Part shown: positions 1 to 64,000 of the stretch, one piece after another
Layout of the letters: every line of letters begins with the position of its first letter
How positions within the stretch are numbered: the first letter of the stretch is position 1
NCBI GenBank assembly: GCA_017656295.1
Contig: JACDOC010000010.1
Location: 1-64,000 of the forward strand
Reading direction: 5' to 3'
From: Bacillus sp. (in: firmicutes)
GTDB lineage: Bacteria; Bacillota; Bacilli; Bacillales; JACDOC01
Length of the DNA: 64,000 nt
Made by a program: the position numbers and the translations under genes
Notes under the pieces: model-generated
What the model was told of the DNA's origin: nothing
Database searches by the model: none
The model's input: the letters and a program-made list of their open reading frames with translations, nothing else

Positions 1-288
1 TTGACACCCTGTATCATACCAAGGGGACTTTTTTTGTTTCAAATCTCATTTTTCCTCATTACAGGAATGCTCCCTTTTGATTATTGTTATGAGAAATGAT
101 TTTTAAACCGTGCAAAGGTGATCCAACTTACTAGAACGATAATACCGCTTATCAAAGTGCTTCCGAGAAAAGGCTGCATTAAATGACCCAATGGGTAACA
201 AGCCTGTAATAAGATCCAACAACCGCCTCCATTCTGCTAAGCTTATTATCTTTTAATATTCAACTGGTGGAGGCACTTCGATTCTTAT
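1..288. other. Left-edge non-coding stretch with a possible gene remnant
   Basis: No convincing complete gene lies here. On the minus strand an open frame runs from a stop at 237-239 down to a stop at 87-89. It has an ATG at 179, which would give only 30 residues, and its last ~30 residues are strongly hydrophobic (GSTLISGIIVLVSW). There is no good ribosome binding site in front of that ATG. The stretch looks like the tail of a degraded membrane-protein gene, but this is a guess. Confidence 0.25.
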
Positions 289-780
289 TTAAATAGAATT
301 GTTCCAATATTTTGATTCAGCAGTGACAGAGTACTTCGTTAATTCCGTGTGGATAATGATCCATACAGGAATGACCACAGCAGTAATAAGGGCTAAAATG
401 GCAAAGGTAATTTGACTTTTTATGGCGATACCTTCTACGCCTTCATATTCATAGGTTTCTCGGAAGGTCGTCATATAAGGATGTTGATTAGCTTCTTCAT
501 TTGATAAAAATCGATTTTCGATAAGGTCGTAAGCTAAATAAGAATGACGGGTTAACTTTTTTAAGAATTGATCTCGTTCAATGATATATTCCACCGACAA
601 AAAGACGATATCATCGACTGTTTCCATGTGTAAGATATTCGCAGAATTTTTTTCGTAGTTTGACACGGTTTTTGACAAATGCGTAGAGACAATTTCATCA
701 TAATATTCTTCGGACTTGGTAATAAAAGGTATCAACAACACAAATACCATGACGGAGTAGCTGATTAATTTTTTAAACAT
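289..780 (-). CDS. Hypothetical membrane-anchored protein
   Basis: A 163-residue protein of unknown function. The start was set at 780 because AGGAGGGG lies just upstream of that ATG; a longer frame to 849 would run past this ribosome binding site. Visible parts are an N-terminal hydrophobic segment (about residues 5-20, MVFVLLIPFITK, signal peptide or anchor), a charged central domain with many Tyr/Glu, and a C-terminal transmembrane helix (FAILALITAVVIPVWIII). This suggests a protein anchored at both ends with an extracytoplasmic middle. It is divergent from the MFS transporter gene. In B. subtilis a membrane protein (YttA) sits near yttB, so it could be a relative, but I cannot confirm this. 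No catalytic motif is seen. Confidence 0.6.
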   Translation of the reverse strand: MFKKLISYSVMVFVLLIPFITKSEEYYDEIVSTHLSKTVSNYEKNSANILHMETVDDIVFLSVEYIIERDQFLKKLTRHSYLAYDLIENRFLSNEEANQHPYMTTFRETYEYEGVEGIAIKSQITFAILALITAVVIPVWIIIHTELTKYSVTAESKYWNNSI

Positions 781-964
781 CGTGCCCCTCCTAGTTTTGA
801 GATTATTTATACTTATTTTATTTTCCATTTGTACAAAAAGAACTGTCATCTTCTACAGTGCGTACTTCTCTTTCCAAAAGTTTTTTATGAGCATCCTCAT
901 TTACGATGAATCAAGAACCTCGTATAATTATTTCGGTTATCAAAATATTGAAAGGATGTTCGTC

Positions 965-2164
965 ATGCCGAAACGGCTTTGGTATTTAATTATTGGAATG
1001 GTCGTTAACGTTACGGGCGCTTCATTTTTATGGCCATTAAATACAATTTATTTGCATGATTATTTAGGAAAATCGCTATCTGTCGCTGGTATGGTGTTAA
1101 TGCTTAATTCGGCAGCGAGCGTTATTGGAAATTTAGTTGGAGGACATCTGTTTGATCGCTTAGGTGGTTACCGTGCTATATTGATTGGCATTATGATTAC
1201 ATTATCGGCACTCATCGGATTAACACATTGGCACGGTTGGCCGCACTATCTGTTTTTTCTTTTATTCATAGGATTAGGATCAGGTATTGTGTTTCCAGCG
1301 ATGTATGCGATGGCTGGAACAACGTGGAAAGAAGGTGGCCGAAAAGCGTTTAACGCCATGTATGTTGCACAAAATATTGGCGTGGCTCTCGGCTCGGGGT
1401 TAGGTGGATTCATCGCTTCGATTTCGATTGACTATATTTTTATGGCAAACTTAAGTTTATATGTCGTGTTTTTGTTAGTAGCTGTTTTTTGTTATCGGGA
1501 AATAGGGAAAGCAGTGCAGTCTTCAACGAATGTCGTCAATGAAGCGAAGCCGATACGGAATCTTTCTCATATGTACGCGCTTCTCATTTTATGTGCCGGT
1601 TATTTACTATGTTGGGTCGGGTACGTTCAATGGCAAACGACGATCGCTACGTATACCCAACAGTTGCACATTTCGCTTCAAGAGTATAGCTTATTGTGGA
1701 CCATTAACGGTGTGTTAATTGTCACACTGCAACCATTGTTATCGTATGTTTTAAAAAAATTAAGCCCATCGTTAAAAATGCAAATTATTGTAGGGATTTT
1801 CATTTTTATCGGCTCGTTTGTCATCACAGCTTATGCGAAAGAGTTTGCGATGTTTGCTTTAGCGATGGTCATCATTACGTTAGGAGAAATTTTAATTTGG
1901 CCAGCAGTACCTACCGTAGCAAACGGATTAGCTCCAGAAGGCCGAGAAGGATTTTATCAAGGTATTGTGAATAGTGCGGCTACAGGAGGGCGAATGCTCG
2001 GGCCGTTGTATGGAGGATTGATGGTAGACTTATTCGGCATGGCGGTTCTTTTTATTACCTTAATTGCCTTATGTATTTTCTCTATTGTTTTTACGTTGGT
2101 GTACGATCACCCGTTAAAACGAAGCCTACCTTCTCCTAGGAAAAAAAGTGTGATTTCTTCGTAA
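965..2164 (+). CDS. MFS transporter (YttB-like)
   Basis: A major facilitator superfamily permease of 399 residues, the usual length for a 12-helix drug or metabolite transporter. The start MPKRLWYL at 965 follows a GAAAGGA ribosome binding site; the open frame extends upstream to 782 without one. The loop motif typical of MFS proteins is visible after helix 2 (GGHLFDRLGGYRAILIG). Helices 7-12 follow a charged central loop near residue 185. The C-terminus is basic and cytoplasmic. By position upstream of the yt region it resembles B. subtilis YttB, a putative efflux protein, but the substrate cannot be read from the sequence. The gene is followed by a terminator at 2261. Confidence 0.8.
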   Translation: MPKRLWYLIIGMVVNVTGASFLWPLNTIYLHDYLGKSLSVAGMVLMLNSAASVIGNLVGGHLFDRLGGYRAILIGIMITLSALIGLTHWHGWPHYLFFLLFIGLGSGIVFPAMYAMAGTTWKEGGRKAFNAMYVAQNIGVALGSGLGGFIASISIDYIFMANLSLYVVFLLVAVFCYREIGKAVQSSTNVVNEAKPIRNLSHMYALLILCAGYLLCWVGYVQWQTTIATYTQQLHISLQEYSLLWTINGVLIVTLQPLLSYVLKKLSPSLKMQIIVGIFIFIGSFVITAYAKEFAMFALAMVIITLGEILIWPAVPTVANGLAPEGREGFYQGIVNSAATGGRMLGPLYGGLMVDLFGMAVLFITLIALCIFSIVFTLVYDHPLKRSLPSPRKKSVISS

Positions 2165-2260
2165 AGTTATAAGTATCCCTAATTAATGTGGGTTAAAGGA
2201 TTGATTCATAATTAATACAAAGACAGCTAACTCTTCATTGTAGGGGAGCTTATTAAATTA

Positions 2261-2304
2261 AAAAAATCCCGTCCTTCATATTTTTAGAAGGAAGGATTTT
2301 TTTA
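2261..2304 (+). terminator. Rho-independent terminator after the MFS gene
   Basis: The stem TCCTTC (2272-2277) pairs with GAAGGA (2287-2292), with outer AATCC/GGATT pairing, and is followed by a run of seven T. It ends the MFS transcript about 100 bases after the stop codon. Confidence 0.7.
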
Positions 2305-2572
2305 TAGAAAAAAACTTTTTAACAATCATCCTGTAATTGTTCTACAAGAATTTTGTCGAAAATAGGTGGATATTTAGGTAGATAAATAAAGAACAAATGT
2401 TATTATAGACTAGAAGGGATTAAGATTGGGTGTCTGTCACCTATAGAAAAATATGTTTCCAAGGGAATAAAGGATTTGAATTTTCTTGCTAAAAAAACAA
2501 GGGAGTTATAAGAATAACCTAAAATATCTGTTCAAAAAAAGGGGCGCCTCCTCTATTACTACAAAAAATTTC
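2305..2572. other. Intergenic stretch before the riboswitch promoter
   Basis: AT-rich non-coding DNA. The only structure noticed is a short palindrome GGTGTCTGTCACC at 2429-2441. No gene, no strong hairpin terminator and no recognisable RNA was seen. Confidence 0.4.
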
Positions 2573-2601
2573 TTGACAGAATCCCAAATCGTATGGATAA
2601 A
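2573..2601 (+). promoter_or_regulatory. Sigma-A promoter of the pterin/partner-switching operon
   Basis: A perfect -35 hexamer TTGACA (2573-2578) is separated by 17 bases from GATAAA (2596-2601), a fair -10. Transcription from here would begin near 2608 and would include the whole GEMM riboswitch that starts around 2680. The placement supports riboswitch control of the operon. Confidence 0.6.
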
Positions 2602-2679
2602 TATAACTAGGACTTTTTGCTTAGTCGAAAAATCATACGTTTAAAAAAGGTTCTATAGTTTATCGATATGAGAAAGTGA

Positions 2680-2790
2680 AACATCCACGATAAAGGCAAA
2701 CTCATCGAAAGATGGGGACGCAAAGCTACGGGCCTAAGGAGAAATAACATACTCTATGGTCGCCGGGTTGCCGAAAAGGATTGGTATTTC
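2680..2790 (+). promoter_or_regulatory. Cyclic di-GMP-I (GEMM) riboswitch aptamer
   Basis: The core matches the GEMM/c-di-GMP-I consensus in order. AAAGGCAAAC is at 2692-2701. Next comes a GAAA-tetraloop hairpin (CATC-GAAA-GATG, 2703-2714), then GGGACGCAAAGCTACGGGCC with a CTAAGG tail, then the second hairpin closing on ATGGTCGCCGGGTTGCCG (2756-2773). The GAAA tetraloop and its receptor-side CCTAAGG are both present. The RNA class is established to bind c-di-GMP. It lies about 110 bases before folE and is followed by an intrinsic terminator, so it very probably sets expression of folE and the genes after it. Confidence 0.93.
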
Positions 2791-2791
2791 A

Positions 2792-2868
2792 GACATGTTT
2801 TTTACTTGTGTATTAGAACCTTTCTTTCAACATGTCCACCAATCTTTTTTGGTGGACTTTTTTTATTT
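2792..2868 (+). terminator. Riboswitch expression platform: terminator with competing antiterminator
   Basis: The terminator stem GTCCACCAA (2834-2842) pairs with TTGGTGGAC (2849-2857), followed by seven T. A competing nested helix is visible. GGATTGGT (2778-2785), at the 3' edge of the aptamer, can pair with ACCAATCT (2838-2845). GACATGT (2792-2798) can pair with ACATGTC (2830-2836). The competing helix would disrupt the terminator. Because one strand sits at the base of the aptamer, ligand binding would be expected to favour termination (an OFF switch); this direction is inferred. Confidence 0.8.
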
Positions 2869-2896
2869 TGTAAAAAAATAACATTTTGGAGGGATT

Positions 2897-3469
2897 ATGA
2901 TGACTGTTGAACTAAAAAAACAATTATTGGAAGAACATATTCGTGCGATTTTAGAATTGATTGGTGAAGATCCTAACCGGGAAGGGCTTCTAGACACACC
3001 TAAACGTGTAGCCAAAATGTATGAAGAAGTATTTTCAGGGGTTGGAATAAATCCCGAAACAGCTTTAACAACTACATTTGAAGAAAATTATGATGGTCTC
3101 GTTATCGTTAAGGATATTAATTATTACACATTCTGTGAACATCATTTGATTCCATTCTTTGGGAAAGCCCATATCGGCTATATTCCAAATAGACGAGTAG
3201 TTGGTTTAAGTAAGTTTGCACGTTTAGTAGAACTTGTCTCAAAAAGACCACAAGTACAAGAACGAATGACTCAACAAATTGCCGATGCTATCATGAATGT
3301 TCTTAAACCACAAGGCGTTATTGTTAGCGTGGAAGGTCAACACCTGTGTATGTGTGCAAGAGGAGTGAAAAAACCTGGTAGCTCCACAGTTACAACGGTA
3401 AAAAAAGGTATTTTTAACGAAAATGTTTCATTAGCAGAAGAATTTGAACGTGCTCTTTTAAGAGATTAA
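2897..3469 (+). CDS. folE: GTP cyclohydrolase I
   Basis: Converts GTP to 7,8-dihydroneopterin triphosphate, the entry step of folate and tetrahydrobiopterin synthesis. The 190-residue length is normal for the bacterial FolE type I enzyme. The zinc ligands are visible as Cys80 and His83 (CEHH) and Cys151 (HLCMCARG). The substrate-binding stretch GLLDTPKRVAKMYEE near residues 30-44 is intact. GGAGGG precedes tandem ATG codons at 2897 and 2900; the second has the better spacing, so the true N-terminus may be one residue shorter. It is the first gene after the c-di-GMP riboswitch. Its neighbours are PTPS and an SDR rather than folB/folK, which points to a biopterin-type product rather than folate. 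Confidence 0.96.
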   Translation: MMTVELKKQLLEEHIRAILELIGEDPNREGLLDTPKRVAKMYEEVFSGVGINPETALTTTFEENYDGLVIVKDINYYTFCEHHLIPFFGKAHIGYIPNRRVVGLSKFARLVELVSKRPQVQERMTQQIADAIMNVLKPQGVIVSVEGQHLCMCARGVKKPGSSTVTTVKKGIFNENVSLAEEFERALLRD

Positions 3470-3483
3470 AAGGAGGGATTTCT

Positions 3484-4302
3484 ATGTTGTACCTCTCTCG
3501 TAAAATGCGTTTTTCAGCTGCACATTTTTATCGTATCGATTCGTGGAGTGAGGAAAAAAACAAAAAAGTATTTGGCCCATGTAGTCACCCAAATGGGCAT
3601 GGGCATGATTATACGTTAGAAGTCATGGTTAAAGGACAAGTAGACCATAAATCCGGAATCGTTGTAAATGTTACCGATATCGATAAGCTGGTTAAGTCTT
3701 TTGTCCAAAAGGAATTAGACGGGAAGTTTTTAAATATAGAAAATCCTTATTTTAAAGAAAAGATCCCTACAACTGAAAATATTGTAACGTATATTTGGGA
3801 ATCGTTGGATGGGCGATTCGATAACTGTCAACTACATAAAATCCGTTTGCACGAAAATGATTTCTTGTATTCGGAGAAAGGGGAAAATTCGATGGTTCGA
3901 TTAACTAGAAAATACCACTTTAGTACGGCACACCGTTTACATAGTGAACAACTAACGGATGAAGAAAATCTTGCTTTATTTGGAAAGTGCAACAATCCTT
4001 ATGGCCATGGTCATAACTATTACTTAGAAGTAACAGTGAGCGGAAATCCTGACCCTATTACAGGAATGGTCGCAAATATTGCTGATATCGATCAAATTGT
4101 TGACCAAGAAGTGATACAAAAATTTGATCATAAACATTTAAATCTGGATACAGAGGAATTTAAATATTTAAACCCAACATCTGAAAATGTGGCGATTGTC
4201 ATTTGGGATCTGTTATCCAAAAAACTCCCGAACCTCTACAAAATCGGATTATATGAGACAGAAAAGAATTACTTTGAATATTATGGGCCGGAAAAGGAGT
4301 AG
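3484..4302 (+). CDS. Tandem-duplicated 6-pyruvoyltetrahydropterin synthase (PTPS/QueD family)
   Basis: PTPS converts dihydroneopterin triphosphate to 6-pyruvoyltetrahydropterin. The protein (272 residues) holds two copies of the fold, residues 1-135 and 137-272, whereas family members are normally single domains of 120-150 residues. Both halves keep the three zinc histidines (14, 39, 41; 150, 175, 177) and the catalytic Cys (33; 169) in an FGxC...GHGH arrangement like animal PTPS. The second half has the Asp215-His216 pair (FDHKHLN); the first half has Asp79-Gly80 (LDGKFLN), losing the histidine. The pterin-anchoring Glu is present in both (124; 258). The C-terminal half is therefore probably the active one. 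The gene is 14 bases after folE. Confidence 0.88.
   Translation: MLYLSRKMRFSAAHFYRIDSWSEEKNKKVFGPCSHPNGHGHDYTLEVMVKGQVDHKSGIVVNVTDIDKLVKSFVQKELDGKFLNIENPYFKEKIPTTENIVTYIWESLDGRFDNCQLHKIRLHENDFLYSEKGENSMVRLTRKYHFSTAHRLHSEQLTDEENLALFGKCNNPYGHGHNYYLEVTVSGNPDPITGMVANIADIDQIVDQEVIQKFDHKHLNLDTEEFKYLNPTSENVAIVIWDLLSKKLPNLYKIGLYETEKNYFEYYGPEKE
3892..4302 (+). other. Possible internal translation start giving a stand-alone second PTPS domain
   Basis: An in-frame ATG at 3892 (residue 137) is preceded by GAGAAAGGGG about 8 bases upstream and falls exactly at the border of the two PTPS halves. It could produce a 136-residue single-domain enzyme in addition to the full protein. This is inferred from spacing only. 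Confidence 0.35.
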
Positions 4303-4306
4303 AAGT

Positions 4307-5008
4307 ATGGAAAAGCATTTGCCATTAGTAGGAAAAACGATAGCTATTACAGGTTCAAGTAAAGGAATTGGAAGAGCTACAGCATTATTACTTCAAAGCC
4401 TAGGAGCAAACCTAGTATTAGGAAGCCGTAGCAACAAAGAGCATCTGTCAGAAAATGTATTATCCTTACCTTTAGATGTAACGAATGAACAATCCGTAAA
4501 AAACTTTTATGAACGAGCGGTTCAACAGTTTGGCACGGTGGATGTATTAATTAATAGTGCAGGTGTCGGAACGTTTGAGTCAATTATTGATTCTTCTACA
4601 GATGACTTTGACCAAATGCTTTCCGTGAATTTGAAAGGAACTTATTTAACTTGTAAATATTTCGGAAAACATATGGCTGAGCAAGAGAAAGGGCAAATCA
4701 TTAATGTTATCTCCATCGCTGGAACCATTGCGTTACCGGGATGTGGAGGTTATTCGGCGTCAAAATTTGGAGTATTGGGTTTAACGAAAGTGTTACAGGC
4801 AGAACTTCGTAAAAAAGGTGTTCAGGTAACAGCTATTCTACCCGGTGCAGTAAATAGCAGTTTTTGGGACCATATTGAGCCTAAACCGGACCTGTCCAAT
4901 ATGATCCCAACAGATACGGTTGCCAAACACTTACTTTATTTAATTACTCAACCACCAGGGGCATTTGTTGATGAAATTACCATCATGCCACCTCTAGGAA
5001 TCTTATAG
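4307..5008 (+). CDS. SDR-family reductase, likely sepiapterin/pteridine reductase
   Basis: A short-chain dehydrogenase of 233 residues. The start was placed at 4307 after AAGGAG; the frame is open upstream, inside the PTPS gene, but has no better start. The NADP(H) glycine motif TGSSKGIG is at residues 15-22, NSAG at 83-86, catalytic Ser136, Tyr149 and Lys153 (YSASK). Its place directly after folE and the PTPS gene makes it the natural third step, reduction of the 6-pyruvoyl side chain as done by sepiapterin reductase. Bacterial pteridine reductases such as PruA are also SDRs. The family is broad, so the substrate is inferred from context. It starts 4 bases after the PTPS stop codon, so translation is probably coupled. 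Confidence 0.82.
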   Translation: MEKHLPLVGKTIAITGSSKGIGRATALLLQSLGANLVLGSRSNKEHLSENVLSLPLDVTNEQSVKNFYERAVQQFGTVDVLINSAGVGTFESIIDSSTDDFDQMLSVNLKGTYLTCKYFGKHMAEQEKGQIINVISIAGTIALPGCGGYSASKFGVLGLTKVLQAELRKKGVQVTAILPGAVNSSFWDHIEPKPDLSNMIPTDTVAKHLLYLITQPPGAFVDEITIMPPLGIL

Positions 5009-5020
5009 GGGGTTCTTTCG

Positions 5021-5968
5021 TTGAGGAGGCTATTCAATAAGATTTTCAAAGAAGAAACTAAACTTTTAGCCCCATCTCTTCCTTCCAACTTATCTTATTC
5101 AGATTTTAACTTTATGACAAAAAGAGGTTTTCTTGGGAAGAAACTAAGTCAATATCTCGGTTTACATAAAGAGGAAGCAGATTCATTATTTTATCTTTCG
5201 TTCTCAAAACGGTCGTTTACCAATCCAGAGAAAGAAAAAAGAAATGAATTGATTCTCTATTTGAGTGAACGAATGTTAAAGTGGAGTGAACAAAAACTAG
5301 ATGTACCTTACCAAATTAAACGTTTAGATGTTCGACCTGATATACAGAATGCTATGTTAAAGGCCTATGATATATACAAAAATGACCTATTTTCTATACC
5401 TCATCTAGCTGAAAAACAACGATTGACTGGTTCATTTAATGATGAGAAATGGGAAGTATATCGGGATGTGATATTCGCTGCAACACAAGAGAAGTTTTTG
5501 CTTATTACAAAAGAAGAGGTGAACAAACATAAGGAAGGGATTGTGTTATGTGAAGGAACGATAAAAGAGCGTTCCGATATACCAATATGCCGTAATCTAG
5601 CCAAAGAGAGGCTGGAAGCAGAAGGGTTTAGCCATTCAACAATCATGAGTTGGTTATTAGTATTATCTGAAGCCATTACGAATACCATCAAGCATGCAGA
5701 AGAAGGAAAAATGACAATCATTAAAGATGAAAAGAACCATGAAATACGATTTATTATCGAGGACAAAGGACCTGGATTTGACTTGAAAGATTTACCTAAA
5801 AAGACTCTTTTGGCTGGATATTCAACCAAAAAATCTTTAGGCCAAGGCTTTACCCTTATGATGAAAATGGCGAAACGCGTGTTATTGTTTACTTCTTCAA
5901 AAGGTTCCATCATTATTTTGCTTTTTGATATTCGTAAGGAACATAAGGACAAATTGAACAATGGCTGA
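5021..5968 (+). CDS. HATPase-domain protein, RsbW/RsbT-like, with novel N-terminal domain
   Basis: The C-terminal ~110 of 315 residues form a GHKL ATPase of the anti-sigma-factor/serine-kinase type. The N box is SEAITNTIKHA (Glu217, Asn221), the G1 box is DKGPGF (248-253) and the G2 box is GQGFTLMM (274-281). Such proteins phosphorylate STAS partners and bind or release a target. The first ~200 residues are not a domain I recognise. The start is TTG at 5021, preceded by GGGGG at 8-base spacing. It stands in one operon with two STAS proteins and a PP2C phosphatase, the complete partner-switching set. No sigma factor gene is nearby, so the regulated target is unknown. Confidence 0.75.
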   Translation: MRRLFNKIFKEETKLLAPSLPSNLSYSDFNFMTKRGFLGKKLSQYLGLHKEEADSLFYLSFSKRSFTNPEKEKRNELILYLSERMLKWSEQKLDVPYQIKRLDVRPDIQNAMLKAYDIYKNDLFSIPHLAEKQRLTGSFNDEKWEVYRDVIFAATQEKFLLITKEEVNKHKEGIVLCEGTIKERSDIPICRNLAKERLEAEGFSHSTIMSWLLVLSEAITNTIKHAEEGKMTIIKDEKNHEIRFIIEDKGPGFDLKDLPKKTLLAGYSTKKSLGQGFTLMMKMAKRVLLFTSSKGSIIILLFDIRKEHKDKLNNG

Positions 5969-6046
5969 GAATTAAGCCTACCGTAAATTACATAAAGAGG
6001 TAGATTTTTAAACATCCTGAGATAAAACAAGAATGGGGATGAAAAA

Positions 6047-7132
6047 ATGAAAACACTATTACAAGATTCTATTTCCAAAACGATTAGTAGAACACTAAAA
6101 ACAGCCCACCTTATCGATGTTTTTTGGGAAAGATGGCTGGCTCATGGGCTTGATAAAGAGGATTTAGAGAAAGTTCGCGATGATATCAAATCCCTTGAGG
6201 GCTGGTTTCAATCTTGGGAAAGGTTAGCTGAAGAGAAACATAATAGAGCAAAAAAATTTGAAATCGAGGGACAATATAAGGAAGCGGAATATATGTACCG
6301 ACAAACAGCCCTATATTATAACCTCAATTATTGGATCGATCCAACGTATTCAGAGAAAAAACAATATTGGTATAACAAGTGTTTACAGTTTTTCTTAAAA
6401 GCTGACTCTTTATCAGAAGTAAAAACAATATATAAAACCATTTCGATTGATGATTTTTCTGCTTCAGGAAGAATACGGATTCCTTCTGACGCAAAAGGGT
6501 GCATTGTGATTATTAACCCGATCGATTCATCAAAAGAAGAGTTATTCAAGTATGAAAAGGATTTCATTGAAGCGGGATTTGCAACAGTAAGTTTTGACGG
6601 ACCTGGTCAAGGGGAGACGTTTATTTTAAACGGAGTAGTTGGAACACGAATAAGATGGGAAAAGTTCGTCAATCAGTTAATTAATGAAACTAGTGAAACC
6701 TTTTCAGAACTACCAATCTATTTATTTGGGACTAGTCTTGGTGCATCTTGGGTTTTATATGGAAATTCTCATCCAAAAGTAGCAAAGGCAGTTGCAGTAA
6801 GCCCTGCAGTAGAACTAGAAAAAATGAATCTACCAACCTATTTTATGGAACGTATTAAATGCTCATGTATTATAGAAGAAGGAGAAACACCAATTCCATT
6901 ATTTAATAAGATAAAATATCGCTCTCCTGTTCTCGTTTTTCATGGAAAGAAAGATATGATGGTTCCAAATAATGAAATGTATCATTTATTTCGAAAATTA
7001 CCGGTAGAAAAACAACTGATTGAATTCCAATATGAGGGTCATGTTTGTAATAACAGGCTTGATGAGATTAGAAAAATATCATTAATGTGGTTTTCTGGAA
7101 AATATGATTTTGAGAGAGGCTTATTGTTATGA
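6047..7132 (+). CDS. Alpha/beta hydrolase (FrsA-like esterase)
   Basis: A 361-residue serine hydrolase. The first ~135 residues are helical with Tyr/Trp-rich repeats (EAEYMYRQTALYYNLNYW), as in FrsA and dihydropseudooxynicotine hydrolase relatives. The hydrolase core follows with DGPGQGE (184-190) and the nucleophile elbow GTSLG (Ser230). The acid Asp303 (HGKKDMMVP) and His332 (EGHVC) complete the triad. The substrate is unknown. A 78-base gap separates it from the HATPase gene. Its stop overlaps the next start (ATGA at 7129), so it is translationally coupled to the membrane sensor. A role in producing or removing a signalling ester is possible but unsupported. Confidence 0.75.
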   Translation: MKTLLQDSISKTISRTLKTAHLIDVFWERWLAHGLDKEDLEKVRDDIKSLEGWFQSWERLAEEKHNRAKKFEIEGQYKEAEYMYRQTALYYNLNYWIDPTYSEKKQYWYNKCLQFFLKADSLSEVKTIYKTISIDDFSASGRIRIPSDAKGCIVIINPIDSSKEELFKYEKDFIEAGFATVSFDGPGQGETFILNGVVGTRIRWEKFVNQLINETSETFSELPIYLFGTSLGASWVLYGNSHPKVAKAVAVSPAVELEKMNLPTYFMERIKCSCIIEEGETPIPLFNKIKYRSPVLVFHGKKDMMVPNNEMYHLFRKLPVEKQLIEFQYEGHVCNNRLDEIRKISLMWFSGKYDFERGLLL

Positions 7133-8703
7133 AAATTAAAAATATAACATTACGCAGACAATTCCTAATAAGAATAGTTTCTGTGTTATTAATCATTGCT
7201 TTATTTTCTGGAGCGATTCAACTTTATTTTATGAAAGAACAAATTGTAAAACAGACAAATCAACAAGCTGAAGCTATAGCAAAAAATGTATTAAGAGGAT
7301 TGGAACAAACAGATTTAGCTACACAAACTATTGAACATCAAATAGATTTAAAATTAATTTCATATGCAAAACATATTGCTACCTTATTACAAGGGAGATC
7401 AGTTAATCAAATTACTCAAGAAGAGTTATTAAAAATTCGTGATGATTTAGGTTTAGCTGGGATTACTATATTCCAAGAAACTAAATCAAAAGATGATATT
7501 GTAGGGGTAGTTGCAACAGAGCAACAAGAAATTGGCTTTAGTTTTAAGAAGTTTGGCTATTACGAAGTTGCAAAAGTCCTAATAAGTGGAGAAAAACCTT
7601 TCATGCCAAGTGCAAACTTTTCGGATAAAAACATAATAGTACTGCCCATTTCCCAGTCTGGTTCGAATACAGATGAACCTGCATTTTTTAAATATGCTTA
7701 CTATCACCCCCCTTATACAGATTACTTTATTAATCCTTATATAGAAGCAAATGAAGTTTATAACTACACAGAGATCGTAGGACCAAAAGAAACAATAAAT
7801 AAATTAGTTAAAGAAAACGATATTGTATTAGAAATTGCAGTTTTAAATCCTAAAGTCTTCGCTAATCCATCACTTGAAAAACAGTTATACCCTCCATTAA
7901 AAAAAATCGAAGCTGGAAGTTTTGATTTAGAATCTAGTAAAGATAGAGAGATTTTAACGAAACCTACTATTAAAAAAGAATCTTATGTTGAAAAGATTAA
8001 TGGTAAAAAAGTATATAAAATGTTTCTTCCGCTCGATCAAAATAGGGTTATTTATCTGTCACTCGACTATGGAAAAATGAGTGCCCCGCTTTATCGTCAT
8101 TCGATTATTTTAATTGTTTCAGGCTTACTTTCATTGGTCATCCTATTCTTATTGACTGCTCGTTTTTTTAATCGAATCTATGAAAATATACAAAAGATTA
8201 AAAGGCAGATTAAATTGCTAGAAGAAGGTGATTTAACGGCCAAAAGTGAGGTAAATGACGGGAGCGAGTTAGAACAATTATCTAAAAGCACCAACCGTAT
8301 GGTAGATCAATTAAATAAACTTGTAAAGGATACACAAGACCAAGCAACTAAAACTCAACGACTATCCGTATTACTAGAAGCGGAAGCTTCCGAATCAGTG
8401 GAAAAAATGTATGAGTTATCAACGGAAGCTACGATGAAATCAAGGGAACAATTGTACGAAATCACAGAGCTTTTGGATGACATGGGAAATATTTTAAAAC
8501 CATATAAGCAAAATGAAAATATAGGAAATATCATCGAAAAAATAGAATTGTTGAAACAAATTGTGAATGATCGTACAGCAGCAACCACAGACATGACCAT
8601 CACTTTATCAGATTTACTTCAATCATTACATGGACAATCAAAAGAATTATCTGATATATCCAATACACTACTTGATTATATGGCCAAATTTAAACTTTCA
8701 TGA
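7129..8703 (+). CDS. Membrane sensor with extracytoplasmic domain and HAMP, no output domain
   Basis: A 524-residue protein. A first transmembrane helix at about 12-34 is followed by a ~290-residue extracytoplasmic region, possibly of the double-Cache type. A second helix is at about 324-345, then a HAMP domain (about 346-398; GDLTAKSEV) and a ~125-residue Glu/Lys/Ser-rich helical tail. It resembles the front end of a chemoreceptor or histidine kinase, yet no kinase, methyl-accepting or cyclase domain follows. In this operon the natural partner would be the PP2C phosphatase or the HATPase protein. The gene is notably AT-rich: one 60-base line at 7321 has 13 G/C. Confidence 0.75.
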   Translation: MKIKNITLRRQFLIRIVSVLLIIALFSGAIQLYFMKEQIVKQTNQQAEAIAKNVLRGLEQTDLATQTIEHQIDLKLISYAKHIATLLQGRSVNQITQEELLKIRDDLGLAGITIFQETKSKDDIVGVVATEQQEIGFSFKKFGYYEVAKVLISGEKPFMPSANFSDKNIIVLPISQSGSNTDEPAFFKYAYYHPPYTDYFINPYIEANEVYNYTEIVGPKETINKLVKENDIVLEIAVLNPKVFANPSLEKQLYPPLKKIEAGSFDLESSKDREILTKPTIKKESYVEKINGKKVYKMFLPLDQNRVIYLSLDYGKMSAPLYRHSIILIVSGLLSLVILFLLTARFFNRIYENIQKIKRQIKLLEEGDLTAKSEVNDGSELEQLSKSTNRMVDQLNKLVKDTQDQATKTQRLSVLLEAEASESVEKMYELSTEATMKSREQLYEITELLDDMGNILKPYKQNENIGNIIEKIELLKQIVNDRTAATTDMTITLSDLLQSLHGQSKELSDISNTLLDYMAKFKLS

Positions 8704-8715
8704 GAGGGAGAGCAT

Positions 8716-9033
8716 ATGTCGTTAACAGTTGAAAAAGAAGTTCAAGAAAACACCTTAATCCTTCAAATTAAAGGAGTTTTAGATATTTCAACTGCACATG
8801 TCATTGAACCTTATTTAGAAGGGATTGATCGTATCGAAACTGTCATCTTAGATTTTTCGGATCTAGAATTGATCGATTCAACAGGCATTGGTGCGATTAT
8901 AAATGCAATTTATTTATCTAAAGAAAAAAATTTTCAACTTAAACTTCAAGGAATGAACGAAATAACTCATCATGTCTTTGAAACAGTCGGTTTGTATCAG
9001 GTTTTAGATACTTTAAAAGGAGAGTTTGGTTGA
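8716..9033 (+). CDS. STAS-domain anti-sigma factor antagonist (RsbV-like)
   Basis: A single STAS domain of 105 residues, the RsbV/SpoIIAA length. The phosphorylation loop LIDSTGIG carries Ser55, the residue phosphorylated by RsbW-type kinases in this family. GAGGGAG precedes the ATG. The stop overlaps the start of the following phosphatase gene (TGATG at 9031-9035), which couples a substrate and its phosphatase. Expected role: bind the HATPase protein when dephosphorylated. Confidence 0.88.
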   Translation: MSLTVEKEVQENTLILQIKGVLDISTAHVIEPYLEGIDRIETVILDFSDLELIDSTGIGAIINAIYLSKEKNFQLKLQGMNEITHHVFETVGLYQVLDTLKGEFG

Positions 9034-9881
9034 TGTATAAAGATTATCTCACTTTTATTAAAGGAGAAACAACCTCAGACAATCAAAAGATCGCGGATAA
9101 AACTTTAGAGCGGGAGATTAACTTAGCTAGAAAGATACAAACTCAGCTGTTAAATGGAAAAATTCCTACATTTGAAGGTGGGGAACTAGCCGGTTCCTCT
9201 CTTCCTGCCAGATTAATTGGAGGCGATTATTACGATTTTTATCCTTTAGTGAATGGGAAGATACGAATGGTAGTAGGGGATGTAATGGGAAAAGGAATTC
9301 CTGCAGCCATGCTTATGATCTTAACTCGAGGTGCTTTCAGAAGTGCAGCTGAAAGTACCAATTGTCCAGCTGAAACCCTTACATCTATGAACCAAGCATT
9401 ATACGAAGATTTAAGAACATTAAAATCGTTTGTGACATTGTTTTGCGCAGATTACGATCCTAAAACTGGTATTTTTACGTATGCGAATGCAGGACATCTT
9501 CTTCCTCTTTATATGAACGGAAAAGATAAATCTATAGAAGAACTTCCAAAGGTAAGTGGAGTAATGTTAGGCGGAATTCCTAATCAAGTGTATAATGAGA
9601 TTTCTATACAATTAAATGAACAAGATATCGTATTCTTTTATACAGATGGGATTGTGGAAGCACAAAATAAAAATGGGGAACAATATAAATTAGAACGGCT
9701 TATACAAACGTTATTAGAAAATCATGGAAATAGTGTGAATGAAATTGAAAAAAGTGTGATGGACTCGGTCCGTCAATTTACGCAAGGTGTCCCTCAAAAA
9801 GATGATATCACAATGGTCCTTTTAAAAGTGAGTAAACAAAAATCGGATATTAACATCAAAGATTCCCTTTTAATGAATTAA
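9033..9881 (+). CDS. PP2C-type serine phosphatase (RsbU/SpoIIE family)
   Basis: A 282-residue protein phosphatase that would dephosphorylate the STAS partner. A short N-terminal helical linker (residues 20-42, LEREINLARKIQTQLL) is typical of the RsbU family. The metal-binding motifs GGDYYD (63-68), GDVMGKG (82-88), NAGH and YTDGI, and the C-terminal KDDIT, are all present. The ATG at 9033 lies 9 bases after AAAGGAGAG; a TTG one codon earlier is less likely. There is no RsbT-binding domain of RsbU length, so activation may come through the N-terminal helix or the HAMP sensor encoded two genes upstream. Confidence 0.9.
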   Translation: MYKDYLTFIKGETTSDNQKIADKTLEREINLARKIQTQLLNGKIPTFEGGELAGSSLPARLIGGDYYDFYPLVNGKIRMVVGDVMGKGIPAAMLMILTRGAFRSAAESTNCPAETLTSMNQALYEDLRTLKSFVTLFCADYDPKTGIFTYANAGHLLPLYMNGKDKSIEELPKVSGVMLGGIPNQVYNEISIQLNEQDIVFFYTDGIVEAQNKNGEQYKLERLIQTLLENHGNSVNEIEKSVMDSVRQFTQGVPQKDDITMVLLKVSKQKSDINIKDSLLMN

Positions 9882-9896
9882 AGGGGGAGGGGTATC

Positions 9897-11984
9897 ATGC
9901 AAAGTGTTGTTTCGAAAGGAAAAGATATTGAGGAAGCTATTGAATTGGGGTTAGAGTTATTAGAAACAAAAAAAGAAAATGTGAACATTGAAATCATTCA
10001 ATTTCCGACAAAAGGTTTTCTAGGTATCGGTTCGAAACCAGCAATTGTAAAGCTTACGAAGTTAGAATCGGTTGATTCACTACAACAACCTAATAAAAAA
10101 GATTTTGAAAACCCTATTGGATTAATGGAACAAATGGTCTCTGAAATGAATGTTGATAAAATTGCCGAACAATCTGAATCGAATTTATTAGAGCAGGACA
10201 ATCACATGGATACACTGGTATCGGACGTTCTTGTTGGTAAAGCATGGGTAAAAAATGGTATTTTATATTGTAAAGCATCTCCAACACATTTTCCAACCGT
10301 AACCATTGGCGAAGGAGTAAAATTATATCGAAATAATCAACTTGTGACAGAAAAAATGACGATTATTACAGACGATGATGTACTTGAAATAAAAGTTGAA
10401 AATGAAGAAAAGGAAACAAAATGGAAAATTTGGATAGATGAACCAAAATTAAAAGTTCTTTTATACGTTGAACCTGGTTATAAAATCACCCGAAAATTAC
10501 CTGATATAGAACCCGACCAACATATTGAACTGGTTGTACAGGAAAATAAAGAGATTTATAATACACTAAGCTATTCTGATGTAATTCAAAAGTTAGAATC
10601 GCTACGAGTGAAACACGACTTAATTCATCAAGGTGAAATTTTGAAAGCTCTTGAAGCAAAAGAACCGAGTACTTATGAAATTGGAACTGGTATAAAGGCA
10701 AAAGAAGGTAAAGATGGTTGGATTGAACTGAAAATCGATATACAGGCTCACAATGGTGTCACAGTAAATGAAGATATGAAAGTCGATTATCGAGAAATCA
10801 AAACCATTCCAGCTGTCGAAAGAGGTCAAGTGATTGGACTCATTCATCCCCCTATTCCTGGTCAACCAGGGGTAACTGTAACAAATGAACCTCTTCCAGC
10901 TAAACAAACTTATCCAATAGTACTTCAGAAGGGAAAAGGGATCATGACAGTTGATAACAAGATTGTTGCAACGGAATCTGGCCGTCCTCAAATTGAGCAA
11001 AAGGGACGTTTGGTCAAAGCATCCATTATGCCAAAACTTACTCATAATGGGAATGTAGATTTATCATCTGGCAATATCCGCTTTAAGGGGGACGTTGAGA
11101 TATTTGGTGACGTTGAGAAAAACATGATTGTTGAAGCGGAAGGAGATATTATTGTTCAGAAAACCGTAAATATGGCTTCTCTTATTGCTTCTGGAGCTAT
11201 TATTACTTATGGTAATATCATCAGTTCTGAGCTTTCAGCAGGCAAAAACAATCTGTTGATAGCAGAATTAGGACATTTACTGGGAATCATCCATCAAAAT
11301 GTAGAAAAAATGATAGCGGTCATTCAACAACTAACTCAATCTCCTGCTTTTAAATCTAGTGACTTTTCTAGGGGCGGATTACAACCATTAATTCAAATAT
11401 TGTTAGAGAAAAAGTTTAAAAGTTTTCCGCCGTTAGTCAAAAAATACGTTGAGATTGTAGGTAAGGGAGAAGATTTTTTAGATGATAATGTGTGGAGGGA
11501 AATAGCCGTTTCCTTAACGAAACTTTTTTTATCTTTAACGAATGAAGTGATCTCTTTAGATTGGATTATTCAATTATCCCAAAAAATGAAAGAACTTCAT
11601 GAAATTAGTAAATCTCCTGTTGAACCAAATTCTTATATCTTTATTCCAAGTGCTCTAAATAGCCGTATCTATAGTAGTGGCAATGTATTTGTTATAGGTC
11701 AGGGATGTATTAATACGAAGATTCATGCAGGTGGAGTGTTAAAAATTCATGGCATCATACGCGGTGGAGAAGTATACGGGAGATTAGGCGTTGAAATTAA
11801 TGAAACAGGTTCGGAAAGAGGAATATCTACAGTCATTGCTGTTCCACATGATCAAAAAATTAAAATTAAGAAAGCGATGGAAGGTACCATCCTTAAAATC
11901 GGAAACGCGAAACATACATTAACAGATACTAAATATGATGTGATGGCGTATGTAGATAAGAATGATCGAATGGTTTTCAAATAA
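9897..11984 (+). CDS. FapA-family (DUF342) protein with N-terminal Jag_N domain
   Basis: A 695-residue protein. Residues 1-52 form a Jag_N domain (KGKDIEEAIELGLELL then KGFLGIGSKPA). The FapA region follows from about 240 (VNEDMKVDYREIKTI... PPIPGQPG). The right-handed beta-helix, polymer-forming part is at about 390-440 and 610-670, interrupted by a long helical insertion (450-590). FapA proteins are known as cell-pole or flagellum-linked factors in Vibrio; their role in Bacillaceae is poorly known. It lies 15 bases after the phosphatase gene and 17 before a second STAS gene. It may be the structural output or scaffold of the switch; this is inferred. Confidence 0.85.
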   Translation: MQSVVSKGKDIEEAIELGLELLETKKENVNIEIIQFPTKGFLGIGSKPAIVKLTKLESVDSLQQPNKKDFENPIGLMEQMVSEMNVDKIAEQSESNLLEQDNHMDTLVSDVLVGKAWVKNGILYCKASPTHFPTVTIGEGVKLYRNNQLVTEKMTIITDDDVLEIKVENEEKETKWKIWIDEPKLKVLLYVEPGYKITRKLPDIEPDQHIELVVQENKEIYNTLSYSDVIQKLESLRVKHDLIHQGEILKALEAKEPSTYEIGTGIKAKEGKDGWIELKIDIQAHNGVTVNEDMKVDYREIKTIPAVERGQVIGLIHPPIPGQPGVTVTNEPLPAKQTYPIVLQKGKGIMTVDNKIVATESGRPQIEQKGRLVKASIMPKLTHNGNVDLSSGNIRFKGDVEIFGDVEKNMIVEAEGDIIVQKTVNMASLIASGAIITYGNIISSELSAGKNNLLIAELGHLLGIIHQNVEKMIAVIQQLTQSPAFKSSDFSRGGLQPLIQILLEKKFKSFPPLVKKYVEIVGKGEDFLDDNVWREIAVSLTKLFLSLTNEVISLDWIIQLSQKMKELHEISKSPVEPNSYIFIPSALNSRIYSSGNVFVIGQGCINTKIHAGGVLKIHGIIRGGEVYGRLGVEINETGSERGISTVIAVPHDQKIKIKKAMEGTILKIGNAKHTLTDTKYDVMAYVDKNDRMVFK

Positions 11985-12001
11985 AAGAAGGAGAGGGAGA
12001 A

Positions 12002-12313
12002 ATGATTGAATATTCTTTGTACGATAGTAATGATCATTTAGATGTTAAATTAATTGGAGATTTGGATATAGATGGAACAGAAGTAGTAGAAGAAGAAATT
12101 ATTCCGAAGATGGAAAAATATAAAACTATCCATATTAACTTTGAAGGGATTCAGTTTGTGGATTCAACTGGAATGGGCTTACTAATGAATATGGTTCAAA
12201 ACCTGCAAGAAAAGGGTGTAAAGGTAACCGTATCTAACGTTAGACAAGATATAATGGATGTTTTTAATATTCTTCAACTTCCAGAAATTTTAGGTGAAGA
12301 GATATTTGTATAA
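12002..12313 (+). CDS. Second STAS-domain antagonist protein
   Basis: A 103-residue STAS protein with the phosphorylatable loop FVDSTGMG (Ser55). AGGAGAGGGAG precedes the ATG. It is the last gene of the operon. Two different STAS proteins with one HATPase and one phosphatase suggest either two inputs to one kinase or one STAS acting with FapA. The sequence differs clearly from the first STAS protein, so it is not a recent duplicate. Confidence 0.88.
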   Translation: MIEYSLYDSNDHLDVKLIGDLDIDGTEVVEEEIIPKMEKYKTIHINFEGIQFVDSTGMGLLMNMVQNLQEKGVKVTVSNVRQDIMDVFNILQLPEILGEEIFV

Positions 12314-12499
12314 AAATAAGCATTGTCATTGTTATTGAAATTTACCGGAAAACCTCTGCAGCCGAAAGAAGGAGGGCTGTTGACAGATCAACAAAATCAG
12401 AGAACGATACCTTACCTACCTTTCCTAGTTAACCGTATCTAGTTATTTTTCCCAAAATTCCCACTTTTACCAAGAAGGGCTATATGTTTTAAAAACAAA
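12314..12499. other. 3' region of the pterin operon, unexplained
   Basis: There is no gene here. A weak hairpin CAGCC...GGCTG lies at about 12359-12380 in a purine-rich segment. I could not match it to any known RNA class. Confidence 0.3.
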
Positions 12500-12530
12500 A
12501 GCGTTGCGACAATGTCGTGACGCTATTTTA
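12500..12530 (+). terminator. Terminator of the pterin/partner-switching operon
   Basis: A near-perfect palindrome, AGCGTTGCGACA against TGTCGTGACGCT (12500-12524), is followed by ATTTTATT. It lies about 190 bases after the last STAS gene. Confidence 0.65.
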
Positions 12531-12602
12531 TTGTGCAAAATGGTATTTATAATCGATGTGATACTCTAGGATATTAACAAAATGGTGAACCAAGAGGCTT
12601 AA

Positions 12603-12650
12603 ACATTTGACACAATGTTAAATGATTCCCACAAAAAAAGGACGTAAAAT
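12603..12650 (+). promoter_or_regulatory. Candidate PucR-type activator box and -10 of the pyrimidine operon
   Basis: The box ACATTTGACACAATGT (12603-12618) begins exactly 42 bp before a -10-like TAAAAT (12645-12650). There is no good -35 at the right spacing, which fits an activator-dependent promoter. The same box with the same 42-bp spacing occurs at 21684, in front of the second operon of the island. Confidence 0.5.
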
Positions 12651-12778
12651 ATACTTAAGATTCAGAAAAAAAGAAGGGGAGTATCGCTGATTTCTACAGA
12701 AATATATTGAAAACGGTTACAATCAATAAGTTTCCTAGTTTATAAGCAATTATTCAAAATTTAAAGGGAGGTCTAAAT

Positions 12779-13669
12779 ATGGCGGACAAAGTGAAGATTG
12801 GGTTAATCCAAGCGTCCCATGATGTGGATGGGAACGAAGCAGTCGACGTTCACAAAAAGGCGGCAATTGAAAAACATGTGAAACTCGTGGAAGATGCAAA
12901 GAAAAAGGGTGCCCAAATTATTTGTCTTCAAGAAATTTTTTACGGTCCATACTTCTGTGCTGAACAAAATCCGAAGTGGTATGACTCTGCCGAAGAAATC
13001 CCAGATGGACCGACAACGAAGTTATTCCAGGAGCTAGCCCGAGATTTAGGTGTCGTTCTTGTCGTTCCAATGTATGAACGAGAAGGTATTGCTACTTACT
13101 ATAACACAGCTGCTGTTATTGATGCGGATGGAACATATTTAGGGAAGTATCGAAAGCAGCATATTCCGCATGTCGGGGTAGGTAACGAAGGCTGTGGCTT
13201 TTGGGAAAAATATTACTTTAAACCTGGTAATCTAGGTTATCCGGTATTTGATACCGAGTATGCGAAAGTAGGGGTGTATATTTGCTACGATCGCCACTTC
13301 CCGGAAGGAGCGCGACTATTAGGATTAAAAGGAGCTGAAATCGTGCTGAATCCTTCCGCTACGGTGGCTGGTTTGTCCGAATACTTATGGAAATTGGAAC
13401 AGCCGGCTCATGCAGTAGCGAATGGGTATTACGTTGGCGCCATTAATCGTGTTGGATATGAAAGCCCTTGGAACATGGGTGAATTTTACGGCCAATCTTA
13501 TTTAGTCGATCCTCGTGGGAATTTTGTCGCCATGGGTAGTCGAGATAAGGATGAGGTTGTGATTGGTGAAATGGATAAAAAATTAATTCGAGAAGTGCGC
13601 GATACATGGCAATTTTATCGAGACAGACGTCCAGAAACGTACGGAGAAATGACGTCACTTGTTCCATAA
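12779..13669 (+). CDS. Beta-ureidopropionase (nitrilase/N-carbamoyl amidohydrolase family)
   Basis: Hydrolyses N-carbamoyl-beta-alanine or N-carbamoyl-beta-aminoisobutyrate to the beta-amino acid, CO2 and ammonia, the third step of reductive pyrimidine degradation. The protein has 296 residues with the nitrilase triad Glu52 (LQEIF), Lys126 (YRKQHIP) and Cys169 (YICYDRHFPEG). The start at 12779 follows AAAGGGAGG with 8-base spacing. It is the first gene of the catabolic operon, followed by preT and preA. N-carbamoyl-D-amino acid hydrolase is an alternative label from the same family, but the pathway context favours ureidopropionase. Confidence 0.9.
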   Translation: MADKVKIGLIQASHDVDGNEAVDVHKKAAIEKHVKLVEDAKKKGAQIICLQEIFYGPYFCAEQNPKWYDSAEEIPDGPTTKLFQELARDLGVVLVVPMYEREGIATYYNTAAVIDADGTYLGKYRKQHIPHVGVGNEGCGFWEKYYFKPGNLGYPVFDTEYAKVGVYICYDRHFPEGARLLGLKGAEIVLNPSATVAGLSEYLWKLEQPAHAVANGYYVGAINRVGYESPWNMGEFYGQSYLVDPRGNFVAMGSRDKDEVVIGEMDKKLIREVRDTWQFYRDRRPETYGEMTSLVP

Positions 13670-13675
13670 AAATTG

Positions 13676-13712
13676 AAACGATCGATGGATGGTATATTCA
13701 TCGGTCGTTTTA
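13676..13712 (+). other. Intercistronic hairpin between ureidopropionase and preT
   Basis: The arms AAACGATCGATG and CATCGGTCGTTT enclose an 11-base loop and are followed by only a few T. This could be a weak terminator or an mRNA-stabilising hairpin within the operon. Confidence 0.45.
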
Positions 13713-13743
13713 ACTACTGAAAAGGGCGAAGGGGGTAAACGGA

Positions 13744-15105
13744 ATGGCAAATGGGGTTGTAAAAGAAGATTTAAAGAAAAATTTTGAGGAAGTAAATCCG
13801 GGTTTAAACGACAGGGAAGCGTTAGAAGAAGCGTACCGATGTTTATATTGTTATGATGCCCCGTGCATTAAAGCATGTCCAACAGGAATCGATATTCCTG
13901 CATTTATTAAAAGAATAGCTACTGGAAACTTAAAAGGAGCCGCTAAAACGATTATGTCCGCCAATCCAGTCGGGGCGAGTTGTGCTCGCGTCTGTCCGAC
14001 AGAAGAACTTTGTGAAGGTGCATGTGTGTTAAATCATTCCACGAAACCAATTATGATCGGTGACTTACAGCGATATGCGACCGATTGGGCGATAAAAAAT
14101 GAGCAAGTTCTTTTCCAAGCTGGTAAGAAAAACGGTAAAAAAGTAGCCGTTGTTGGAGGGGGGCCAGCTGGCTTATCTGCTGCCAGAGAACTTGCTCTTT
14201 TTGGATATGAAGTCACCATTTTTGAAGCTGAAGCAGAGGCTGGGGGCTTAAATACGTATGGGATTGTATCGTTCCGCTTACCAAAGGCCATCTCCTATTG
14301 GGAAGTGCAACAAGTAAAAAGCTTAGATGTAAACATTCAAACAAACACGAAAGTTGGCGTAGACATCACAAAAGACGAGTTGCTTAACCAATTCGATGCC
14401 GTTGTTTTAGCCGTTGGGATGGGAAAAGTTCCTTCGTTACACATTGAAGGGGAACAATTAAAAGGGGTTTACGATGCTATCGAATTAGTGAAGGAAACAA
14501 AAACGAAAGAATTGACTGATGAGTTCATCGGAAAGCGGGTTGTGGTGATTGGTGCAGGGAACACCGCCATTGACGCTGCTACATGTTCCGTTCGATTAGG
14601 GGCTGAAAACGTCAAAATTTTATATCGCCGAACAAAGGAAGAAATGACAGCTTATGACTTTGAATATGAATTTGCGAAACAAGATGGTGTCGAGTTTCGT
14701 TGGCTGACCCAACCAAAACGAATCATTGGCGATGAGAACGGTCGAGTGGTGGCGATCGAATGTATCAAAATGAAGCTTGGCGAAAAAGGTGTAGATGGTA
14801 GAAGAAGACCAGTACCGATCGAAGGATCGGAATTCATCTTGCCTGTAGATGCCGTTATTAAGGCAATTGGTCAAATTAGACACATGCCACTTATTGAGCA
14901 TTTTGGCTTAGCACATAATGACGGTGTCGTACAAGTCAATCCGAAAACATATGAAACATCGGTCCAAAACGTGTACGCCTGTGGGGACGTAATTTTTGGT
15001 AAAGGCCAAGGGGAAGCAATGGTAGTAACAGCGGCACAACAAGGGAAGGAAGCAGCGTATGCCTTGCATCAACAATTATCCGAGTCCGTAAATAAAAACG
15101 TGTAA
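13744..15105 (+). CDS. preT: Dihydropyrimidine dehydrogenase subunit PreT (FAD/Fe-S)
   Basis: The electron-input subunit of NAD(P)-dependent dihydropyrimidine dehydrogenase, which works with PreA to reduce uracil and thymine. It has 453 residues. N-terminal [4Fe-4S] cysteines occur in two groups, Cys33/36/41/45 and Cys80/84/90/94. The FAD Rossmann motif GGGPAG is at 138-143. A second nucleotide motif IGAGNTAIDAA near residue 265 binds NAD(P)H. A C-terminal CGDVIFGKGQG segment closes the FAD site. The layout equals the N-terminal half of mammalian DPD. It lies 27 bases before preA. Confidence 0.93.
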   Translation: MANGVVKEDLKKNFEEVNPGLNDREALEEAYRCLYCYDAPCIKACPTGIDIPAFIKRIATGNLKGAAKTIMSANPVGASCARVCPTEELCEGACVLNHSTKPIMIGDLQRYATDWAIKNEQVLFQAGKKNGKKVAVVGGGPAGLSAARELALFGYEVTIFEAEAEAGGLNTYGIVSFRLPKAISYWEVQQVKSLDVNIQTNTKVGVDITKDELLNQFDAVVLAVGMGKVPSLHIEGEQLKGVYDAIELVKETKTKELTDEFIGKRVVVIGAGNTAIDAATCSVRLGAENVKILYRRTKEEMTAYDFEYEFAKQDGVEFRWLTQPKRIIGDENGRVVAIECIKMKLGEKGVDGRRRPVPIEGSEFILPVDAVIKAIGQIRHMPLIEHFGLAHNDGVVQVNPKTYETSVQNVYACGDVIFGKGQGEAMVVTAAQQGKEAAYALHQQLSESVNKNV

Positions 15106-15132
15106 CTATTAGGCAAAAGGGGGAACAGTGAG

Positions 15133-16416
15133 ATGGCCGATTTACGAACGAATTTAGCCGGAATTCAGTCGCCAAATCCATTTTGGCTCGCTTCAGCTCC
15201 GCCAACAAACTCTGGATATCAAGTCCAACGGGCGTTTGAAGCTGGGTGGGGCGGTGCGGTATGGAAAACGTTAGGAGATCCGATTTTAAACGTTTCTTCC
15301 CGCTTTGCTGCCTTAACGTTTAACGGGAACCGCGTCGCTGGTTTTAACAATATCGAACTCATTACTGATCGACCGCTTGATGTGAACTTACAAGAAATTT
15401 ATGAGACGAAAAAGAAATTCCCGGACCGGGCGGTAGTCGCGTCGTTAATGGTGGAGCCGAAAAGAGAAAAATGGCATGAAATCGTCAAACGAGTGGAAGA
15501 CGTAGGTGTGGATGGATTGGAACTAAACTTTGGCTGTCCGCACGGAATGGCAGAGCGAGGAATGGGGTCTGCTTCGGGACAAGTTCCGGAATTAGTTGAA
15601 AAGCAAACATATTGGGTAAAAGAAGTGGCTCAAACACCGGTGATTGTAAAGCTCACACCGAATATTACGGATATTACCGTTACAGCCGAGGCAGCGGTTC
15701 AAGGTGGAGCCGATGCCGTCAGTATGATCAATACTATTAATAGTTTAATGGGCGTTGATTTAGATACGTGGAACCCGATTCCACACGTAGGCGGGAGGGG
15801 AGCGCACGGGGGTTATTGTGGACCTGCTGTGAAACCGATCGCCCTCAACATGGTAGGCGAGTGTGCACGAAACCCACGTATTACCGTTCCGATTTCGGGA
15901 ATGGGAGGGGTTTCTGATTGGCGAAATGCGGTGGAATTTATGTTAATGGGTGCTACCAACGTTCAAGTTTGTACCGCTGTTATGCACCACGGCTTCCGAA
16001 TTGTCCAAGATTTGATTGATGGATTGAATAACTATTTAGATGAACGAGGAATTGCGTCAGTATCAGACATCGTCGGAAAATCCGTTGCAAAATATTCGGA
16101 TTGGGGCGACTTAGACTTAAATTATAAAGTCGTAGCTCGCATTAACCCGGACGTTTGTATTAATTGCAATAAATGCCATATTGCTTGTGAAGATACCTCC
16201 CATCAATGTATTGACATCGTGACAGAAAACGGAAAAGAGATCTTAAAAGTTCGTGAAGAAGATTGTGTCGGCTGTAACTTATGTTCAATTGTTTGCCCAG
16301 TGGATGGAGCGATTGATATGGTCGAAATTCCGAGCGAATTTGAACCGATGACATGGAATGAACGTCAAGCGTTAATTGGATCAGGTGCTGATTGTAAACT
16401 CGACTTGACGAAATAA
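15133..16416 (+). CDS. preA: Dihydropyrimidine dehydrogenase catalytic subunit PreA
   Basis: The catalytic FMN subunit that reduces uracil/thymine to dihydro forms. It has 427 residues. A dihydroorotate-dehydrogenase-like TIM barrel carries the active-site Cys135 in LNFGCPHGM, which corresponds to Cys671 of mammalian DPD. The C-terminus carries a two-cluster ferredoxin, CINCNKC and CVGCNLCSIVCP, that takes electrons from PreT. The ATG at 15133 follows an AAAAGGGGGAA ribosome binding site. The next gene, dihydropyrimidinase, starts 23 bases later. Confidence 0.94.
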   Translation: MADLRTNLAGIQSPNPFWLASAPPTNSGYQVQRAFEAGWGGAVWKTLGDPILNVSSRFAALTFNGNRVAGFNNIELITDRPLDVNLQEIYETKKKFPDRAVVASLMVEPKREKWHEIVKRVEDVGVDGLELNFGCPHGMAERGMGSASGQVPELVEKQTYWVKEVAQTPVIVKLTPNITDITVTAEAAVQGGADAVSMINTINSLMGVDLDTWNPIPHVGGRGAHGGYCGPAVKPIALNMVGECARNPRITVPISGMGGVSDWRNAVEFMLMGATNVQVCTAVMHHGFRIVQDLIDGLNNYLDERGIASVSDIVGKSVAKYSDWGDLDLNYKVVARINPDVCINCNKCHIACEDTSHQCIDIVTENGKEILKVREEDCVGCNLCSIVCPVDGAIDMVEIPSEFEPMTWNERQALIGSGADCKLDLTK

Positions 16417-16439
16417 ACGACAAAAGGGGAGGAGATTGG

Positions 16440-17852
16440 ATGAAAAAATTAATTAAAAACGGAACCATTGTGACAGCTACGGATACTTTTGAAGCTGAAA
16501 TCTTAATTGAAAATGGAAAAATTGTCGCCATGGGTCACCAATTAGATCCAGTAGGAGCCGAAGTCATCGATGCCAAAGGCTGCTACATTTTCCCTGGAGG
16601 AATTGATCCACACACTCATTTAGAAATGCCATTTGGGGGAACGGTATCAAAAGATGATTTTGAAACAGGGACAATTGCGGCTGCGTTTGGAGGGACGACG
16701 ACGGTTATTGATTTTTGTTTAACTAACAAAGGGGAACCGTTAAAAAAAGCGATCAATACTTGGCATGCAAAATCAAAAGATAAAGCGGTTATCGATTATA
16801 GTTTCCATTTAATGATCGCTGAAATAAATGATGATGTGTTAAACGAATTACCGAAAGTGATAGACGAAGAAGGAATTACGTCGTTTAAAGTTTTTATGGC
16901 GTACAAAAATGTGTTCCAAGCGGATGATGAAACATTATTCCGGACATTGGTGGCTGCTAAAGAACTGGGCGCGCTCGTCATGGTTCATGCAGAAAACGGC
17001 GATGTTATTGATTATTTAACGAAGAAAGCATTAACTGAAGGAAAAACAGATCCGATTTACCATGCCCTCACTCGTCCACCAGAAGTAGAAGGAGAAGCGA
17101 CAGGGAGAGCAGCTGAATTAACAGGATTAGCACAATCACAATTATATGTCGTTCATGTGTCGTGTGCTGAAGCAGTGGAAAAAATTACACAAGCTCGGAA
17201 TCGTGGTTTTGATGTATGGGGCGAAACGTGTCCACAATATTTAGTACTGGATCGATCGTATTTAGAAAAGCCGAATTTTGAAGGAGCTAAATATGTGTGG
17301 TCACCTCCGTTAAGAGAAAAATGGCATCAAGACGTTCTGTGGAATGCGTTAAAGAACGGCCAACTCCAAACATTAGGATCTGACCAATGTTCCTTTGATT
17401 TTAAAGGTCAAAAAGAACTCGGTCGCGGCGACTTTACAAAAATTCCGAACGGTGGTCCGTTCATTGAAGATCGTGTCAGTGTGTTGTTCTCTGAAGGGGT
17501 GAAAAAAGGGCGTATTACCATTAATCAATTTGTGGATATTATGTCAACACGTATTGCAAAGTTGTTTGGTCTGTTCCCGAAAAAAGGCACAATTGCCGTT
17601 GGAGCTGATGCGGACCTCGTTATTTTTGACCCGAATGTGGAGCGTACGATTTCTGCTGCTACTCATCATATGGCAGTAGACTATAACGCCTTTGAAGGGT
17701 TGAAGGTGACAGGAGAGCCGGTTTCCGTATTGTGCCGTGGTGATTTTGTCGTCAGGGATAAGCAATTTGTTGGTAAGTTAGGATACGGAAAATATTTGAA
17801 ACGTGCGAAATACGGTCAACTATTAAAAGAAGACGTTAAGCAAACGACATAA
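16440..17852 (+). CDS. hydA: Dihydropyrimidinase (D-hydantoinase)
   Basis: Opens the dihydropyrimidine ring to N-carbamoyl-beta-amino acids. It has 470 residues, typical for the cyclic amidohydrolase family. The binuclear metal site is visible: His58 and His60 (DPHTHLE), the carboxylated Lys150 (TSFKVFMAYK), a later His in MVHAENGD and another in VVHVSCAEA, and an Asp in LGSDQCSFD. Many Bacillus hydantoinases used in industry are this enzyme. It sits between preA and the NCS1 permease, so its natural substrate here is dihydrouracil or dihydrothymine. Confidence 0.94.
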   Translation: MKKLIKNGTIVTATDTFEAEILIENGKIVAMGHQLDPVGAEVIDAKGCYIFPGGIDPHTHLEMPFGGTVSKDDFETGTIAAAFGGTTTVIDFCLTNKGEPLKKAINTWHAKSKDKAVIDYSFHLMIAEINDDVLNELPKVIDEEGITSFKVFMAYKNVFQADDETLFRTLVAAKELGALVMVHAENGDVIDYLTKKALTEGKTDPIYHALTRPPEVEGEATGRAAELTGLAQSQLYVVHVSCAEAVEKITQARNRGFDVWGETCPQYLVLDRSYLEKPNFEGAKYVWSPPLREKWHQDVLWNALKNGQLQTLGSDQCSFDFKGQKELGRGDFTKIPNGGPFIEDRVSVLFSEGVKKGRITINQFVDIMSTRIAKLFGLFPKKGTIAVGADADLVIFDPNVERTISAATHHMAVDYNAFEGLKVTGEPVSVLCRGDFVVRDKQFVGKLGYGKYLKRAKYGQLLKEDVKQTT

Positions 17853-17863
17853 GGATATAAACT

Positions 17864-17893
17864 GTTGCTTGACCGAGCGACCGGTCAAGCAAC
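17864..17893 (+). promoter_or_regulatory. Perfect 12-bp intercistronic hairpin before the permease gene
   Basis: GTTGCTTGACCG (17864-17875) pairs perfectly with CGGTCAAGCAAC (17882-17893) around a 6-base loop, 11 bases after the hydA stop codon. No T-run follows, so it is not a standard terminator. It may stabilise the upstream mRNA, limit read-through or bind a protein. Confidence 0.7.
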
Positions 17894-17933
17894 GGTTTCG
17901 AAAAAAATGGGCATTCCAAAAGGGGAGATGCGT

Positions 17934-19424
17934 ATGAAAAAAGAGATTAATTATTTAAAATCACCAGACTTGCTACCGATTCCACAGCATGAGCGAAAAA
18001 TTACGACACTAGGTTTTGCTTTTATGTGGGTCGGAATGGTCGTTGTATTAGCGACATTTGCAATCGGTGGGGCTGGTGTTCAATCATTGCCACTACCTCT
18101 CGTTTTGTTAGGTACCATTATTGGTTCCCTTGCTATTGGCTTTTTTATTTCGCTGACCGCAGATATTGGGATTGAACATGGACTTTCGTTTCCTGTTTAT
18201 ATGCGTGCTCCATTTGGTACGATAGGCACGCACATTCCGTCTATCGTACGTGGATTAGCCGCTTCGATGTGGTTTGGGATTAACACGTATTTCGGGTCTA
18301 CAGCGATGAACGGAATATTAAATTTGCTATGGGGATTTGACAATTGGTTTTTATGTTTTATTTTATTTGCTATCGTCCAATTACTCAATACAGCACTTGG
18401 AATTAAAGCTGTTGAACGATTCGCTGATTTAGCCGCACCGATTATTATCCTCATTTCTTGTTGGATGTATGTTTCATTATCTGACAAAGCGGCACTTCAA
18501 GGAAGAGATGTATGGAGCTGGGCCGAAAATCCAGTGACTGGCGCTGCCGCTTTCACCGCCTTTTTAGTCGTCATCTTCAGTAATATGGGCTTCTGGTCAA
18601 CATTATCTGCCGATATTCCTTCCATTTCCCGTTACATTAAAGCACCGAAACACGAACGAAATTGGTTTAAACGAAACAAAGGAGCACTTATTGGAAGTTT
18701 AGTCGCTTTGCCATTAACGCAAGCCTTTATGGTGTTAATCGGTGGAGTGGCGTACGTTGCTGTAAAAAATTATGACCCTGTGATTGCGTTACAAGAAGCA
18801 GCTTCTGGATTAATTTTAGGAGTACTGCTACTCATGATTGTGTTAGCTCAATGGTCAACAAACATTTCTGCTAACATCGTACCGGCGGCAACCATTTTCT
18901 CCAACGTTGGTGGTCCGAAGTTTCCGTTTTGGGCAGGAGTCATTGCAGCAGGGATTGCGGGAACGATAGTCCAACCGTGGAACTTGTTTGGGGTCATTAT
19001 TCCGATTCTTCTCTTTGTGGGAGGCATTCTTTCGGCCATTGTTGGCATCCTTGTCTCTGACTACTATTTCATTCGAAAGAGACGGGTAAACGTGCACGAT
19101 TTGTATAAGCATAACGGGCAATTCCGCTATATGAACGGTATTAACTTAGCAGGTTTTATATCTTGGATTGTTGGAGGAGGCGTTTCTTATTTCTTCCCGA
19201 GTTATTCGTTCTTAGTCGGTTTTGTTGTCGGAGGTGGCTGTTATTATGTTCTAGGAAAGTACTGGTGGTTTAAAAAATATAAACAAGCTGAACTAGAAGA
19301 TCCAAGTGATGAAAAATATTTAGGAATTACGGTTGGAAGAGATTGGGACATTCCTTTAGAGGATGAAGTCGTCATTGCAGGTTCTTCCGACGTATTTATT
19401 ATCGATTCAAGTAAATCGACATAG
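17934..19424 (+). CDS. NCS1-family nucleobase permease (uracil/allantoin type)
   Basis: A cytosine/uracil/thiamine/allantoin (NCS1) transporter of 496 residues with about 12 transmembrane helices. The start MKKEINYL at 17934 follows AGGGGAG; the frame is open upstream without a suitable site. Family signatures are visible: the N-terminal PQHERKITTLGFAFMW and, in helix 3, MRAPFGTIGTHIPSIVRG followed by WFGINTYFGS. Placed inside a pyrimidine degradation operon, it most likely imports uracil or thymine, possibly hydantoins. The exact substrate is inferred. Confidence 0.87.
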   Translation: MKKEINYLKSPDLLPIPQHERKITTLGFAFMWVGMVVVLATFAIGGAGVQSLPLPLVLLGTIIGSLAIGFFISLTADIGIEHGLSFPVYMRAPFGTIGTHIPSIVRGLAASMWFGINTYFGSTAMNGILNLLWGFDNWFLCFILFAIVQLLNTALGIKAVERFADLAAPIIILISCWMYVSLSDKAALQGRDVWSWAENPVTGAAAFTAFLVVIFSNMGFWSTLSADIPSISRYIKAPKHERNWFKRNKGALIGSLVALPLTQAFMVLIGGVAYVAVKNYDPVIALQEAASGLILGVLLLMIVLAQWSTNISANIVPAATIFSNVGGPKFPFWAGVIAAGIAGTIVQPWNLFGVIIPILLFVGGILSAIVGILVSDYYFIRKRRVNVHDLYKHNGQFRYMNGINLAGFISWIVGGGVSYFFPSYSFLVGFVVGGGCYYVLGKYWWFKKYKQAELEDPSDEKYLGITVGRDWDIPLEDEVVIAGSSDVFIIDSSKST

Positions 19425-19437
19425 GGAGGGATTTTCC

Positions 19438-19665
19438 ATGAATGATTCTATTGTGTATGAAAAAGAACGTGCCGAAATGGATTATTTATTAAGTAAAGGT
19501 TATGTCATTACCAAAGTGAACGAACATTTAAACGGGGCGATTGTTGAGTTTGAAGACCCACAAGGTGAACTTCCGAAAGAAGTGTTAAACATCACAAATG
19601 CCGATGCCCGAAAGTACTTTTCGTGCATTATTCGGCGTCAAAAGTCCGTAAAAAACCAAACGTAA
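19438..19665 (+). CDS. Small conserved-looking protein of the pyrimidine island
   Basis: 75 residues with a strong GGGAGG site before the ATG at 19438, 13 bases after the permease stop. The protein is soluble and acidic in its first half (ERAEMDYLLSKGYVI), with a central beta-like stretch (GAIVEFEDP) and a basic tail (IIRRQKSVK). I do not recognise a family. Its place at the end of the permease operon, before a terminator, suggests an accessory or regulatory role in pyrimidine use. It has no membrane segment, cysteine pair or HTH. Confidence 0.7.
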   Translation: MNDSIVYEKERAEMDYLLSKGYVITKVNEHLNGAIVEFEDPQGELPKEVLNITNADARKYFSCIIRRQKSVKNQT

Positions 19666-19672
19666 ACCTAAT

Positions 19673-19707
19673 AGAATGGGCTCTTCATAAGGGGTCCATT
19701 CTTTTTT
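19673..19707 (+). terminator. Terminator of the pyrimidine operon
   Basis: The stem AGAATGGGCTC pairs with GGGGTCCATTCT (with G-T pairs) and is followed by six T. It ends the ureidopropionase-to-small-protein transcript. Confidence 0.8.
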
Positions 19708-19721
19708 GTGGTTCCGACATC

Positions 19722-19915
19722 TTAAATTTTGGCTATGTTATATGTGATTTGTTGATTTTTAGCAAGTTATTCACACGGCGGCGACTCCAGCGGGAACTAG
19801 AAGCCACAAGACCGTTCCTTGAGCGTAGCGAGGGAAGCGGCTTGCCCGCGGAAAGCGTCCGCCACAAGCGAAATGTATAAATTTCAACAGTATCGTTTAT
19901 CAGAGCCTAAATTTT
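19722..19915 (+). repeat. Dispersed ~180-bp repeat, copy 1
   Basis: Shares long blocks with 29536-29710 and, inverted, 52335-52519: GGCTATGTT near one end, GTTGATTTTTAGC, ACGGCGGCGACTCCAGCGGG, TTGAGCGTAGCGAGGGAAGC, GGAAAGCGTC and CAACAGTATC at the other end. The ends of this copy are imperfect inverted repeats (AGGCTATG-like and CAGAGCCT with flanking AAATTTT). It has no coding capacity and is consistent with a MITE or similar intergenic element. Confidence 0.8.
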
Positions 19916-20064
19916 AAAAAATGTAAGTGGATATGAAATAGTGGTCCCTTCATGTCGAAAACTCCCACGTTTTCACTAGTATTGTATTGTTTTGTAGATT
20001 TCAAGACGCATGGACAAATCCACGATATAATGGAGTTAGACATTTTGTAAAAGGAGGCGACGCT

Positions 20065-21648
20065 ATGCAAGATGTTGCCTGTCTCACTGTAAAGGATATA
20101 TTAAAACGAAAGTATTTTGATAACGCAGAAGTGATTGCAGGAAAGTCGGGATTAATGCGAAAGGTTAAATGGGTTCATGTCGTAGAAGTTCCGAAAATTC
20201 AACAGTTGTTGAACGGCCAAGAGTTAATTTTATCAACAGGTGTGGGCTGGAAAGAAGACGAACAACTATTTCTCCACTTTTTAAACGACCTCATCCTTAG
20301 TCAAGCCTCTGGTTTATGCATTGAAATGGGGACCTATACAACTACTATTCCTTCGAGTGTGCTCTCCTTAGCTAATCAACATCATTTTCCTATCATTGTT
20401 TTCCGTGAAGAGGTCCCTTTTGTAAACATTACCCAAGATATTCATACTTACATAATCAATCAACAATATTCCATTTTACAAAAATTAGAAGCGTATTCCC
20501 AGCAATTAAATGCACGTCTTTTATCCGTTCATCATTTTAAAGAAATTCTCGGATTATTGCATTACTATACGGGTTACCACGTCGTTTTGACGCTAGCAAA
20601 TAATGAAGTATATGTGTTGCCGGATGGACAAGAAGACATCATAAACGATCTTGAACAGAAATCCAGTCATATAGCGATGAAAGAAATTTATGTCATGAAC
20701 AAGCCATACGGAACACTTTATATCATGGCTCAAAAGAAAGAAATAAGTGAAGTCGATGTGCTCATATTAAATCGTACAGCGACCGCATTAGCACAACATT
20801 TTTTACGAGAGATGTTTGTGGAAGAAAAAAAACGGGGCAAACAATCAGAGTGGATTCGTTCTTGGTTAGAAGGAGTCGATTCAATTAAAGGAGAACAATT
20901 GATCCATTCATATTTCAAGAAAGGGATTAAAGGTGGCGTGGTTTGTTTTGTACGGACGAAAGAAGTAGAAGGCTACCATGATGGAACGTATTTTCACCTT
21001 TTTGCCCGGTCTATTTTTGAACAATTAGGCTTTCATTTCCTTGCTGCCGAGCATGCAGGAGACCATATCTTTGTGTTGTTCAATCAAAGAGAACATCAAC
21101 ATTGGAAAGAGCGCGTTCAACGTGGATTAGAAAAAATCATGAAAATGCCAGAAACGTATAAAAGGAACATTCATATCTTGACAATCGGGATTGGTAAATA
21201 TGCACATCAATTATCCGATTTCCCTACGAGCTTTCAAACTGCCAAAGAAGCCATTCGAATTCATAGAAACATTCGCCAAACAAGTGATCTATGCTTTTAT
21301 GATGAGTTGCACATGTATCGCATTATCGGACTGTTGCAACAAAGTACGAATCTACAAGAAATCATAGCGGAATATTTGCAACCGCTTATTGACTATGACC
21401 GGAAACATCACGGGAAGCTGCTCGAAACATTGAAAGTATTTTTACAATGCAACTGTTCGAAAAAAGAAACAGCGAAAAAACTATATGTTGTTAGGCAGAC
21501 ACTGTATCATCGATTGTCAAAAATTGAACAATTGTTAGGCAAAGACTTTTTACATTCGGATAAACGGATAGCGATTGAATTAATGCTGTATGCCCATGAC
21601 TTTTTACAACAAGAACAGACGACACAATCATCCATATCAATCGATTAA
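20065..21648 (+). CDS. PucR-family transcriptional regulator
   Basis: A 527-residue regulator. The N-terminal PucR domain (residues ~1-130, LTVKDILKRKYFDNAEVIAG...) is followed by a central GGDEF-like ligand region and a C-terminal helix-turn-helix of the PucR type (about 465-515, CSKKETAKKLYVVRQTLYHRL). The start at 20065 follows AAAGGAGG. B. subtilis PucR controls purine breakdown; here the gene lies between the two halves of a pyrimidine catabolic island and most likely activates both. The matched boxes at 12603 and 21684 are candidates for its binding sites. A TATAAT at about 20026 may be its own -10. Confidence 0.88.
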   Translation: MQDVACLTVKDILKRKYFDNAEVIAGKSGLMRKVKWVHVVEVPKIQQLLNGQELILSTGVGWKEDEQLFLHFLNDLILSQASGLCIEMGTYTTTIPSSVLSLANQHHFPIIVFREEVPFVNITQDIHTYIINQQYSILQKLEAYSQQLNARLLSVHHFKEILGLLHYYTGYHVVLTLANNEVYVLPDGQEDIINDLEQKSSHIAMKEIYVMNKPYGTLYIMAQKKEISEVDVLILNRTATALAQHFLREMFVEEKKRGKQSEWIRSWLEGVDSIKGEQLIHSYFKKGIKGGVVCFVRTKEVEGYHDGTYFHLFARSIFEQLGFHFLAAEHAGDHIFVLFNQREHQHWKERVQRGLEKIMKMPETYKRNIHILTIGIGKYAHQLSDFPTSFQTAKEAIRIHRNIRQTSDLCFYDELHMYRIIGLLQQSTNLQEIIAEYLQPLIDYDRKHHGKLLETLKVFLQCNCSKKETAKKLYVVRQTLYHRLSKIEQLLGKDFLHSDKRIAIELMLYAHDFLQQEQTTQSSISID

Positions 21649-21683
21649 ATAAGATATTCATAATGTGTAATAGGGTGTAAAGA

Positions 21684-21731
21684 ACATTTGACATTATGTC
21701 TAATGAATGGATTTTAAACATAAGGGATAAT
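21684..21731 (+). promoter_or_regulatory. Second copy of the candidate PucR box with -10
   Basis: ACATTTGACATTATGT (21684-21699) begins exactly 42 bp before GATAAT (21726-21731), as at 12603. The -35 position carries a poor ATGAAT, which suggests activator dependence. It drives the dehydrogenase-aminotransferase pair. Confidence 0.5.
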
Positions 21732-21771
21732 GAACGTAGGAAAAGATTGCTAGAAAGGGAGGATGGGAGAA

Positions 21772-23238
21772 ATGGAAACGACAAAGAAAAGTACGAAACT
21801 CGTTCAAAATTTTATTGGGGGAGAATGGGTGAAATCAAAAGGAACTACTGTCCTAGACGTTCCAAATCCAGCTACGGGGGAAGTGCTCGGTCAAGTACCA
21901 CTATCCACTAAAGAAGATGTCGATCATGCGGTAAAGGTAGCGAAAGAAGCATTTCAAACGTGGAAAAAAACACCGGTACCGAAACGGGCACGTATTATGT
22001 TTAAATTTCATACATTACTTGTTGAGCATCACGAAGAACTAGCGAAGTTAGTCGTACAAGAAAACGGTAAAGCGTATAAAGAAGCGTACGGCGAAATTCA
22101 GCGAGGAATCGAATGTGTTGAATTTGCCGCAGGTGCTCCTACCTTATTAATGGGAGAATCGTTAAGTAATATTGCTGAGGATATCGATTCGGAAATGTTC
22201 CGTTATCCGCTCGGTGTCGTCGGTGGCATTACTCCATTTAACTTCCCGATGATGGTTCCACTATGGATGTTCCCGTTGGCGATTGTTTGTGGGAATACGT
22301 TTGTATTAAAACCTTCTGAGCGAACCCCGTTAATGGCCAATCGTCTGGCCGAACTGTTTACGGAAGCGGGGGCACCGAAAGGAGTTCTAAATGTCGTACA
22401 CGGAGCACATGATGTAGTAAATGGTTTATTGGAACACCCAGATATTGCGGCTATCTCTTTCGTTGGTTCCCAACCGGTGGCTAAATACGTATATGAACGA
22501 GCAGCAGCGAATGGAAAGCGAGTACAAGCATTGTCTGGAGCGAAAAACCATCATATCGTTATGCCTGATGCTGATATGGATAAAGCGCTACAACATATCA
22601 TGAGCTCGACGTTTGGTAGCGCAGGCCAACGTTGTATGGCGTGTAGCGCAGTCGTTTTAGTCGGGGATAACGACCAATTCATACGCGAATTGAAAAAACA
22701 CGCCGACCAATTACCGATCGGAAATGGGATGGATGAAGAAGTTCTTTTAACCCCAGTTATTCGAGAGGCCCATCGGCAAAAAGTACTTGGCTATATTGAA
22801 AAAGGAATTGAAGAGGGGGCTGACCTTGTTCGAGATGGACGAAGAGAAATGGCGTTATTTGAAAAAGGAAATTTCTTAGGTCCAACGATTTTTGACCATG
22901 TGACCCCAGAGATGACGATCGCGAAAGAAGAAATTTTTGCCCCTGTGTTAAGTGTACTTCGTGCGAAAGATTTAGATGAAGCGCTTAACTATATTCGGAA
23001 ATCACGCTATGGCAATGGGGCGACAATTTATACGAAAGATGCGAAAGCGATTCGAAAGTTCCGTGAAGAAGCTGATGCAGGCATGCTTGGTGTCAATGTC
23101 GGTGTGCCGGCGACGATGGCGTTTTTCCCGTTCTCGGGATGGAAAGATTCATTCTACGGTGATTTACACGTAAACGGAAAAGACGGGGTGAACTTTTATA
23201 CGAAGAAGAAGATGATTACGTCGCGCTTTGATTTTTAA
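21772..23238 (+). CDS. mmsA: CoA-acylating (methyl)malonate-semialdehyde dehydrogenase
   Basis: Oxidises malonate semialdehyde to acetyl-CoA, or methylmalonate semialdehyde to propionyl-CoA, with NAD and CoA and loss of CO2. It has 488 residues with the aldehyde-dehydrogenase Cys in [11 protein letters not shown] (about residue 286), the signature of the MMSDH/IolA branch. The first ATG at 21763 abuts the GGGAGG site, so the ATG at 21772 (9-base spacing) is preferred. Without iol or val genes around, its function here is the last step of uracil/thymine degradation after the adjacent aminotransferase. Confidence 0.92.
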
Positions 23239-23275
23239 TTCGTAGGGGAAATTTTTTGCGGAAGGGGAGTCAGTG

Positions 23276-24628
23276 ATGCCAGTTAGTGAACGGCATGATT
23301 TATTGAAAAAAGACGATGCCTACATTTGGCATTCGATGAAGCCGTACAATCCGGATGCCACCATGGTGGTGGACCATGCAGAAGGTGTGTGGATTACAGA
23401 TATTCACGGAAACAAATATTTAGATGCGATGTCTGGATTGTGGTGTGTAAACGTCGGATATGGTCGGAAAGAATTAGCGGAAGCGGCATATGAACAATTG
23501 AAACAACTCTCTTACGTTCCGTTAACGCAAAGTCATGTTCCAGCCATTGAGTTAGGAGAAAAATTAAACGAATGGCTCGGAGACGACTATGTCATCTTTT
23601 TCTCGAATAGTGGCTCCGAAGCGAACGAAACGGCTTTTAAAATCGCCCGCCAATATCATCAACAAAAAGGGGAACACAATCGATATAAAATCGTCTCCCG
23701 TTATCGTGCCTATCATGGAAACTCCATGGCGGCCTTAGCAGCAACCGGTCAAGCCCAACGAAAGTTTAAGTATGAACCACTAGCACCAGGGTTTATTCAC
23801 GTATCTCCACCTGATACGTACCGGATGACGGATGCAGATGAAAAAGATCCACACAACATGGCGTGCGTGAAAGAAGTGGATCAAGTGATGACTTGGGAGT
23901 TAAGCGAAACGATTGCCGCGATGATTATGGAGCCCATTATTACAGGAGGAGGTATTCTCGTTCCTCCAGAAGGCTATATGAAAGCCGTAAAAGAGATTTG
24001 TGAAAAACACGGAGCGCTCTTAATCGTCGATGAAGTCATTTGTGGCTTTGGACGAACAGGAAAACCGTTTGGTTTTATGCATTATGGAGTAAAGCCGGAT
24101 ATTATCACGATGGCGAAAGGAATTACAAGCGCCTACTTACCGCTTTCAGCAACAGCGGTTCGAAAAGAAATTTATGAAGCGTTTAAAGGAAGCGAAGAAT
24201 ATGAATTCTTCCGCCATATCAATACGTTCGGTGGAAATCCAGCAGCCTGTGCACTCGCCTTAATAAATTTAGACATTATGGAAAACGAAAAGCTTTCGGA
24301 TCGTTCAGCGGAAGTCGGCGAACGAATGATCAATGATTTACGAAATCTGTTACAAGACCATCCATATGTCGGGGATGTCCGTGGAAAAGGACTGTTAATC
24401 GGGATTGAACTTGTAAAAGACAAACAATCAAAAGATCCTCTTGAGAATGAAAAAGTGAATCAGGTGATTAGCAAGTGTAAAGAAGATGGAGTCATCATCG
24501 GGAAAAATGGATACACGGTAGCGGGGTATAACAATGTCCTCACATTAGCTCCACCGCTTATCATTGAAGATGAAGATGTTGCTCTATTAATTCAAACGTT
24601 GAAAAGAGCTTTATATTCTATCACATAA
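23276..24628 (+). CDS. Class III aminotransferase (beta-alanine/beta-aminoisobutyrate)
   Basis: A PLP-dependent omega-aminotransferase of 450 residues. GSEANETAFK and the class III signature IVDEVICGFGRTGK are visible. The PLP lysine lies in ITMAKGITSAY (about residue 282). In context it deaminates beta-alanine or beta-aminoisobutyrate to the semialdehyde used by the neighbouring dehydrogenase. The ATG at 23276 is used; a GTG one codon upstream is an alternative. Relatives are annotated as beta-alanine:pyruvate or aspartate aminotransferase-family proteins, so the acceptor is uncertain. A strong terminator follows. Confidence 0.88.
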   Translation: MPVSERHDLLKKDDAYIWHSMKPYNPDATMVVDHAEGVWITDIHGNKYLDAMSGLWCVNVGYGRKELAEAAYEQLKQLSYVPLTQSHVPAIELGEKLNEWLGDDYVIFFSNSGSEANETAFKIARQYHQQKGEHNRYKIVSRYRAYHGNSMAALAATGQAQRKFKYEPLAPGFIHVSPPDTYRMTDADEKDPHNMACVKEVDQVMTWELSETIAAMIMEPIITGGGILVPPEGYMKAVKEICEKHGALLIVDEVICGFGRTGKPFGFMHYGVKPDIITMAKGITSAYLPLSATAVRKEIYEAFKGSEEYEFFRHINTFGGNPAACALALINLDIMENEKLSDRSAEVGERMINDLRNLLQDHPYVGDVRGKGLLIGIELVKDKQSKDPLENEKVNQVISKCKEDGVIIGKNGYTVAGYNNVLTLAPPLIIEDEDVALLIQTLKRALYSIT

Positions 24629-24642
24629 AAGGGTTTTGTGAG

Positions 24643-24672
24643 CTCGTAGTCAACCACGACTACGAGTTTTTT
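24643..24672 (+). terminator. Terminator after the aminotransferase gene
   Basis: A perfect stem, CTCGTAGTC (24643-24651) with GACTACGAG (24658-24666), is followed by six T. Confidence 0.9.
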
Positions 24673-24746
24673 ATAGTTGTAATTTTCGACTAAATGAGAA
24701 TATTCTGATTATGATAAAATAATGGAAAAAGAAAGTAGGTGATGCA

Positions 24747-26120
24747 GTGAATACTTACTTATACCAAATGCCACTTTCTATGGTGGAATCGATATTAGAA
24801 AACGCCTTTGAATGGCTGGTCGTAGTCGATCGTGAAGGGCGAATTATTTACATTAACGAAAGTTATTGTAAATTTCTTGAAATTGATCGTGAAAAAGCGA
24901 TTGGCAGACACGTCACCGAAGTGATTGAAAATACAAGAATGCATATTGTTACCCAAACCGGGAAAGAAGAACTAGCCGACTTACAATATATTAAAGGAAA
25001 TTACATGATTGCCAACCGCATTCCGATTAAGTTAAACGGGGAAGTGATAGGTGCTATTGGTTCGGTCATTTTTCGGGACACGAGTGAATGGATGCAAATG
25101 AGTAGTCATGTAAAAAATATGATGACCAAGATTGAAAGCTATATTGAAGATATTAATAGTGGAGCGAAATATTCCTTAGAGCATATTTTAGCCACATCAC
25201 CAAAAATGAAAGAATTAAAGGAACGGGTGAAATTAATTGCTTCCAGTGATATTTCGGTGCTTATTCGTGGTGAAAGTGGTACGGGAAAAGAATTGTTTGC
25301 CCATAGTATTCACCGATTGAGTCAACGAAGTGAACAACCCTTTATTAAAGTGAATTGTGCTGCCATTCCTGAGCATTTGTTAGAATCAGAGTTATTTGGA
25401 TATGAAGAAGGAGCATTTACCGGTGCAAAAAAAGGAGGTAAAAAAGGAAAGTTTCAACTGGCCAACGGCGGAACCATTTTTCTAGACGAAATTGGGGACA
25501 TGCCGCTTAATATGCAAGTAAAGCTACTAAGGGTTCTTCAAGACCAAGAGGTAGAACCAATTGGTGCCACGAAGCCTGTACAGCTAGATGTTCGCATCAT
25601 CGCTGCCACGAATCGTCCGTTAGAAAAAATGATGGAAGAAAAACGTTTCCGAGAAGATTTGTATTATCGAATTAACGCGATTCCGTTTCATATTCCCCCA
25701 TTAAGAGAACGGCCGGAAGATATTTTGGTACTTGCCAACCATTTTATCCAACAAGCAAGTAAAAAAGCAGGAAAACGGATTAAAGGAATGACAAGGGAAG
25801 TTGAACACTTGTTATGTACTTATTCATGGCCAGGAAACATTCGCGAGCTCCAAAATGCATTGGAGGCAGCCACTTATTTATCAAGTGGTGAGTGGATTAT
25901 AAAAGAGGTATTACCCGATTACTTGCAAAAAGACGATTCCCTATATCCATTTGGGAACAAAACGTTAAAAGAAATGTTAGAAGAAACAGAGAAACGCATT
26001 ATTCAACAAAGTTTACAAATGCACCAATACGACAAACTTCAAACAGCGAAAGCGCTCGGAATCAGTAAATCGAGCATGTATGAAAAGCTAAAAAAATATG
26101 AGATAGTCGACCGTCCATAA
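24747..26120 (+). CDS. Sigma-54-dependent transcriptional activator with PAS domain
   Basis: A 457-residue enhancer-binding protein starting at GTG. It has a PAS sensor (about 15-110), then an AAA+ domain with Walker A GESGTGKE (about 174), the sigma-54 contact motif GAFTGA (about 224) and Walker B LDEIGD, and a C-terminal Fis-type helix-turn-helix (LQTAKALGISKSSMYEKL). It lies directly upstream of a clear -24/-12 promoter feeding a GntP permease and a 3-hydroxybutyrate dehydrogenase, so it most likely senses a hydroxy acid or related metabolite and turns on that operon. No receiver domain is present, so it is not a two-component regulator. Confidence 0.92.
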   Translation: MNTYLYQMPLSMVESILENAFEWLVVVDREGRIIYINESYCKFLEIDREKAIGRHVTEVIENTRMHIVTQTGKEELADLQYIKGNYMIANRIPIKLNGEVIGAIGSVIFRDTSEWMQMSSHVKNMMTKIESYIEDINSGAKYSLEHILATSPKMKELKERVKLIASSDISVLIRGESGTGKELFAHSIHRLSQRSEQPFIKVNCAAIPEHLLESELFGYEEGAFTGAKKGGKKGKFQLANGGTIFLDEIGDMPLNMQVKLLRVLQDQEVEPIGATKPVQLDVRIIAATNRPLEKMMEEKRFREDLYYRINAIPFHIPPLRERPEDILVLANHFIQQASKKAGKRIKGMTREVEHLLCTYSWPGNIRELQNALEAATYLSSGEWIIKEVLPDYLQKDDSLYPFGNKTLKEMLEETEKRIIQQSLQMHQYDKLQTAKALGISKSSMYEKLKKYEIVDRP

Positions 26121-26159
26121 ATCTGGAATTCATTCCATTTTTCTGGACGGTTATTTTTG
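26109..26159 (+). terminator. Hairpin at the end of the sigma-54 activator gene
   Basis: GACCGTCCA (26109-26117) pairs with TGGACGGTT (26144-26152), followed by ATTTTTG. It begins within the last codons of the gene. The interior also holds TCTGGA repeats that may be activator sites. Confidence 0.55.
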
Positions 26160-26210
26160 TCATAAAATTGTCACAATTTTTAATATTTGTCCAGAAAATT
26201 GGAATCCAGC
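26120..26210 (+). promoter_or_regulatory. Putative upstream activator sites for the sigma-54 regulator
   Basis: Two TCTGGA motifs (about 26122 and 26142) face inverted copies TCCAGA (about 26190) and ATCCAG (about 26204). The longest pair is TTTTCTGGAC (26139-26148) and GTCCAGAAAA (26189-26198). They lie 40-120 bp upstream of the -24 element, the usual place for enhancer-binding-protein sites. Confidence 0.5.
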
Positions 26211-26243
26211 TTCGGAAAAGCGTTGTCCTTACGGAAGTAAAAA

Positions 26244-26261
26244 TTGGCATGACTTTTGCAT
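26244..26261 (+). promoter_or_regulatory. Sigma-54 (-24/-12) promoter
   Basis: TTGGCATGACTTTTGCAT matches the TTGGCAC-N5-TTGCA consensus, with exactly 10 bases between the invariant GG (26246-26247) and GC (26258-26259). It is about 80 bases before the GntP permease start and directly downstream of a sigma-54 activator gene. Confidence 0.88.
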
Positions 26262-26338
26262 CTATTACATTTGGTAACGTTTTCATACGGTCTCAAGTGA
26301 CCATCTATTTGTTTAAAAACAGGATAGGGGGAAATGGC

Positions 26339-27658
26339 ATGTTAAGTATGATTGGTCTCATTGGGGGATTACTATTACTTATTTACTTAACGATGAGGGG
26401 AATGAACATTTTAGTCGTCGGTCCGTTAGCTGCCGTCTTTGTGGCAGTCCTTAGTGGAATGCCGCTTTTTCCACAGCTAGCAGCGGAAGGTGAGGCGAAC
26501 CTTGTCACCAACTATATGGGAGGATTTGCTGGTTTTATTACGTCATGGTATCTCATGTTCTTACTTGGAGCGGTGTTTGGAAAAGTGATGGAAGATAGTG
26601 GGGCAGCAGATAGTGTTTCAAAGTTTGTGGTAGATAAATTTGGGATTAAGTATGCCGTGTTAGCTATTGTAGCCGCGTGTGCCATTTTAACGTACGGCGG
26701 GGTTAGTTTGTTTGTAGTGGCATTTTCCGTCTATCCGATGGCGGTAAGTTTATTTAAACAAGCCGATTTACCAAGACGATTTATTCCCGCTGCCTTAGCT
26801 TTTGGTTCCGTTACCTTTACGATGACTTCCGCTGGTTCACCGGAAATACAAAACTGGATTCCAATTGAGTACTTAAATACGGATCCGTATGCCGGATGGG
26901 AAGTGAGTTTAATCGTCGCGATTTTTATGGCGATATTCGGTTACTGGTGGTTAAAGCGCATGATTCAAAAAGCGGTGGAACGTGGCGAACGCTTTGAGGC
27001 GCGAGATGGAGATCCAGAAACATTAAATAAAGAACTACCCTCACCGATTCGAGGGTTAATTCCTCTGATAGTGGTGCTTGTCGTATCATATATTTTCCAC
27101 GACTCTTTAAAACAATCCGCTTTAATTATCGCTTTATTAGGTGGTGTTATTGCCACGTATGTACTGAATCGAAAGTTTTTCCAATCTTTTTGGAATGCGG
27201 TGTCAGAAGGAACAGTCGGTGCCTTAATTGCGATTGGAAATACAGCAGCAGTCGTCGGCTTTGGTGGTGTTGCTAAAGCGGTACCAGCGTTTGAAACAGC
27301 GGTTGATTTTATGACGAGTATTCCAGGTTCACCGTTAATTGGAGGAGCTCTTGCGGTTAGTGTGATTGCTGGAATGACGGGTTCTGCTTCCGGTGGGCAA
27401 GCGATTGCTCTTCCTATTTTAGCTCCACATTACATGGAACTAGGTGTCAATCCTGAAGCGTTACATCGGGTCGTTTCGATTTCTTCAGGCGCATTAGATA
27501 CGCTTCCGCATAACGGGTATGTAGTGACCACCATTCGATCAATTTGTGGTGAATCCCATCAAGATGCCTATGGTGCGGTCGGTGCTTTAACTGCTATTGT
27601 ACCGCTATTAGGAGTCATATTAGCCATCATTTTATTCTCTTTAGGACTTGGAATTTAA
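26339..27658 (+). CDS. GntP-family permease, probably for 3-hydroxybutyrate
   Basis: A gluconate:H+ symporter-family transporter of 439 residues with about 12-14 hydrophobic segments. The start MLSMIGLIGG at 26339 follows AGGGGGAAATGG; the longer frame to 26168 covers the sigma-54 promoter and is not real. GntP members carry gluconate, fructuronate, serine, or hydroxybutyrate. Pairing with 3-hydroxybutyrate dehydrogenase 21 bases downstream points to hydroxybutyrate uptake. The expected late-motif GSASGGQAIALPILAPHY is seen near residue 355. Confidence 0.87.
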   Translation: MLSMIGLIGGLLLLIYLTMRGMNILVVGPLAAVFVAVLSGMPLFPQLAAEGEANLVTNYMGGFAGFITSWYLMFLLGAVFGKVMEDSGAADSVSKFVVDKFGIKYAVLAIVAACAILTYGGVSLFVVAFSVYPMAVSLFKQADLPRRFIPAALAFGSVTFTMTSAGSPEIQNWIPIEYLNTDPYAGWEVSLIVAIFMAIFGYWWLKRMIQKAVERGERFEARDGDPETLNKELPSPIRGLIPLIVVLVVSYIFHDSLKQSALIIALLGGVIATYVLNRKFFQSFWNAVSEGTVGALIAIGNTAAVVGFGGVAKAVPAFETAVDFMTSIPGSPLIGGALAVSVIAGMTGSASGGQAIALPILAPHYMELGVNPEALHRVVSISSGALDTLPHNGYVVTTIRSICGESHQDAYGAVGALTAIVPLLGVILAIILFSLGLGI

Positions 27659-27679
27659 CGTTGAAGGAGCTGTTGGGAC

Positions 27680-28456
27680 ATGGTTCGTGAAAAAGTTGTC
27701 TTTATCACTGGTGCAGCACAAGGAATTGGGTACGAGATTGGTAAACGCTTTGCCGAACAAGGGGCAAAAGTTGTGTTAACCGATATTCAAGAAACACAAG
27801 TAAAAGAAGCTGCCGACCAACTGAAATCGGAAGGATACAAAGTCATCGGTCTTAAGTGTGATGTGACAAATGAAGAAGACATTCAACGAGCGATGGATGA
27901 GACGGTTGAGAAAATGGGATCGTTAGATGTTCTTATCAATAACGCCGGCATGCAATACATTTCCATGATTGAAGACTTTCCGACAGAAAAATTTGAACAA
28001 CTCATTAAAGTGATGTTAATTAGCCCATTTATGGCTATCAAAAAAGCGTTGCCGATCATGAAAAAACAGCAGTTTGGCCGAATTATCAATATGGCGTCTA
28101 TTAACGGTCTTGTCGGGTTCGCCGGTAAGTCGGCTTATAATAGCGCCAAACACGGGGTAATTGGGTTAACAAAAGTGGCAGCATTAGAAACGGCGACTGA
28201 TGGTATTACCGTGAATGCCATTTGCCCAGGCTATGTGGATACTGAACTTGTTCGAAACCAATTACACGATTTAGCCAAAACGAGAAACGTTTCCGTTGAG
28301 AAAGTACTTGAGGAAGTGATCTATCCACTTGTTCCACAAAAACGTTTACTTTCCGTCGACGAAATTGCTCTCTATGCTTTGTTCCTCGCTAGCGAAGAAG
28401 CAAAAGGTATCACGGGGCAAACAGTTGTGATTGATGGAGGATATACGGTGCAGTAA
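27680..28456 (+). CDS. 3-hydroxybutyrate dehydrogenase (SDR)
   Basis: Oxidises D-3-hydroxybutyrate to acetoacetate with NAD. It has 258 residues, the standard bacterial length. The cofactor motif TGAAQGIG is at 10-17, NNAG at 87-90, Ser140, Tyr153 and Lys157 (YNSAK). The long insertion with DLAKTRNVSVEKVLEEVIYP, typical of 3-hydroxybutyrate dehydrogenases and absent from many other SDRs, supports the label. It forms a two-gene sigma-54 operon with the GntP permease. Confidence 0.88.
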   Translation: MVREKVVFITGAAQGIGYEIGKRFAEQGAKVVLTDIQETQVKEAADQLKSEGYKVIGLKCDVTNEEDIQRAMDETVEKMGSLDVLINNAGMQYISMIEDFPTEKFEQLIKVMLISPFMAIKKALPIMKKQQFGRIINMASINGLVGFAGKSAYNSAKHGVIGLTKVAALETATDGITVNAICPGYVDTELVRNQLHDLAKTRNVSVEKVLEEVIYPLVPQKRLLSVDEIALYALFLASEEAKGITGQTVVIDGGYTVQ

Positions 28457-28494
28457 CCTTTATGGTAATTTCTAATATATTTCAACCGAAAAAC

Positions 28495-28529
28495 AGGGTT
28501 GACTAGTAAACTGCTAGTTAACCCTTTTT
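28495..28529. terminator. Bidirectional terminator between convergent genes
   Basis: AGGGTTGACTAG pairs with CTAGTTAACCCT, flanked by T-runs on the plus side and (as A-runs) on the minus side. It serves both the hydroxybutyrate operon and the convergent MerR gene. Confidence 0.85.
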
Positions 28530-28561
28530 CATAGCTTTCAAGCGGCCTCAAATCCTTCTGA

Positions 28562-29467
28562 TTATTGGTGTAAAATAGCTGAAATTTGATCGGTTAATTT
28601 AATGTGTTGTAAGGTTGTTCCTTTTAAGTACATAAATGCACCAGGACCACCTAAGTAAAATTGAATATGCGGGTACTTTGAGGCAAATTCATCAAGCTCT
28701 TCAATCAACCGTTCGTTTCTTTCAAAAGGAAGTCTCGTTACCGCCGAGAGGACGACTTTTTTTGGATTTAACAGTTGGACGGTGGATTGAATAGCTGTAG
28801 GAGCAGGAGAAGGTCCGAGCATCACCGTTCGCCATCCTTGTAACATGAATTGGAGTAAAATCATGTGTAATGGAATTTCATGTCGTTCCTCCGGTAAACA
28901 AGCACCTAATACGAGGGGAGCTTTTTCACTAATAGGAAAATTCCGTCTTAGTTTTATTAGGAAATCACGAACTACTAAACTCGATAAAGCTTCTTGATAT
29001 TCTCCCCACCGACCATCTTTCCAACGATTTCCCACTTCTTTTAAGAATGGGATTACAATAGAATCAAGAAATGATTGTAATCCAAATAAATGGTAGGCTT
29101 GGTCTAATAGACGGTTTAATTGTGCTTCATTACCGAGCGTTCCTTCCTGCAATAGAGAATGAACAAATTCATTGACGTTTCCCGTCGTTTCTTGATATTC
29201 CGCTGTTTGAAGTGTAAGGCGCGACGTTTCTATTTGTTGTTGTTTTATATACATGACCGCCTGCTTAGCAGTTTGACCCATTTCGATCAATGATTTCATC
29301 TTTAGTAAGATATTTAATTCATTCGCGCTATAGATGCGATAACCGTTGTCTAACCTTTGTGGTTGAATGACTTGGTAGCGTTCTTCCCATTTTCGGATCA
29401 CTTGTTTGGAAAGACCGGTAATATTCGACACTTGTTGAATGTTATATATTTGGTTAGATTGATTCAT
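28562..29467 (-). CDS. MerR-family regulator with B12-binding domain (CarH/LitR-like)
   Basis: A 301-residue protein. The N-terminal MerR helix-turn-helix (8-78, YNIQQVSNITGLSKQVIRKWEERY) is followed by a helical cap (about 95-170) and a Rossmann cobalamin-binding domain (about 184-300, with GGPGAFM near the end). CarH/LitR proteins use adenosylcobalamin as a light sensor. Here the lower-ligand motif is Glu194-x-His196 with Pro where Gly is usual, and the cap motif Trp149-x9-Glu159 is followed by Ala160 instead of His. B12 binding is plausible, but the light-induced bis-His state known from Thermus CarH should not form. The target is unknown. Confidence 0.85.
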   Translation of the reverse strand: MNQSNQIYNIQQVSNITGLSKQVIRKWEERYQVIQPQRLDNGYRIYSANELNILLKMKSLIEMGQTAKQAVMYIKQQQIETSRLTLQTAEYQETTGNVNEFVHSLLQEGTLGNEAQLNRLLDQAYHLFGLQSFLDSIVIPFLKEVGNRWKDGRWGEYQEALSSLVVRDFLIKLRRNFPISEKAPLVLGACLPEERHEIPLHMILLQFMLQGWRTVMLGPSPAPTAIQSTVQLLNPKKVVLSAVTRLPFERNERLIEELDEFASKYPHIQFYLGGPGAFMYLKGTTLQHIKLTDQISAILHQ

Positions 29468-29535
29468 CTTTATCCCCTCTCATCCAGCTGCGTATGAACC
29501 GGTAATCTTTTGATAAATGAAAGCGGAAATTAAAA

Positions 29536-29710
29536 AAGGCTATGTTAAATTTCATTGTTGATTTTTAGCTAGTTATTCACACGGCGGCGACTCCAGCGGG
29601 AACAAGAAGCCGCAAGACCCATACTTGAGCGTAGCGAGGGAAGCGGCTTACGGCTTGCCCACGGAAAGCGTCTGACTGGAGCGAAATGAATAAATATCAA
29701 CAGTATCATT
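29536..29710 (+). repeat. Dispersed ~180-bp repeat, copy 2
   Basis: Same element and orientation as 19722-19915, with AAGGCTATGTTAAAT at its left end, ACGGCGGCGACTCCAGCGGG inside and CAACAGTATCATT at the right. It carries a small extra CTTACGG duplication next to GGCTTGCCC. Confidence 0.8.
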
Positions 29711-29835
29711 ATACTAATGCAGCGTATAATATTCTTCAATCCATATCAGGATGTTTTTGTCTTACAAATTGTGTACGCAGGGGTTGAAAGGAAGTATAAA
29801 TTTCTCTAAAATAGTGAATACAGTAAATAAAAATT

Positions 29836-30077
29836 GGAAAGCGAAGATAAGGAGTAGTAGTGGTTTACGGCTTGTTTTACAGAGAGTTGACGGTCGGTGC
29901 AAGTCAACCAAGCGAACCATGAACTCGCCTTGGAGCTACAAGCATGAACGGGAACCAAGTAATGCTTGTCGTGACTCTGCGTTAAGGAGCCTTAAGTGAG
30001 TGTATGTACACTAATTTGGGTGGTACCGCGGGAGAAAGATACCTCTCGTCCCATATCGGGATGAGAGGTTTTTTTAT
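29836..30077 (+). promoter_or_regulatory. Leucine T-box riboswitch of leuS
   Basis: Stem I begins near 29836. A CTC leucine specifier is at 29924-29926 (GAACTCGCC). The invariant T-box TGGTACCGCGGG is at about 30020-30031. The terminator CCTCTCGTCCC...GGGATGAGAGG (30042-30068) ends in seven T. Uncharged tRNA-Leu is expected to stabilise the antiterminator and raise leuS expression. A small open frame across the leader is not a gene. Confidence 0.95.
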
Positions 30078-30123
30078 TTCCCAACTTATGGAAGAAAGAT
30101 TGTAATTTAAAGGAGGTCTTGTG

Positions 30124-32538
30124 ATGGCGTTTCCGCACAAAGAGATTGAGAAAAAGTGGCAAAAGTATTGGGAAGAGAACAAAACATTTAAAACAGTTGA
30201 CGATGATTCCAAACCGAAATTTTATGCATTAGACATGTTCCCGTATCCGTCTGGTGCGGGCTTACACGTTGGTCACCCGGAAGGATACACGGCAACGGAT
30301 ATTCTTTCCCGCATGAAGCGCATGCAAGGGTACAACGTATTGCATCCAATGGGGTGGGATGCGTTCGGCCTTCCAGCTGAGCAGTATGCCCTTGATACAG
30401 GAAATGATCCAGCAGAATTTACAAAGAAAAACATCGATAACTTCCGTCGTCAAATTAAATCACTCGGATTTTCTTACGACTGGGACCGAGAAATAAATAC
30501 GACAGATCCTAATTACTATAAATGGACACAATGGATTTTCTTAAAGCTTTATGAAAAAGGATTAGCCTACATTGATGAAGTACCGGTCAACTGGTGTCCT
30601 GCTCTTGGAACCGTATTAGCGAACGAAGAAGTCATTGATGGAAAAAGTGAACGAGGCGGTCACCCAGTTGAGCGTCGTCCAATGAAACAGTGGATGTTAA
30701 AAATTACAGAGTATGCAGACCGTTTACTAGAAGATTTAGAAGAACTTGACTGGCCAGAAAGCATTAAAGAAATGCAACGTAACTGGATTGGCCGTTCAGA
30801 AGGGGCAGAAGTAACATTCCAAATCGACGGTCACGACGAAACGTTTACTGTTTTTACTACTCGTCCAGATACGCTATTTGGGGCAACATACTGTGTACTT
30901 GCACCAGAGCATCCGTTAGTAAAGAAAATCACCACTCCAGAGCAACAAGTAGCGGTAGAATCTTACTTAGATCAAATTAAATCAAAAAGTGATTTAGAAC
31001 GTACCGATTTAGCCAAAGAAAAAACGGGCGTCTTTACGGGTGCGTATGCAGTGAATCCAGCGAGCGGTAAAAAAATGCCGATTTGGATTGCTGATTACGT
31101 GTTAATGAGCTACGGTACAGGTGCGATTATGGCAGTTCCTGCTCATGATGAGCGCGACTATGAGTTTGCGAAAAAGTTTGACCTGCCAATGATTGAAGTT
31201 GTGGCGGGAGGTAACATCGAAAAAGAAGCTTATACTGGTGATGGCGAACATATTAATTCTGAGTTTTTAAATGGTTTGAACAAAGAAGAAGCGATTGAAA
31301 AAATGATTCAATGGCTTGAAGAAAAAGGAATCGGTGAGAAGAAAGTTACGTATCGCCTTCGTGACTGGCTGTTTAGCCGTCAGCGCTATTGGGGAGAGCC
31401 AATTCCTATTATTCATTGGGAAGATGGAACAATGTCGACAGTTCCTGAAGAAGAACTTCCGTTAACGTTACCAAAAACAGATGAAATTAAACCTTCTGGG
31501 ACAGGCGAATCACCATTAGCGAATATTGACGAGTGGGTGAACGTAGTCGACCCGAAAACCGGTAAGAAAGGTCGTCGGGAAACAAATACGATGCCACAAT
31601 GGGCAGGTAGTTGCTGGTACTACTTACGTTATATTGATCCGCATAACGACCAAGCATTAGCAGATCCAGAAAAATTAAAGAAATGGCTACCTGTTGATAT
31701 TTACATCGGTGGTGCTGAACATGCGGTACTGCATTTACTATACGCTCGTTTCTGGCACAAAGTATTGTACGACCTCGGTGTGGTTCCGACAAAAGAACCG
31801 TTCCAAAAGCTATTTAACCAAGGAATGATTCTTGGGGAAAACAACGAAAAAATGAGTAAATCAAAAGGGAACGTTGTAAACCCAGATGAAATAGTAGAAA
31901 GCCATGGTGCAGATACGCTTCGCCTTTATGAAATGTTTATGGGTCCTCTAGAAGCGTCCGTAGCATGGTCTACAAAAGGACTTGACGGTGCTCGTCGTTT
32001 CCTTGACCGTGTATGGCGCCTCATTGTGAATGAAGATGGTTCACTATCTGAAAAAGTGGTTGATGGCGACAACAAAGCATTAGATAAAGTGTATCATCAA
32101 ACAGTGAAAAAGGTATCGGAGGACTTCGAAAACCTTCGCTTCAACACAGCGATTTCCCAAATGATGGTATTCATTAACGAAGCCTATAAAGCAGACACGC
32201 TTCCAAAAGCATATGTGGAAGGATTTGTGAAATTACTATCACCAATTTGTCCACATATTGCCGAAGAGCTTTGGGAAAAACTTGGTCATAACGACACGAT
32301 TACGTATGAACCATGGCCAACGTACGACGAGTCTAAACTTGTCGATAACGAAGTAGAAATCGTCCTACAAGTAAACGGAAAGGTTCGTTCGAAAATGATG
32401 GTGTCTCGCGATGCGACTCGCGAACAACTAGAAGAGCTTGCCCTTCAAGATGAAAAAATTAAAGAACTTATCGAAGGAAAAACGGTACGCAAAGTCATTG
32501 CTGTACCTGGTAAGTTAGTGAACATTGTCGCAAACTAA
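30124..32538 (+). CDS. leuS: Leucyl-tRNA synthetase
   Basis: A class Ia aminoacyl-tRNA synthetase that charges tRNA-Leu. It has 804 residues, normal for bacilli. The HIGH motif appears as HVGH in [12 protein letters not shown] (about 48-51). The editing (CP1) domain is in the middle, with [12 protein letters not shown]. The KMSKS motif is intact near residue 575 (EKMSKSKGN). The anticodon-binding and C-terminal domains follow. AAAGGAGG precedes GTGATG; the ATG at 30124 is preferred. Expression is controlled by the T-box upstream. Confidence 0.98.
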
Positions 32539-32553
32539 ATGAAAGAGGGTAGG

Positions 32554-32862
32554 ATGATGGAAGAAATCCAAATTATCACTCCGGAAGAGCTAAAAGAAAA
32601 ATTAGCAGCTGGCGAAGAATTACATTTAGTAGATGTTCGTGAACATGAAGAAGTAGCGGAAGGAAAAATTCCACAAGCGAAGCACATCCCAATGGGGGAA
32701 ATTCCTAATTCGTTAGACCAGTTTGACAAAGATAAAGAATATATCTTCATTTGTCGCTCTGGACGCCGTAGTGAAAACGTCTGCTATTATTTACAAGAGC
32801 TAGGCTACAAAGTCCGTAACATGGTGGGCGGCATGCTTGAATGGACAGGCGACGTGGAGTAA
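32554..32862 (+). CDS. Rhodanese-domain protein (YtwF-like)
   Basis: A single rhodanese domain of 102 residues that would carry sulfane sulfur on Cys67 in the loop CRSGRR. The start could be any of three ATGs (32539, 32554, 32557); GAGGGTAGG upstream favours 32554 or 32557. It starts 15 bases after leuS, as for ytwF near leuS in B. subtilis, and is followed by a terminator. The partner is unknown. Confidence 0.85.
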   Translation: MMEEIQIITPEELKEKLAAGEELHLVDVREHEEVAEGKIPQAKHIPMGEIPNSLDQFDKDKEYIFICRSGRRSENVCYYLQELGYKVRNMVGGMLEWTGDVE

Positions 32863-32874
32863 TTCGCTGGAAGG

Positions 32875-32907
32875 AAAGAACCGGGGACGTTTACCCGGTT
32901 CTTTTTT
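32875..32907 (+). terminator. Terminator after the rhodanese gene
   Basis: The stem AAAGAACCGGG pairs with CCCGGTTCTTT and leads into six T. Confidence 0.9.
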
Positions 32908-32994
32908 ATTATAAAATAATCGAAATATTTTGAAATGAAGGTATGTTATAACAGAAAAATGGAGAAGGTGATTTTAGAGGAGGTAGAGTGAGGA

Positions 32995-33186
32995 ATGATT
33001 CAAGTCAAACTCTTTGACTATGAGCACGAAAAAGATTTGGAGCAGGAGATGAATGAGTTTTTGCAAGAATTAGATGAAAGACAAATTATTGATATTAAAT
33101 ACAATGTAGCAGCCCTTGTTGACCCTGATGAAGAACAGATCTATTGTTTTACAGGGATGATTATTTATAGGGAGAAAAAATCATGA
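32995..33186 (+). CDS. Small acidic protein, Cse60-like sporulation protein
   Basis: 63 residues, very acidic, beginning MIQVKLFDYEHEKDLEQE, which resembles the Cse60 family of sigma-E-dependent sporulation proteins in Bacillus. GAGGAGGTAGAG lies before the ATG. It stands alone between a terminator and a convergent gene, so it has its own promoter. A weak sigma-E-like pair (AATATT and TATGTTAT, about 32926-32950) is upstream but falls short of consensus. The function is unknown even in B. subtilis. Confidence 0.65.
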   Translation: MIQVKLFDYEHEKDLEQEMNEFLQELDERQIIDIKYNVAALVDPDEEQIYCFTGMIIYREKKS

Positions 33187-33232
33187 GGAAGAACAGTAGT
33201 TTGATAGTATGTGTTCTTCCTACATTTTTTAT

Positions 33233-33327
33233 CTTGAGAAAGTGGACAACGACCCAAGGGAAGAGGACACTTATCAGGGGAAAGAGGACCACCCCTAAGA
33301 GAAACTGGACACATTTCGTGAAAAAGC
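33233..33327. repeat. Four-unit 21-bp degenerate tandem repeat
   Basis: GGAC recurs at 33244, 33265, 33286 and 33307, exactly 21 bases apart, each preceded by GAAAGT/GAAGA/AAAGA/GAAACT. The units are diverged but keep a GGACAnnnn...GGAAAGA pattern. The array is intergenic, between a small sporulation-like gene and ytfP. Confidence 0.65.
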
Positions 33328-33333
33328 AGAGTA

Positions 33334-33364
33334 TCTGTTCACATTCCCAATGAATGTGAACAGA
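33334..33364. other. Intergenic hairpin downstream of ytfP
   Basis: CTGTTCACATT and AATGTGAACAG form a perfect 11-bp stem with a short loop. It lacks a close T-run on either strand. It could be a weak terminator for the minus-strand ytfP gene. Confidence 0.5.
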
Positions 33365-33411
33365 ACTCCGTAACATTTAGCATTTATCACTACTTTTTGC
33401 CCACAACGTAA

Positions 33412-34677
33412 TCAATTGTTGCTATTCAACGCCGCATTCATTCCGGCTAAGCGACCGGTAACAAGGGCAGCGGTAATATTGTATCCTCCCGTGTAGCCAT
33501 GAATGTCTAAAATTTCCCCGCAAAAATAAAGTCCTTTTATCAGTTTAGATGCCATCGTTTTTGGTTCGATTTCTTTAACGGATACACCACCACCCGTGAC
33601 GAACGCTTTTTCAATCGGTAACGTACCGTTGACTTGGAAGTCGAACTGTTTACATAAAGAAACAAACTGCCGCAGCTTATCTTTCGGAATGGTTGCACCT
33701 TGGGCATCAGGGTCGATGTCACTTTTTTTAATTAAAAATAGTAAGTAACGTTCAGGTAACATTCCTTTTAACATGTTTTTCACACTTTTTCGTCCGTCTT
33801 CTTTCATGCGGCGAATAACGTCTTGGAAAAGCTGTTCTTCGTTACGATCTGGTAAGGCATCAATACGCATGGTTACGTGCGATAAATTCCACTTTTTCAT
33901 CGCCTGGACGACAAATTGGCTGCATCGTAACACCGCCGGTCCGGAAATGCCAAAATGGGTAAAAATCATATCCATCCGATGGGTCACTAGAGGTTTTCCT
34001 TTCGGATTTAATACACTAAGTGCAATGTCTCTTAACGATAATCCTTGTAGCACTTTTTGTTGAATAAACTCCTCATCCGATGTGACAGGGACTTCGGTTG
34101 GAAACAGTTCCGTTACCGTATGGCCCGCTTTTTCTGCCCAGGCATAGCCATCGCCTGTTGAGCCAGTGTGTGGTACCGATTTTCCACCGACCGCGACAAT
34201 TACCGATGAACAGGATAAAATTTTACCGCTTTGTAATTGAACTCCTACTGTTTGTCCATTGTCGTATAACACATCAGCGACCGGACAATTTGTTCGAATG
34301 TCCACCCCTAACTCTTGTAGTCTGCGCAGGAGGGCGTCAACAACAGACTGTGCTTTATCGGTGACAGGAAACATTCGACCGTGATCTTCTTCCTTCAATT
34401 GAATCCCTAAGTTTTCGAAAAAACGAATAATGTCTTCATTATTAAAAATAGAAAAGGCGCTGTACAAAAATCGCCCATTTCCTGGTATATGCTTAACAAT
34501 ATCTTCCACAGGGAGGCGGTTCGTCACATTGCATCTTCCCCCACCGGAAATGGCTAACTTTCGACCTAATTTATTTCCTTTATCAACAAGCAGCACTTTC
34601 GCTCCATGTTCTCCTGCAGCGATGGCGGCCATTAAACCAGATGGGCCACCGCCAATGACAATTACATCGTACTTCAT
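33412..34677 (-). CDS. ytfP: NAD(P)/FAD-dependent oxidoreductase, HI0933/BaiN family
   Basis: A flavoprotein of 421 residues. The FAD-binding motif [11 protein letters not shown] opens the protein, GGGRCNVTN follows at about residue 50, and the C-terminal [16 protein letters not shown] closes the FAD site, all typical of the HI0933 family. The start [10 protein letters not shown] at 34677 is chosen over an ATG four codons upstream because Rossmann proteins begin this way and a GGTG sits before it. The reaction is not settled for this family; relatives reduce steroid double bonds. It is divergent from murJ. Confidence 0.88.
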
Positions 34678-34855
34678 ATTGTTCACCATCTTTTGTAAAA
34701 ATGTGTGTTCGAATTGATTACAAAAACCAACCTTAATTTTATAAGTCTTAGCCTAAAAGATGCAATCATTCATAAAAAAATTGTCTTTCTTATGTTGAAG
34801 ATGTAAACTACTGATAGTGTTTTTTCTAAAAGACTCGCGTAGGATGTGGAGTAAC

Positions 34856-36478
34856 ATGTCATCAAAATTAGTACGGGGAACGTTTCTACTTACGTTAGGA
34901 AGTTTTATCTCCAAATTTCTCGGAATAATATATTTAATTCCGTTTTATCAAATCATCGGTGGGGCGGGACCTGCAGCATTATATATGTTCGGGTATACAC
35001 CTTATACGATCTTTATAAGTATAGCAACCGCGGGAGTTCCGCTAGCTATTTCCAAATTTATTTCTAAATATAACGCTCTTGAGGAGTATGAAGTGAGCCG
35101 ACAGTTATTTAAAACTGGCTTATTACTTATGAGTATAACGGGGCTTGTATCATTTTTATTGATGTATTCATTGGCACCGGTTTTCGCCTCGATAGTCTTA
35201 CCGGAAAATAATAAAGTCTACACAGTAGCTGATGTTACCACTGTCATTCGGGCCGTTAGTTTTGCCCTTCTACTTGTACCAATCATGAGTGCGATTCGTG
35301 GTTTTTTTCAAGGACATCAATCGATGGGACCAACTGCTGTATCACAAGTAGTGGAGCAAATTGTGCGGATCGCATTCTTACTAGTCGGTACATACGTTGT
35401 TCTTCGCATCATGGACGGTGAGATGGTGACTGCAATTAGTGTGGCAACTTTTGCGGCCTTTGTGGGAGCGGCGGCAAGCTTAGCTGTTTTAGTTGTGTAC
35501 TGGGTGAAACGAAAGCCTTATTTGGATGAATTACTCACGAAAAGCAAAGGACAACTAAACCCGTCGATTCCGAATTTGTTAAAAGAAATGATGATGTCTG
35601 CGATTCCTTTTATAGTCGTTGGGATTGCGATGTCTTTATATCAACTCGTAGACCAATCTACTTTTCTGCATGCGATGAGACTAAGTGATGTGAATGATGA
35701 AACGGCAAAAAACGCGCTTGGTGTAATGAACTTTACAACACATAAACTCGTTGTCCTTCCTGTCACGTTTGCGACTGCTTTCTCGCTTACACTAGTTCCT
35801 CTTATTACAGAATCATACGTTAATCAAGAGCGAGAAAAGTTAGTTCACAACTTGAATCAAGCGTTTCAGATGTTGCTATTTATTACGGTTCCTGCCGTAG
35901 TAAGTTTAGTCGTTCTAGCTGAGCCGATTTATGCCGTCTTTTATGAACAAAGTGAATTCGGTTCCCACATTTTAGCTGTGTATGCGCCAGTTGGCTTACT
36001 TTTTGGTGGGTTTTCCGTCACAGCGGCGATTTTACAAGGAATTAACCGACAACGATTTACACTGTTAAGCTTTCTTGTAGGTTTTATTACAAAAATTGTG
36101 TTAAACGTTCCGCTTATTTATTTGTTCCGAACTGAAGGAGCGATTTGGGCTACAGCCATTGGTTACGGAATAAGTGTTTCGTTGAATTTGTGGGCTATTA
36201 AACACTTTGCCCATTACTCGTTTACGTTAGTTATGCGCCGAGCCATCTTTATTTCGGCAATGAATGTCATCATGGGAATCGCAGCATTCGTCAGTTTAAA
36301 GCTCATCAGTCCGCTCTTCCATTTTTCGAGTAAATTTCAGTCGTTGATTGTTGTTTGTATCGCTGGAACCATCGCAGTTCTCGTCTACGTATATATCGGG
36401 TTAAGGTCCAAACTTATGGATCGATTGTTCGGGCAGAAAGTTACGAAATTACGAAATAAATTAAAAGCTTTTGGTTAA
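34856..36478 (+). CDS. murJ: Lipid II flippase MurJ (YtgP)
   Basis: A polysaccharide-exporter/MOP-superfamily flippase of 540 residues with about 14 transmembrane helices. B. subtilis YtgP, found at this same place, is MurJ, which moves lipid II across the membrane for peptidoglycan synthesis. The start MSSKLVRGTFLL at 34856 follows GTGGAG; an upstream frame to 34817 lacks a site. Arg in SAIRGFFQGHQSMGPTAVSQ matches the conserved cytoplasmic loop. The stop codon overlaps an ATG of the next gene region, so it is likely co-transcribed with rsuA-type gene. Confidence 0.9.
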   Translation: MSSKLVRGTFLLTLGSFISKFLGIIYLIPFYQIIGGAGPAALYMFGYTPYTIFISIATAGVPLAISKFISKYNALEEYEVSRQLFKTGLLLMSITGLVSFLLMYSLAPVFASIVLPENNKVYTVADVTTVIRAVSFALLLVPIMSAIRGFFQGHQSMGPTAVSQVVEQIVRIAFLLVGTYVVLRIMDGEMVTAISVATFAAFVGAAASLAVLVVYWVKRKPYLDELLTKSKGQLNPSIPNLLKEMMMSAIPFIVVGIAMSLYQLVDQSTFLHAMRLSDVNDETAKNALGVMNFTTHKLVVLPVTFATAFSLTLVPLITESYVNQEREKLVHNLNQAFQMLLFITVPAVVSLVVLAEPIYAVFYEQSEFGSHILAVYAPVGLLFGGFSVTAAILQGINRQRFTLLSFLVGFITKIVLNVPLIYLFRTEGAIWATAIGYGISVSLNLWAIKHFAHYSFTLVMRRAIFISAMNVIMGIAAFVSLKLISPLFHFSSKFQSLIVVCIAGTIAVLVYVYIGLRSKLMDRLFGQKVTKLRNKLKAFG

Positions 36479-36489
36479 TGGAGGAACAT

Positions 36490-37212
36490 ATGAGAATTGA
36501 TAAAATATTAGCCAATATGGGTTATGGCAGCCGAAAAGAAGTAAAAAAAATGTTAAAGGATGGGGCAGTCAAAGTAAATGGCACTGCTATCACGGATGCC
36601 AAAACGCATGTTAATCCAGAAGAAGATACAATTGAAATATTTGGGGAAGAAATTCGTTATCGTAAATTTATTTACTTAATGATGAATAAACCGGCAGGCG
36701 TCATTTCGGCCACAGAAGACTTCTCCGAACAAACGGTAGTGGACTTGTTAGAAGTGGAAGATGCAGTTTTTGATCCATTTCCGGTTGGTAGATTAGATAA
36801 AGATACGGAAGGCTTATTACTGTTGACGAATGATGGGCAACTGGCTCATCAACTTTTGTCTCCGAAAAAACATGTCCCCAAAACGTATTTTGCTATTATT
36901 GAAGGGGAAGTCACTGACGAAGATGTTGTGGCATTCAAACAAGGGGTCATGCTTGATGATGGGTATGTTACGAAACCAGCCGAACTAAAAATTCTATCCT
37001 CAGGTCTCCGTTCCACGATTGAACTAACGATTACGGAAGGAAAATTCCATCAAGTTAAACGAATGTTCCAAGCGGTTGGGAAACGGGTAAAGTATTTGAA
37101 AAGGATTCAAATGGGACCGCTTCCTTTGGACGAATCGTTACAATTAGGAGAGTATCGGGAGTTAACGGATGAAGAGGTCCAAATGCTGAAGGAATATAAA
37201 CGTGAGGGTTAA
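36490..37212 (+). CDS. 16S rRNA pseudouridine synthase (RsuA/YtzG family)
   Basis: 240 residues. An S4 RNA-binding domain (1-60, RIDKILANMGYGSRKEVKK) is followed by the pseudouridine synthase domain with catalytic Asp103 in GRLDKDTEGLLLLTNDG. The family isomerises U516 of 16S rRNA. GGAGG precedes the ATG at 36490; the ATG at 36478 overlaps the murJ stop and the ribosome binding site itself. Followed by a strong terminator. Confidence 0.9.
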   Translation: MRIDKILANMGYGSRKEVKKMLKDGAVKVNGTAITDAKTHVNPEEDTIEIFGEEIRYRKFIYLMMNKPAGVISATEDFSEQTVVDLLEVEDAVFDPFPVGRLDKDTEGLLLLTNDGQLAHQLLSPKKHVPKTYFAIIEGEVTDEDVVAFKQGVMLDDGYVTKPAELKILSSGLRSTIELTITEGKFHQVKRMFQAVGKRVKYLKRIQMGPLPLDESLQLGEYRELTDEEVQMLKEYKREG

Positions 37213-37266
37213 TAGCCCTTTTATCTTAAAGAAAATGTCATTTATAGCTATTGAAAAAACAAAGAA

Positions 37267-37306
37267 GGCTGACGAATCATCAAGTGATCATTCGTCAGCC
37301 TATTTT
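37267..37306. terminator. Bidirectional terminator, rsuA-type gene / ytzE
   Basis: GGCTGACGAAT and ATTCGTCAGCC form a perfect 11-bp stem with a 12-base loop, T-rich on the plus side and A-rich before it. It serves both convergent genes. Confidence 0.9.
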
Positions 37307-37337
37307 ATATGTTAAGCATCTAGCTAGTTTATTGATC

Positions 37338-37559
37338 TTAAGAAGACATTTTAACTTTTCTGTTTGTTGTTGTCCATTTGCCACGACTTGGGCTTTTCAC
37401 CAAGTTGTTGTATGCTAACACATTCAAATCTCTTTGAATGGTGCGAGGAGTGATACCAAATTCATCTACAAGTTCCTGAGTTGTCACCGTACCATTTTCT
37501 TTAATAAACATGTAGACGGCTTTGATACGAGTAAGCATACGGTTTGTTGAAGGTTTCAA
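37338..37559 (-). CDS. ytzE: DeoR-type helix-turn-helix protein YtzE
   Basis: A 73-residue protein that consists almost only of a DeoR-family winged helix (VTTQELVDEFGITPRTIQRDLNVL). It lacks the sugar-phosphate-binding domain of full-length DeoR regulators, as does B. subtilis YtzE. The position between rsuA-type gene and pepV is conserved. The target is unknown. GGAG lies before the ATG. Confidence 0.85.
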   Translation of the reverse strand: MKPSTNRMLTRIKAVYMFIKENGTVTTQELVDEFGITPRTIQRDLNVLAYNNLVKSPSRGKWTTTNRKVKMSS

Positions 37560-37900
37560 AAAACCACTCCCTCATCTTTATTCCATAGGCAAGGACGACG
37601 GACGACACCTCTCGTTGAATTAATCTTCAACAAACTATATGTAATTTTTGTTAGGCAGACAACTCCTTTACATAACAATATTGTCATTAGATGTCTGACA
37701 ATTCTTATTTTACCGTTCTCCATGAAAAAATTCTAGTAAAAAGCGAAAATTTACAAAAATTTTATTCAGTGTACAGATTTTAACTATTTTAGGAAAACTT
37801 TCTTCACGTTCAGTATATGTATTTTTTAGGTAATTATGTTTGACTTGACGTTGACATTTATTTTATTCGAGAGGATGATAAGGGTACAATAATGACATAT
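37560..37900. other. Divergent intergenic region ytzE/pepV
   Basis: AT-rich with no gene. TTGACGTTGACATT at about 37851-37860 followed by a GATAAG-rich stretch is a possible promoter for pepV. Nothing else was recognised. Confidence 0.4.
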
Positions 37901-37922
37901 GAAAAAGAGGGAGGGTGTACAT

Positions 37923-39344
37923 ATGACTATTCATTGGATGGAAGAAGTGGAGAAACGAAAAGACGATTTAATACACGATTTACAACGACTGTTACAAATC
38001 CGTAGCGTTCGAAATGAAGAAACCGCTTCTCTGGATGCTCCGCTAGGAAAAGAGGTAAAACAAGCACTACAATTTATGTTAGACTTAGGGGAAAAAGATG
38101 GTTTCCAAACGAAAAATGTTGATCATTTAGCGGGACATATAGAGTTTGGGGAAGGGGGAGACTTACTAGGAATTTTATGCCATGTAGACGTTGTCCCTGA
38201 AGGAGATGGCTGGAGCGTTGATCCGTTCAAAGGGGAAATAAAGGACGGAAAAATTTTTGCTCGCGGTGCCATTGATGACAAAGGACCAACGATAGCTGCG
38301 TATTATGCTATGAAAATTGTGAAAGAGTTAGGACTCCCGTTGGAAAAACGGGTGCGGATGATTATAGGTACGGATGAAGAAAGTGACTGGCGATGTGTAA
38401 AGCATTATTTCCAAAAAGAAGAAATGCCGACGATCGGTTTTGCGCCTGATGCCGATTTTCCGATCATTCATGCGGAAAAAGGGATTTGTGACTTCGATTT
38501 TATTCAAGCGAAAGAATGGACAGACGATGAAGGGGCATCCGTTCAACTCCTGTCCTTCCACTCCGGAAGAAGATATAATATGGTGCCTGATTTTGCTGAA
38601 GCGAAGTTAGTCGTACAAGAAGGTTCTACCGAACTTATCCAACAGTTTCAATTGTATATGAAAGATCACAAACTAGTAGGAAAAGCCTTTATCGATAATG
38701 GGGAATTAACATTGCAATTAGAAGGGGTCTCTGCCCATGGTATGGAACCGAATAACGGAAGAAATGCGGGCATATATTTAGCTAACTTTTTATCTTCGTT
38801 TTCACTTGATCGTTATGGTGCTCATTACGTGCAATGGATTACCGACTACTTTTACGAAGATTCCCGTGGGAAGAAGCTTGGGATTTCTTACGCTGATGAC
38901 ATAACTGGCGATGTAACGTTAAATGTAGGAAAAATGGAATACAAAAAAGGAGAACGAGGGCGGATTGGGGTAAATATGCGCTATCCAGTTACGTTTTCTT
39001 ACGAGGAAGGAATGAAAACCATTCACCAAAAAGCGCAGGAAGAAGACTTTATTGTAGAAGTTATCGATCATTCTCCACCGCATCATGTGGCCAAAGACCA
39101 TGAGCTCATTCAAACATTACGACACGTGTACGAACAACATACCGGTGATCGGTCCGAGCCATTAGCCATTGGTGGTGCGACGTATGCTCGTTCACTGAAG
39201 TCTGGGGTGGCGTTTGGAGCGTTGTTCCCGGGAAGAGAAGATGTTGCCCACCAAAAAGACGAGTACATGTTTATTGAAGACTTATTAAAAGCGACCGGAA
39301 TTTATGCACACGCTATTTATGAACTTGCTGGGAAAAAATCATAA
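37923..39344 (+). CDS. pepV: Dipeptidase PepV (M20 family)
   Basis: A zinc dipeptidase of 473 residues that cleaves Xaa dipeptides in the cytoplasm. The metal site shows His87 and Asp89 (CHVDVVPEG), Asp/Glu in GTDEESDW (about 150) and a C-terminal His in GREDVAHQKDEY. The lid domain with SAHGMEPNNGRNA is typical of PepV. The start at 37923 follows GGGAGGGTG. It corresponds to ytjP in B. subtilis and is followed directly by dat. Confidence 0.92.
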   Translation: MTIHWMEEVEKRKDDLIHDLQRLLQIRSVRNEETASLDAPLGKEVKQALQFMLDLGEKDGFQTKNVDHLAGHIEFGEGGDLLGILCHVDVVPEGDGWSVDPFKGEIKDGKIFARGAIDDKGPTIAAYYAMKIVKELGLPLEKRVRMIIGTDEESDWRCVKHYFQKEEMPTIGFAPDADFPIIHAEKGICDFDFIQAKEWTDDEGASVQLLSFHSGRRYNMVPDFAEAKLVVQEGSTELIQQFQLYMKDHKLVGKAFIDNGELTLQLEGVSAHGMEPNNGRNAGIYLANFLSSFSLDRYGAHYVQWITDYFYEDSRGKKLGISYADDITGDVTLNVGKMEYKKGERGRIGVNMRYPVTFSYEEGMKTIHQKAQEEDFIVEVIDHSPPHHVAKDHELIQTLRHVYEQHTGDRSEPLAIGGATYARSLKSGVAFGALFPGREDVAHQKDEYMFIEDLLKATGIYAHAIYELAGKKS

Positions 39345-39375
39345 TTGTTTTTACACTTTAAAAGGGGAGAGGAAC

Positions 39376-40224
39376 ATGGAGAAAGTGATTGTGAATGGAC
39401 AATGGGTCGACCGACAAGCGGCAGTCGTCGATGTGGAAGACCGTGGATATCAATTTGGTGATGGCATTTATGAAGTGATTCGAGTGTATAACGGTAAATT
39501 ATTTCAAGCCGCTCCCCATTTGCAGCGACTTGTAGAAAGTGCGAAAAAAATTGGTATTGAACTTCCGTTTCAACTAGATGACCTATTACAAAAAATGAAC
39601 CAGTTAATAAAAGAGAACAGTTTAGAACTTGGAATTGTGTATTTGCAAGTAACAAGAGGAGTTTCTCTTCGTCAGCACGCTTTTCCGAAAGAAAAAGTGA
39701 AACCTAGCCTTGTCATGTATACACGGAGTTATCCTCGGCCGGAAAAAGAAATGGAGCAAGGGGTCAAAGCTCATTTAGTGGACGATATTCGTTGGCTGCG
39801 TTGCGATATTAAAAGCTTAAACCTACTTGGCAGCGTCTTAGCGAAACAGCAAGCAAGTGAACGTGGGTGTATGGAAGCGATTATGCATAGGGATAACGTG
39901 GTTACGGAAGGTTCGTCGTCCAATGTTTTTATTGTTAAAGAAGGAACCATTATCACCCATCCAGCTACCAACCTCATTTTAAATGGCATTACTCGACAAA
40001 CAGTGCTGCAAATTTGTGAAGCGAAACAATGGGCGGTGGAAGAACGAGCGTTTACAACGGAAGAGTTGCTCACCGCTGACGAGGTGTTCATCACAAGTAC
40101 GACCTCTGAAGTTATGCCGGTGATTGCCATTGATGAACATCCTATTGGGGAAGGAACACCTGGTCCGATTACCCAGATGTTACAAGCGATTATCGATGAA
40201 GAAATACAGCGAGAATGCAAGTAA
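39376..40224 (+). CDS. dat: D-amino-acid (D-alanine) transaminase
   Basis: A class IV PLP aminotransferase of 282 residues that makes D-glutamate/D-alanine for the cell wall. The PLP lysine is Lys146 (RCDIKSLNLLG), with the class IV motif EGSSSNVFIVKEG and YQFGDGIYEV near the N-terminus as in Bacillus DAAT. AAGGGGAGAGG precedes the ATG at 39376, 31 bases after pepV. D-alanine aminotransferase is favoured over branched-chain aminotransferase by the length and N-terminal motif. Confidence 0.92.
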   Translation: MEKVIVNGQWVDRQAAVVDVEDRGYQFGDGIYEVIRVYNGKLFQAAPHLQRLVESAKKIGIELPFQLDDLLQKMNQLIKENSLELGIVYLQVTRGVSLRQHAFPKEKVKPSLVMYTRSYPRPEKEMEQGVKAHLVDDIRWLRCDIKSLNLLGSVLAKQQASERGCMEAIMHRDNVVTEGSSSNVFIVKEGTIITHPATNLILNGITRQTVLQICEAKQWAVEERAFTTEELLTADEVFITSTTSEVMPVIAIDEHPIGEGTPGPITQMLQAIIDEEIQRECK

Positions 40225-40228
40225 TTTA

Positions 40229-40262
40229 AGCCCTGTTTGGTACAACCAAACGGGGCTTTTCT
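40229..40262. terminator. Bidirectional terminator, dat / cysteine synthase
   Basis: AGCCCTGTTTGG pairs with CCAAACGGGGCT, followed by four T on the plus strand and preceded by A/T on the other side. It separates convergent genes. Confidence 0.85.
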
Positions 40263-40278
40263 ATCGCTCATAAAAATT

Positions 40279-41214
40279 TTACGATTCGAACTGGAATAAA
40301 TCGCTAGATAAATACCTTTCACCCGTATCGCACGCAATACAAACAACAACATCATCCGGAGTTAACGTTTTCGCTACTTGAATAGCAGCGAAACAAGCGG
40401 CGCCTGAAGATGGTCCGACTAAAATTCCTTCTTGGGACGCCATTTGCCGTGCAGTCTCATACGCTTCTTCATCTTGAATGCGATGAATGTGATCATACAC
40501 GTTTTGGTTTAAAATCGGTGGGATAAACCCTGGGCTTGTCCCAACTAGTTTGTGTTTTCCTGGCTTTCCTCCTGATAACACCGGTGAACCTGCCGGCTCT
40601 ACAACATGAATTTGTAAGTCCGGATAATGTTCTTTTAACACTTCTCCCGTCCCGGTAATCGTCCCCCCCGTACCAGCAGTGGCCACAAATGCTGTTAAAT
40701 CTTTTCCAATAATATTCATGGCTTCAATAATTTCTAGAGCCGTTGATTTTCGATGGGCGTTTGGGTTCGCTTCGTTTTCAAATTGCATTGGCATAAAACT
40801 ATTTGGGATGCTTGCTGCTAATTCTTGAGCTTTCAGAATCGCTCCCGGCATTTTTTCGTCACCTGGCGTTAAGACCACTTCTGCTCCGTACGCTTTCAAT
40901 AAATTAATTCTCTCCTGGGTCATGGTATCAGGCATGACTAAAATCGCTTTATACCCACGTGCCGCGGCATTCATTGCTAGACCAATACCGGTATTTCCAC
41001 TCGTTGGTTCAATGATTGTTGCTCCTGGTTTTAGTTTGCCAGCCTTTTCAGCTTCCACAATCATGTTAAAGGCAGCACGGTCCTTTACACTTTTACTTGG
41101 ATTATAAAATTCTAATTTTACATATATCGTCGCACCATTTTTTGGTGCGATGCGGTTCAATTTCACGAGTGGTGTATCGCCGATTAATTCTGCGATATTA
41201 TTTACAACCTTCAT
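40279..41214 (-). CDS. ytkP: O-acetylserine sulfhydrylase (cysteine synthase), YtkP-like
   Basis: A fold-type II PLP enzyme of 311 residues that makes cysteine from O-acetylserine and sulfide. The PLP lysine is Lys44 in SVKDRAAF, the phosphate-anchoring/asparagine loop is TSGNTG (71-76) and GTGGTITG is present later. Bacillus has several paralogues; this one lies where ytkP is found in B. subtilis, downstream of dat. The canonical cysK is elsewhere. The ATG at 41214 is preceded by AGGAGG. Confidence 0.9.
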   Translation of the reverse strand: MKVVNNIAELIGDTPLVKLNRIAPKNGATIYVKLEFYNPSKSVKDRAAFNMIVEAEKAGKLKPGATIIEPTSGNTGIGLAMNAAARGYKAILVMPDTMTQERINLLKAYGAEVVLTPGDEKMPGAILKAQELAASIPNSFMPMQFENEANPNAHRKSTALEIIEAMNIIGKDLTAFVATAGTGGTITGTGEVLKEHYPDLQIHVVEPAGSPVLSGGKPGKHKLVGTSPGFIPPILNQNVYDHIHRIQDEEAYETARQMASQEGILVGPSSGAACFAAIQVAKTLTPDDVVVCIACDTGERYLSSDLFQFES

Positions 41215-41342
41215 CCAACAGCCTCCTTATTTTCACAATATATTCATAATGATACCTGTTGGACGACATCCAATCAAATATACGTACTTCCGATAATATT
41301 TGGTAAAATAGAAAGTAAGATTTGGTAAAGTAGGAGGAGCGT

Positions 41343-41912
41343 ATGAATCACTCATTTCATTATTTTTTCGCTTTGTCACTACCATCGAATATAAAAGAAC
41401 AAATCCGTGAATGGATGAATTCATATAAAACAGAGTTATCCTTCTATAAATGGGTTCATCAGGAAGACTATCATTTAACATTAGCCTTTTTAGGTGCGGC
41501 TACGGACGATCAGCTATATAATGTGACTTCCAAAATGGAAGAAGCACTTGCCATGATTCCGTCATTTCCGCTCACCATTTCTCATCTTGGCACGTTTGGA
41601 AATCAACCATCGCCACGTATTTTTTGGATTGGAGTAAACGAAGACGAACGGTTACATCAAATACGTGAAAAAGTGTATCAAGTGTGTGAACAGGTCGGTT
41701 TTCCATTGGACAAACGACCGTTCCGCCCACATATCACAGTGGCACGAAAGTGGATAGGCAATCACCCGTTTTCAATCAAACTTGTTCAACAAACTCCTTC
41801 CAAAACAATGGATTGGACGTTTCAGGCTGACACGGTCACGTTGTATCGAACCCATATGAACCGGCTGCCTAAATACGAAGCCGTTTGGCAGAAGAAACTA
41901 TCATTTTCATGA
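41343..41912 (+). CDS. ytlP: RNA 2',3'-cyclic phosphodiesterase / 2'-5' RNA ligase (YtlP)
   Basis: A 2H phosphoesterase of 189 residues. Two HxT motifs are visible: His44-Leu-Thr46 (YHLTLAFLG) and the second in RPHITVAR (about 129). The family opens 2',3'-cyclic phosphates on RNA ends. GTAGGAGGAGCG precedes the ATG. It starts a block ytlP-ytlQ-ytlR-amyX with the same order as in B. subtilis. Confidence 0.9.
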   Translation: MNHSFHYFFALSLPSNIKEQIREWMNSYKTELSFYKWVHQEDYHLTLAFLGAATDDQLYNVTSKMEEALAMIPSFPLTISHLGTFGNQPSPRIFWIGVNEDERLHQIREKVYQVCEQVGFPLDKRPFRPHITVARKWIGNHPFSIKLVQQTPSKTMDWTFQADTVTLYRTHMNRLPKYEAVWQKKLSFS

Positions 41913-41970
41913 CAAGAAATTTTTACGTTCATACAGGATTGTTGCTCGTAGAAAGGAAAGGGATGAATGG

Positions 41971-42957
41971 ATGGCACAATTAATTAAACTACAAGACTAT
42001 GTTTCCCGTTACGAGATTGATATTTTCAAGTATCCCATTCAATTCGTTCGTTTGAAAAAACAGCATTGGACAAAAGTGTTCGACCTATGGAAAAATGGGT
42101 ATCTTCATGAGCCAGTCGAATCGTGTGAATGGGAAGAACAAGAAAACGATGAAAAAAAAACGTGGAAGAATCGATTGTTTCATTTGTTCAAACGGGAAAA
42201 AGAAGAGGAAGAACGTGATCATGCAGTTGATATGAGGAGAGAAGAGGAGTTTGCCTTTGATTCTAGCCGTGCGGAAGCCATTACTTCTGAACAAGAGTTA
42301 AAACAACATTTTCTCGATCAGCTATTTCATTTTCAACTCAAATGGGCGAGTTCGACCTTCTCAGAAAAATCGTACGTTGATTTAAGCTATTACAGTGATG
42401 AAACGTTACGATTTTTATTACAGCGTTTTCCGGATACGGTGTTACTGATGTATCATCCAGTATTTAAATTAAAAAAAGCACCGGTCGATTTGGAAGTTTT
42501 ACTAATTACTCCGACGCATTTATGGTGTATCACGTTTTTAGAAGAAGAGAACGAAGCTACATTTGTTGGCTCAAAAGATCGATTTTGGGTGAAAAAATGG
42601 ACGGATACGGAGAAAAAAGTATTGAATCCACTCATTTCACTTAATCGGATGGAGCATATTGTTACCTCTATCTTTAAAAAAGCTAGTGTAGAATTACCGA
42701 TTCAAAAAGCTGTTATTTGTCGAAATGGTTATATTGATTACCCAACGACACCTTATGATGTAAAACTGATTGATAAACGAGTATTTGACGAATGGTTTCA
42801 GCATATGCGAACCGTTCGTTCCCCGTTAAAACATATGCAATTAAAAGGGGCAAAAAGCTTACTCGACTATTGTCATACCACTTCTTTCAAAAGAAATTCA
42901 GCTGTATTAGATATGGATATTGTAGAACATTGGGATGAAGAGGAACTAGAACAATGA
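41971..42957 (+). CDS. ytlQ: Conserved protein YtlQ, NERD-like region
   Basis: 328 residues of unknown function, named by position between ytlP and ytlR. The middle (residues ~50-105) is very charged (Glu/Lys-rich, EEQENDEKKTWKNR). The second half contains VDLEVLLITPTHLWCITFLE, which resembles the core strands of NERD (nuclease-related) domains. A nuclease activity is not shown. The stop overlaps the start of ytlR (ATGA), implying co-translation. Confidence 0.75.
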   Translation: MAQLIKLQDYVSRYEIDIFKYPIQFVRLKKQHWTKVFDLWKNGYLHEPVESCEWEEQENDEKKTWKNRLFHLFKREKEEEERDHAVDMRREEEFAFDSSRAEAITSEQELKQHFLDQLFHFQLKWASSTFSEKSYVDLSYYSDETLRFLLQRFPDTVLLMYHPVFKLKKAPVDLEVLLITPTHLWCITFLEEENEATFVGSKDRFWVKKWTDTEKKVLNPLISLNRMEHIVTSIFKKASVELPIQKAVICRNGYIDYPTTPYDVKLIDKRVFDEWFQHMRTVRSPLKHMQLKGAKSLLDYCHTTSFKRNSAVLDMDIVEHWDEEELEQ

Positions 42958-43883
42958 AGAAGCTCATATTTATCGTGAATCCGAAAGCAAAAAACGGGAA
43001 AGCCCTTGGTACGTGGCGGAAGGTAAAAGCTCGATTAGATGCTCGAAACGTTCCGTACGAAGCGTATTTTACCAAGTATCCAAACCATAGCCCACGTTTA
43101 GTAAAAGAGATTTTAGCCCATCATAAATTGCAGCAAACAGTCATTGTCGCCATCGGAGGAGACGGGACGGTCCATGAAGCCATCAATGGCTTAGTCGGTT
43201 CGGAAAATGTCGCATTTACTACTATTCCTGCAGGGTCAGGAAACGATTTTGCCAGAGGGTTTCATCTCTCATTTGATGTAAAACAAGCAACTGATCAGAT
43301 TTTGCAACTGCTACATACCGACGGTCAACCTGTTGATATTGGGGAATATAAATGTTCTCAGTACCAAAAAGGGTATTTTGTGAATAATATAGGAGCAGGA
43401 CTCGACGCGCTTATTGCCAAAAAGGCCAATGAGTCTCGCTTAAAAAAATGGTTAAATAAGTTAAATGTTGGAAATCTTATATATGTATTTTATTTTTTAA
43501 AAGAAATTATGACATATCGCCCGGTTCATGTACGAATTACTGTTGATGAAACCGAATACGAATTTTCAAATACTTGGCTCGTAGCGGTATGTAATCAACC
43601 ATACTATGGGGGAGGAATGAAAATATCCCCTCAATCCAACTATAACGATGGATTGTTAGATTTAGTCGTCATCAGTAATATTCCCCGTTATCAACTGATT
43701 ACCCTTTTTGCGAGCGTTTTCTGGGGCGGACATACGGGGTTAGACGGTGTGACCGTACTGAGGGGAAAAGAGTTTCATATTGAGAGTGAACGACCACTAT
43801 TCATCCAGGCTGATGGAGAAACGGTAGGGAATACCCCTTTTCATGTTCGCTGTCGATCGAAGGCGTGGACGTTATTACGATAA
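42954..43883 (+). CDS. ytlR: Diacylglycerol kinase-family lipid kinase (YtlR)
   Basis: A soluble lipid kinase of the DgkB/YegS family, 309 residues. The nucleotide-binding loop GGDGTVHE is at 68-75, with IFIVNPKAKNGKA at the N-terminus and PAGSGNDFARGF for phosphate contact. QADGE near the end is also characteristic. The natural lipid is not known for YtlR. It is coupled to ytlQ by a 4-base overlap and is followed 18 bases later by amyX. Confidence 0.9.
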   Translation: MKKLIFIVNPKAKNGKALGTWRKVKARLDARNVPYEAYFTKYPNHSPRLVKEILAHHKLQQTVIVAIGGDGTVHEAINGLVGSENVAFTTIPAGSGNDFARGFHLSFDVKQATDQILQLLHTDGQPVDIGEYKCSQYQKGYFVNNIGAGLDALIAKKANESRLKKWLNKLNVGNLIYVFYFLKEIMTYRPVHVRITVDETEYEFSNTWLVAVCNQPYYGGGMKISPQSNYNDGLLDLVVISNIPRYQLITLFASVFWGGHTGLDGVTVLRGKEFHIESERPLFIQADGETVGNTPFHVRCRSKAWTLLR

Positions 43884-43901
43884 AAAAAGTAGGTGTGAGG
43901 A

Positions 43902-46043
43902 ATGAGTGGTGTGAACCGTTTTTTTCAAGCATATTTAGACGACATCTCGACCATTACGATTTTATTGCCATTTGATTATTTTGGCGGTCATTCTTCCACC
44001 TTTACCTTAAAGCAAGATCACCAAACAGTTCCGCTATCAATTGAACAAATTCATCATTTACACGATGCTATCAAATATGTTTGTAAATGTCCGATCACTC
44101 CATCATTTTGGAAAACGGTATATGTCATGGATGAAAGAGGCATTAAAACCGATTTACAAATCGGTGCTGTCATTCGAACAGCTATATTTGATGAAATGTT
44201 TTATTACGATGGAGATGATTTAGGGGCAAATTATCATCCGGAAGAAACCACTTTTAAAGTATGGGCGCCGACGGCTACGGAGGCGACCCTTATTATAAAA
44301 AAAGACGTATTCAGTGAAGAAGAACTGGTACCAATGACACGTAAGGAGCGGGGGGTTTGGCAAGCGATCGTTTCAGGAGATGTAGAAACATATCTATATC
44401 AATACGAGGTGTGCGTAAATCAAGTTCGAAATCGCGTGGTAGACCCATACGCCAAATCGGTTTCGTTAAATAGCGAATGGGGCTATGTCGTGGATATGAA
44501 AAAAACGAAAAGGCCTGTAGTTTCACTTCCACCTTTATCCTCCCCATTAGACTCCATCATTTATGAGATGCACGTCCGTGATTTCACGAAACATCCGAAT
44601 AGCGGTATTTTAAAAAAAGGAAAATATTTAGGAGTAATTGAAAAAGATCGACAAGGAAAAGGCGGTTCGAAAACTGGTCTCGATTATTTAAAAGAATTAG
44701 GAGTCACACATGTGGAGTTGTTACCAGTAAATGATTTTGCTGGAGTGAGTGATGATCAACCTGACAAGCAGTATAATTGGGGATATAATCCGCTCTTTTT
44801 TAATTGTCCGGAAGGAAGTTATGCTACAAATCCATCCCATCCGTACAATCGAATTGTGGAATTAAAGGAAATGATTCATACGTTACAACAAGAAGGTATC
44901 CGCATCATTCTCGATGTCGTGTATAACCACGTTTATTTGCGTGAAGAGTCTTCTTTTGAGAAGCTTGTACCAGGGTATTATTTTCGCCATGATGCGTACG
45001 GTCATCCAGCTAACGGCACTGGTGTAGGCAATGATTTTGCTTCCGAACGGTTAATGGCACGTAAATTTATTTTAGACTCGGTTTCTTTTTGGTTAAATGA
45101 ATATCATGTGAATGGCTTTCGGTTTGATTTAATGGGCATTTTAGATGTAGAAACGATGCAGGAAATAAGAAAACTAGCCGATCAATATGATTCGTCCATC
45201 CTTTTAATAGGGGAAGGATGGGATTTACCAACCCCGCTTCCATCGGAACAAAAAGCATCAATGAACAACCATGAAAAGTTACCAGGCATCGGATTTTTTA
45301 ATGATCGTTTTCGAGATGTGGTAAAAGGAAGCTCTTTTGATTTAAATCATCGCGGTGTAGCGCTTGGAAATACCTCTAGTTTAGATGATGCGATTGAAGT
45401 GTTTACAGGAAGTGTAGGATATAAGCAAAACGGTCTTTTTTCATCCCCAACACAAACGGTCAATTATGTTGAGTGTCATGATAACCATACATTATGGGAC
45501 AAATTGATTCATATTTTTTCGGAAAATGATAAATGGCTAGAACAACGCCACCGACTAGCAACATCGTTTGTACTTCTTGCTCAAGGTATCCCGTTTTTGC
45601 ATAGCGGACAAGAATTTTTTCGGACAAAATACGGAGACGGAAATAGCTATAAAAGTCCAGATGAGGTGAACTGGTTAGATTGGGACCGTATGGAACAAAA
45701 GAAAGAGAATGTAGAATATGTAAAAGGGCTCATTCGTTTACGAAAAAGTCACGGAGCTTTTCGGTTATCAACTAAAGAATTGATTCAATATCATTTAGAT
45801 GTAGAGGCGATTGATGGTACGTTGACCGCTTATTTTAAACAAGTAGGTGCGTACGGAAAGTGGGAATATTTGTATTTGATTATTCATCCCCTTGAATGGG
45901 AGCGGGAGTTCGTCTTGCCAAATCAACGCAAATGGTATTTAATTAGTGACGGAACAACGTTTTTTTCCACACCGGTTCCATGGACAAAAGAGGTATATCA
46001 AGTACCTCCTGTACGATGTGTCATTTTCGGTGGAAATAAATAA
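43902..46043 (+). CDS. amyX: Type I pullulanase
   Basis: Hydrolyses alpha-1,6 branches of pullulan and glycogen-derived dextrins. It has 713 residues with no signal peptide, so it is cytoplasmic as AmyX of B. subtilis. A CBM48 domain (about 105-210, FKVWAPTATEATL) precedes the GH13 barrel. The type I signature YNWGYNP, nucleophile Asp in GFRFDLMG (about 409), acid Glu in LIGEGWD (about 438) and third Asp in ECHDNHTLWD (about 527) are all intact. It follows ytlR. Confidence 0.95.
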   Translation: MSGVNRFFQAYLDDISTITILLPFDYFGGHSSTFTLKQDHQTVPLSIEQIHHLHDAIKYVCKCPITPSFWKTVYVMDERGIKTDLQIGAVIRTAIFDEMFYYDGDDLGANYHPEETTFKVWAPTATEATLIIKKDVFSEEELVPMTRKERGVWQAIVSGDVETYLYQYEVCVNQVRNRVVDPYAKSVSLNSEWGYVVDMKKTKRPVVSLPPLSSPLDSIIYEMHVRDFTKHPNSGILKKGKYLGVIEKDRQGKGGSKTGLDYLKELGVTHVELLPVNDFAGVSDDQPDKQYNWGYNPLFFNCPEGSYATNPSHPYNRIVELKEMIHTLQQEGIRIILDVVYNHVYLREESSFEKLVPGYYFRHDAYGHPANGTGVGNDFASERLMARKFILDSVSFWLNEYHVNGFRFDLMGILDVETMQEIRKLADQYDSSILLIGEGWDLPTPLPSEQKASMNNHEKLPGIGFFNDRFRDVVKGSSFDLNHRGVALGNTSSLDDAIEVFTGSVGYKQNGLFSSPTQTVNYVECHDNHTLWDKLIHIFSENDKWLEQRHRLATSFVLLAQGIPFLHSGQEFFRTKYGDGNSYKSPDEVNWLDWDRMEQKKENVEYVKGLIRLRKSHGAFRLSTKELIQYHLDVEAIDGTLTAYFKQVGAYGKWEYLYLIIHPLEWEREFVLPNQRKWYLISDGTTFFSTPVPWTKEVYQVPPVRCVIFGGNK

Positions 46044-46101
46044 GATTGTCGAAAATTGAACCTACTTGACGAGGAGAGTCTATTAGAGATAAAATTTATT
46101 G

Positions 46102-46150
46102 AGATAGCTATTGTCGTGTTTGTCGAAAAGTATCAATAGCTGTCTTTTTT
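46102..46150 (+). terminator. Terminator after amyX
   Basis: GATAGCTATTG (46102-46112) pairs with CAATAGCTGTC (46134-46144) across a 21-base loop, followed by six T. Confidence 0.8.
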
Positions 46151-46194
46151 ATTTCAGCTAGATTTTATAGCGAAACAATTGAAGGTGAAGGAAG

Positions 46195-46968
46195 TTGGAA
46201 CATTTATTTGGTCAAGGGTGGGAAATCAGGCCAGCAGGAGGAGCAACTGGAGAAGCTTTTTTTGCCCAATATCAAGAGCAAAAATTGTTTTTAAAACGAA
46301 ATTCCTCACCATTTTTAGCTGTACTCTCCGCTGAAGGCATTGTCCCTAAATTAATTTGGACAAAGCGACTTGAAAATGGAGATGTGATTACAGCTCAAGA
46401 ATGGTTAAATGGCCGGGAATTAGAACCCAATGAAATGAAGCATGAACGAGTGGCAAGGCTACTTAAAAAAATACACAGCTCAAGTCCCTTGTTGACGATG
46501 TTGAAACGGCTAGGGAAGACACCTTTTGAACCAGAAATGATGCTAGCTGAAGTGGAAACGAGATTAGATCGAGAAACGTATCAAATCTCGATTGTTCAGC
46601 AAGCCATTCAATTTTTACAAAAGGAGTTACCTTGCATTAAGCCGGATGAATACGTCGTTTGTCACGGGGATGTGAATCATAACAATTGGTTATTGTCTGA
46701 ACGTGATGAGCTTTATTTAATTGATTGGGATGGAGCGATGATTGCTGATCCAGCCATCGATATCGGCCTGTTGCTTTATTGGTATATTAATGAAGAGCAA
46801 TGGGAAGAATGGCTTTCCCAGTATGGCTTGCCGTTAACGAAGGAGTTAAAGGTTCGGATGAAATGGTACGTCATCTCCCAAACGCTATTATCAATCCAAT
46901 GGCATAAAGATAAAGGGCGCGTTCGGGAAATGCACTATTGGATTGATTATTTGCATTCCATTTTATAA
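46195..46968 (+). CDS. ytmP: Phosphotransferase-family protein YtmP
   Basis: An aminoglycoside/choline-kinase-like (APH) protein of 257 residues starting with TTG after GGTGAAGGAAG. The catalytic loop HGDVNHNNWL and the metal-binding LIDWDGAMIADPAIDI are present; the N-lobe is short. The substrate is unknown; relatives phosphorylate small alcohols such as choline or thiamine. The last 6 bases overlap the end of convergent ytzH. Confidence 0.87.
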   Translation: MEHLFGQGWEIRPAGGATGEAFFAQYQEQKLFLKRNSSPFLAVLSAEGIVPKLIWTKRLENGDVITAQEWLNGRELEPNEMKHERVARLLKKIHSSSPLLTMLKRLGKTPFEPEMMLAEVETRLDRETYQISIVQQAIQFLQKELPCIKPDEYVVCHGDVNHNNWLLSERDELYLIDWDGAMIADPAIDIGLLLYWYINEEQWEEWLSQYGLPLTKELKVRMKWYVISQTLLSIQWHKDKGRVREMHYWIDYLHSIL

Positions 46969-47241
46969 AAGTTGATTCATTCCATCGATCCATTGCGATA
47001 ACTGATTTTGGTTTGAATGAATATGCACTTTTAAATCTGAGGAATTCTTCCCATCTTGACTGTATCGATAAATTTCTTGCAATATTGGCTTTATATTTTC
47101 ATGGATATTTGTATTTACCATTAGAGATTTAATTAATCGTTCCAACTGTTCGCATTCGGCTATCGATCCACAACAATCCATTTGTTGGTTCGTTAATATA
47201 TCGAGTAACAACTCTATTTGGTTGTTATGTGTTAATGGCAT
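46963..47241 (-). CDS. ytzH: Conserved small protein YtzH
   Basis: 92 residues, matching the length of the YtzH family. The start MPLTHNNQIELLLDIL at 47241 is chosen because family members begin this way; an upstream frame to 47277 would run through a hairpin. A Cys-Cys pair occurs in NQQMDCCGSIAECEQLERLIKSL. The function is unknown. It is convergent and overlapping with ytmP and is divergent from trmB. Confidence 0.8.
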   Translation of the reverse strand: MPLTHNNQIELLLDILTNQQMDCCGSIAECEQLERLIKSLMVNTNIHENIKPILQEIYRYSQDGKNSSDLKVHIHSNQNQLSQWIDGMNQLL

Positions 47242-47267
47242 TTGGCCACAACCTTTCATGAAAGATT

Positions 47268-47301
47268 CGGAATTCACATTTAGCTTGTGAATTCCGTTTT
47301 T
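47268..47301 (+). terminator. Terminator for plus-strand transcription crossing ytzH
   Basis: CGGAATTCACA and TGTGAATTCCG form a perfect 11-bp stem, followed by TTTTTAATT. The nearest plus-strand gene upstream is ytmP, which ends at 46968, so the ytmP transcript would run antisense over all of ytzH before stopping here. Confidence 0.75.
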
Positions 47302-47389
47302 AATTATTCATGTAAAATCGAATTTCGGCTTGCGCCATAAAAAAAGGCGTGGTATGGTTTGAACGATAAAACGAAAATGAGGTGTCACT

Positions 47390-48034
47390 ATGCGTTTACG
47401 GAACAAGCCTTGGGCAAAAGATAAAATCAAACAGTATCCGCAATACATTATTCCTACTCCAGAACAATATAAAGGAAAATGGAACGAACTATTTGGGAAT
47501 ACCAATCCATTGCACATTGAAATTGGGACTGGTAAAGGTCGCTTTATTACCGAAATGGCGAAAGCAAATCCCCATATTAACTATATCGGAATTGAACTGT
47601 ACGAAAGCGTGATTGTTTCCGCATTGGATCGCTTAATTGAAGCAGAATTACCAAACGTAAAGCTGTTAAATGTAAATGCAAAAGACTTAAAAGAGTATTT
47701 TGCAAAAGGCGATGTCGAGCGGATTTACTTAAACTTTTCGGACCCGTGGCCGAAAAAACGACATGCTAAACGTCGGTTAACTTATAAATCTTTCTTAGAA
47801 ATTTACGAAGATATTCTCGTTGATGAAGGCGAAATTCATTTTAAGACCGACAATCAAGGGTTGTTTGAGTATTCATTGATCAGCTTTTCTGAATATGGGC
47901 TCTTATTAAAATTTATTAGTTTAGACTTACACAACAGCGACTTTGAAGGTAATATTATGACCGAATACGAAGAAAAGTTTTCGTCGAAAGGACAACGGAT
48001 TTATCGCTGTGAAGTGAAATATGTAAAGCGGTAA
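47390..48034 (+). CDS. trmB: tRNA (guanine-N7-)-methyltransferase
   Basis: Methylates G46 in the tRNA variable loop using S-adenosylmethionine. It has 214 residues. The SAM site [11 protein letters not shown] and the family signature [16 protein letters not shown] are clear. GAGGTG precedes the ATG. It is the ytmQ equivalent, between ytzH and ytnP. Confidence 0.96.
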
Positions 48035-48062
48035 CCGATGGGTCAGCGCCCGTCGGTTTTTT
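48033..48062 (+). terminator. Terminator after trmB
   Basis: ACCGATGGG pairs with CCCGTCGGT (one G-T) and is followed by a run of T. Confidence 0.85.
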
Positions 48063-48134
48063 ACATTAAAAAATCGGCCCTTCTATCTGAATTTGCTGAA
48101 TGTTACAATTATAATAGAAAAGGAGGATAGGATA

Positions 48135-48977
48135 ATGGACAAACTCACACACGGTTCATTAACTTTTACATGGTTAAACGGTGGGGTCACTCATTTAGAT
48201 GGCGGTGCTATGTTTGGGGTTGTTCCAAAACCGCTATGGTCGAAAAAATATCCTTGTAACGAGAACAATCAAATTGAGTTACGGACCGATCCGATTTTTT
48301 TTGAATGGAATGGCAAAAAAGTGATGATTGAGTCAAGTATCGGTGTAGGGAAATTAACTGATAAACAAAAACGGAATTATGGAGTTACCGAAGAATCGTC
48401 TGTTGATCAAAGTTTGGAACAACTAGGCTTTACACGAGAAGACATTGATATTATTTTAATGACGCATTTGCATTTTGATCATGCATGTGGATTAACGATG
48501 TGGGAAGGCGACAAACTTGTTTCGGCTTTTCCAAATGCAAAAATTTATACATCCCGAGTGGAATGGGATGAAATGAGAGATCCGAACATTCGCTCCAGAA
48601 ATACGTATTGGAAAGAAAACTGGGAGCCCATTGCCGACCAAGTGATTACTTTTGAAGAGGAAATGGAAATTGATGTAGGTTTAAGAATGGTGCATACGGG
48701 CGGTCATAGTGATGGGCATGCTATCATTCTCTTGGAGCATGAAGGTGAAACCTTTGTTCATTTAGGAGATTTGTTACCAACCCATGCGCATCGAAATCCG
48801 TTATGGGTGTTGGCATTCGATGATTATCCGATGGATTCGATTCACCAAAAGCAAAAATGGATTCCTTATACGATTGAAAAAGATGCATGGATTTTGTTTT
48901 ATCATGACGCATTTTATCGTGCCATTAAATGGGATGAAGAGGGAAATATCACACAATCCATTCCACGCACAAAATAA
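48135..48977 (+). CDS. ytnP: Metallo-beta-lactamase-fold lactonase YtnP
   Basis: 280 residues. The zinc motif HLHFDHACG has His111, His113, Asp115 and His116; further ligands are in [10 protein letters not shown] and [11 protein letters not shown]. subtilis YtnP is an acyl-homoserine-lactone lactonase that disturbs quorum sensing of other bacteria. AGGAGGATAGG precedes the ATG at 48135; a longer frame begins at 48093 without a site. A single gene between two terminators. Confidence 0.88.
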
Positions 48978-49003
48978 CCCCCTAGTCTTTCGGGGGTTTT
49001 TTG
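48976..49003. terminator. Terminator between ytnP and ytzB
   Basis: AACCCCC pairs with GGGGGTT around TAGTCTTTC, with six T on the plus side. It also lies just past the minus-strand ytzB stop. Confidence 0.85.
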
Positions 49004-49007
49004 TTTG

Positions 49008-49319
49008 TTAAATTTTATAAACATCCATAATAGCGCCGGTATAAGCATCCGCTATAAACTCGTATTGCTCCACACCATCAGACACCGTACGGGAGATCCC
49101 TCCGCGGTACACTTTCGTTTGTAAAGCCGATTTCGTATACGGTTCCGGTGTTGTCATAATCCAAGAGCCATGTACAGGTCCTTGCGCCTTAAACATTTTT
49201 TTAACTTTATTTAGGACGAGTTCAGAAGAAACATACGTTTTTTCATTGATGGCTCGTTTAACGAAATACGTAGCGGCTAATCCTAGAGTGAGACCGTAAA
49301 TAAATGATTTCCACTTCAA
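49008..49319 (-). CDS. ytzB: PepSY-domain small membrane protein YtzB
   Basis: 103 residues from a TTG start at 49319, which is 8 bases after GGGAGGA. A longer frame from 49397 has no site. One N-terminal transmembrane helix (about 4-20, SFIYGLTLGLAATYFV) is followed by an extracytoplasmic PepSY domain ending in YEFIADAYTGAIMDVYKI. The family is thought to modulate peptidases or bind ligands at the cell surface. The position between ytnP and ytoP is conserved. Confidence 0.82.
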   Translation of the reverse strand: MKWKSFIYGLTLGLAATYFVKRAINEKTYVSSELVLNKVKKMFKAQGPVHGSWIMTTPEPYTKSALQTKVYRGGISRTVSDGVEQYEFIADAYTGAIMDVYKI

Positions 49320-49534
49320 TGAATCGTTCCTCCCATCCCTATATTTTGATGAGGATGTATATCCGCACCGAGTTCTCCCATTTATTTTACCATACATATC
49401 CTCTCTTATCCTTTACTATAATAAGGATTCATATTTTTCTGATGTTTAACCTTTGTTATGGTTTCGAAAGTTCTGTAAAATAGAACATGTACATAAAAGA
49501 TAATCGGGAAACTAATGAAAAAAGGAGATTAAAC

Positions 49535-50599
49535 ATGAATCACGAACTGTTTAAAACATTAACTGAATTGCCTGGAGCTCCAGGAAATGAACATGCTGTT
49601 CGAAAATTTATGCGTGAACAGTTGGAAAAATATGCGGATGAAGTGGTACAAGATCGTCTAGGTAGTATTTTCGGTGTGAAACGAGGTAATGAAGAAGGAC
49701 CAACGATCATGGTCGCCGGCCATATGGACGAAGTTGGTTTTATGGTGACCTCTATTACGGATAACGGGATGATTCGCTTTCAACCGTTAGGCGGATGGTG
49801 GAGCCAAGTATTATTAGCTCAGCGCGTGCAAATTATAACAGACAACGGACCAGTCATTGGTGTCATCGGTTCGATTCCTCCGCATTTGTTGAATGAGGAA
49901 CAACGAAAAAAACCGATGGAAATGAAAAATATGTTGATTGATATTGGAGCCGATGACCGTGAAGATGCTGAAAAAATTGGTATTAAACCAGGTCAACAAA
50001 TTGTTCCAATTTGTCCATTTACACCAATGGCTAATAAGAAAAAAATTTTAGCAAAAGCGTGGGACAACCGATACGGATGTGGTTTGTCCATTGAATTGTT
50101 AAAAGAATTGAAAGATGAGACATTGCCAAATATTCTTTATTCAGGTGCAACGGTGCAAGAAGAAGTCGGTCTTCGCGGAGCACAAACGGCGGCAAATATG
50201 ATTAAGCCAGACTTGTTCTTTGCTTTAGATGCAAGTCCAGCGAACGATATGACAGGCGATAAAAAAGAATTCGGTCATTTAGGAAAAGGAGCACTTATTC
50301 GTATTTTAGACCGCACGATGGTTACACATAAAGGCTTGCGAGAATTTGTCCTCGATATGGCAGAAACGCACGATATTCCATACCAATATTTCGTGTCTGC
50401 GGGTGGCACGGATGCTGGACGCGTTCATACGTCTAACGACGGGGTACCTAGTGCGGTCATTGGTATTTGCTCACGCTATATTCATACACATGCGTCCATT
50501 ATTCATGTAGACGATTATATAGCGGCGAAAGAGTTGCTCATTCGTCTTGTGAAAGCGTGTGATGCATCGACCGTTGAGACCATTAAACAAAACGGTTAA
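49535..50599 (+). CDS. ytoP: M42-family aminopeptidase YtoP
   Basis: A dinuclear metallo-aminopeptidase (glutamyl aminopeptidase/TET type) of 354 residues. Metal and catalytic residues appear in [31 protein letters not shown] and [10 protein letters not shown], with a last His in [13 protein letters not shown]. The start at 49535 follows AAAGGAG. It is cytoplasmic and generally assigned to peptide recycling. Followed by a short GC hairpin terminator. Confidence 0.93.
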
Positions 50600-50607
50600 T
50601 GAAAAGG

Positions 50608-50637
50608 GAGATACCGGGGTAACCCGGTTTCTTTTAT
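50608..50637 (+). terminator. Short terminator after ytoP
   Basis: ACCGGG(G) pairs with CCCGGT around a short loop and is followed by TTCTTTTAT. The stem is short but the position fits. Confidence 0.55.
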
Positions 50638-50662
50638 CCTGATAGAAAGCAGGGATGTCATT

Positions 50663-51184
50663 ATGCTGATTGCCATTGGTTCAACAAATCGAACGAAAGT
50701 ACAGGCAGTGAAAAAAATTTGCTCGCATCATTGGAAGGACGTCACATTCCTAGAAGTGAAGGCACCTTCTCAAGTAAACGACCAACCATTTTCCGATGAA
50801 GAGACAATTAAAGGAGCCATTCATCGAGCCCAATATTGTCTAGAACATACGGATGCCTCCCTTGCCTTTGGATTAGAAGGTGGAGTAGCGGAAACACCGT
50901 TTGGCCTGTTTCTTTGTAATTGGGGGGTACTTTTAACAAGAGAAGGAAAAGAGTATATTGCCGGGGGAGCTCGGATACGTTTACCGGAAGCGATTGCTGA
51001 GAGGTTAAGAAAAGGGGAAGAATTAGGTCCAGTGATGGATGATTATAGCCAACAAACTGGAGTGAGATTTAAAGAAGGGGCGGTTGGCATTTTAACTGGG
51101 GGACTTATTACCCGTGATGTGATGTACGAACATATCGTGCAATTATTAGTAGGTCAGTGGAAACAAAAACGTGGAGGGTGTTAA
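50663..51184 (+). CDS. DUF84/YjjX-family nucleoside triphosphatase
   Basis: 173 residues. The N-terminal IAIGSTNRTKVQAVKKI and the central AFGLEGGVAETPFG are typical of the inosine/xanthosine triphosphatase (YjjX, DUF84) family, which removes non-canonical purine nucleotides. Its last codons lie inside the hairpin that separates it from ytoQ. Confidence 0.85.
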   Translation: MLIAIGSTNRTKVQAVKKICSHHWKDVTFLEVKAPSQVNDQPFSDEETIKGAIHRAQYCLEHTDASLAFGLEGGVAETPFGLFLCNWGVLLTREGKEYIAGGARIRLPEAIAERLRKGEELGPVMDDYSQQTGVRFKEGAVGILTGGLITRDVMYEHIVQLLVGQWKQKRGGC

Positions 51185-51210
51185 TTGGCCCTCCACGTAT
51201 TAAATTTTTA
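51170..51210. terminator. Hairpin between convergent DUF84 gene and ytoQ
   Basis: CGTGGAGGG pairs with CCCTCCACG (51189-51197), with TATTAAATTTTTATT after it. The left arm overlaps the last codons of the DUF84 gene. Confidence 0.7.
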
Positions 51211-51651
51211 TTCTTCAAACACATAGGAAAGGACGTCTAAGGCTTGGTCAATCGTTTCGACGGTAACATTTGCTTTTCGAGAAAGTTCTTTTAACGGATG
51301 ATGAAGGGATGCTGGACGAATTAATATGAGCGGTTTTCCAAGGGTAGCTGCTGCACTCGCATCCATGGCCGTATTCCATTGCTTATATTTTTCACCAAAT
51401 AGCGCAATGACAACATCCGCTTTTTGCATTAAAATTTGAGTCCGTAAATTGTTGATGCTAGATGCGGCTTCGTCACGATAAATCGGATTCGGTTGTGGAC
51501 CTAAAATCTCTTCACCGATGAGATCCGAACGGTCGTGATTTTCCATCGGACCGACAAAGCGTAGTGGGAGGTTTTTCGCTTCTGCTTTTTCTTTTAATTG
51601 TTTTCGCCAATCACTATGAATTTCTCCAGCTAAATAGACGGTTAATTCCAC
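51208..51651 (-). CDS. ytoQ: YtoQ-family protein
   Basis: 147 residues starting at GTG 51651 after GGAGG; the family starts (M)ELTVYLAGEIHSDW, which fits. A frame to 51681 would include the ribosome binding site. The fold looks like nucleoside 2-deoxyribosyltransferase relatives (LRFVGPMENHDRSD, then ADVVIALFGEKYKQWNTAMDAS). The activity is not known. Confidence 0.85.
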   Translation of the reverse strand: MELTVYLAGEIHSDWRKQLKEKAEAKNLPLRFVGPMENHDRSDLIGEEILGPQPNPIYRDEAASSINNLRTQILMQKADVVIALFGEKYKQWNTAMDASAAATLGKPLILIRPASLHHPLKELSRKANVTVETIDQALDVLSYVFEE

Positions 51652-51793
51652 GGGAATCCCTCCATATGTTGAATTTTTCATAATATTGTATCATATAAGC
51701 TCGGATGGTTCATGGATTCTTTTATGCTAGTTGTCAAATTATCCAGAACAGTTGTATGATTAAAAAAGTGAATGTGTACGAGGAGGCAAATCG

Positions 51794-52294
51794 ATGAAGA
51801 AGCTGTTTTTATTTTTCCTCATCCTGTCAATGATGTTAGCCGGTTGCAGTATGAGCGAGGCTGATGTAAAAAGTAAGGCTCCTTTAAAGGTTCAAAGTGA
51901 ACTTGCGAAGGAAGGAATGGAGCCAAATGAAAAAATCGGTTCGTATCAACTATTTTTACCGTTTGGCATGAAAGTGAAAGAGAACACAAAAAATAATATA
52001 TTTTTAAAAAAAGGCTCTCAAACATATCTGTTGTTTATCAATAAAAACGAAGGGCTCGATAGCCAAGTATTGTATCAACAATCCACAATGCAAGATGATA
52101 ATGTAATCGTCAATGAAACTTTTGAAAAAGAAGGAAAGTTCGGCTACTTGCTTGTTACAAAGGTTCAAGAAAAAGAATATGAAGTGATCGTGGGAATTGG
52201 CGGAATAAAGATGACAACTGTAACAACATTAAACGATGTTGTAGAACAAGCAGAACTTATGATGCGTGTCGTGGATTCCATTCAATGGTCGTAA
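51794..52294 (+). CDS. Putative lipoprotein of unknown function
   Basis: 166 residues with a clear lipoprotein signal peptide, MKKLFLFFLILSMMLAGCSM, and lipid-modified Cys18. The rest is soluble, with no known motif. GAGGAGG precedes the ATG. It stands alone between ytoQ (divergent) and a terminator followed by the third repeat copy. Probably anchored to the outer face of the membrane. Confidence 0.85.
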   Translation: MKKLFLFFLILSMMLAGCSMSEADVKSKAPLKVQSELAKEGMEPNEKIGSYQLFLPFGMKVKENTKNNIFLKKGSQTYLLFINKNEGLDSQVLYQQSTMQDDNVIVNETFEKEGKFGYLLVTKVQEKEYEVIVGIGGIKMTTVTTLNDVVEQAELMMRVVDSIQWS

Positions 52295-52303
52295 ATGATG
52301 AAG

Positions 52304-52331
52304 GAGGTTCGTTTTAAGGGCCTCTTTTTTA
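52304..52331 (+). terminator. Terminator after the lipoprotein gene
   Basis: GAGGTTC pairs with GGGCCTC (two G-T pairs) and is followed by six T. Confidence 0.7.
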
Positions 52332-52334
52332 TTT

Positions 52335-52519
52335 TGCTCTGTTAAACGATACTGTTTATATTTATACATTTCGCTTGTGGCGGACGCTTTCCGCGGGCAA
52401 GCCGCAAGCCGCTTCCCTCGCTACGCTCAAGTAACGGTCTTGCGGCTTCTTGTTCCCGCTGAAGTCGCCGCTTTTCGCTTCAGTGCTAAAAATCAACAAT
52501 GAAATATAACATAGCCTTT
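52335..52519 (-). repeat. Dispersed ~180-bp repeat, copy 3 (inverted)
   Basis: The reverse complement of the element at 19722 and 29536. It reads from GCTCTGTTAAACGATACTG, through GGACGCTTTCCGCGGGCAAG and TCCCTCGCTACGCTCAAGTA, to AACATAGCCTTT at the other end. It directly follows the lipoprotein terminator. Confidence 0.8.
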
Positions 52520-52644
52520 ATTTTAAAAATTGGAGAAATTCTTAAGGGAAACTGGACAAATTTGTATAAAATCAAAAAAGATGATAGACAAATTAAACAG
52601 GTGTCTTTACACTAGTAATGTATCAAAAAGAAGGAGGAATGTCG

Positions 52645-53661
52645 ATGAAAGCATTTTTACAGAAAAAATGTGTGCATTTATCGGCAAAAGTGTATTTTGT
52701 CGATGCGCTTAGTTATATGGCACTCGGTTTATTTGGTTCTTTAATTATCGGACTTATTATAAAAACGATTGGTGTTCAATTAGGATTGCCTTTTTTTACT
52801 GAAATGGGTACGCTGGCGATGAGCTTATTGGGTCCTGCTATCGGGGCTGCGGTAGCGTACGGGCTTGGTGCACCGCCGCTTGTGTTATTTGCAGCTGTCG
52901 TGACAGGGGCGGCGGGAGCGACACTTGGAGGACCTGCAGGAAGCTTTGTTGCTGCATTAATTTCGACGGAAATCGGTAAGTTAGTCAGTAAAGAAACAAA
53001 AATTGATATTATTTTAACTCCGTTTGTAACGATTTTTGTTGGATATGCCGTCGCCTCTTTTATTGGCCCTGAAATTGATGCATTTATGAAAATGTTTGGT
53101 AGTTGGATTAGCTGGGCGACAGAACAACGACCGATTGTGATGGGAATGCTTGTGGCGATATTAATGGGCTGGGCGTTAACCGCTCCGATTTCGAGTGCGG
53201 CCATTGCGATCATGCTTGATTTAAGCGGAATTGCTGCCGGGGCAGCGACCATTGGATGTAGTGCACAAATGATTGGTTTTGCCGTAAGTAGCTATCGTGA
53301 AAACAAATTCGGTGGCTTCCTTGCCCAAGGATTAGGGACATCGATGCTGCAAGTACCAAACATTGTTCGTAATCCGTTGATTTTAATCCCACCTACCGTA
53401 GCCGGACTTGTTCTTGCCCCAATCGGAACAACGGTTTGGGTGATGGAAAATGTGGCGGCAGGCGCTGGAATGGGAACGAGCGGCTTAGTTGGTCAAATTA
53501 TGACCCTTGAGACGATGGGCTTCTCTGTTGATGTCTTAATGAAAGTTCTTCTGTTGCATTTTGTTGGACCTGCCGTCATTAGCCTGTTAATATCAGAATA
53601 TATGAGAAAGAAAGGCTGGATTAAACCAGGTCAAATGACCATTCAAACAGGAGGAAATTAA
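52645..53661 (+). CDS. PTS EIIC-like membrane protein (PfoR/COG3641 family)
   Basis: 338 residues with about nine transmembrane helices, rich in Gly/Ala (GAAGATLGGPAGSFVAAL). It resembles the PTS EIIC_2/PfoR group, in which no EIIA/EIIB partner is encoded nearby. The start at 52645 follows AAGGAGG at 7-base spacing; ATGs at 52618 and 52639 are alternatives. The substrate is unknown. It is one base from ytpP, so it is co-transcribed with a thioredoxin-like protein. Confidence 0.82.
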   Translation: MKAFLQKKCVHLSAKVYFVDALSYMALGLFGSLIIGLIIKTIGVQLGLPFFTEMGTLAMSLLGPAIGAAVAYGLGAPPLVLFAAVVTGAAGATLGGPAGSFVAALISTEIGKLVSKETKIDIILTPFVTIFVGYAVASFIGPEIDAFMKMFGSWISWATEQRPIVMGMLVAILMGWALTAPISSAAIAIMLDLSGIAAGAATIGCSAQMIGFAVSSYRENKFGGFLAQGLGTSMLQVPNIVRNPLILIPPTVAGLVLAPIGTTVWVMENVAAGAGMGTSGLVGQIMTLETMGFSVDVLMKVLLLHFVGPAVISLLISEYMRKKGWIKPGQMTIQTGGN

Positions 53662-53662
53662 C

Positions 53663-53974
53663 ATGGAAAAATTAATATCGATTGAACAATTCCAACAAAT
53701 AAAAGAAGAAGGAAAGACGATTTTCCTCTTTTCAGCAGATTGGTGTCCAGATTGTCGCTTTATTGAACCAGTATTACCTGAAATTGAAAATAAGTATACG
53801 GACTACCAATTTGTTTACGTTGACCGTGATCAATTCATTGACTTATGTGCTGAACTAGATGTGTTTGGCATTCCAAGCTTTATTGCCTATGAAAACGGCA
53901 AAGAAATCGGTCGATTCGTCAGCAAAGATCGGAAAACGAAAGAAGAGATTGAACAATTTATCGAAAGCTTATAA
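53663..53974 (+). CDS. ytpP: Thioredoxin-like protein YtpP
   Basis: 103 residues with the active-site sequence WCPDC (Cys28, Cys31) in place of WCGPC, and the cis-proline region FGIPSF. A small cytoplasmic thiol-redox protein. AGGAGG precedes the ATG, inside the end of the previous gene. Followed by a strong terminator. Confidence 0.92.
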   Translation: MEKLISIEQFQQIKEEGKTIFLFSADWCPDCRFIEPVLPEIENKYTDYQFVYVDRDQFIDLCAELDVFGIPSFIAYENGKEIGRFVSKDRKTKEEIEQFIESL

Positions 53975-53980
53975 TTATTC

Positions 53981-54009
53981 GCCGTGATTTTATATCACGG
54001 CTTTTTTTA
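53981..54009 (+). terminator. Terminator after ytpP
   Basis: A perfect GCCGTGAT / ATCACGGC stem is followed by seven T. Confidence 0.9.
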
Positions 54010-54084
54010 TTTTGTTCGAACAAAAAATTAGTGTAAAATGGATGGGGTAGTACATCGCCTATCTCCTAAGAGGAGGTTTTTTTC

Positions 54085-54879
54085 TTGAATGTGAGAACAT
54101 TAAAAAATAAACTACAAAAACGGTTGGAACATCCAGAGCGGACCTTCCATTTTGATTCCAAAAAAGATACGTTGCGAATTGAAAATACGGAAACTCAAAA
54201 AGGAATTACGATTTCGTTACCACCCATTGTAGCAAAATGGGAAGATGTTGGGGACAAAGCCATCGATGAAGTGGTCTATTATGTGGAAGAAGCACTTAGC
54301 GTCATGGGAAAAGAGCAAACAGTGAATGATGAGGAAAAAAAGATTTTCCCTGTCATTCGCTCGACCTCATTTCCTAAAGAGGCGAAGGAAGGGGTTTCAT
54401 TCGTATACGATGACCATACAGCTGAAACCCGGATTTATTATGCGCTCGATTTAGGTTCGACGTATCGACTGATCGATGTTGAATGGCTCGAAAAGAAGGG
54501 ATGGAGTCATGAACATGTGCGTCAAACCGCCTTGTTCAATGTCCGATCTTTACCGACACCGGTGAAAAAAGATGAAGTAGCCGGAAACGTGTTTTACTTT
54601 TTAAATACAAATGATGGGTACGATGCAAGCCGTATTTTAAACCAATCCTTTTTAAAAGAAATGGAACGGAAAATCAAGGGTACGATGGCGATTGCCGTTC
54701 CACATCAAGATGTTCTCATTTTTGCGGATATTCAAAATGACCAAGGATATGACGTCCTCGCCCAATTAACAATGAGTTTCTTTACAAATGGGCATGTTCC
54801 AATTACGGCACTTTCCTTCTTATACGAAGAAGGGGAACTTGAACCGATTTTTATTTTAGGTAAAAATCGTAAACGATGA
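54085..54879 (+). CDS. ytpQ: DUF1444 protein YtpQ
   Basis: 264 residues from a TTG start after AAGAGGAGG. A DUF1444 family protein of unknown function, conserved upstream of ytpR in Bacillus. The protein is soluble and mixed alpha/beta. The last bases overlap the ytpR ribosome binding site, so the two are co-expressed. Confidence 0.87.
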
Positions 54880-54893
54880 AAGGAGATACTGAA

Positions 54894-55508
54894 ATGAACG
54901 TTTTTTATAACAAAGAAGGAATTGGGGATACGCTCATTATTACGTTAAAAGATGTGGCTAAAGACGATTATGCTTACGAAAAGAAAGGAAATGTTGTACG
55001 CATTTATAAAGAAGAGACGAACGAAACAACTGGGTTCAACATTTTCTCGATTTCTGAGTATATGACCATCGAAGCTAATGGAACGGTCGAATTGAACGAA
55101 GAAATGTTACATAAAATCAATGACATAATTAAAGAAGCTGGCTTTGATGAAACGCTCAATACGGACTTGTCTCCTAAATTTGTTGTTGGCTATGTGAAAG
55201 AAAAAGTGAAGCATCCGAATGCCGATAAATTAAGCATCTGCCAAGTGGATGTTGGCAATGAAGTACTACAAATTGTCTGCGGCGCACCAAACGTGGATAC
55301 TGGTCAAAAAGTTGTTGTCGCTAAAATTGGTGCGGTTATGCCGAGTGGAATGGTCATTAAACATGCAGAACTGCGAGGCGTTCCTTCTAGCGGGATGATT
55401 TGTTCTGCACGCGAATTAAATTTACCAAATGCTCCACAAGAAAAAGGCATTCTTGTATTATCAGATGAATATGAGGTTGGTCAACGTTTCAATTTTAATC
55501 TCGCTTGA
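54894..55508 (+). CDS. ytpR: tRNA-binding-domain protein YtpR
   Basis: 204 residues. The N-terminal ~90 residues are a DUF4479-type domain. The C-terminal half is an OB-fold tRNA-binding domain (VGYVKEKVKHPNADKLSICQVDVG... CGAPNVDTGQKV) like the start of bacterial PheT. AAAGGAG precedes the ATG at 54894. It may bind tRNA or act in phenylalanyl-tRNA quality control; the function is not established. Confidence 0.9.
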   Translation: MNVFYNKEGIGDTLIITLKDVAKDDYAYEKKGNVVRIYKEETNETTGFNIFSISEYMTIEANGTVELNEEMLHKINDIIKEAGFDETLNTDLSPKFVVGYVKEKVKHPNADKLSICQVDVGNEVLQIVCGAPNVDTGQKVVVAKIGAVMPSGMVIKHAELRGVPSSGMICSARELNLPNAPQEKGILVLSDEYEVGQRFNFNLA

Positions 55509-55513
55509 CATAC

Positions 55514-55540
55514 ATCGGGGGACATGTCTCCCGATTTTTT
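55514..55540 (+). terminator. Terminator after ytpR
   Basis: ATCGGGGGA pairs with TCTCCCGAT and is followed by seven T. Confidence 0.9.
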
Positions 55541-55749
55541 TATTTCATTCGAGTATGCTGGTTGATCCATAGGAAAACGAACATCATGGTGAAAAAAATG
55601 GACAATGAACGCCATTCAATCAAAATCGGTCTAATGTCTTAAAAATATAGGTGGAAAGGCATTTTTTTCACCTATTATTGGATTCCTTTCCCACAAAAGG
55701 CGTGAAATTGTTAAAATAGTAGTGAATACAACAGAAAGAGTGATTACAT

Positions 55750-58068
55750 ATGAATTGGTTAAAGAAAATGATCGCCTTTTTCAAAGCGGAAGATATATAT
55801 GAATCAATTGAAGAAGTTGCTCCGGCGAAAGAACAACCAATCCAAATAACGCAACAGATTGAAAAGAAAAAAGATATAGAAGCCCGAGTGGCTTACCACT
55901 ATCCGAAAGGGCAATTTCGGTTTCCGCTCATTCCAGATGAGGAACCAAAGCGAAAGCGTCCACCGCGAAAGGCATCACATGTAAAAGAAGAAAGAAACAC
56001 TCGTCCTGTGTCAAGTTCAGAATTATCATCAACATCGGAACGAAAGGAATCAATCTCCGTTCAACGTAAGCCGTTTCAGCCGACGGAAATTCCTTCACCG
56101 ATCTATGGATTTCAGCGTCCAAAACAATTGCAAACGGTGGAGCCGATGTTTAGAAAAGCTCAAGAGGTAGAACCGGCATCTAAGCCGATTTTGGAGGAAG
56201 TGGTCACCCAAACTAAAAATGAAAATGAACATGTAATGCCGGTGACCGAATCAATTTCACACCAATATGAACAAGAAACGACCGTTTATCAAGAAAAACC
56301 ATTTGAACATCCTGTCGCCAAGGAAGCTGGACGACAAGCTACCAAAATCGTGAAGAACGACGTAGAACAGCGTGAACAACCGGTTGAACAACTGCAACCA
56401 AAGGCAATAGAACTAAAAGACGAAACCGAGGTAACAGTCCAAGAACCCCAAATTGCAGCTGAAAAGCTAGAAAAAGAACGGCCACGACGAAAAACGATTC
56501 CGTTTAACGTTATCATGTTAAAGCAAGATAAAGAACGGTTACAAAAACAGTCACCTATCCAACAAACTAAACGTCCAATAGAAAAACAAGATGAAAGACA
56601 ACCAGCGCCGTCTTCTCAGCCGACCCATACGAAGGTAAGTAACGAAGGAGATTACCACTTACCGTCGATTCACTACTTAACCCCACCTGTTCAAACGACC
56701 GTTGATAAAGAATGGGTAAACAAGCAAGCCCATCTTCTAAATGATACGTTAAAAAACTTTAACGTACGGGCGAAAGTCGTTCACGTTACTCAAGGTCCAT
56801 CGGTAACAAGATTTGAAGTACAGCCGGAACCTGGGGTGAAAGTCAATAAAATTACAAATTTAGCAGATGATATTAAATTAAGTTTAGCTGCTAAAGATAT
56901 TCGAATTGAAGCACCGATACCTGGAAAGCATACGATCGGAATTGAAGTACCCAATCGGCAAAGTCGTCCGGTATTTTTAAGTGAAATCATCGGTAAGCCC
57001 ATGTTCCAAGAAAACGAATCCCCGTTAACGGTAGCACTTGGATTAGATATCGCCGGTCAGCCGGTTATTGCTGATTTGCAAAAAATGCCTCACGGGTTAA
57101 TTGCTGGAGCGACCGGTTCAGGGAAAAGTGTATGTATTAACACAATGTTAGTTAGTCTATTATTTAAAGCTACACCAGAACAGCTCCGGTTATTGTTAAT
57201 TGATCCGAAAATGGTGGAACTCGCTCCGTATAACCGAATTCCACACTTGATTAGTCCAGTCATTACCGATGTGAAAGCAGCGACAGCAGCTTTAAGATGG
57301 GCGGTTGAAGAAATGGAACGTCGCTATGAACTATTTGCCCAGATCGGAGCTCGTGATTTAAAACGCTATAATCAGCTAGCTGAGAGGGAAGGTCGTGAAC
57401 ATCTCCCATACATTGTGATCGTCATTGATGAATTAGCAGATTTAATGATGGTTTCACCAGCAGATGTCGAAGAAGCGATTTGTCGAATTGCTCAAAAAGC
57501 TCGGGCGTGCGGCATTCACTTAATTGTTGCAACACAGCGACCTTCCGTTGATGTCATTACCGGTTTAATTAAAGCGAATATCCCGACACGAATTGCTTTT
57601 TCCGTTTCCTCACAAGCAGATTCACGAACCATTATTGATATGGGCGGAGCAGAAAAATTATTAGGAAAAGGAGACATGCTATATTTAGGAAACGGATCGT
57701 CCAAACCCGTTCGTTTACAAGGAACGTTTGTCTCTGATGAAGAAATAGATGAAATTGTACAGCATGTGCGCAAGCAGCGAGAGCCATCGTATTTATTTGC
57801 ACAAGAAGAATTAATGAAAAAGTCTCAATCGTTTGAGGAAGAAGATGAACTGTTTTATGAAGCGTGTGAGTTTGTCGTTGAGCAAGGTGGGGCCTCTACA
57901 TCCAGTTTGCAACGACGATTCCGAATTGGATATAACCGTGCCGCTCGGTTAATTGACATGATGGAGCAACACGGCATTATTTCCGAAGCAAAAGGAAGCA
58001 AGCCACGGGACGTGCTAATTTCAGAACAAGATTTGGAAACCATCTTAGATACTAGTACAATATCGTAA
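55750..58068 (+). CDS. sftA: DNA translocase SftA (FtsK/SpoIIIE family)
   Basis: A 772-residue septum-associated DNA pump that clears chromosome arms from the division site. There is no transmembrane region, as in B. subtilis SftA (YtpS). A long disordered Gln/Glu/Pro-rich linker (about 30-310) precedes the motor. Walker A GATGSGKSVC is near 453, Walker B IVIVIDELADLMM near 557, and the C-terminal gamma winged helix (about 705-770, SSLQRRFRIGYNRAARLIDMME) recognises KOPS/SRS. Confidence 0.95.
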   Translation: MNWLKKMIAFFKAEDIYESIEEVAPAKEQPIQITQQIEKKKDIEARVAYHYPKGQFRFPLIPDEEPKRKRPPRKASHVKEERNTRPVSSSELSSTSERKESISVQRKPFQPTEIPSPIYGFQRPKQLQTVEPMFRKAQEVEPASKPILEEVVTQTKNENEHVMPVTESISHQYEQETTVYQEKPFEHPVAKEAGRQATKIVKNDVEQREQPVEQLQPKAIELKDETEVTVQEPQIAAEKLEKERPRRKTIPFNVIMLKQDKERLQKQSPIQQTKRPIEKQDERQPAPSSQPTHTKVSNEGDYHLPSIHYLTPPVQTTVDKEWVNKQAHLLNDTLKNFNVRAKVVHVTQGPSVTRFEVQPEPGVKVNKITNLADDIKLSLAAKDIRIEAPIPGKHTIGIEVPNRQSRPVFLSEIIGKPMFQENESPLTVALGLDIAGQPVIADLQKMPHGLIAGATGSGKSVCINTMLVSLLFKATPEQLRLLLIDPKMVELAPYNRIPHLISPVITDVKAATAALRWAVEEMERRYELFAQIGARDLKRYNQLAEREGREHLPYIVIVIDELADLMMVSPADVEEAICRIAQKARACGIHLIVATQRPSVDVITGLIKANIPTRIAFSVSSQADSRTIIDMGGAEKLLGKGDMLYLGNGSSKPVRLQGTFVSDEEIDEIVQHVRKQREPSYLFAQEELMKKSQSFEEEDELFYEACEFVVEQGGASTSSLQRRFRIGYNRAARLIDMMEQHGIISEAKGSKPRDVLISEQDLETILDTSTIS

Positions 58069-58176
58069 AGCATGGTATTCTATATTTTGTGTATGTAAAA
58101 GCTTTCTTCCATTTCGTTTGCGCCTGTGGCCTTCTTTTTCGTAGGAAATACTTCGGATGGTAAGGGGATCAAAAAT

Positions 58177-59274
58177 ATGAAAGAAATAGAGTTAAAGATG
58201 CAAGGAAAAATAAAACGGTTAACGAATAAAACGTTTAAATTCGATGAGCGGATTAAGGATGGATGGTTTTCTGCTGTTTATTTTTTAAAAACGCGCGAAA
58301 TTGTGAAAAAATATTGTCCTGATAATATTGTGACGATGCAATTTTTCCAAAAGAAGCACGCCGTCCTATGTGGAACGGATGAAGTCATAGCGCTAGTGAA
58401 AACGTTTGCTGATAATCCAGACGATTTAGAAATTTATTCGTTAAAAGATGGCGATAAAATCAGTCCATTTGAGACGGTATTAACCATTACCGGTCGCTAT
58501 CAAGATTTCGGCTATTTAGAAGGAATTATTGATGGCATTTTAGCTCGTCGTACATCCGTGGCAACGAACGTTTATAACGTCGTAAAAGCGGCTGGCATTT
58601 CAGGGAAACAAAAGCCTGTCATCTTTATGGGGGACCGCGACGATCACTATACACAGCAAGCAGGAGATGGATACGCAGCTTATATTGGAGGTTCTACCGC
58701 TCAAGCTACTCACGCGATGAACGAATGGTGGGGCAAACAAGGAATGGGAACGATGCCTCATGCGCTTATCCAGCTATTTAATGGGGATATTGTCGCTGCC
58801 ACGAAAGCGTATCATGAAACATTCCCAGATGATGATTTAATTGCGCTTGTCGATTACAATAACGATGTCATCACGGACGCGTTAAAAGTCGCACGTGTGT
58901 TTGGTGATAAATTAAAAGGAGTTCGTGTCGATACCTCTCGTACGATGATTGATAAATACTTTTTACGGAATCAACATTTACTTGGAACGTTTGATCCACG
59001 TGGTGTCAACGCAGAGCTTATTTTTGCTCTTCGAAAAGCATTAGATGATGAAGGCTATCATCACGTGAAAATTGTCGTATCCGGTGGTTTTAACGAAGAG
59101 CGTATTTTAGAATTTGAAAAACGTGGCGTTCCGGTGGATATGTATGGGGTAGGAAGCAGCTTATTAAAAATAAACATCGGTTTCACTGGTGACAATGTCA
59201 TGCTGAATGGAAAGCATCAAGCAAAAGCAGGTCGTCGCTACCGTCCAAATCCACGATTAGAAAAAGTAGACTAA
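58177..59274 (+). CDS. Nicotinate phosphoribosyltransferase
   Basis: 365 residues. Makes nicotinate mononucleotide for NAD salvage. Family signatures include GDRDDHYTQQAGDGYAAYIGG, STAQATHAMN and VSGGFNEERILEFEKRGVPVD before GVGSSLL. The start MKEIELKMQGK at 58177 follows AAGGGGATC; a longer GTG frame from 58126 lacks a site. It is the short form of the family, distinct from PncB of ~490 residues. A single gene before murC. Confidence 0.9.
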   Translation: MKEIELKMQGKIKRLTNKTFKFDERIKDGWFSAVYFLKTREIVKKYCPDNIVTMQFFQKKHAVLCGTDEVIALVKTFADNPDDLEIYSLKDGDKISPFETVLTITGRYQDFGYLEGIIDGILARRTSVATNVYNVVKAAGISGKQKPVIFMGDRDDHYTQQAGDGYAAYIGGSTAQATHAMNEWWGKQGMGTMPHALIQLFNGDIVAATKAYHETFPDDDLIALVDYNNDVITDALKVARVFGDKLKGVRVDTSRTMIDKYFLRNQHLLGTFDPRGVNAELIFALRKALDDEGYHHVKIVVSGGFNEERILEFEKRGVPVDMYGVGSSLLKINIGFTGDNVMLNGKHQAKAGRRYRPNPRLEKVD

Positions 59275-59279
59275 ATATC

Positions 59280-59317
59280 ATTGGGCCCAAAGCAACAGAT
59301 GGGCTCAATTTTTTTCC
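59280..59317 (+). terminator. Terminator after the nicotinate phosphoribosyltransferase gene
   Basis: ATTGGGCC(C) pairs with GGGCTCAAT and is followed by seven T. Confidence 0.85.
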
Positions 59318-59531
59318 ATTGAACTAATAAAAAAACAGTGATATGTTAACGTTGAGTTTAATAGCACAACCGTTTCTTCAAATGACTCTCATGGTCATAC
59401 ATCAAAAAAAGTGGTATAATGAGTCAGTATAAAAGGAAACAATGTAATGATTAGCGAATGTCGTACGGATATCATTTTTCAAATGGTGTCATATACTGCT
59501 TAATGATAGACAATTGTTGGAGGTTCAATAT

Positions 59532-60842
59532 ATGACAGTATACCATTTTGTAGGGATTAAGGGTTCTGGGATGAGCGCGCTTGCACAAATACTTCACGAT
59601 ATGAAGTATGATGTGCAAGGGTCAGATTATGAAAAATACTTTTTCACTCAGAAAGCCCTTGAAGAAGCAAATATAAAAATCCTACCATTTCAAAAAGAAA
59701 ACATTCAACCAGGAATGACGGTCATTGCAGGAAATGCGTTTCCAGATACCCATGAAGAAATTGAAGAGGCAAGGAAATTAGGAGTTCCTGTGATTAGGTA
59801 CCATAAGTTTTTAGGCGACTTTATGCAAAAATTCACTAGTATTGCTGTAACCGGAGCTCATGGAAAAACCTCAACAACAGGTCTTCTTGCTCACGTGATG
59901 AAAGGAGCAAAACCGACGTCCTATTTAATTGGAGATGGTACGGGAAAAGGAGAACAAGATTCACAATACTTTGTGTTTGAAGCGTGCGAATATCGACGCC
60001 ATTTCTTGTCATACTTCCCTGACTATGCCATCATGACGAATATCGATTTTGACCATCCAGACTATTTTGCGAACATAGATGATGTGTTTTCTGCCTTCCA
60101 AGAAATGGCTTGGCAAGTGAAGAAAGGAATCATTGCTTACGGAGACGACGAATATTTACAAAAAATTCAAGCAAAAGTACCTGTCTTATTTTACGGGTTT
60201 GGTGAAGAAAATGACTTCCAAGCGCGTAACGTTGTGAAAGAGACGACTGGGACGACTTTCGATGTGTTTGTCCGTAATACGTATTTTGCGACATTTAAAA
60301 TTCCAGCGTTTGGTGACCATAACGTTTTAAATTCTCTAGCCGTTATTGCCTTGTGCCATTACGAAGATATTGATTTAGACATTGTGAAAGAACGGCTAGC
60401 GACGTTTGAAGGAGTGAAACGTCGTTTTACAGAAAAAACGGTAGGTGACCAAATTTTAATTGATGATTACGCTCATCATCCAACCGAAGTAAAAGCAACG
60501 ATTCAGGCGGCTCGTCAAAAATATCCAGACCGTGAGATTGTCGCGGTATTCCAACCGCATACGTACACAAGAACGCAAGCCTTTTTAAACGAATTTGCTG
60601 AGAGCTTACGTTTAGCTGATTACGTCTATTTATGTGAGATTTTCGGTTCTGCTCGCGAACATGTCGGAAAGCTCTCCATTGATGATTTGCAGGAAAAAAT
60701 TGACGGCTCACGCATATTAAACGAAGATGATCCGTCGATATTAGAAACCCATCGAAATAGTGTTCTTTTATTTATGGGAGCGGGCGATATTCAAAAGTTT
60801 CAACAAGCGTATGAACAATTTTTAGCTCAAAAAAATCAATAA
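59532..60842 (+). CDS. murC: UDP-N-acetylmuramate--L-alanine ligase
   Basis: Adds L-alanine to UDP-MurNAc in peptidoglycan synthesis. It has 436 residues. The N-terminal [11 protein letters not shown] binds UDP, the ATP loop is [12 protein letters not shown] (about 108), and [11 protein letters not shown] and [10 protein letters not shown] are Mur-ligase motifs. The start [11 protein letters not shown] at 59532 follows TGGAGG. murC also sits downstream of sftA in B. subtilis. Confidence 0.97.
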
Positions 60843-60846
60843 GATA

Positions 60847-60892
60847 CAACGGCCTTTTCTCGGAAGTTCGTCGAGAAAAGGCCGTTGTTGTT
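60847..60892. terminator. Long hairpin between convergent murC and aminopeptidase genes
   Basis: CAACGGCCTTTTCTCG pairs perfectly with CGAGAAAAGGCCGTTG, a 16-bp stem with a 9-base loop. T content after the stem is modest (TTGTTG). Confidence 0.8.
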
Positions 60893-60957
60893 GAAAAAGG
60901 ATAGTTGAAAAAAGTGTCTAAAAAAAGAATATGACTGAACCTGATATCCCATGTATC

Positions 60958-62073
60958 TTATTTTAAGTTTTCTGGGTTTAAACACTCTAATTCTGGAATA
61001 ACGAAGCGTCCGTCTTTTCGAATTAACACATCGTCAAAGTAAATTTCTCCGCCGCCGTACTCCGGACGTTGAATCATGACCATATCCCAGTGGATGTTGG
61101 AGTGGTTGCCGTTGTAGGCATCGTCATAACATTGTCCTGGTGTAAAGTGGAAGCTGCCGTCGATTTTTTCATCGAATAAAATGTCTTGCATCGGATGTAA
61201 TATGAACGGATTGACACCAATTGCGAATTCACCGATGTATCGAGCACCTTCATCTGTATCAAATATGTTGTTAATGCGTTCTGTGTCGTTGGCAGTGGCT
61301 TCGACAATTTTTCCGTCTTTAAACGTTAGTTTGACGTTTTCAAAGGTAAATCCTTGGTATGGAGATGGAGTATTAAACGAAATGACGCCGTTAACGGATT
61401 CACGAACTGGCGCAGTATACACTTCTCCGTCTGGAATGTTCATGCGACCGGCACATTTCACTGCTGGAATGTCTTTAATGGAGAACGTTAAATCCGTACC
61501 GGGACCGGTAATGCGTACTTTGTCAGTTTTGTTCATTAAGTCGACTAACGCATCCATCGCTTTGTCCATTTTGCCGTAATCTAAGTTACATACATTAAAA
61601 TAAAAATCTTCAAACGCTTCGGTACTCATTTTCGCTAATTGAGCCATGGATGCGTTTGGATAGCGGAGTACGACCCATTTTGTTTTTGGTACGCGAATAT
61701 CCCGATGAACTTTTTTCTGAATGGTATTTCCGTGAATCTTCATTTTTTCGTCAGGTACATCGGCTAGTTCGTTAATGTTATCCCCGGAACGTAAGCCGAT
61801 GTATGCATCCATTTGTTCCATCACTTGGGCTTCAAATTGAGCCATCATTTCAAATTGCTCTTCTTGGGCTCCCATTAACAAAGCGCGATCGACTTGATGG
61901 TCTTTTAGTAAAACGAACGGATAGCCTCCTGCTGCATACGCCTCTTTTACAAGGGCGGTCACTAATTCGCGCTGAAGTCCGAAGTTTTCAATTAACACTT
62001 TTTCGCCTGGTTGTAGCTGAACGGAATAGTTGATTAAATTTTTCGCTAACGTTTCAATACGTGGATCCTTCAT
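60958..62073 (-). CDS. Aminopeptidase, M29 family (AmpS-like)
   Basis: A metallo-aminopeptidase of 371 residues related to AmpS of S. aureus/aminopeptidase T. Metal-binding stretches are visible as RMNIPDGEVYTAPV, GEFAIGVNPF and HSNIHWDMVMIQ. Three ATGs follow GGAGG (62079, 62076, 62073); the last has 7-base spacing and is chosen. Convergent to murC and divergent from ytxG. Releases N-terminal residues from peptides. Confidence 0.9.
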   Translation of the reverse strand: MKDPRIETLAKNLINYSVQLQPGEKVLIENFGLQRELVTALVKEAYAAGGYPFVLLKDHQVDRALLMGAQEEQFEMMAQFEAQVMEQMDAYIGLRSGDNINELADVPDEKMKIHGNTIQKKVHRDIRVPKTKWVVLRYPNASMAQLAKMSTEAFEDFYFNVCNLDYGKMDKAMDALVDLMNKTDKVRITGPGTDLTFSIKDIPAVKCAGRMNIPDGEVYTAPVRESVNGVISFNTPSPYQGFTFENVKLTFKDGKIVEATANDTERINNIFDTDEGARYIGEFAIGVNPFILHPMQDILFDEKIDGSFHFTPGQCYDDAYNGNHSNIHWDMVMIQRPEYGGGEIYFDDVLIRKDGRFVIPELECLNPENLK

Positions 62074-62230
62074 CATCATTCCTCCAATGTATGTATTCAT
62101 CCAACTTCTATTCTAACCGAAAACGACGAAAAATTTGAAGAATACATTCGAAATAGATCGAATATTGAGGAACGAATAATGGAAAAAAATGCAGGAATTT
62201 TCATTTCGCTCAAGAATGTATTAAAATCAG

Positions 62231-62254
62231 GTTAAACCTATTACATAAGGGTAG
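62231..62254 (+). promoter_or_regulatory. Sigma-B-like promoter of ytxGHJ
   Basis: GTTAAA (62231-62236) and GGGTAG (62249-62254), 12 bases apart, fit the sigma-B consensus GTTTAA-N12-15-GGGTAT with one change in each. ytxGHJ is a known general-stress operon in B. subtilis. Confidence 0.65.
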
Positions 62255-62280
62255 AGTCATAGTGGAGGTGTCAGAACGAT

Positions 62281-62763
62281 ATGAGCATCATATTGTATAT
62301 AAGTGTAGCCATTATTGCCATAGCGTTTACCGTTTTAGTTGTATTTTTATCACGTACGCTACAATCTTTACAAAAGACATTAGATCGCGTGTCCACTACG
62401 TTAGAAGGACTTGAGCGTCAATTAGAAGGGGTAACGAGTGAAACGAAAATTTTACTTTCGAAAACAAATGAGTTAGCCTCTGATTTACAAAAGAAATCAG
62501 AGCGTTTAAATAGCGTAGTCGATGCAGTAACAGAAACAGGAACGGCGATTCGTAAAGTAAATGATTCCATTCAACAAGTATCAGCTACTATACAAGGAGC
62601 CGTCGAGAAAAATCAAGAAAAAATCTCACAAGTTGTTCAATGGGGAAATGTGTTGCTTGAATTAAAGGACAAATGGAAGCAGCGAAAAGAAAAACGTGCA
62701 TTTACATCAAAAGATGTTGAACATACACCACAACCATCGGGAGTTTCCCAACGATCCAATTAA
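62281..62763 (+). CDS. ytxG: DUF948 stress protein YtxG
   Basis: 160 residues. An N-terminal transmembrane helix (about 3-22, IILYISVAIIAIAFTVLVVF) is followed by a long coiled coil (25-125, LEGLERQLEGVTSETKILL). It is a member of the DUF948 family of general stress proteins. First gene of the ytxG-ytxH-ytxJ operon. GTGGAGGTG precedes the ATG. Confidence 0.9.
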   Translation: MSIILYISVAIIAIAFTVLVVFLSRTLQSLQKTLDRVSTTLEGLERQLEGVTSETKILLSKTNELASDLQKKSERLNSVVDAVTETGTAIRKVNDSIQQVSATIQGAVEKNQEKISQVVQWGNVLLELKDKWKQRKEKRAFTSKDVEHTPQPSGVSQRSN

Positions 62764-62787
62764 AATTTATAAGGGGAGGAATTTTTC

Positions 62788-63213
62788 ATGGAGAAAGAAC
62801 TAGAAAAGAAAGAACAAACGAGAGAACAAACAGTTCATGTGAAAGAGTTTCTTATTGGTACGTTTGTCGGTGGGCTAGTTGGAGCTACCACAGCACTCTT
62901 ATTCGCACCAAAGTCAGGAAAAGACTTGCGCCATGATATTCAAGAACAAAAAGATCTTCTCCTTAACAAAACGAATCAGTATCGTGAACTAGTCGTTGAA
63001 AAAGGCAGTGAGTTAGCCGCTGCGGCGAAAGAAAAAACGGTAGCGCTAACAGATGCCGTGCAAAGTCAATCAAAAGATTTGTTAAACAAGGTAAAGCCGC
63101 TTCGTGCAAAAAATGAAGATGCGCCTGTACAAGAAGAAGTACCTACTGAAGAAGAGGTGCAACAAAAGCTAACCGAAACGGAGCAAGCGTTAGAAGAAGT
63201 AGAAAACCAATAA
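62788..63213 (+). CDS. ytxH: YtxH-family stress protein
   Basis: 141 residues with the YtxH signature, a Gly-rich hydrophobic segment (FLIGTFVGGLVGATTALLFA) followed by PKSGKDLRHDI and a long charged helix ending in Glu-rich repeats (QEEVPTEEEV). Membrane-associated. Second gene of the operon, 24 bases after ytxG. Confidence 0.92.
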   Translation: MEKELEKKEQTREQTVHVKEFLIGTFVGGLVGATTALLFAPKSGKDLRHDIQEQKDLLLNKTNQYRELVVEKGSELAAAAKEKTVALTDAVQSQSKDLLNKVKPLRAKNEDAPVQEEVPTEEEVQQKLTETEQALEEVENQ

Positions 63214-63293
63214 CAGAAACAAAGTTAATTATTTGCCAAAAAAGTAGTGAAGTGCTATGATGACTTCACTACTTTTTTTAAGGGGAGGATTGT

Positions 63294-63611
63294 ATGGAGC
63301 GTATTCGCTCGATTGAGGAGTTTCTATCTCTCATTGAATCTGAAGACAATTTTTACTTCTTAAAGCATAGCGCCACTTGTCCCATCAGTATGAATGCGTA
63401 TCGTGAGTACGAATCTTTTGTTACGGATGAACAAGTTAAAGGATACTATCTTGTTGTCCAAGAAGATCGTCCGTTATCTAATTACATTGCGGACACGTAT
63501 AGTATCCGGCATGAATCACCTCAAGTTTTCCTCTTCCAAAACGGCAAGCCGGTTTGGCATACATCTCACTGGAATATTACAAAGGAACAACTGCAAAAAA
63601 CGACAAGATAA
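63294..63611 (+). CDS. ytxJ: Bacilliredoxin-like protein YtxJ (BrxC family)
   Basis: 105 residues with a thioredoxin fold and the monothiol active site Cys29-Pro-Ile-Ser (SATCPISMNA). YtxJ/BrxC relatives remove bacillithiol from proteins after oxidative stress. AAGGGGAGG precedes the ATG. Third gene of the stress operon, about 80 bases after ytxH. Confidence 0.92.
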   Translation: MERIRSIEEFLSLIESEDNFYFLKHSATCPISMNAYREYESFVTDEQVKGYYLVVQEDRPLSNYIADTYSIRHESPQVFLFQNGKPVWHTSHWNITKEQLQKTTR

Positions 63612-63618
63612 TGAAGAA

Positions 63619-63662
63619 GGCAGCCTCTGTATACTGAAAAGGGGCTGCCTATCATTTATTTT
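63619..63662. terminator. Terminator after ytxJ
   Basis: GGCAGCCTC pairs with GGGGCTGCC, followed by a T-rich stretch (ATCATTTATTTTATG). It also lies at the end of the convergent partial gene. Confidence 0.65.
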
Positions 63663-64000
63663 ATGTTGTTTTCGTTGATTTCCATTTTAATTCTAATTCG
63701 TCACCATGTTGAATCGGTTCATAGAAAGTACATTCTACTCCATTTTTTAATATCGTAAACGAACGTTGTTCCGTTGAAGGTCGATTGACCTCTACATATC
63801 GGAACAAATCTTGGAAAATAAAAGGTTTCGTTGGAAGTATATCGATTTGAAGCGAATCACCAATATACATGCGCTCTTCTCCTGTAAGTTGTTTCCCATC
63901 CCGTATGACTGAAACAATTTGTTGCTCTAATGTTACCCGTTCTCCGTTAAAGAGTACCACAATGGTATGTTTCATGTTTAATTGTTTCGTTTGAAGTATT
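63661..64000 (-). CDS. 3' part of a larger gene running off the window (unknown)
   Basis: The reading frame is open to the window edge (ILQTKQLNMKHTIVVL upstream of the ATG at 63975), and no ribosome binding site precedes that ATG. I therefore treat it as the C-terminal ~112 residues of a longer protein. The visible part is beta-rich: VVLFNGERVTLEQQIV, DGKQLTGEERMYIGD, IQHGDELELKWK. A C-terminal domain of an FtsA/PilM-like ATPase is one possibility that I cannot verify. Confidence 0.5.
   Translation of the reverse strand, partial: ILQTKQLNMKHTIVVLFNGERVTLEQQIVSVIRDGKQLTGEERMYIGDSLQIDILPTKPFIFQDLFRYVEVNRPSTEQRSFTILKNGVECTFYEPIQHGDELELKWKSTKTT

Follow-up and report, generated by a model that had tools for sequence, protein, structure and literature searches.

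The window analysed here is a stretch of 64,000 nucleotides from a Bacillus sp. contig. It encodes a protein in which two 6-pyruvoyltetrahydropterin synthase (PTPS) domains follow one another, and the first of them lacks the catalytic histidine. The question is what such a half contributes: is it dead, is it altered, or does it belong to an active site shared with its neighbour?

A tandem PTPS with one changed residue

The ORF at 3484-4302 starts with ATG and is preceded by a strong ribosome-binding site, aaaggaggg, at about 3470-3478. The gene and the residues discussed below are:

3484..4302, + strand: tandem 6-pyruvoyltetrahydropterin synthase, 272 aa, PF01242 twice; AF2 model with pLDDT 93.3 and pTM 0.89
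3484..3894, + strand: first half (N), putative orthologue of acidobacterial copy a (see below), with H14, C33, H39, H41, D79-G80, E98 and E124
3580..3582, + strand: codon of Cys33, catalytic Cys of the first half, invariant in 40/40 Bacillota
3718..3723, + strand: Asp79-Gly80 in the first half, at the position of the usual PTPS Asp-His; Gly in 39/40
3895..4299, + strand: second half (C), with all catalytic residues and putatively orthologous to acidobacterial copy b; over this half 51% identical to human PTPS 3i2b, TMt 0.93
3988..3990, + strand: codon of Cys169, catalytic Cys of the second half, from the alignment to rat PTPS and the conservation set
4126..4131, + strand: Asp215-His216, invariant catalytic pair of the second half, from the alignment to rat PTPS; 40/40

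The original prediction of a tandem PTPS is borne out by the two PF01242 domains in the ORF. As the reference for catalytic residues we used rat PTPS (His23, Cys42, His48, His50, Asp88, His89, Glu107 and Glu133). Against it, both halves retain the zinc ligands and the catalytic Cys, as had been claimed. The second half has H150, C169, H175, H177, D215 and H216, with Glu at both Glu positions. The first half has one of the eight catalytic residues changed, Gly80 standing for the His, and the difference described earlier between Asp215-His216 and Asp79-Gly80 is real. A complete Cys/Asp-His triad is present in the second half and in the pair of halves; the first half by itself has Asp-Gly.

In terms of family, both halves carry CxxxxxHGH and three zinc His in the PF01242 T-fold. 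CxxxxxHGH is the signature of PTPS-II, the tetrahydrobiopterin type (PMC5041015), and both halves fall in that class. Identity as QueD (PTPS-I) was rejected. QueD has the T-fold family in common, but differs by its CxxxHGH motif and its queC-queE context, and a true QueD is encoded elsewhere in this genome (C16), between QueC and QueE. The second half is 51% identical to human PTPS and about 30% to E. coli QueD, which agrees with the earlier view that the halves are nearer to animal PTPS. PTPS-III, the folate-branch type with ExxHGH instead of the Cys, was likewise rejected, as Cys33 and Cys169 are both present.

The altered half is conserved

Of 40 unique homologues from Bacillota, 39 retain Gly80 and one has Ser there; Asp79 is retained in 38. 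None of the 40 varies at the other six first-half site positions (H, C, H, H, E, E). Only 26 of the 137 columns of this half are invariant overall, and the chance that all six site residues would be among them is about 5e-5 if columns are independent. In the second half, D215-H216 and all triad residues are invariant (40/40), while the pterin Glu is replaced by Asp in 7/40.

Judged by this conservation, Gly80 is neither chance nor drift. That the first half is a dead relic is ruled out by the six invariant site residues. As for a neighbouring residue that might supply the missing His, which had been raised as an objection to the loss, no substitute is found near Gly80 in the first half, where the local sequence is KELDGKFLN.

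Work by Nar in 1994 and by Ploom in 1999 is said to have paired Cys42 from one subunit with Asp88/His89 from another. The title of a 1995 paper by Burgisser, to which PMC7546909 refers, also calls the PTPS triad of the animal enzyme intersubunit. Therefore a half without the His is not dead on that account. Describing one half as short of its catalytic histidine, as was done earlier, suggests a dead or altered half and is wrong or incomplete, given an intersubunit triad and a first half that keeps its remaining catalytic residues.

Relatives and a probable old duplication

A homologue scan over 84,980 species found the tandem PTPS in many Bacillota (Bacillus, Domibacillus, Robertmurraya, Paenibacillus, Brevibacillus, Pontibacillus and others), and also in two Poribacteria, one Chloroflexi and one Phycisphaerae MAG. 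Its distribution is patchy in the order of the window, with 8 of 199 genomes. In Acidobacteria the two PTPS domains are separate adjacent genes, here called copies a and b. Within the class of one acidobacterial host, a PTPS gene is present in 212 of 250 sampled genomes, nearly always in exactly two copies.

In the tree, the N halves of Bacillota group with acidobacterial copy a, while the C halves and copy b stand apart (support 88-92, from few columns). One duplication would therefore explain both the fused and the unfused forms. We thus suggest, with moderate support, that the halves of the tandem PTPS and the acidobacterial copies stem from one old duplication.

Complementary losses in acidobacterial pairs

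Catalytic residues were tabulated for 116 acidobacterial a/b pairs and rechecked without alignment. Copy a keeps Asp-His in 116/116 and has lost the Cys in 48, a count that includes loci L189 and L240, in which a Cys stands one residue later. Copy b keeps the Cys in 116/116 and has lost Asp-His in 37. Fisher tests give 1.5e-17 for Cys loss (48 in a vs 0 in b) and 4.7e-13 for Asp-His loss (37 in b vs 0 in a). The zinc ligands are retained with a single exception.

The mixed site, made of the Cys of b and the Asp-His of a, is intact in all 116 pairs. The reverse mixed site, Cys of a with Asp-His of b, is intact in only 51. A complete same-type site is missing altogether from 20 pairs, or from 13 when counted most strictly. 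Losses are repeated: a quick tree gives about 18 changes for the Asp-His of b, 4 for the Cys of a and about 8 for the state in which both are lost. We looked for a further PTPS in six genomes with pairs of this last kind and found, where there was any match, only a distant QueD-like gene.

The mixed site is always kept while same-type sites are lost, and therefore the simplest reading is that a and b form an obligate hetero-oligomer. The comparative evidence for it is strong.

In copy a of two loci (L044:5986-6450 and L069:5998-6432) a shortened loop, GIESQTHGHNY or GLESQTHGHNY, replaces the Cys loop. It leaves a Glu near the HGH and recalls PTPS-III, with a different spacing.

Which site works in the fused protein

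Polarity in the Bacillota proteins is opposite to that in Acidobacteria: the N half keeps the Cys but has Asp-Gly, and the C half is complete. In the poribacterial fusions it is the N Cys that is missing (T/M), which is the acidobacterial polarity.

One explanation of the fused proteins is that same-type C-C sites do the work, Cys169 pairing with Asp215-His216, and that the N half is a non-catalytic partner that fixes the assembly or binds product. All 47 fused proteins counted have a complete C half, and the triad of that half is invariant in the 40 Bacillota sequences. In two fused proteins the C half is even intact beside an N half that has decayed. The Phycisphaerae tandem PTPS (L045:5448-6254) has an N half without essentially all catalytic residues, and a second tandem copy beside a sensor-GGDEF-EAL gene in genome G196 (L093:1495-2301) has one without Cys and zinc ligands. 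As these two allow a C-C site only, a mixed-site rule for all fused proteins was rejected, and a same-type site may also work in fused proteins. For the Bacillota form, however, the C-C explanation leaves six other N-half site residues, Cys33 included, invariant across 40 divergent sequences. It also has to meet the constancy of Cys33 where the Cys of copy a is lost in 48/116, and the mixed kind of site that all 116 unfused pairs preserve. We regard it as possible but rather doubtful.

Both Cys are invariant in Bacillota, and therefore conservation does not tell which one works. The first half keeps its other catalytic residues, and so is more likely to carry a full site, completed by His216 of its partner, than to carry none. 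We favour Cys33 of the first half with Asp215-His216 of the second as the likely site, since unfused relatives preserve mixed sites, since Cys33 is not decaying as the Cys of copy a does, and since the pterin Glu of the second half is relaxed to Asp in 7/40. Under either model, going by the sequences, one type of site lacks the His yet is conserved.

The scheme that we propose is that the protein would be a bimodular PTPS-II-type synthase of the tetrahydrobiopterin branch, and that ancient duplicates became unequal partners of one hetero-oligomer, separate as a/b in Acidobacteria and fused as N/C in Bacillota and Poribacteria. Each site would take zinc, Cys and Glu from one T-fold and Asp-His from another, as in animal PTPS. 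The complete site would most likely combine the zinc, Cys33 and Glu of the first half with Asp215-His216. The reciprocal site, Cys169 with Asp79-Gly80, would be His-less, kept and altered, serving substrate or product binding or partial chemistry.

Predicted fold and assembly

Prediction of the structure, proposed earlier as a check, supports the tandem T-fold arrangement: the AF2 model is confident and the whole chain aligns to tandem T-folds. Matches to the C half include human and rat PTPS, and over both halves the model aligns to uricase (Z 13.1 over 226 residues, rmsd 4.5) and GCYH-IB (Z 11.6). Uricase and GCYH-IB (FolE2) also have two T-folds side by side per chain, but their chemistry is different and identity is little (about 10%). 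Bimodular QueF, with its tandem T-folds, has an architecture like that of the tandem PTPS.

Only about 4 residues link the final strand of N to the opening strand of C, a topology that would place the two halves side by side in one barrel. A short linker with both halves in one barrel would call for an even number of T-folds, which suggests a closed, uricase-like ring unlike the trimeric ring of PTPS. The likeness to animal (rat/human) PTPS-II covers the fold, the zinc ligands, CxxxxxHGH, the Glu residues and the intersubunit Cys/Asp-His triad. In animals six identical single-domain subunits form the enzyme, as a dimer of trimers (PMC7546909), whereas here each chain has two unequal halves, one with Asp-Gly. 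The earlier suggestion that the tandem arrangement fixes the assembly appears plausible.

The gene cluster of the window

The earlier reading of the protein is partly supported; it had missed the cluster in which the gene lies, with GTP cyclohydrolase I (GCHI), a short-chain dehydrogenase (SDR) and signalling genes. The cluster genes around the tandem PTPS are:

782-2164: MFS transporter ahead of folE, a neighbour that related loci do not conserve; it might export a pterin
2897..3469, + strand: FolE, GTP cyclohydrolase I, cluster copy (NF006826 6.9e-79, PF01227 1.9e-74)
4307..5008, + strand: SDR, candidate sepiapterin/pteridine reductase (PF00106 1.2e-49); an SDR gene is in 32/32 Bacillota loci
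5021..5968, + strand: RsbW/SpoIIAB-like HATPase, partner-switching kinase (PF13581 4.8e-10); in 22/32 loci
6047..7132, + strand: alpha/beta hydrolase (PF12146 9.4e-13); in 22/32 loci
7129..8703, + strand: membrane sensor with extracytoplasmic Cache-like domain, HAMP and coiled coil (alignment, AF2 model, Cache/extracytoplasmic PAS matches)
8716..9033, + strand: STAS anti-sigma-factor antagonist (PF01740 3e-14)
9030..9881, + strand: SpoIIE/RsbU-type PP2C phosphatase (PF07228 1.8e-52)
9897..11984, + strand: Jag_N-FapA (DUF342-type) protein, possible output (PF14804, PF20250, PF03961)
12002..12313, + strand: second STAS-like ORF, probable cluster end, from position and sequence; STAS-like ORFs follow FapA in related loci

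The PTPS gene is thus linked to both GCHI and SDR genes. For the SDR, sepiapterin reductase 2bd0 is one of many similar matches, and the protein is not specifically close to sepiapterin reductase. Elsewhere the genome has a second folE (C7), adjoining an mtrB-like ORF. With this second folE and a separate QueD, the cluster would therefore be an additional pterin set with a dedicated purpose. The neighbouring GCHI would supply dihydroneopterin triphosphate, the tandem PTPS would convert it to 6-pyruvoyl-tetrahydropterin, and the adjacent SDR would reduce this to a biopterin-type tetrahydropterin.

Downstream, the block at 12779-21648 looks like a reductive pyrimidine/hydantoin degradation cluster (ORFs judged by eye), unrelated to the pterin cluster. 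Its genes resemble a nitrilase-type amidohydrolase, an FAD/Fe-S oxidoreductase, a dihydropyrimidine dehydrogenase, a dihydropyrimidinase, an NCS1-type transporter and a PucR-like regulator.

Related loci and the sensor

Across 32 Bacillota loci with the tandem gene, an SDR and a signalling gene (RsbW, sensor or GGDEF-EAL) are present in all 32; 21 of them have FolE and 15 an AMP ligase. A signalling gene is found in 0 of 20 control loci. Gene order varies. In Paenibacillus and others the tandem PTPS follows the SDR and adjoins a sensor-HAMP-GGDEF-EAL protein, the first 405 residues of which are homologous to the window sensor. A third arrangement is GGDEF-EAL, PTPS, hydrolase, GGDEF, SDR.

In the AF2 model of the window sensor, two TM helices flank an extracytoplasmic domain of Cache/PAS-like fold, and HAMP comes next (2.8e-4, slightly short of the Pfam cut-off). 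That fold matches the sensor domains of WalK, CitA, KinD, DctB and chemoreceptors (Z 9-12.5). The sensor family is present in 8/8 genomes with the tandem PTPS and in 21/191 others (P 8e-8). Because the related loci have a common ancestry, such P values overstate their independence, although gene order and output modules vary. A role as exclusive pterin receptor was rejected, given those 21 genomes.

Among the inspected non-tandem loci, only two have folE beside the sensor (L108:6649-9918 and L113:4688-8106). There the sensor, as a GGDEF-EAL protein, directly adjoins folE near a thioredoxin-reductase-like gene, and no tandem PTPS is present. The window's own genome encodes the sensor domain once more (L105, C12:16000-30000, at 5851-8082), there fused to HAMP-PAS-HisKA-HATPase, a third output type.

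The AMP-ligase-like gene (L020:9821-11290 and 14 other loci) usually lies between hydrolase and sensor, and is not in the window cluster. It suggests an acylated pterin or another modification. This bears on a further explanation, that the His-less site has been neofunctionalised (e.g. for a tautomerisation or side-chain step) so that the product would be a modified pterin in place of 6-pyruvoyl-tetrahydropterin. Gly80 is indeed kept as though selected, AMP-ligase-like and alpha/beta hydrolase genes occur in 15 and 22 of the 32 loci, and acylated tetrahydropterins (pepteridines, PMC5384830) can be products of PTPS-containing clusters. Yet both halves have the standard PTPS-II motif, and the AMP ligase is missing from the window cluster. 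We find this explanation unlikely.

A signal or a cofactor

A pterin product could serve as a cofactor, the cluster making BH4 for nitric oxide synthase (NOS) or an aromatic amino acid hydroxylase, with the neighbouring signalling genes incidental. The window genome has a NOS gene, and hydroxylase genes are found in 3/8 genomes with the tandem PTPS. NOS, however, is not enriched among genomes with the tandem gene (5/8 vs 126/191, P 1.0), no aromatic hydroxylase is encoded in the window genome, and the hydroxylase link elsewhere is weak (P 0.09). Both were rejected as pterin consumers. Adjacency to signalling genes in 32/32 loci against 0/20 controls also speaks against incidental neighbours, and we consider the cofactor role quite improbable.

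The GCHI-PTPS-SDR cluster with its signalling genes is instead a candidate pterin-signalling module, a hypothesis that can be tested. The product would probably feed a pterin-responsive circuit, with Cache sensor and partner switching here and GGDEF-EAL in relatives. In its full form, which we advance only tentatively, Bacillota would use a biopterin-type tetrahydropterin from a dedicated GCHI, a bimodular PTPS and an SDR as signal for a Cache receptor with exchangeable output (partner-switching phosphatase/kinase, GGDEF-EAL or histidine kinase), independent of PruR and with a PTPS that is obligately two-part with shared sites.

Pterin signalling has been described for Proteobacteria, and biopterin-type molecules are called rare in bacteria (2026 review, PMC13259868). 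The proteobacterial PruA-PruR-DcpA system (PMC13259868) is alike in that genes for making or reducing a pterin, with an SDR-type reductase, are linked to a gene for a GGDEF-EAL membrane protein that has an extracytoplasmic domain. It differs from the present case, which has GCHI-PTPS-SDR of the biopterin type, a Cache-like sensor, Gram-positive hosts and an output that can be partner switching or a histidine kinase. No SUOX-like gene, as expected for PruR (a SUOX-fold periplasmic pterin-binding protein), is among the annotated cluster genes at 782-11984. The Photorhabdus pepteridine cluster also combines GCHI, PTPS and pteridine reductase in one cluster affecting regulation, but has NRPS/pyruvate-dehydrogenase parts; a tandem PTPS is not mentioned in the part of that account considered (PMC5384830).

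Implications

Our search of the open-access subset of the literature found no published account of a tandem or heteromeric PTPS, or of Bacillus biopterin with c-di-GMP. Comparison across genomes argues strongly for a two-part PTPS. The explanation as a whole, a bimodular PTPS-II with unequal halves, mixed sites and a pterin-responsive output, seems to us somewhat more likely than not. The data themselves establish the sequence, its conservation, the complementary losses, the gene linkage and the predicted fold, while the catalytic chemistry, the Cys/His pair at work in Bacillota, the size of the ring and the signalling role are inferred from them.

PTPS is the textbook homohexamer. The 116 pairs point to one bacterial phylum that uses unequal partners, one bringing the Cys and the other the Asp-His, and the fused Bacillota form probably does so too. 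Such partners put the proposed intersubunit triad to the test in nature. The “missing” catalytic residue would then mark a division of labour rather than a loss of function, which calls for caution in annotating paired paralogues as pseudoenzymes. Lastly, should the linked Cache sensor indeed read the product, Gram-positive bacteria would join the Proteobacteria as users of pterin signalling, in their case through a biopterin-type molecule.
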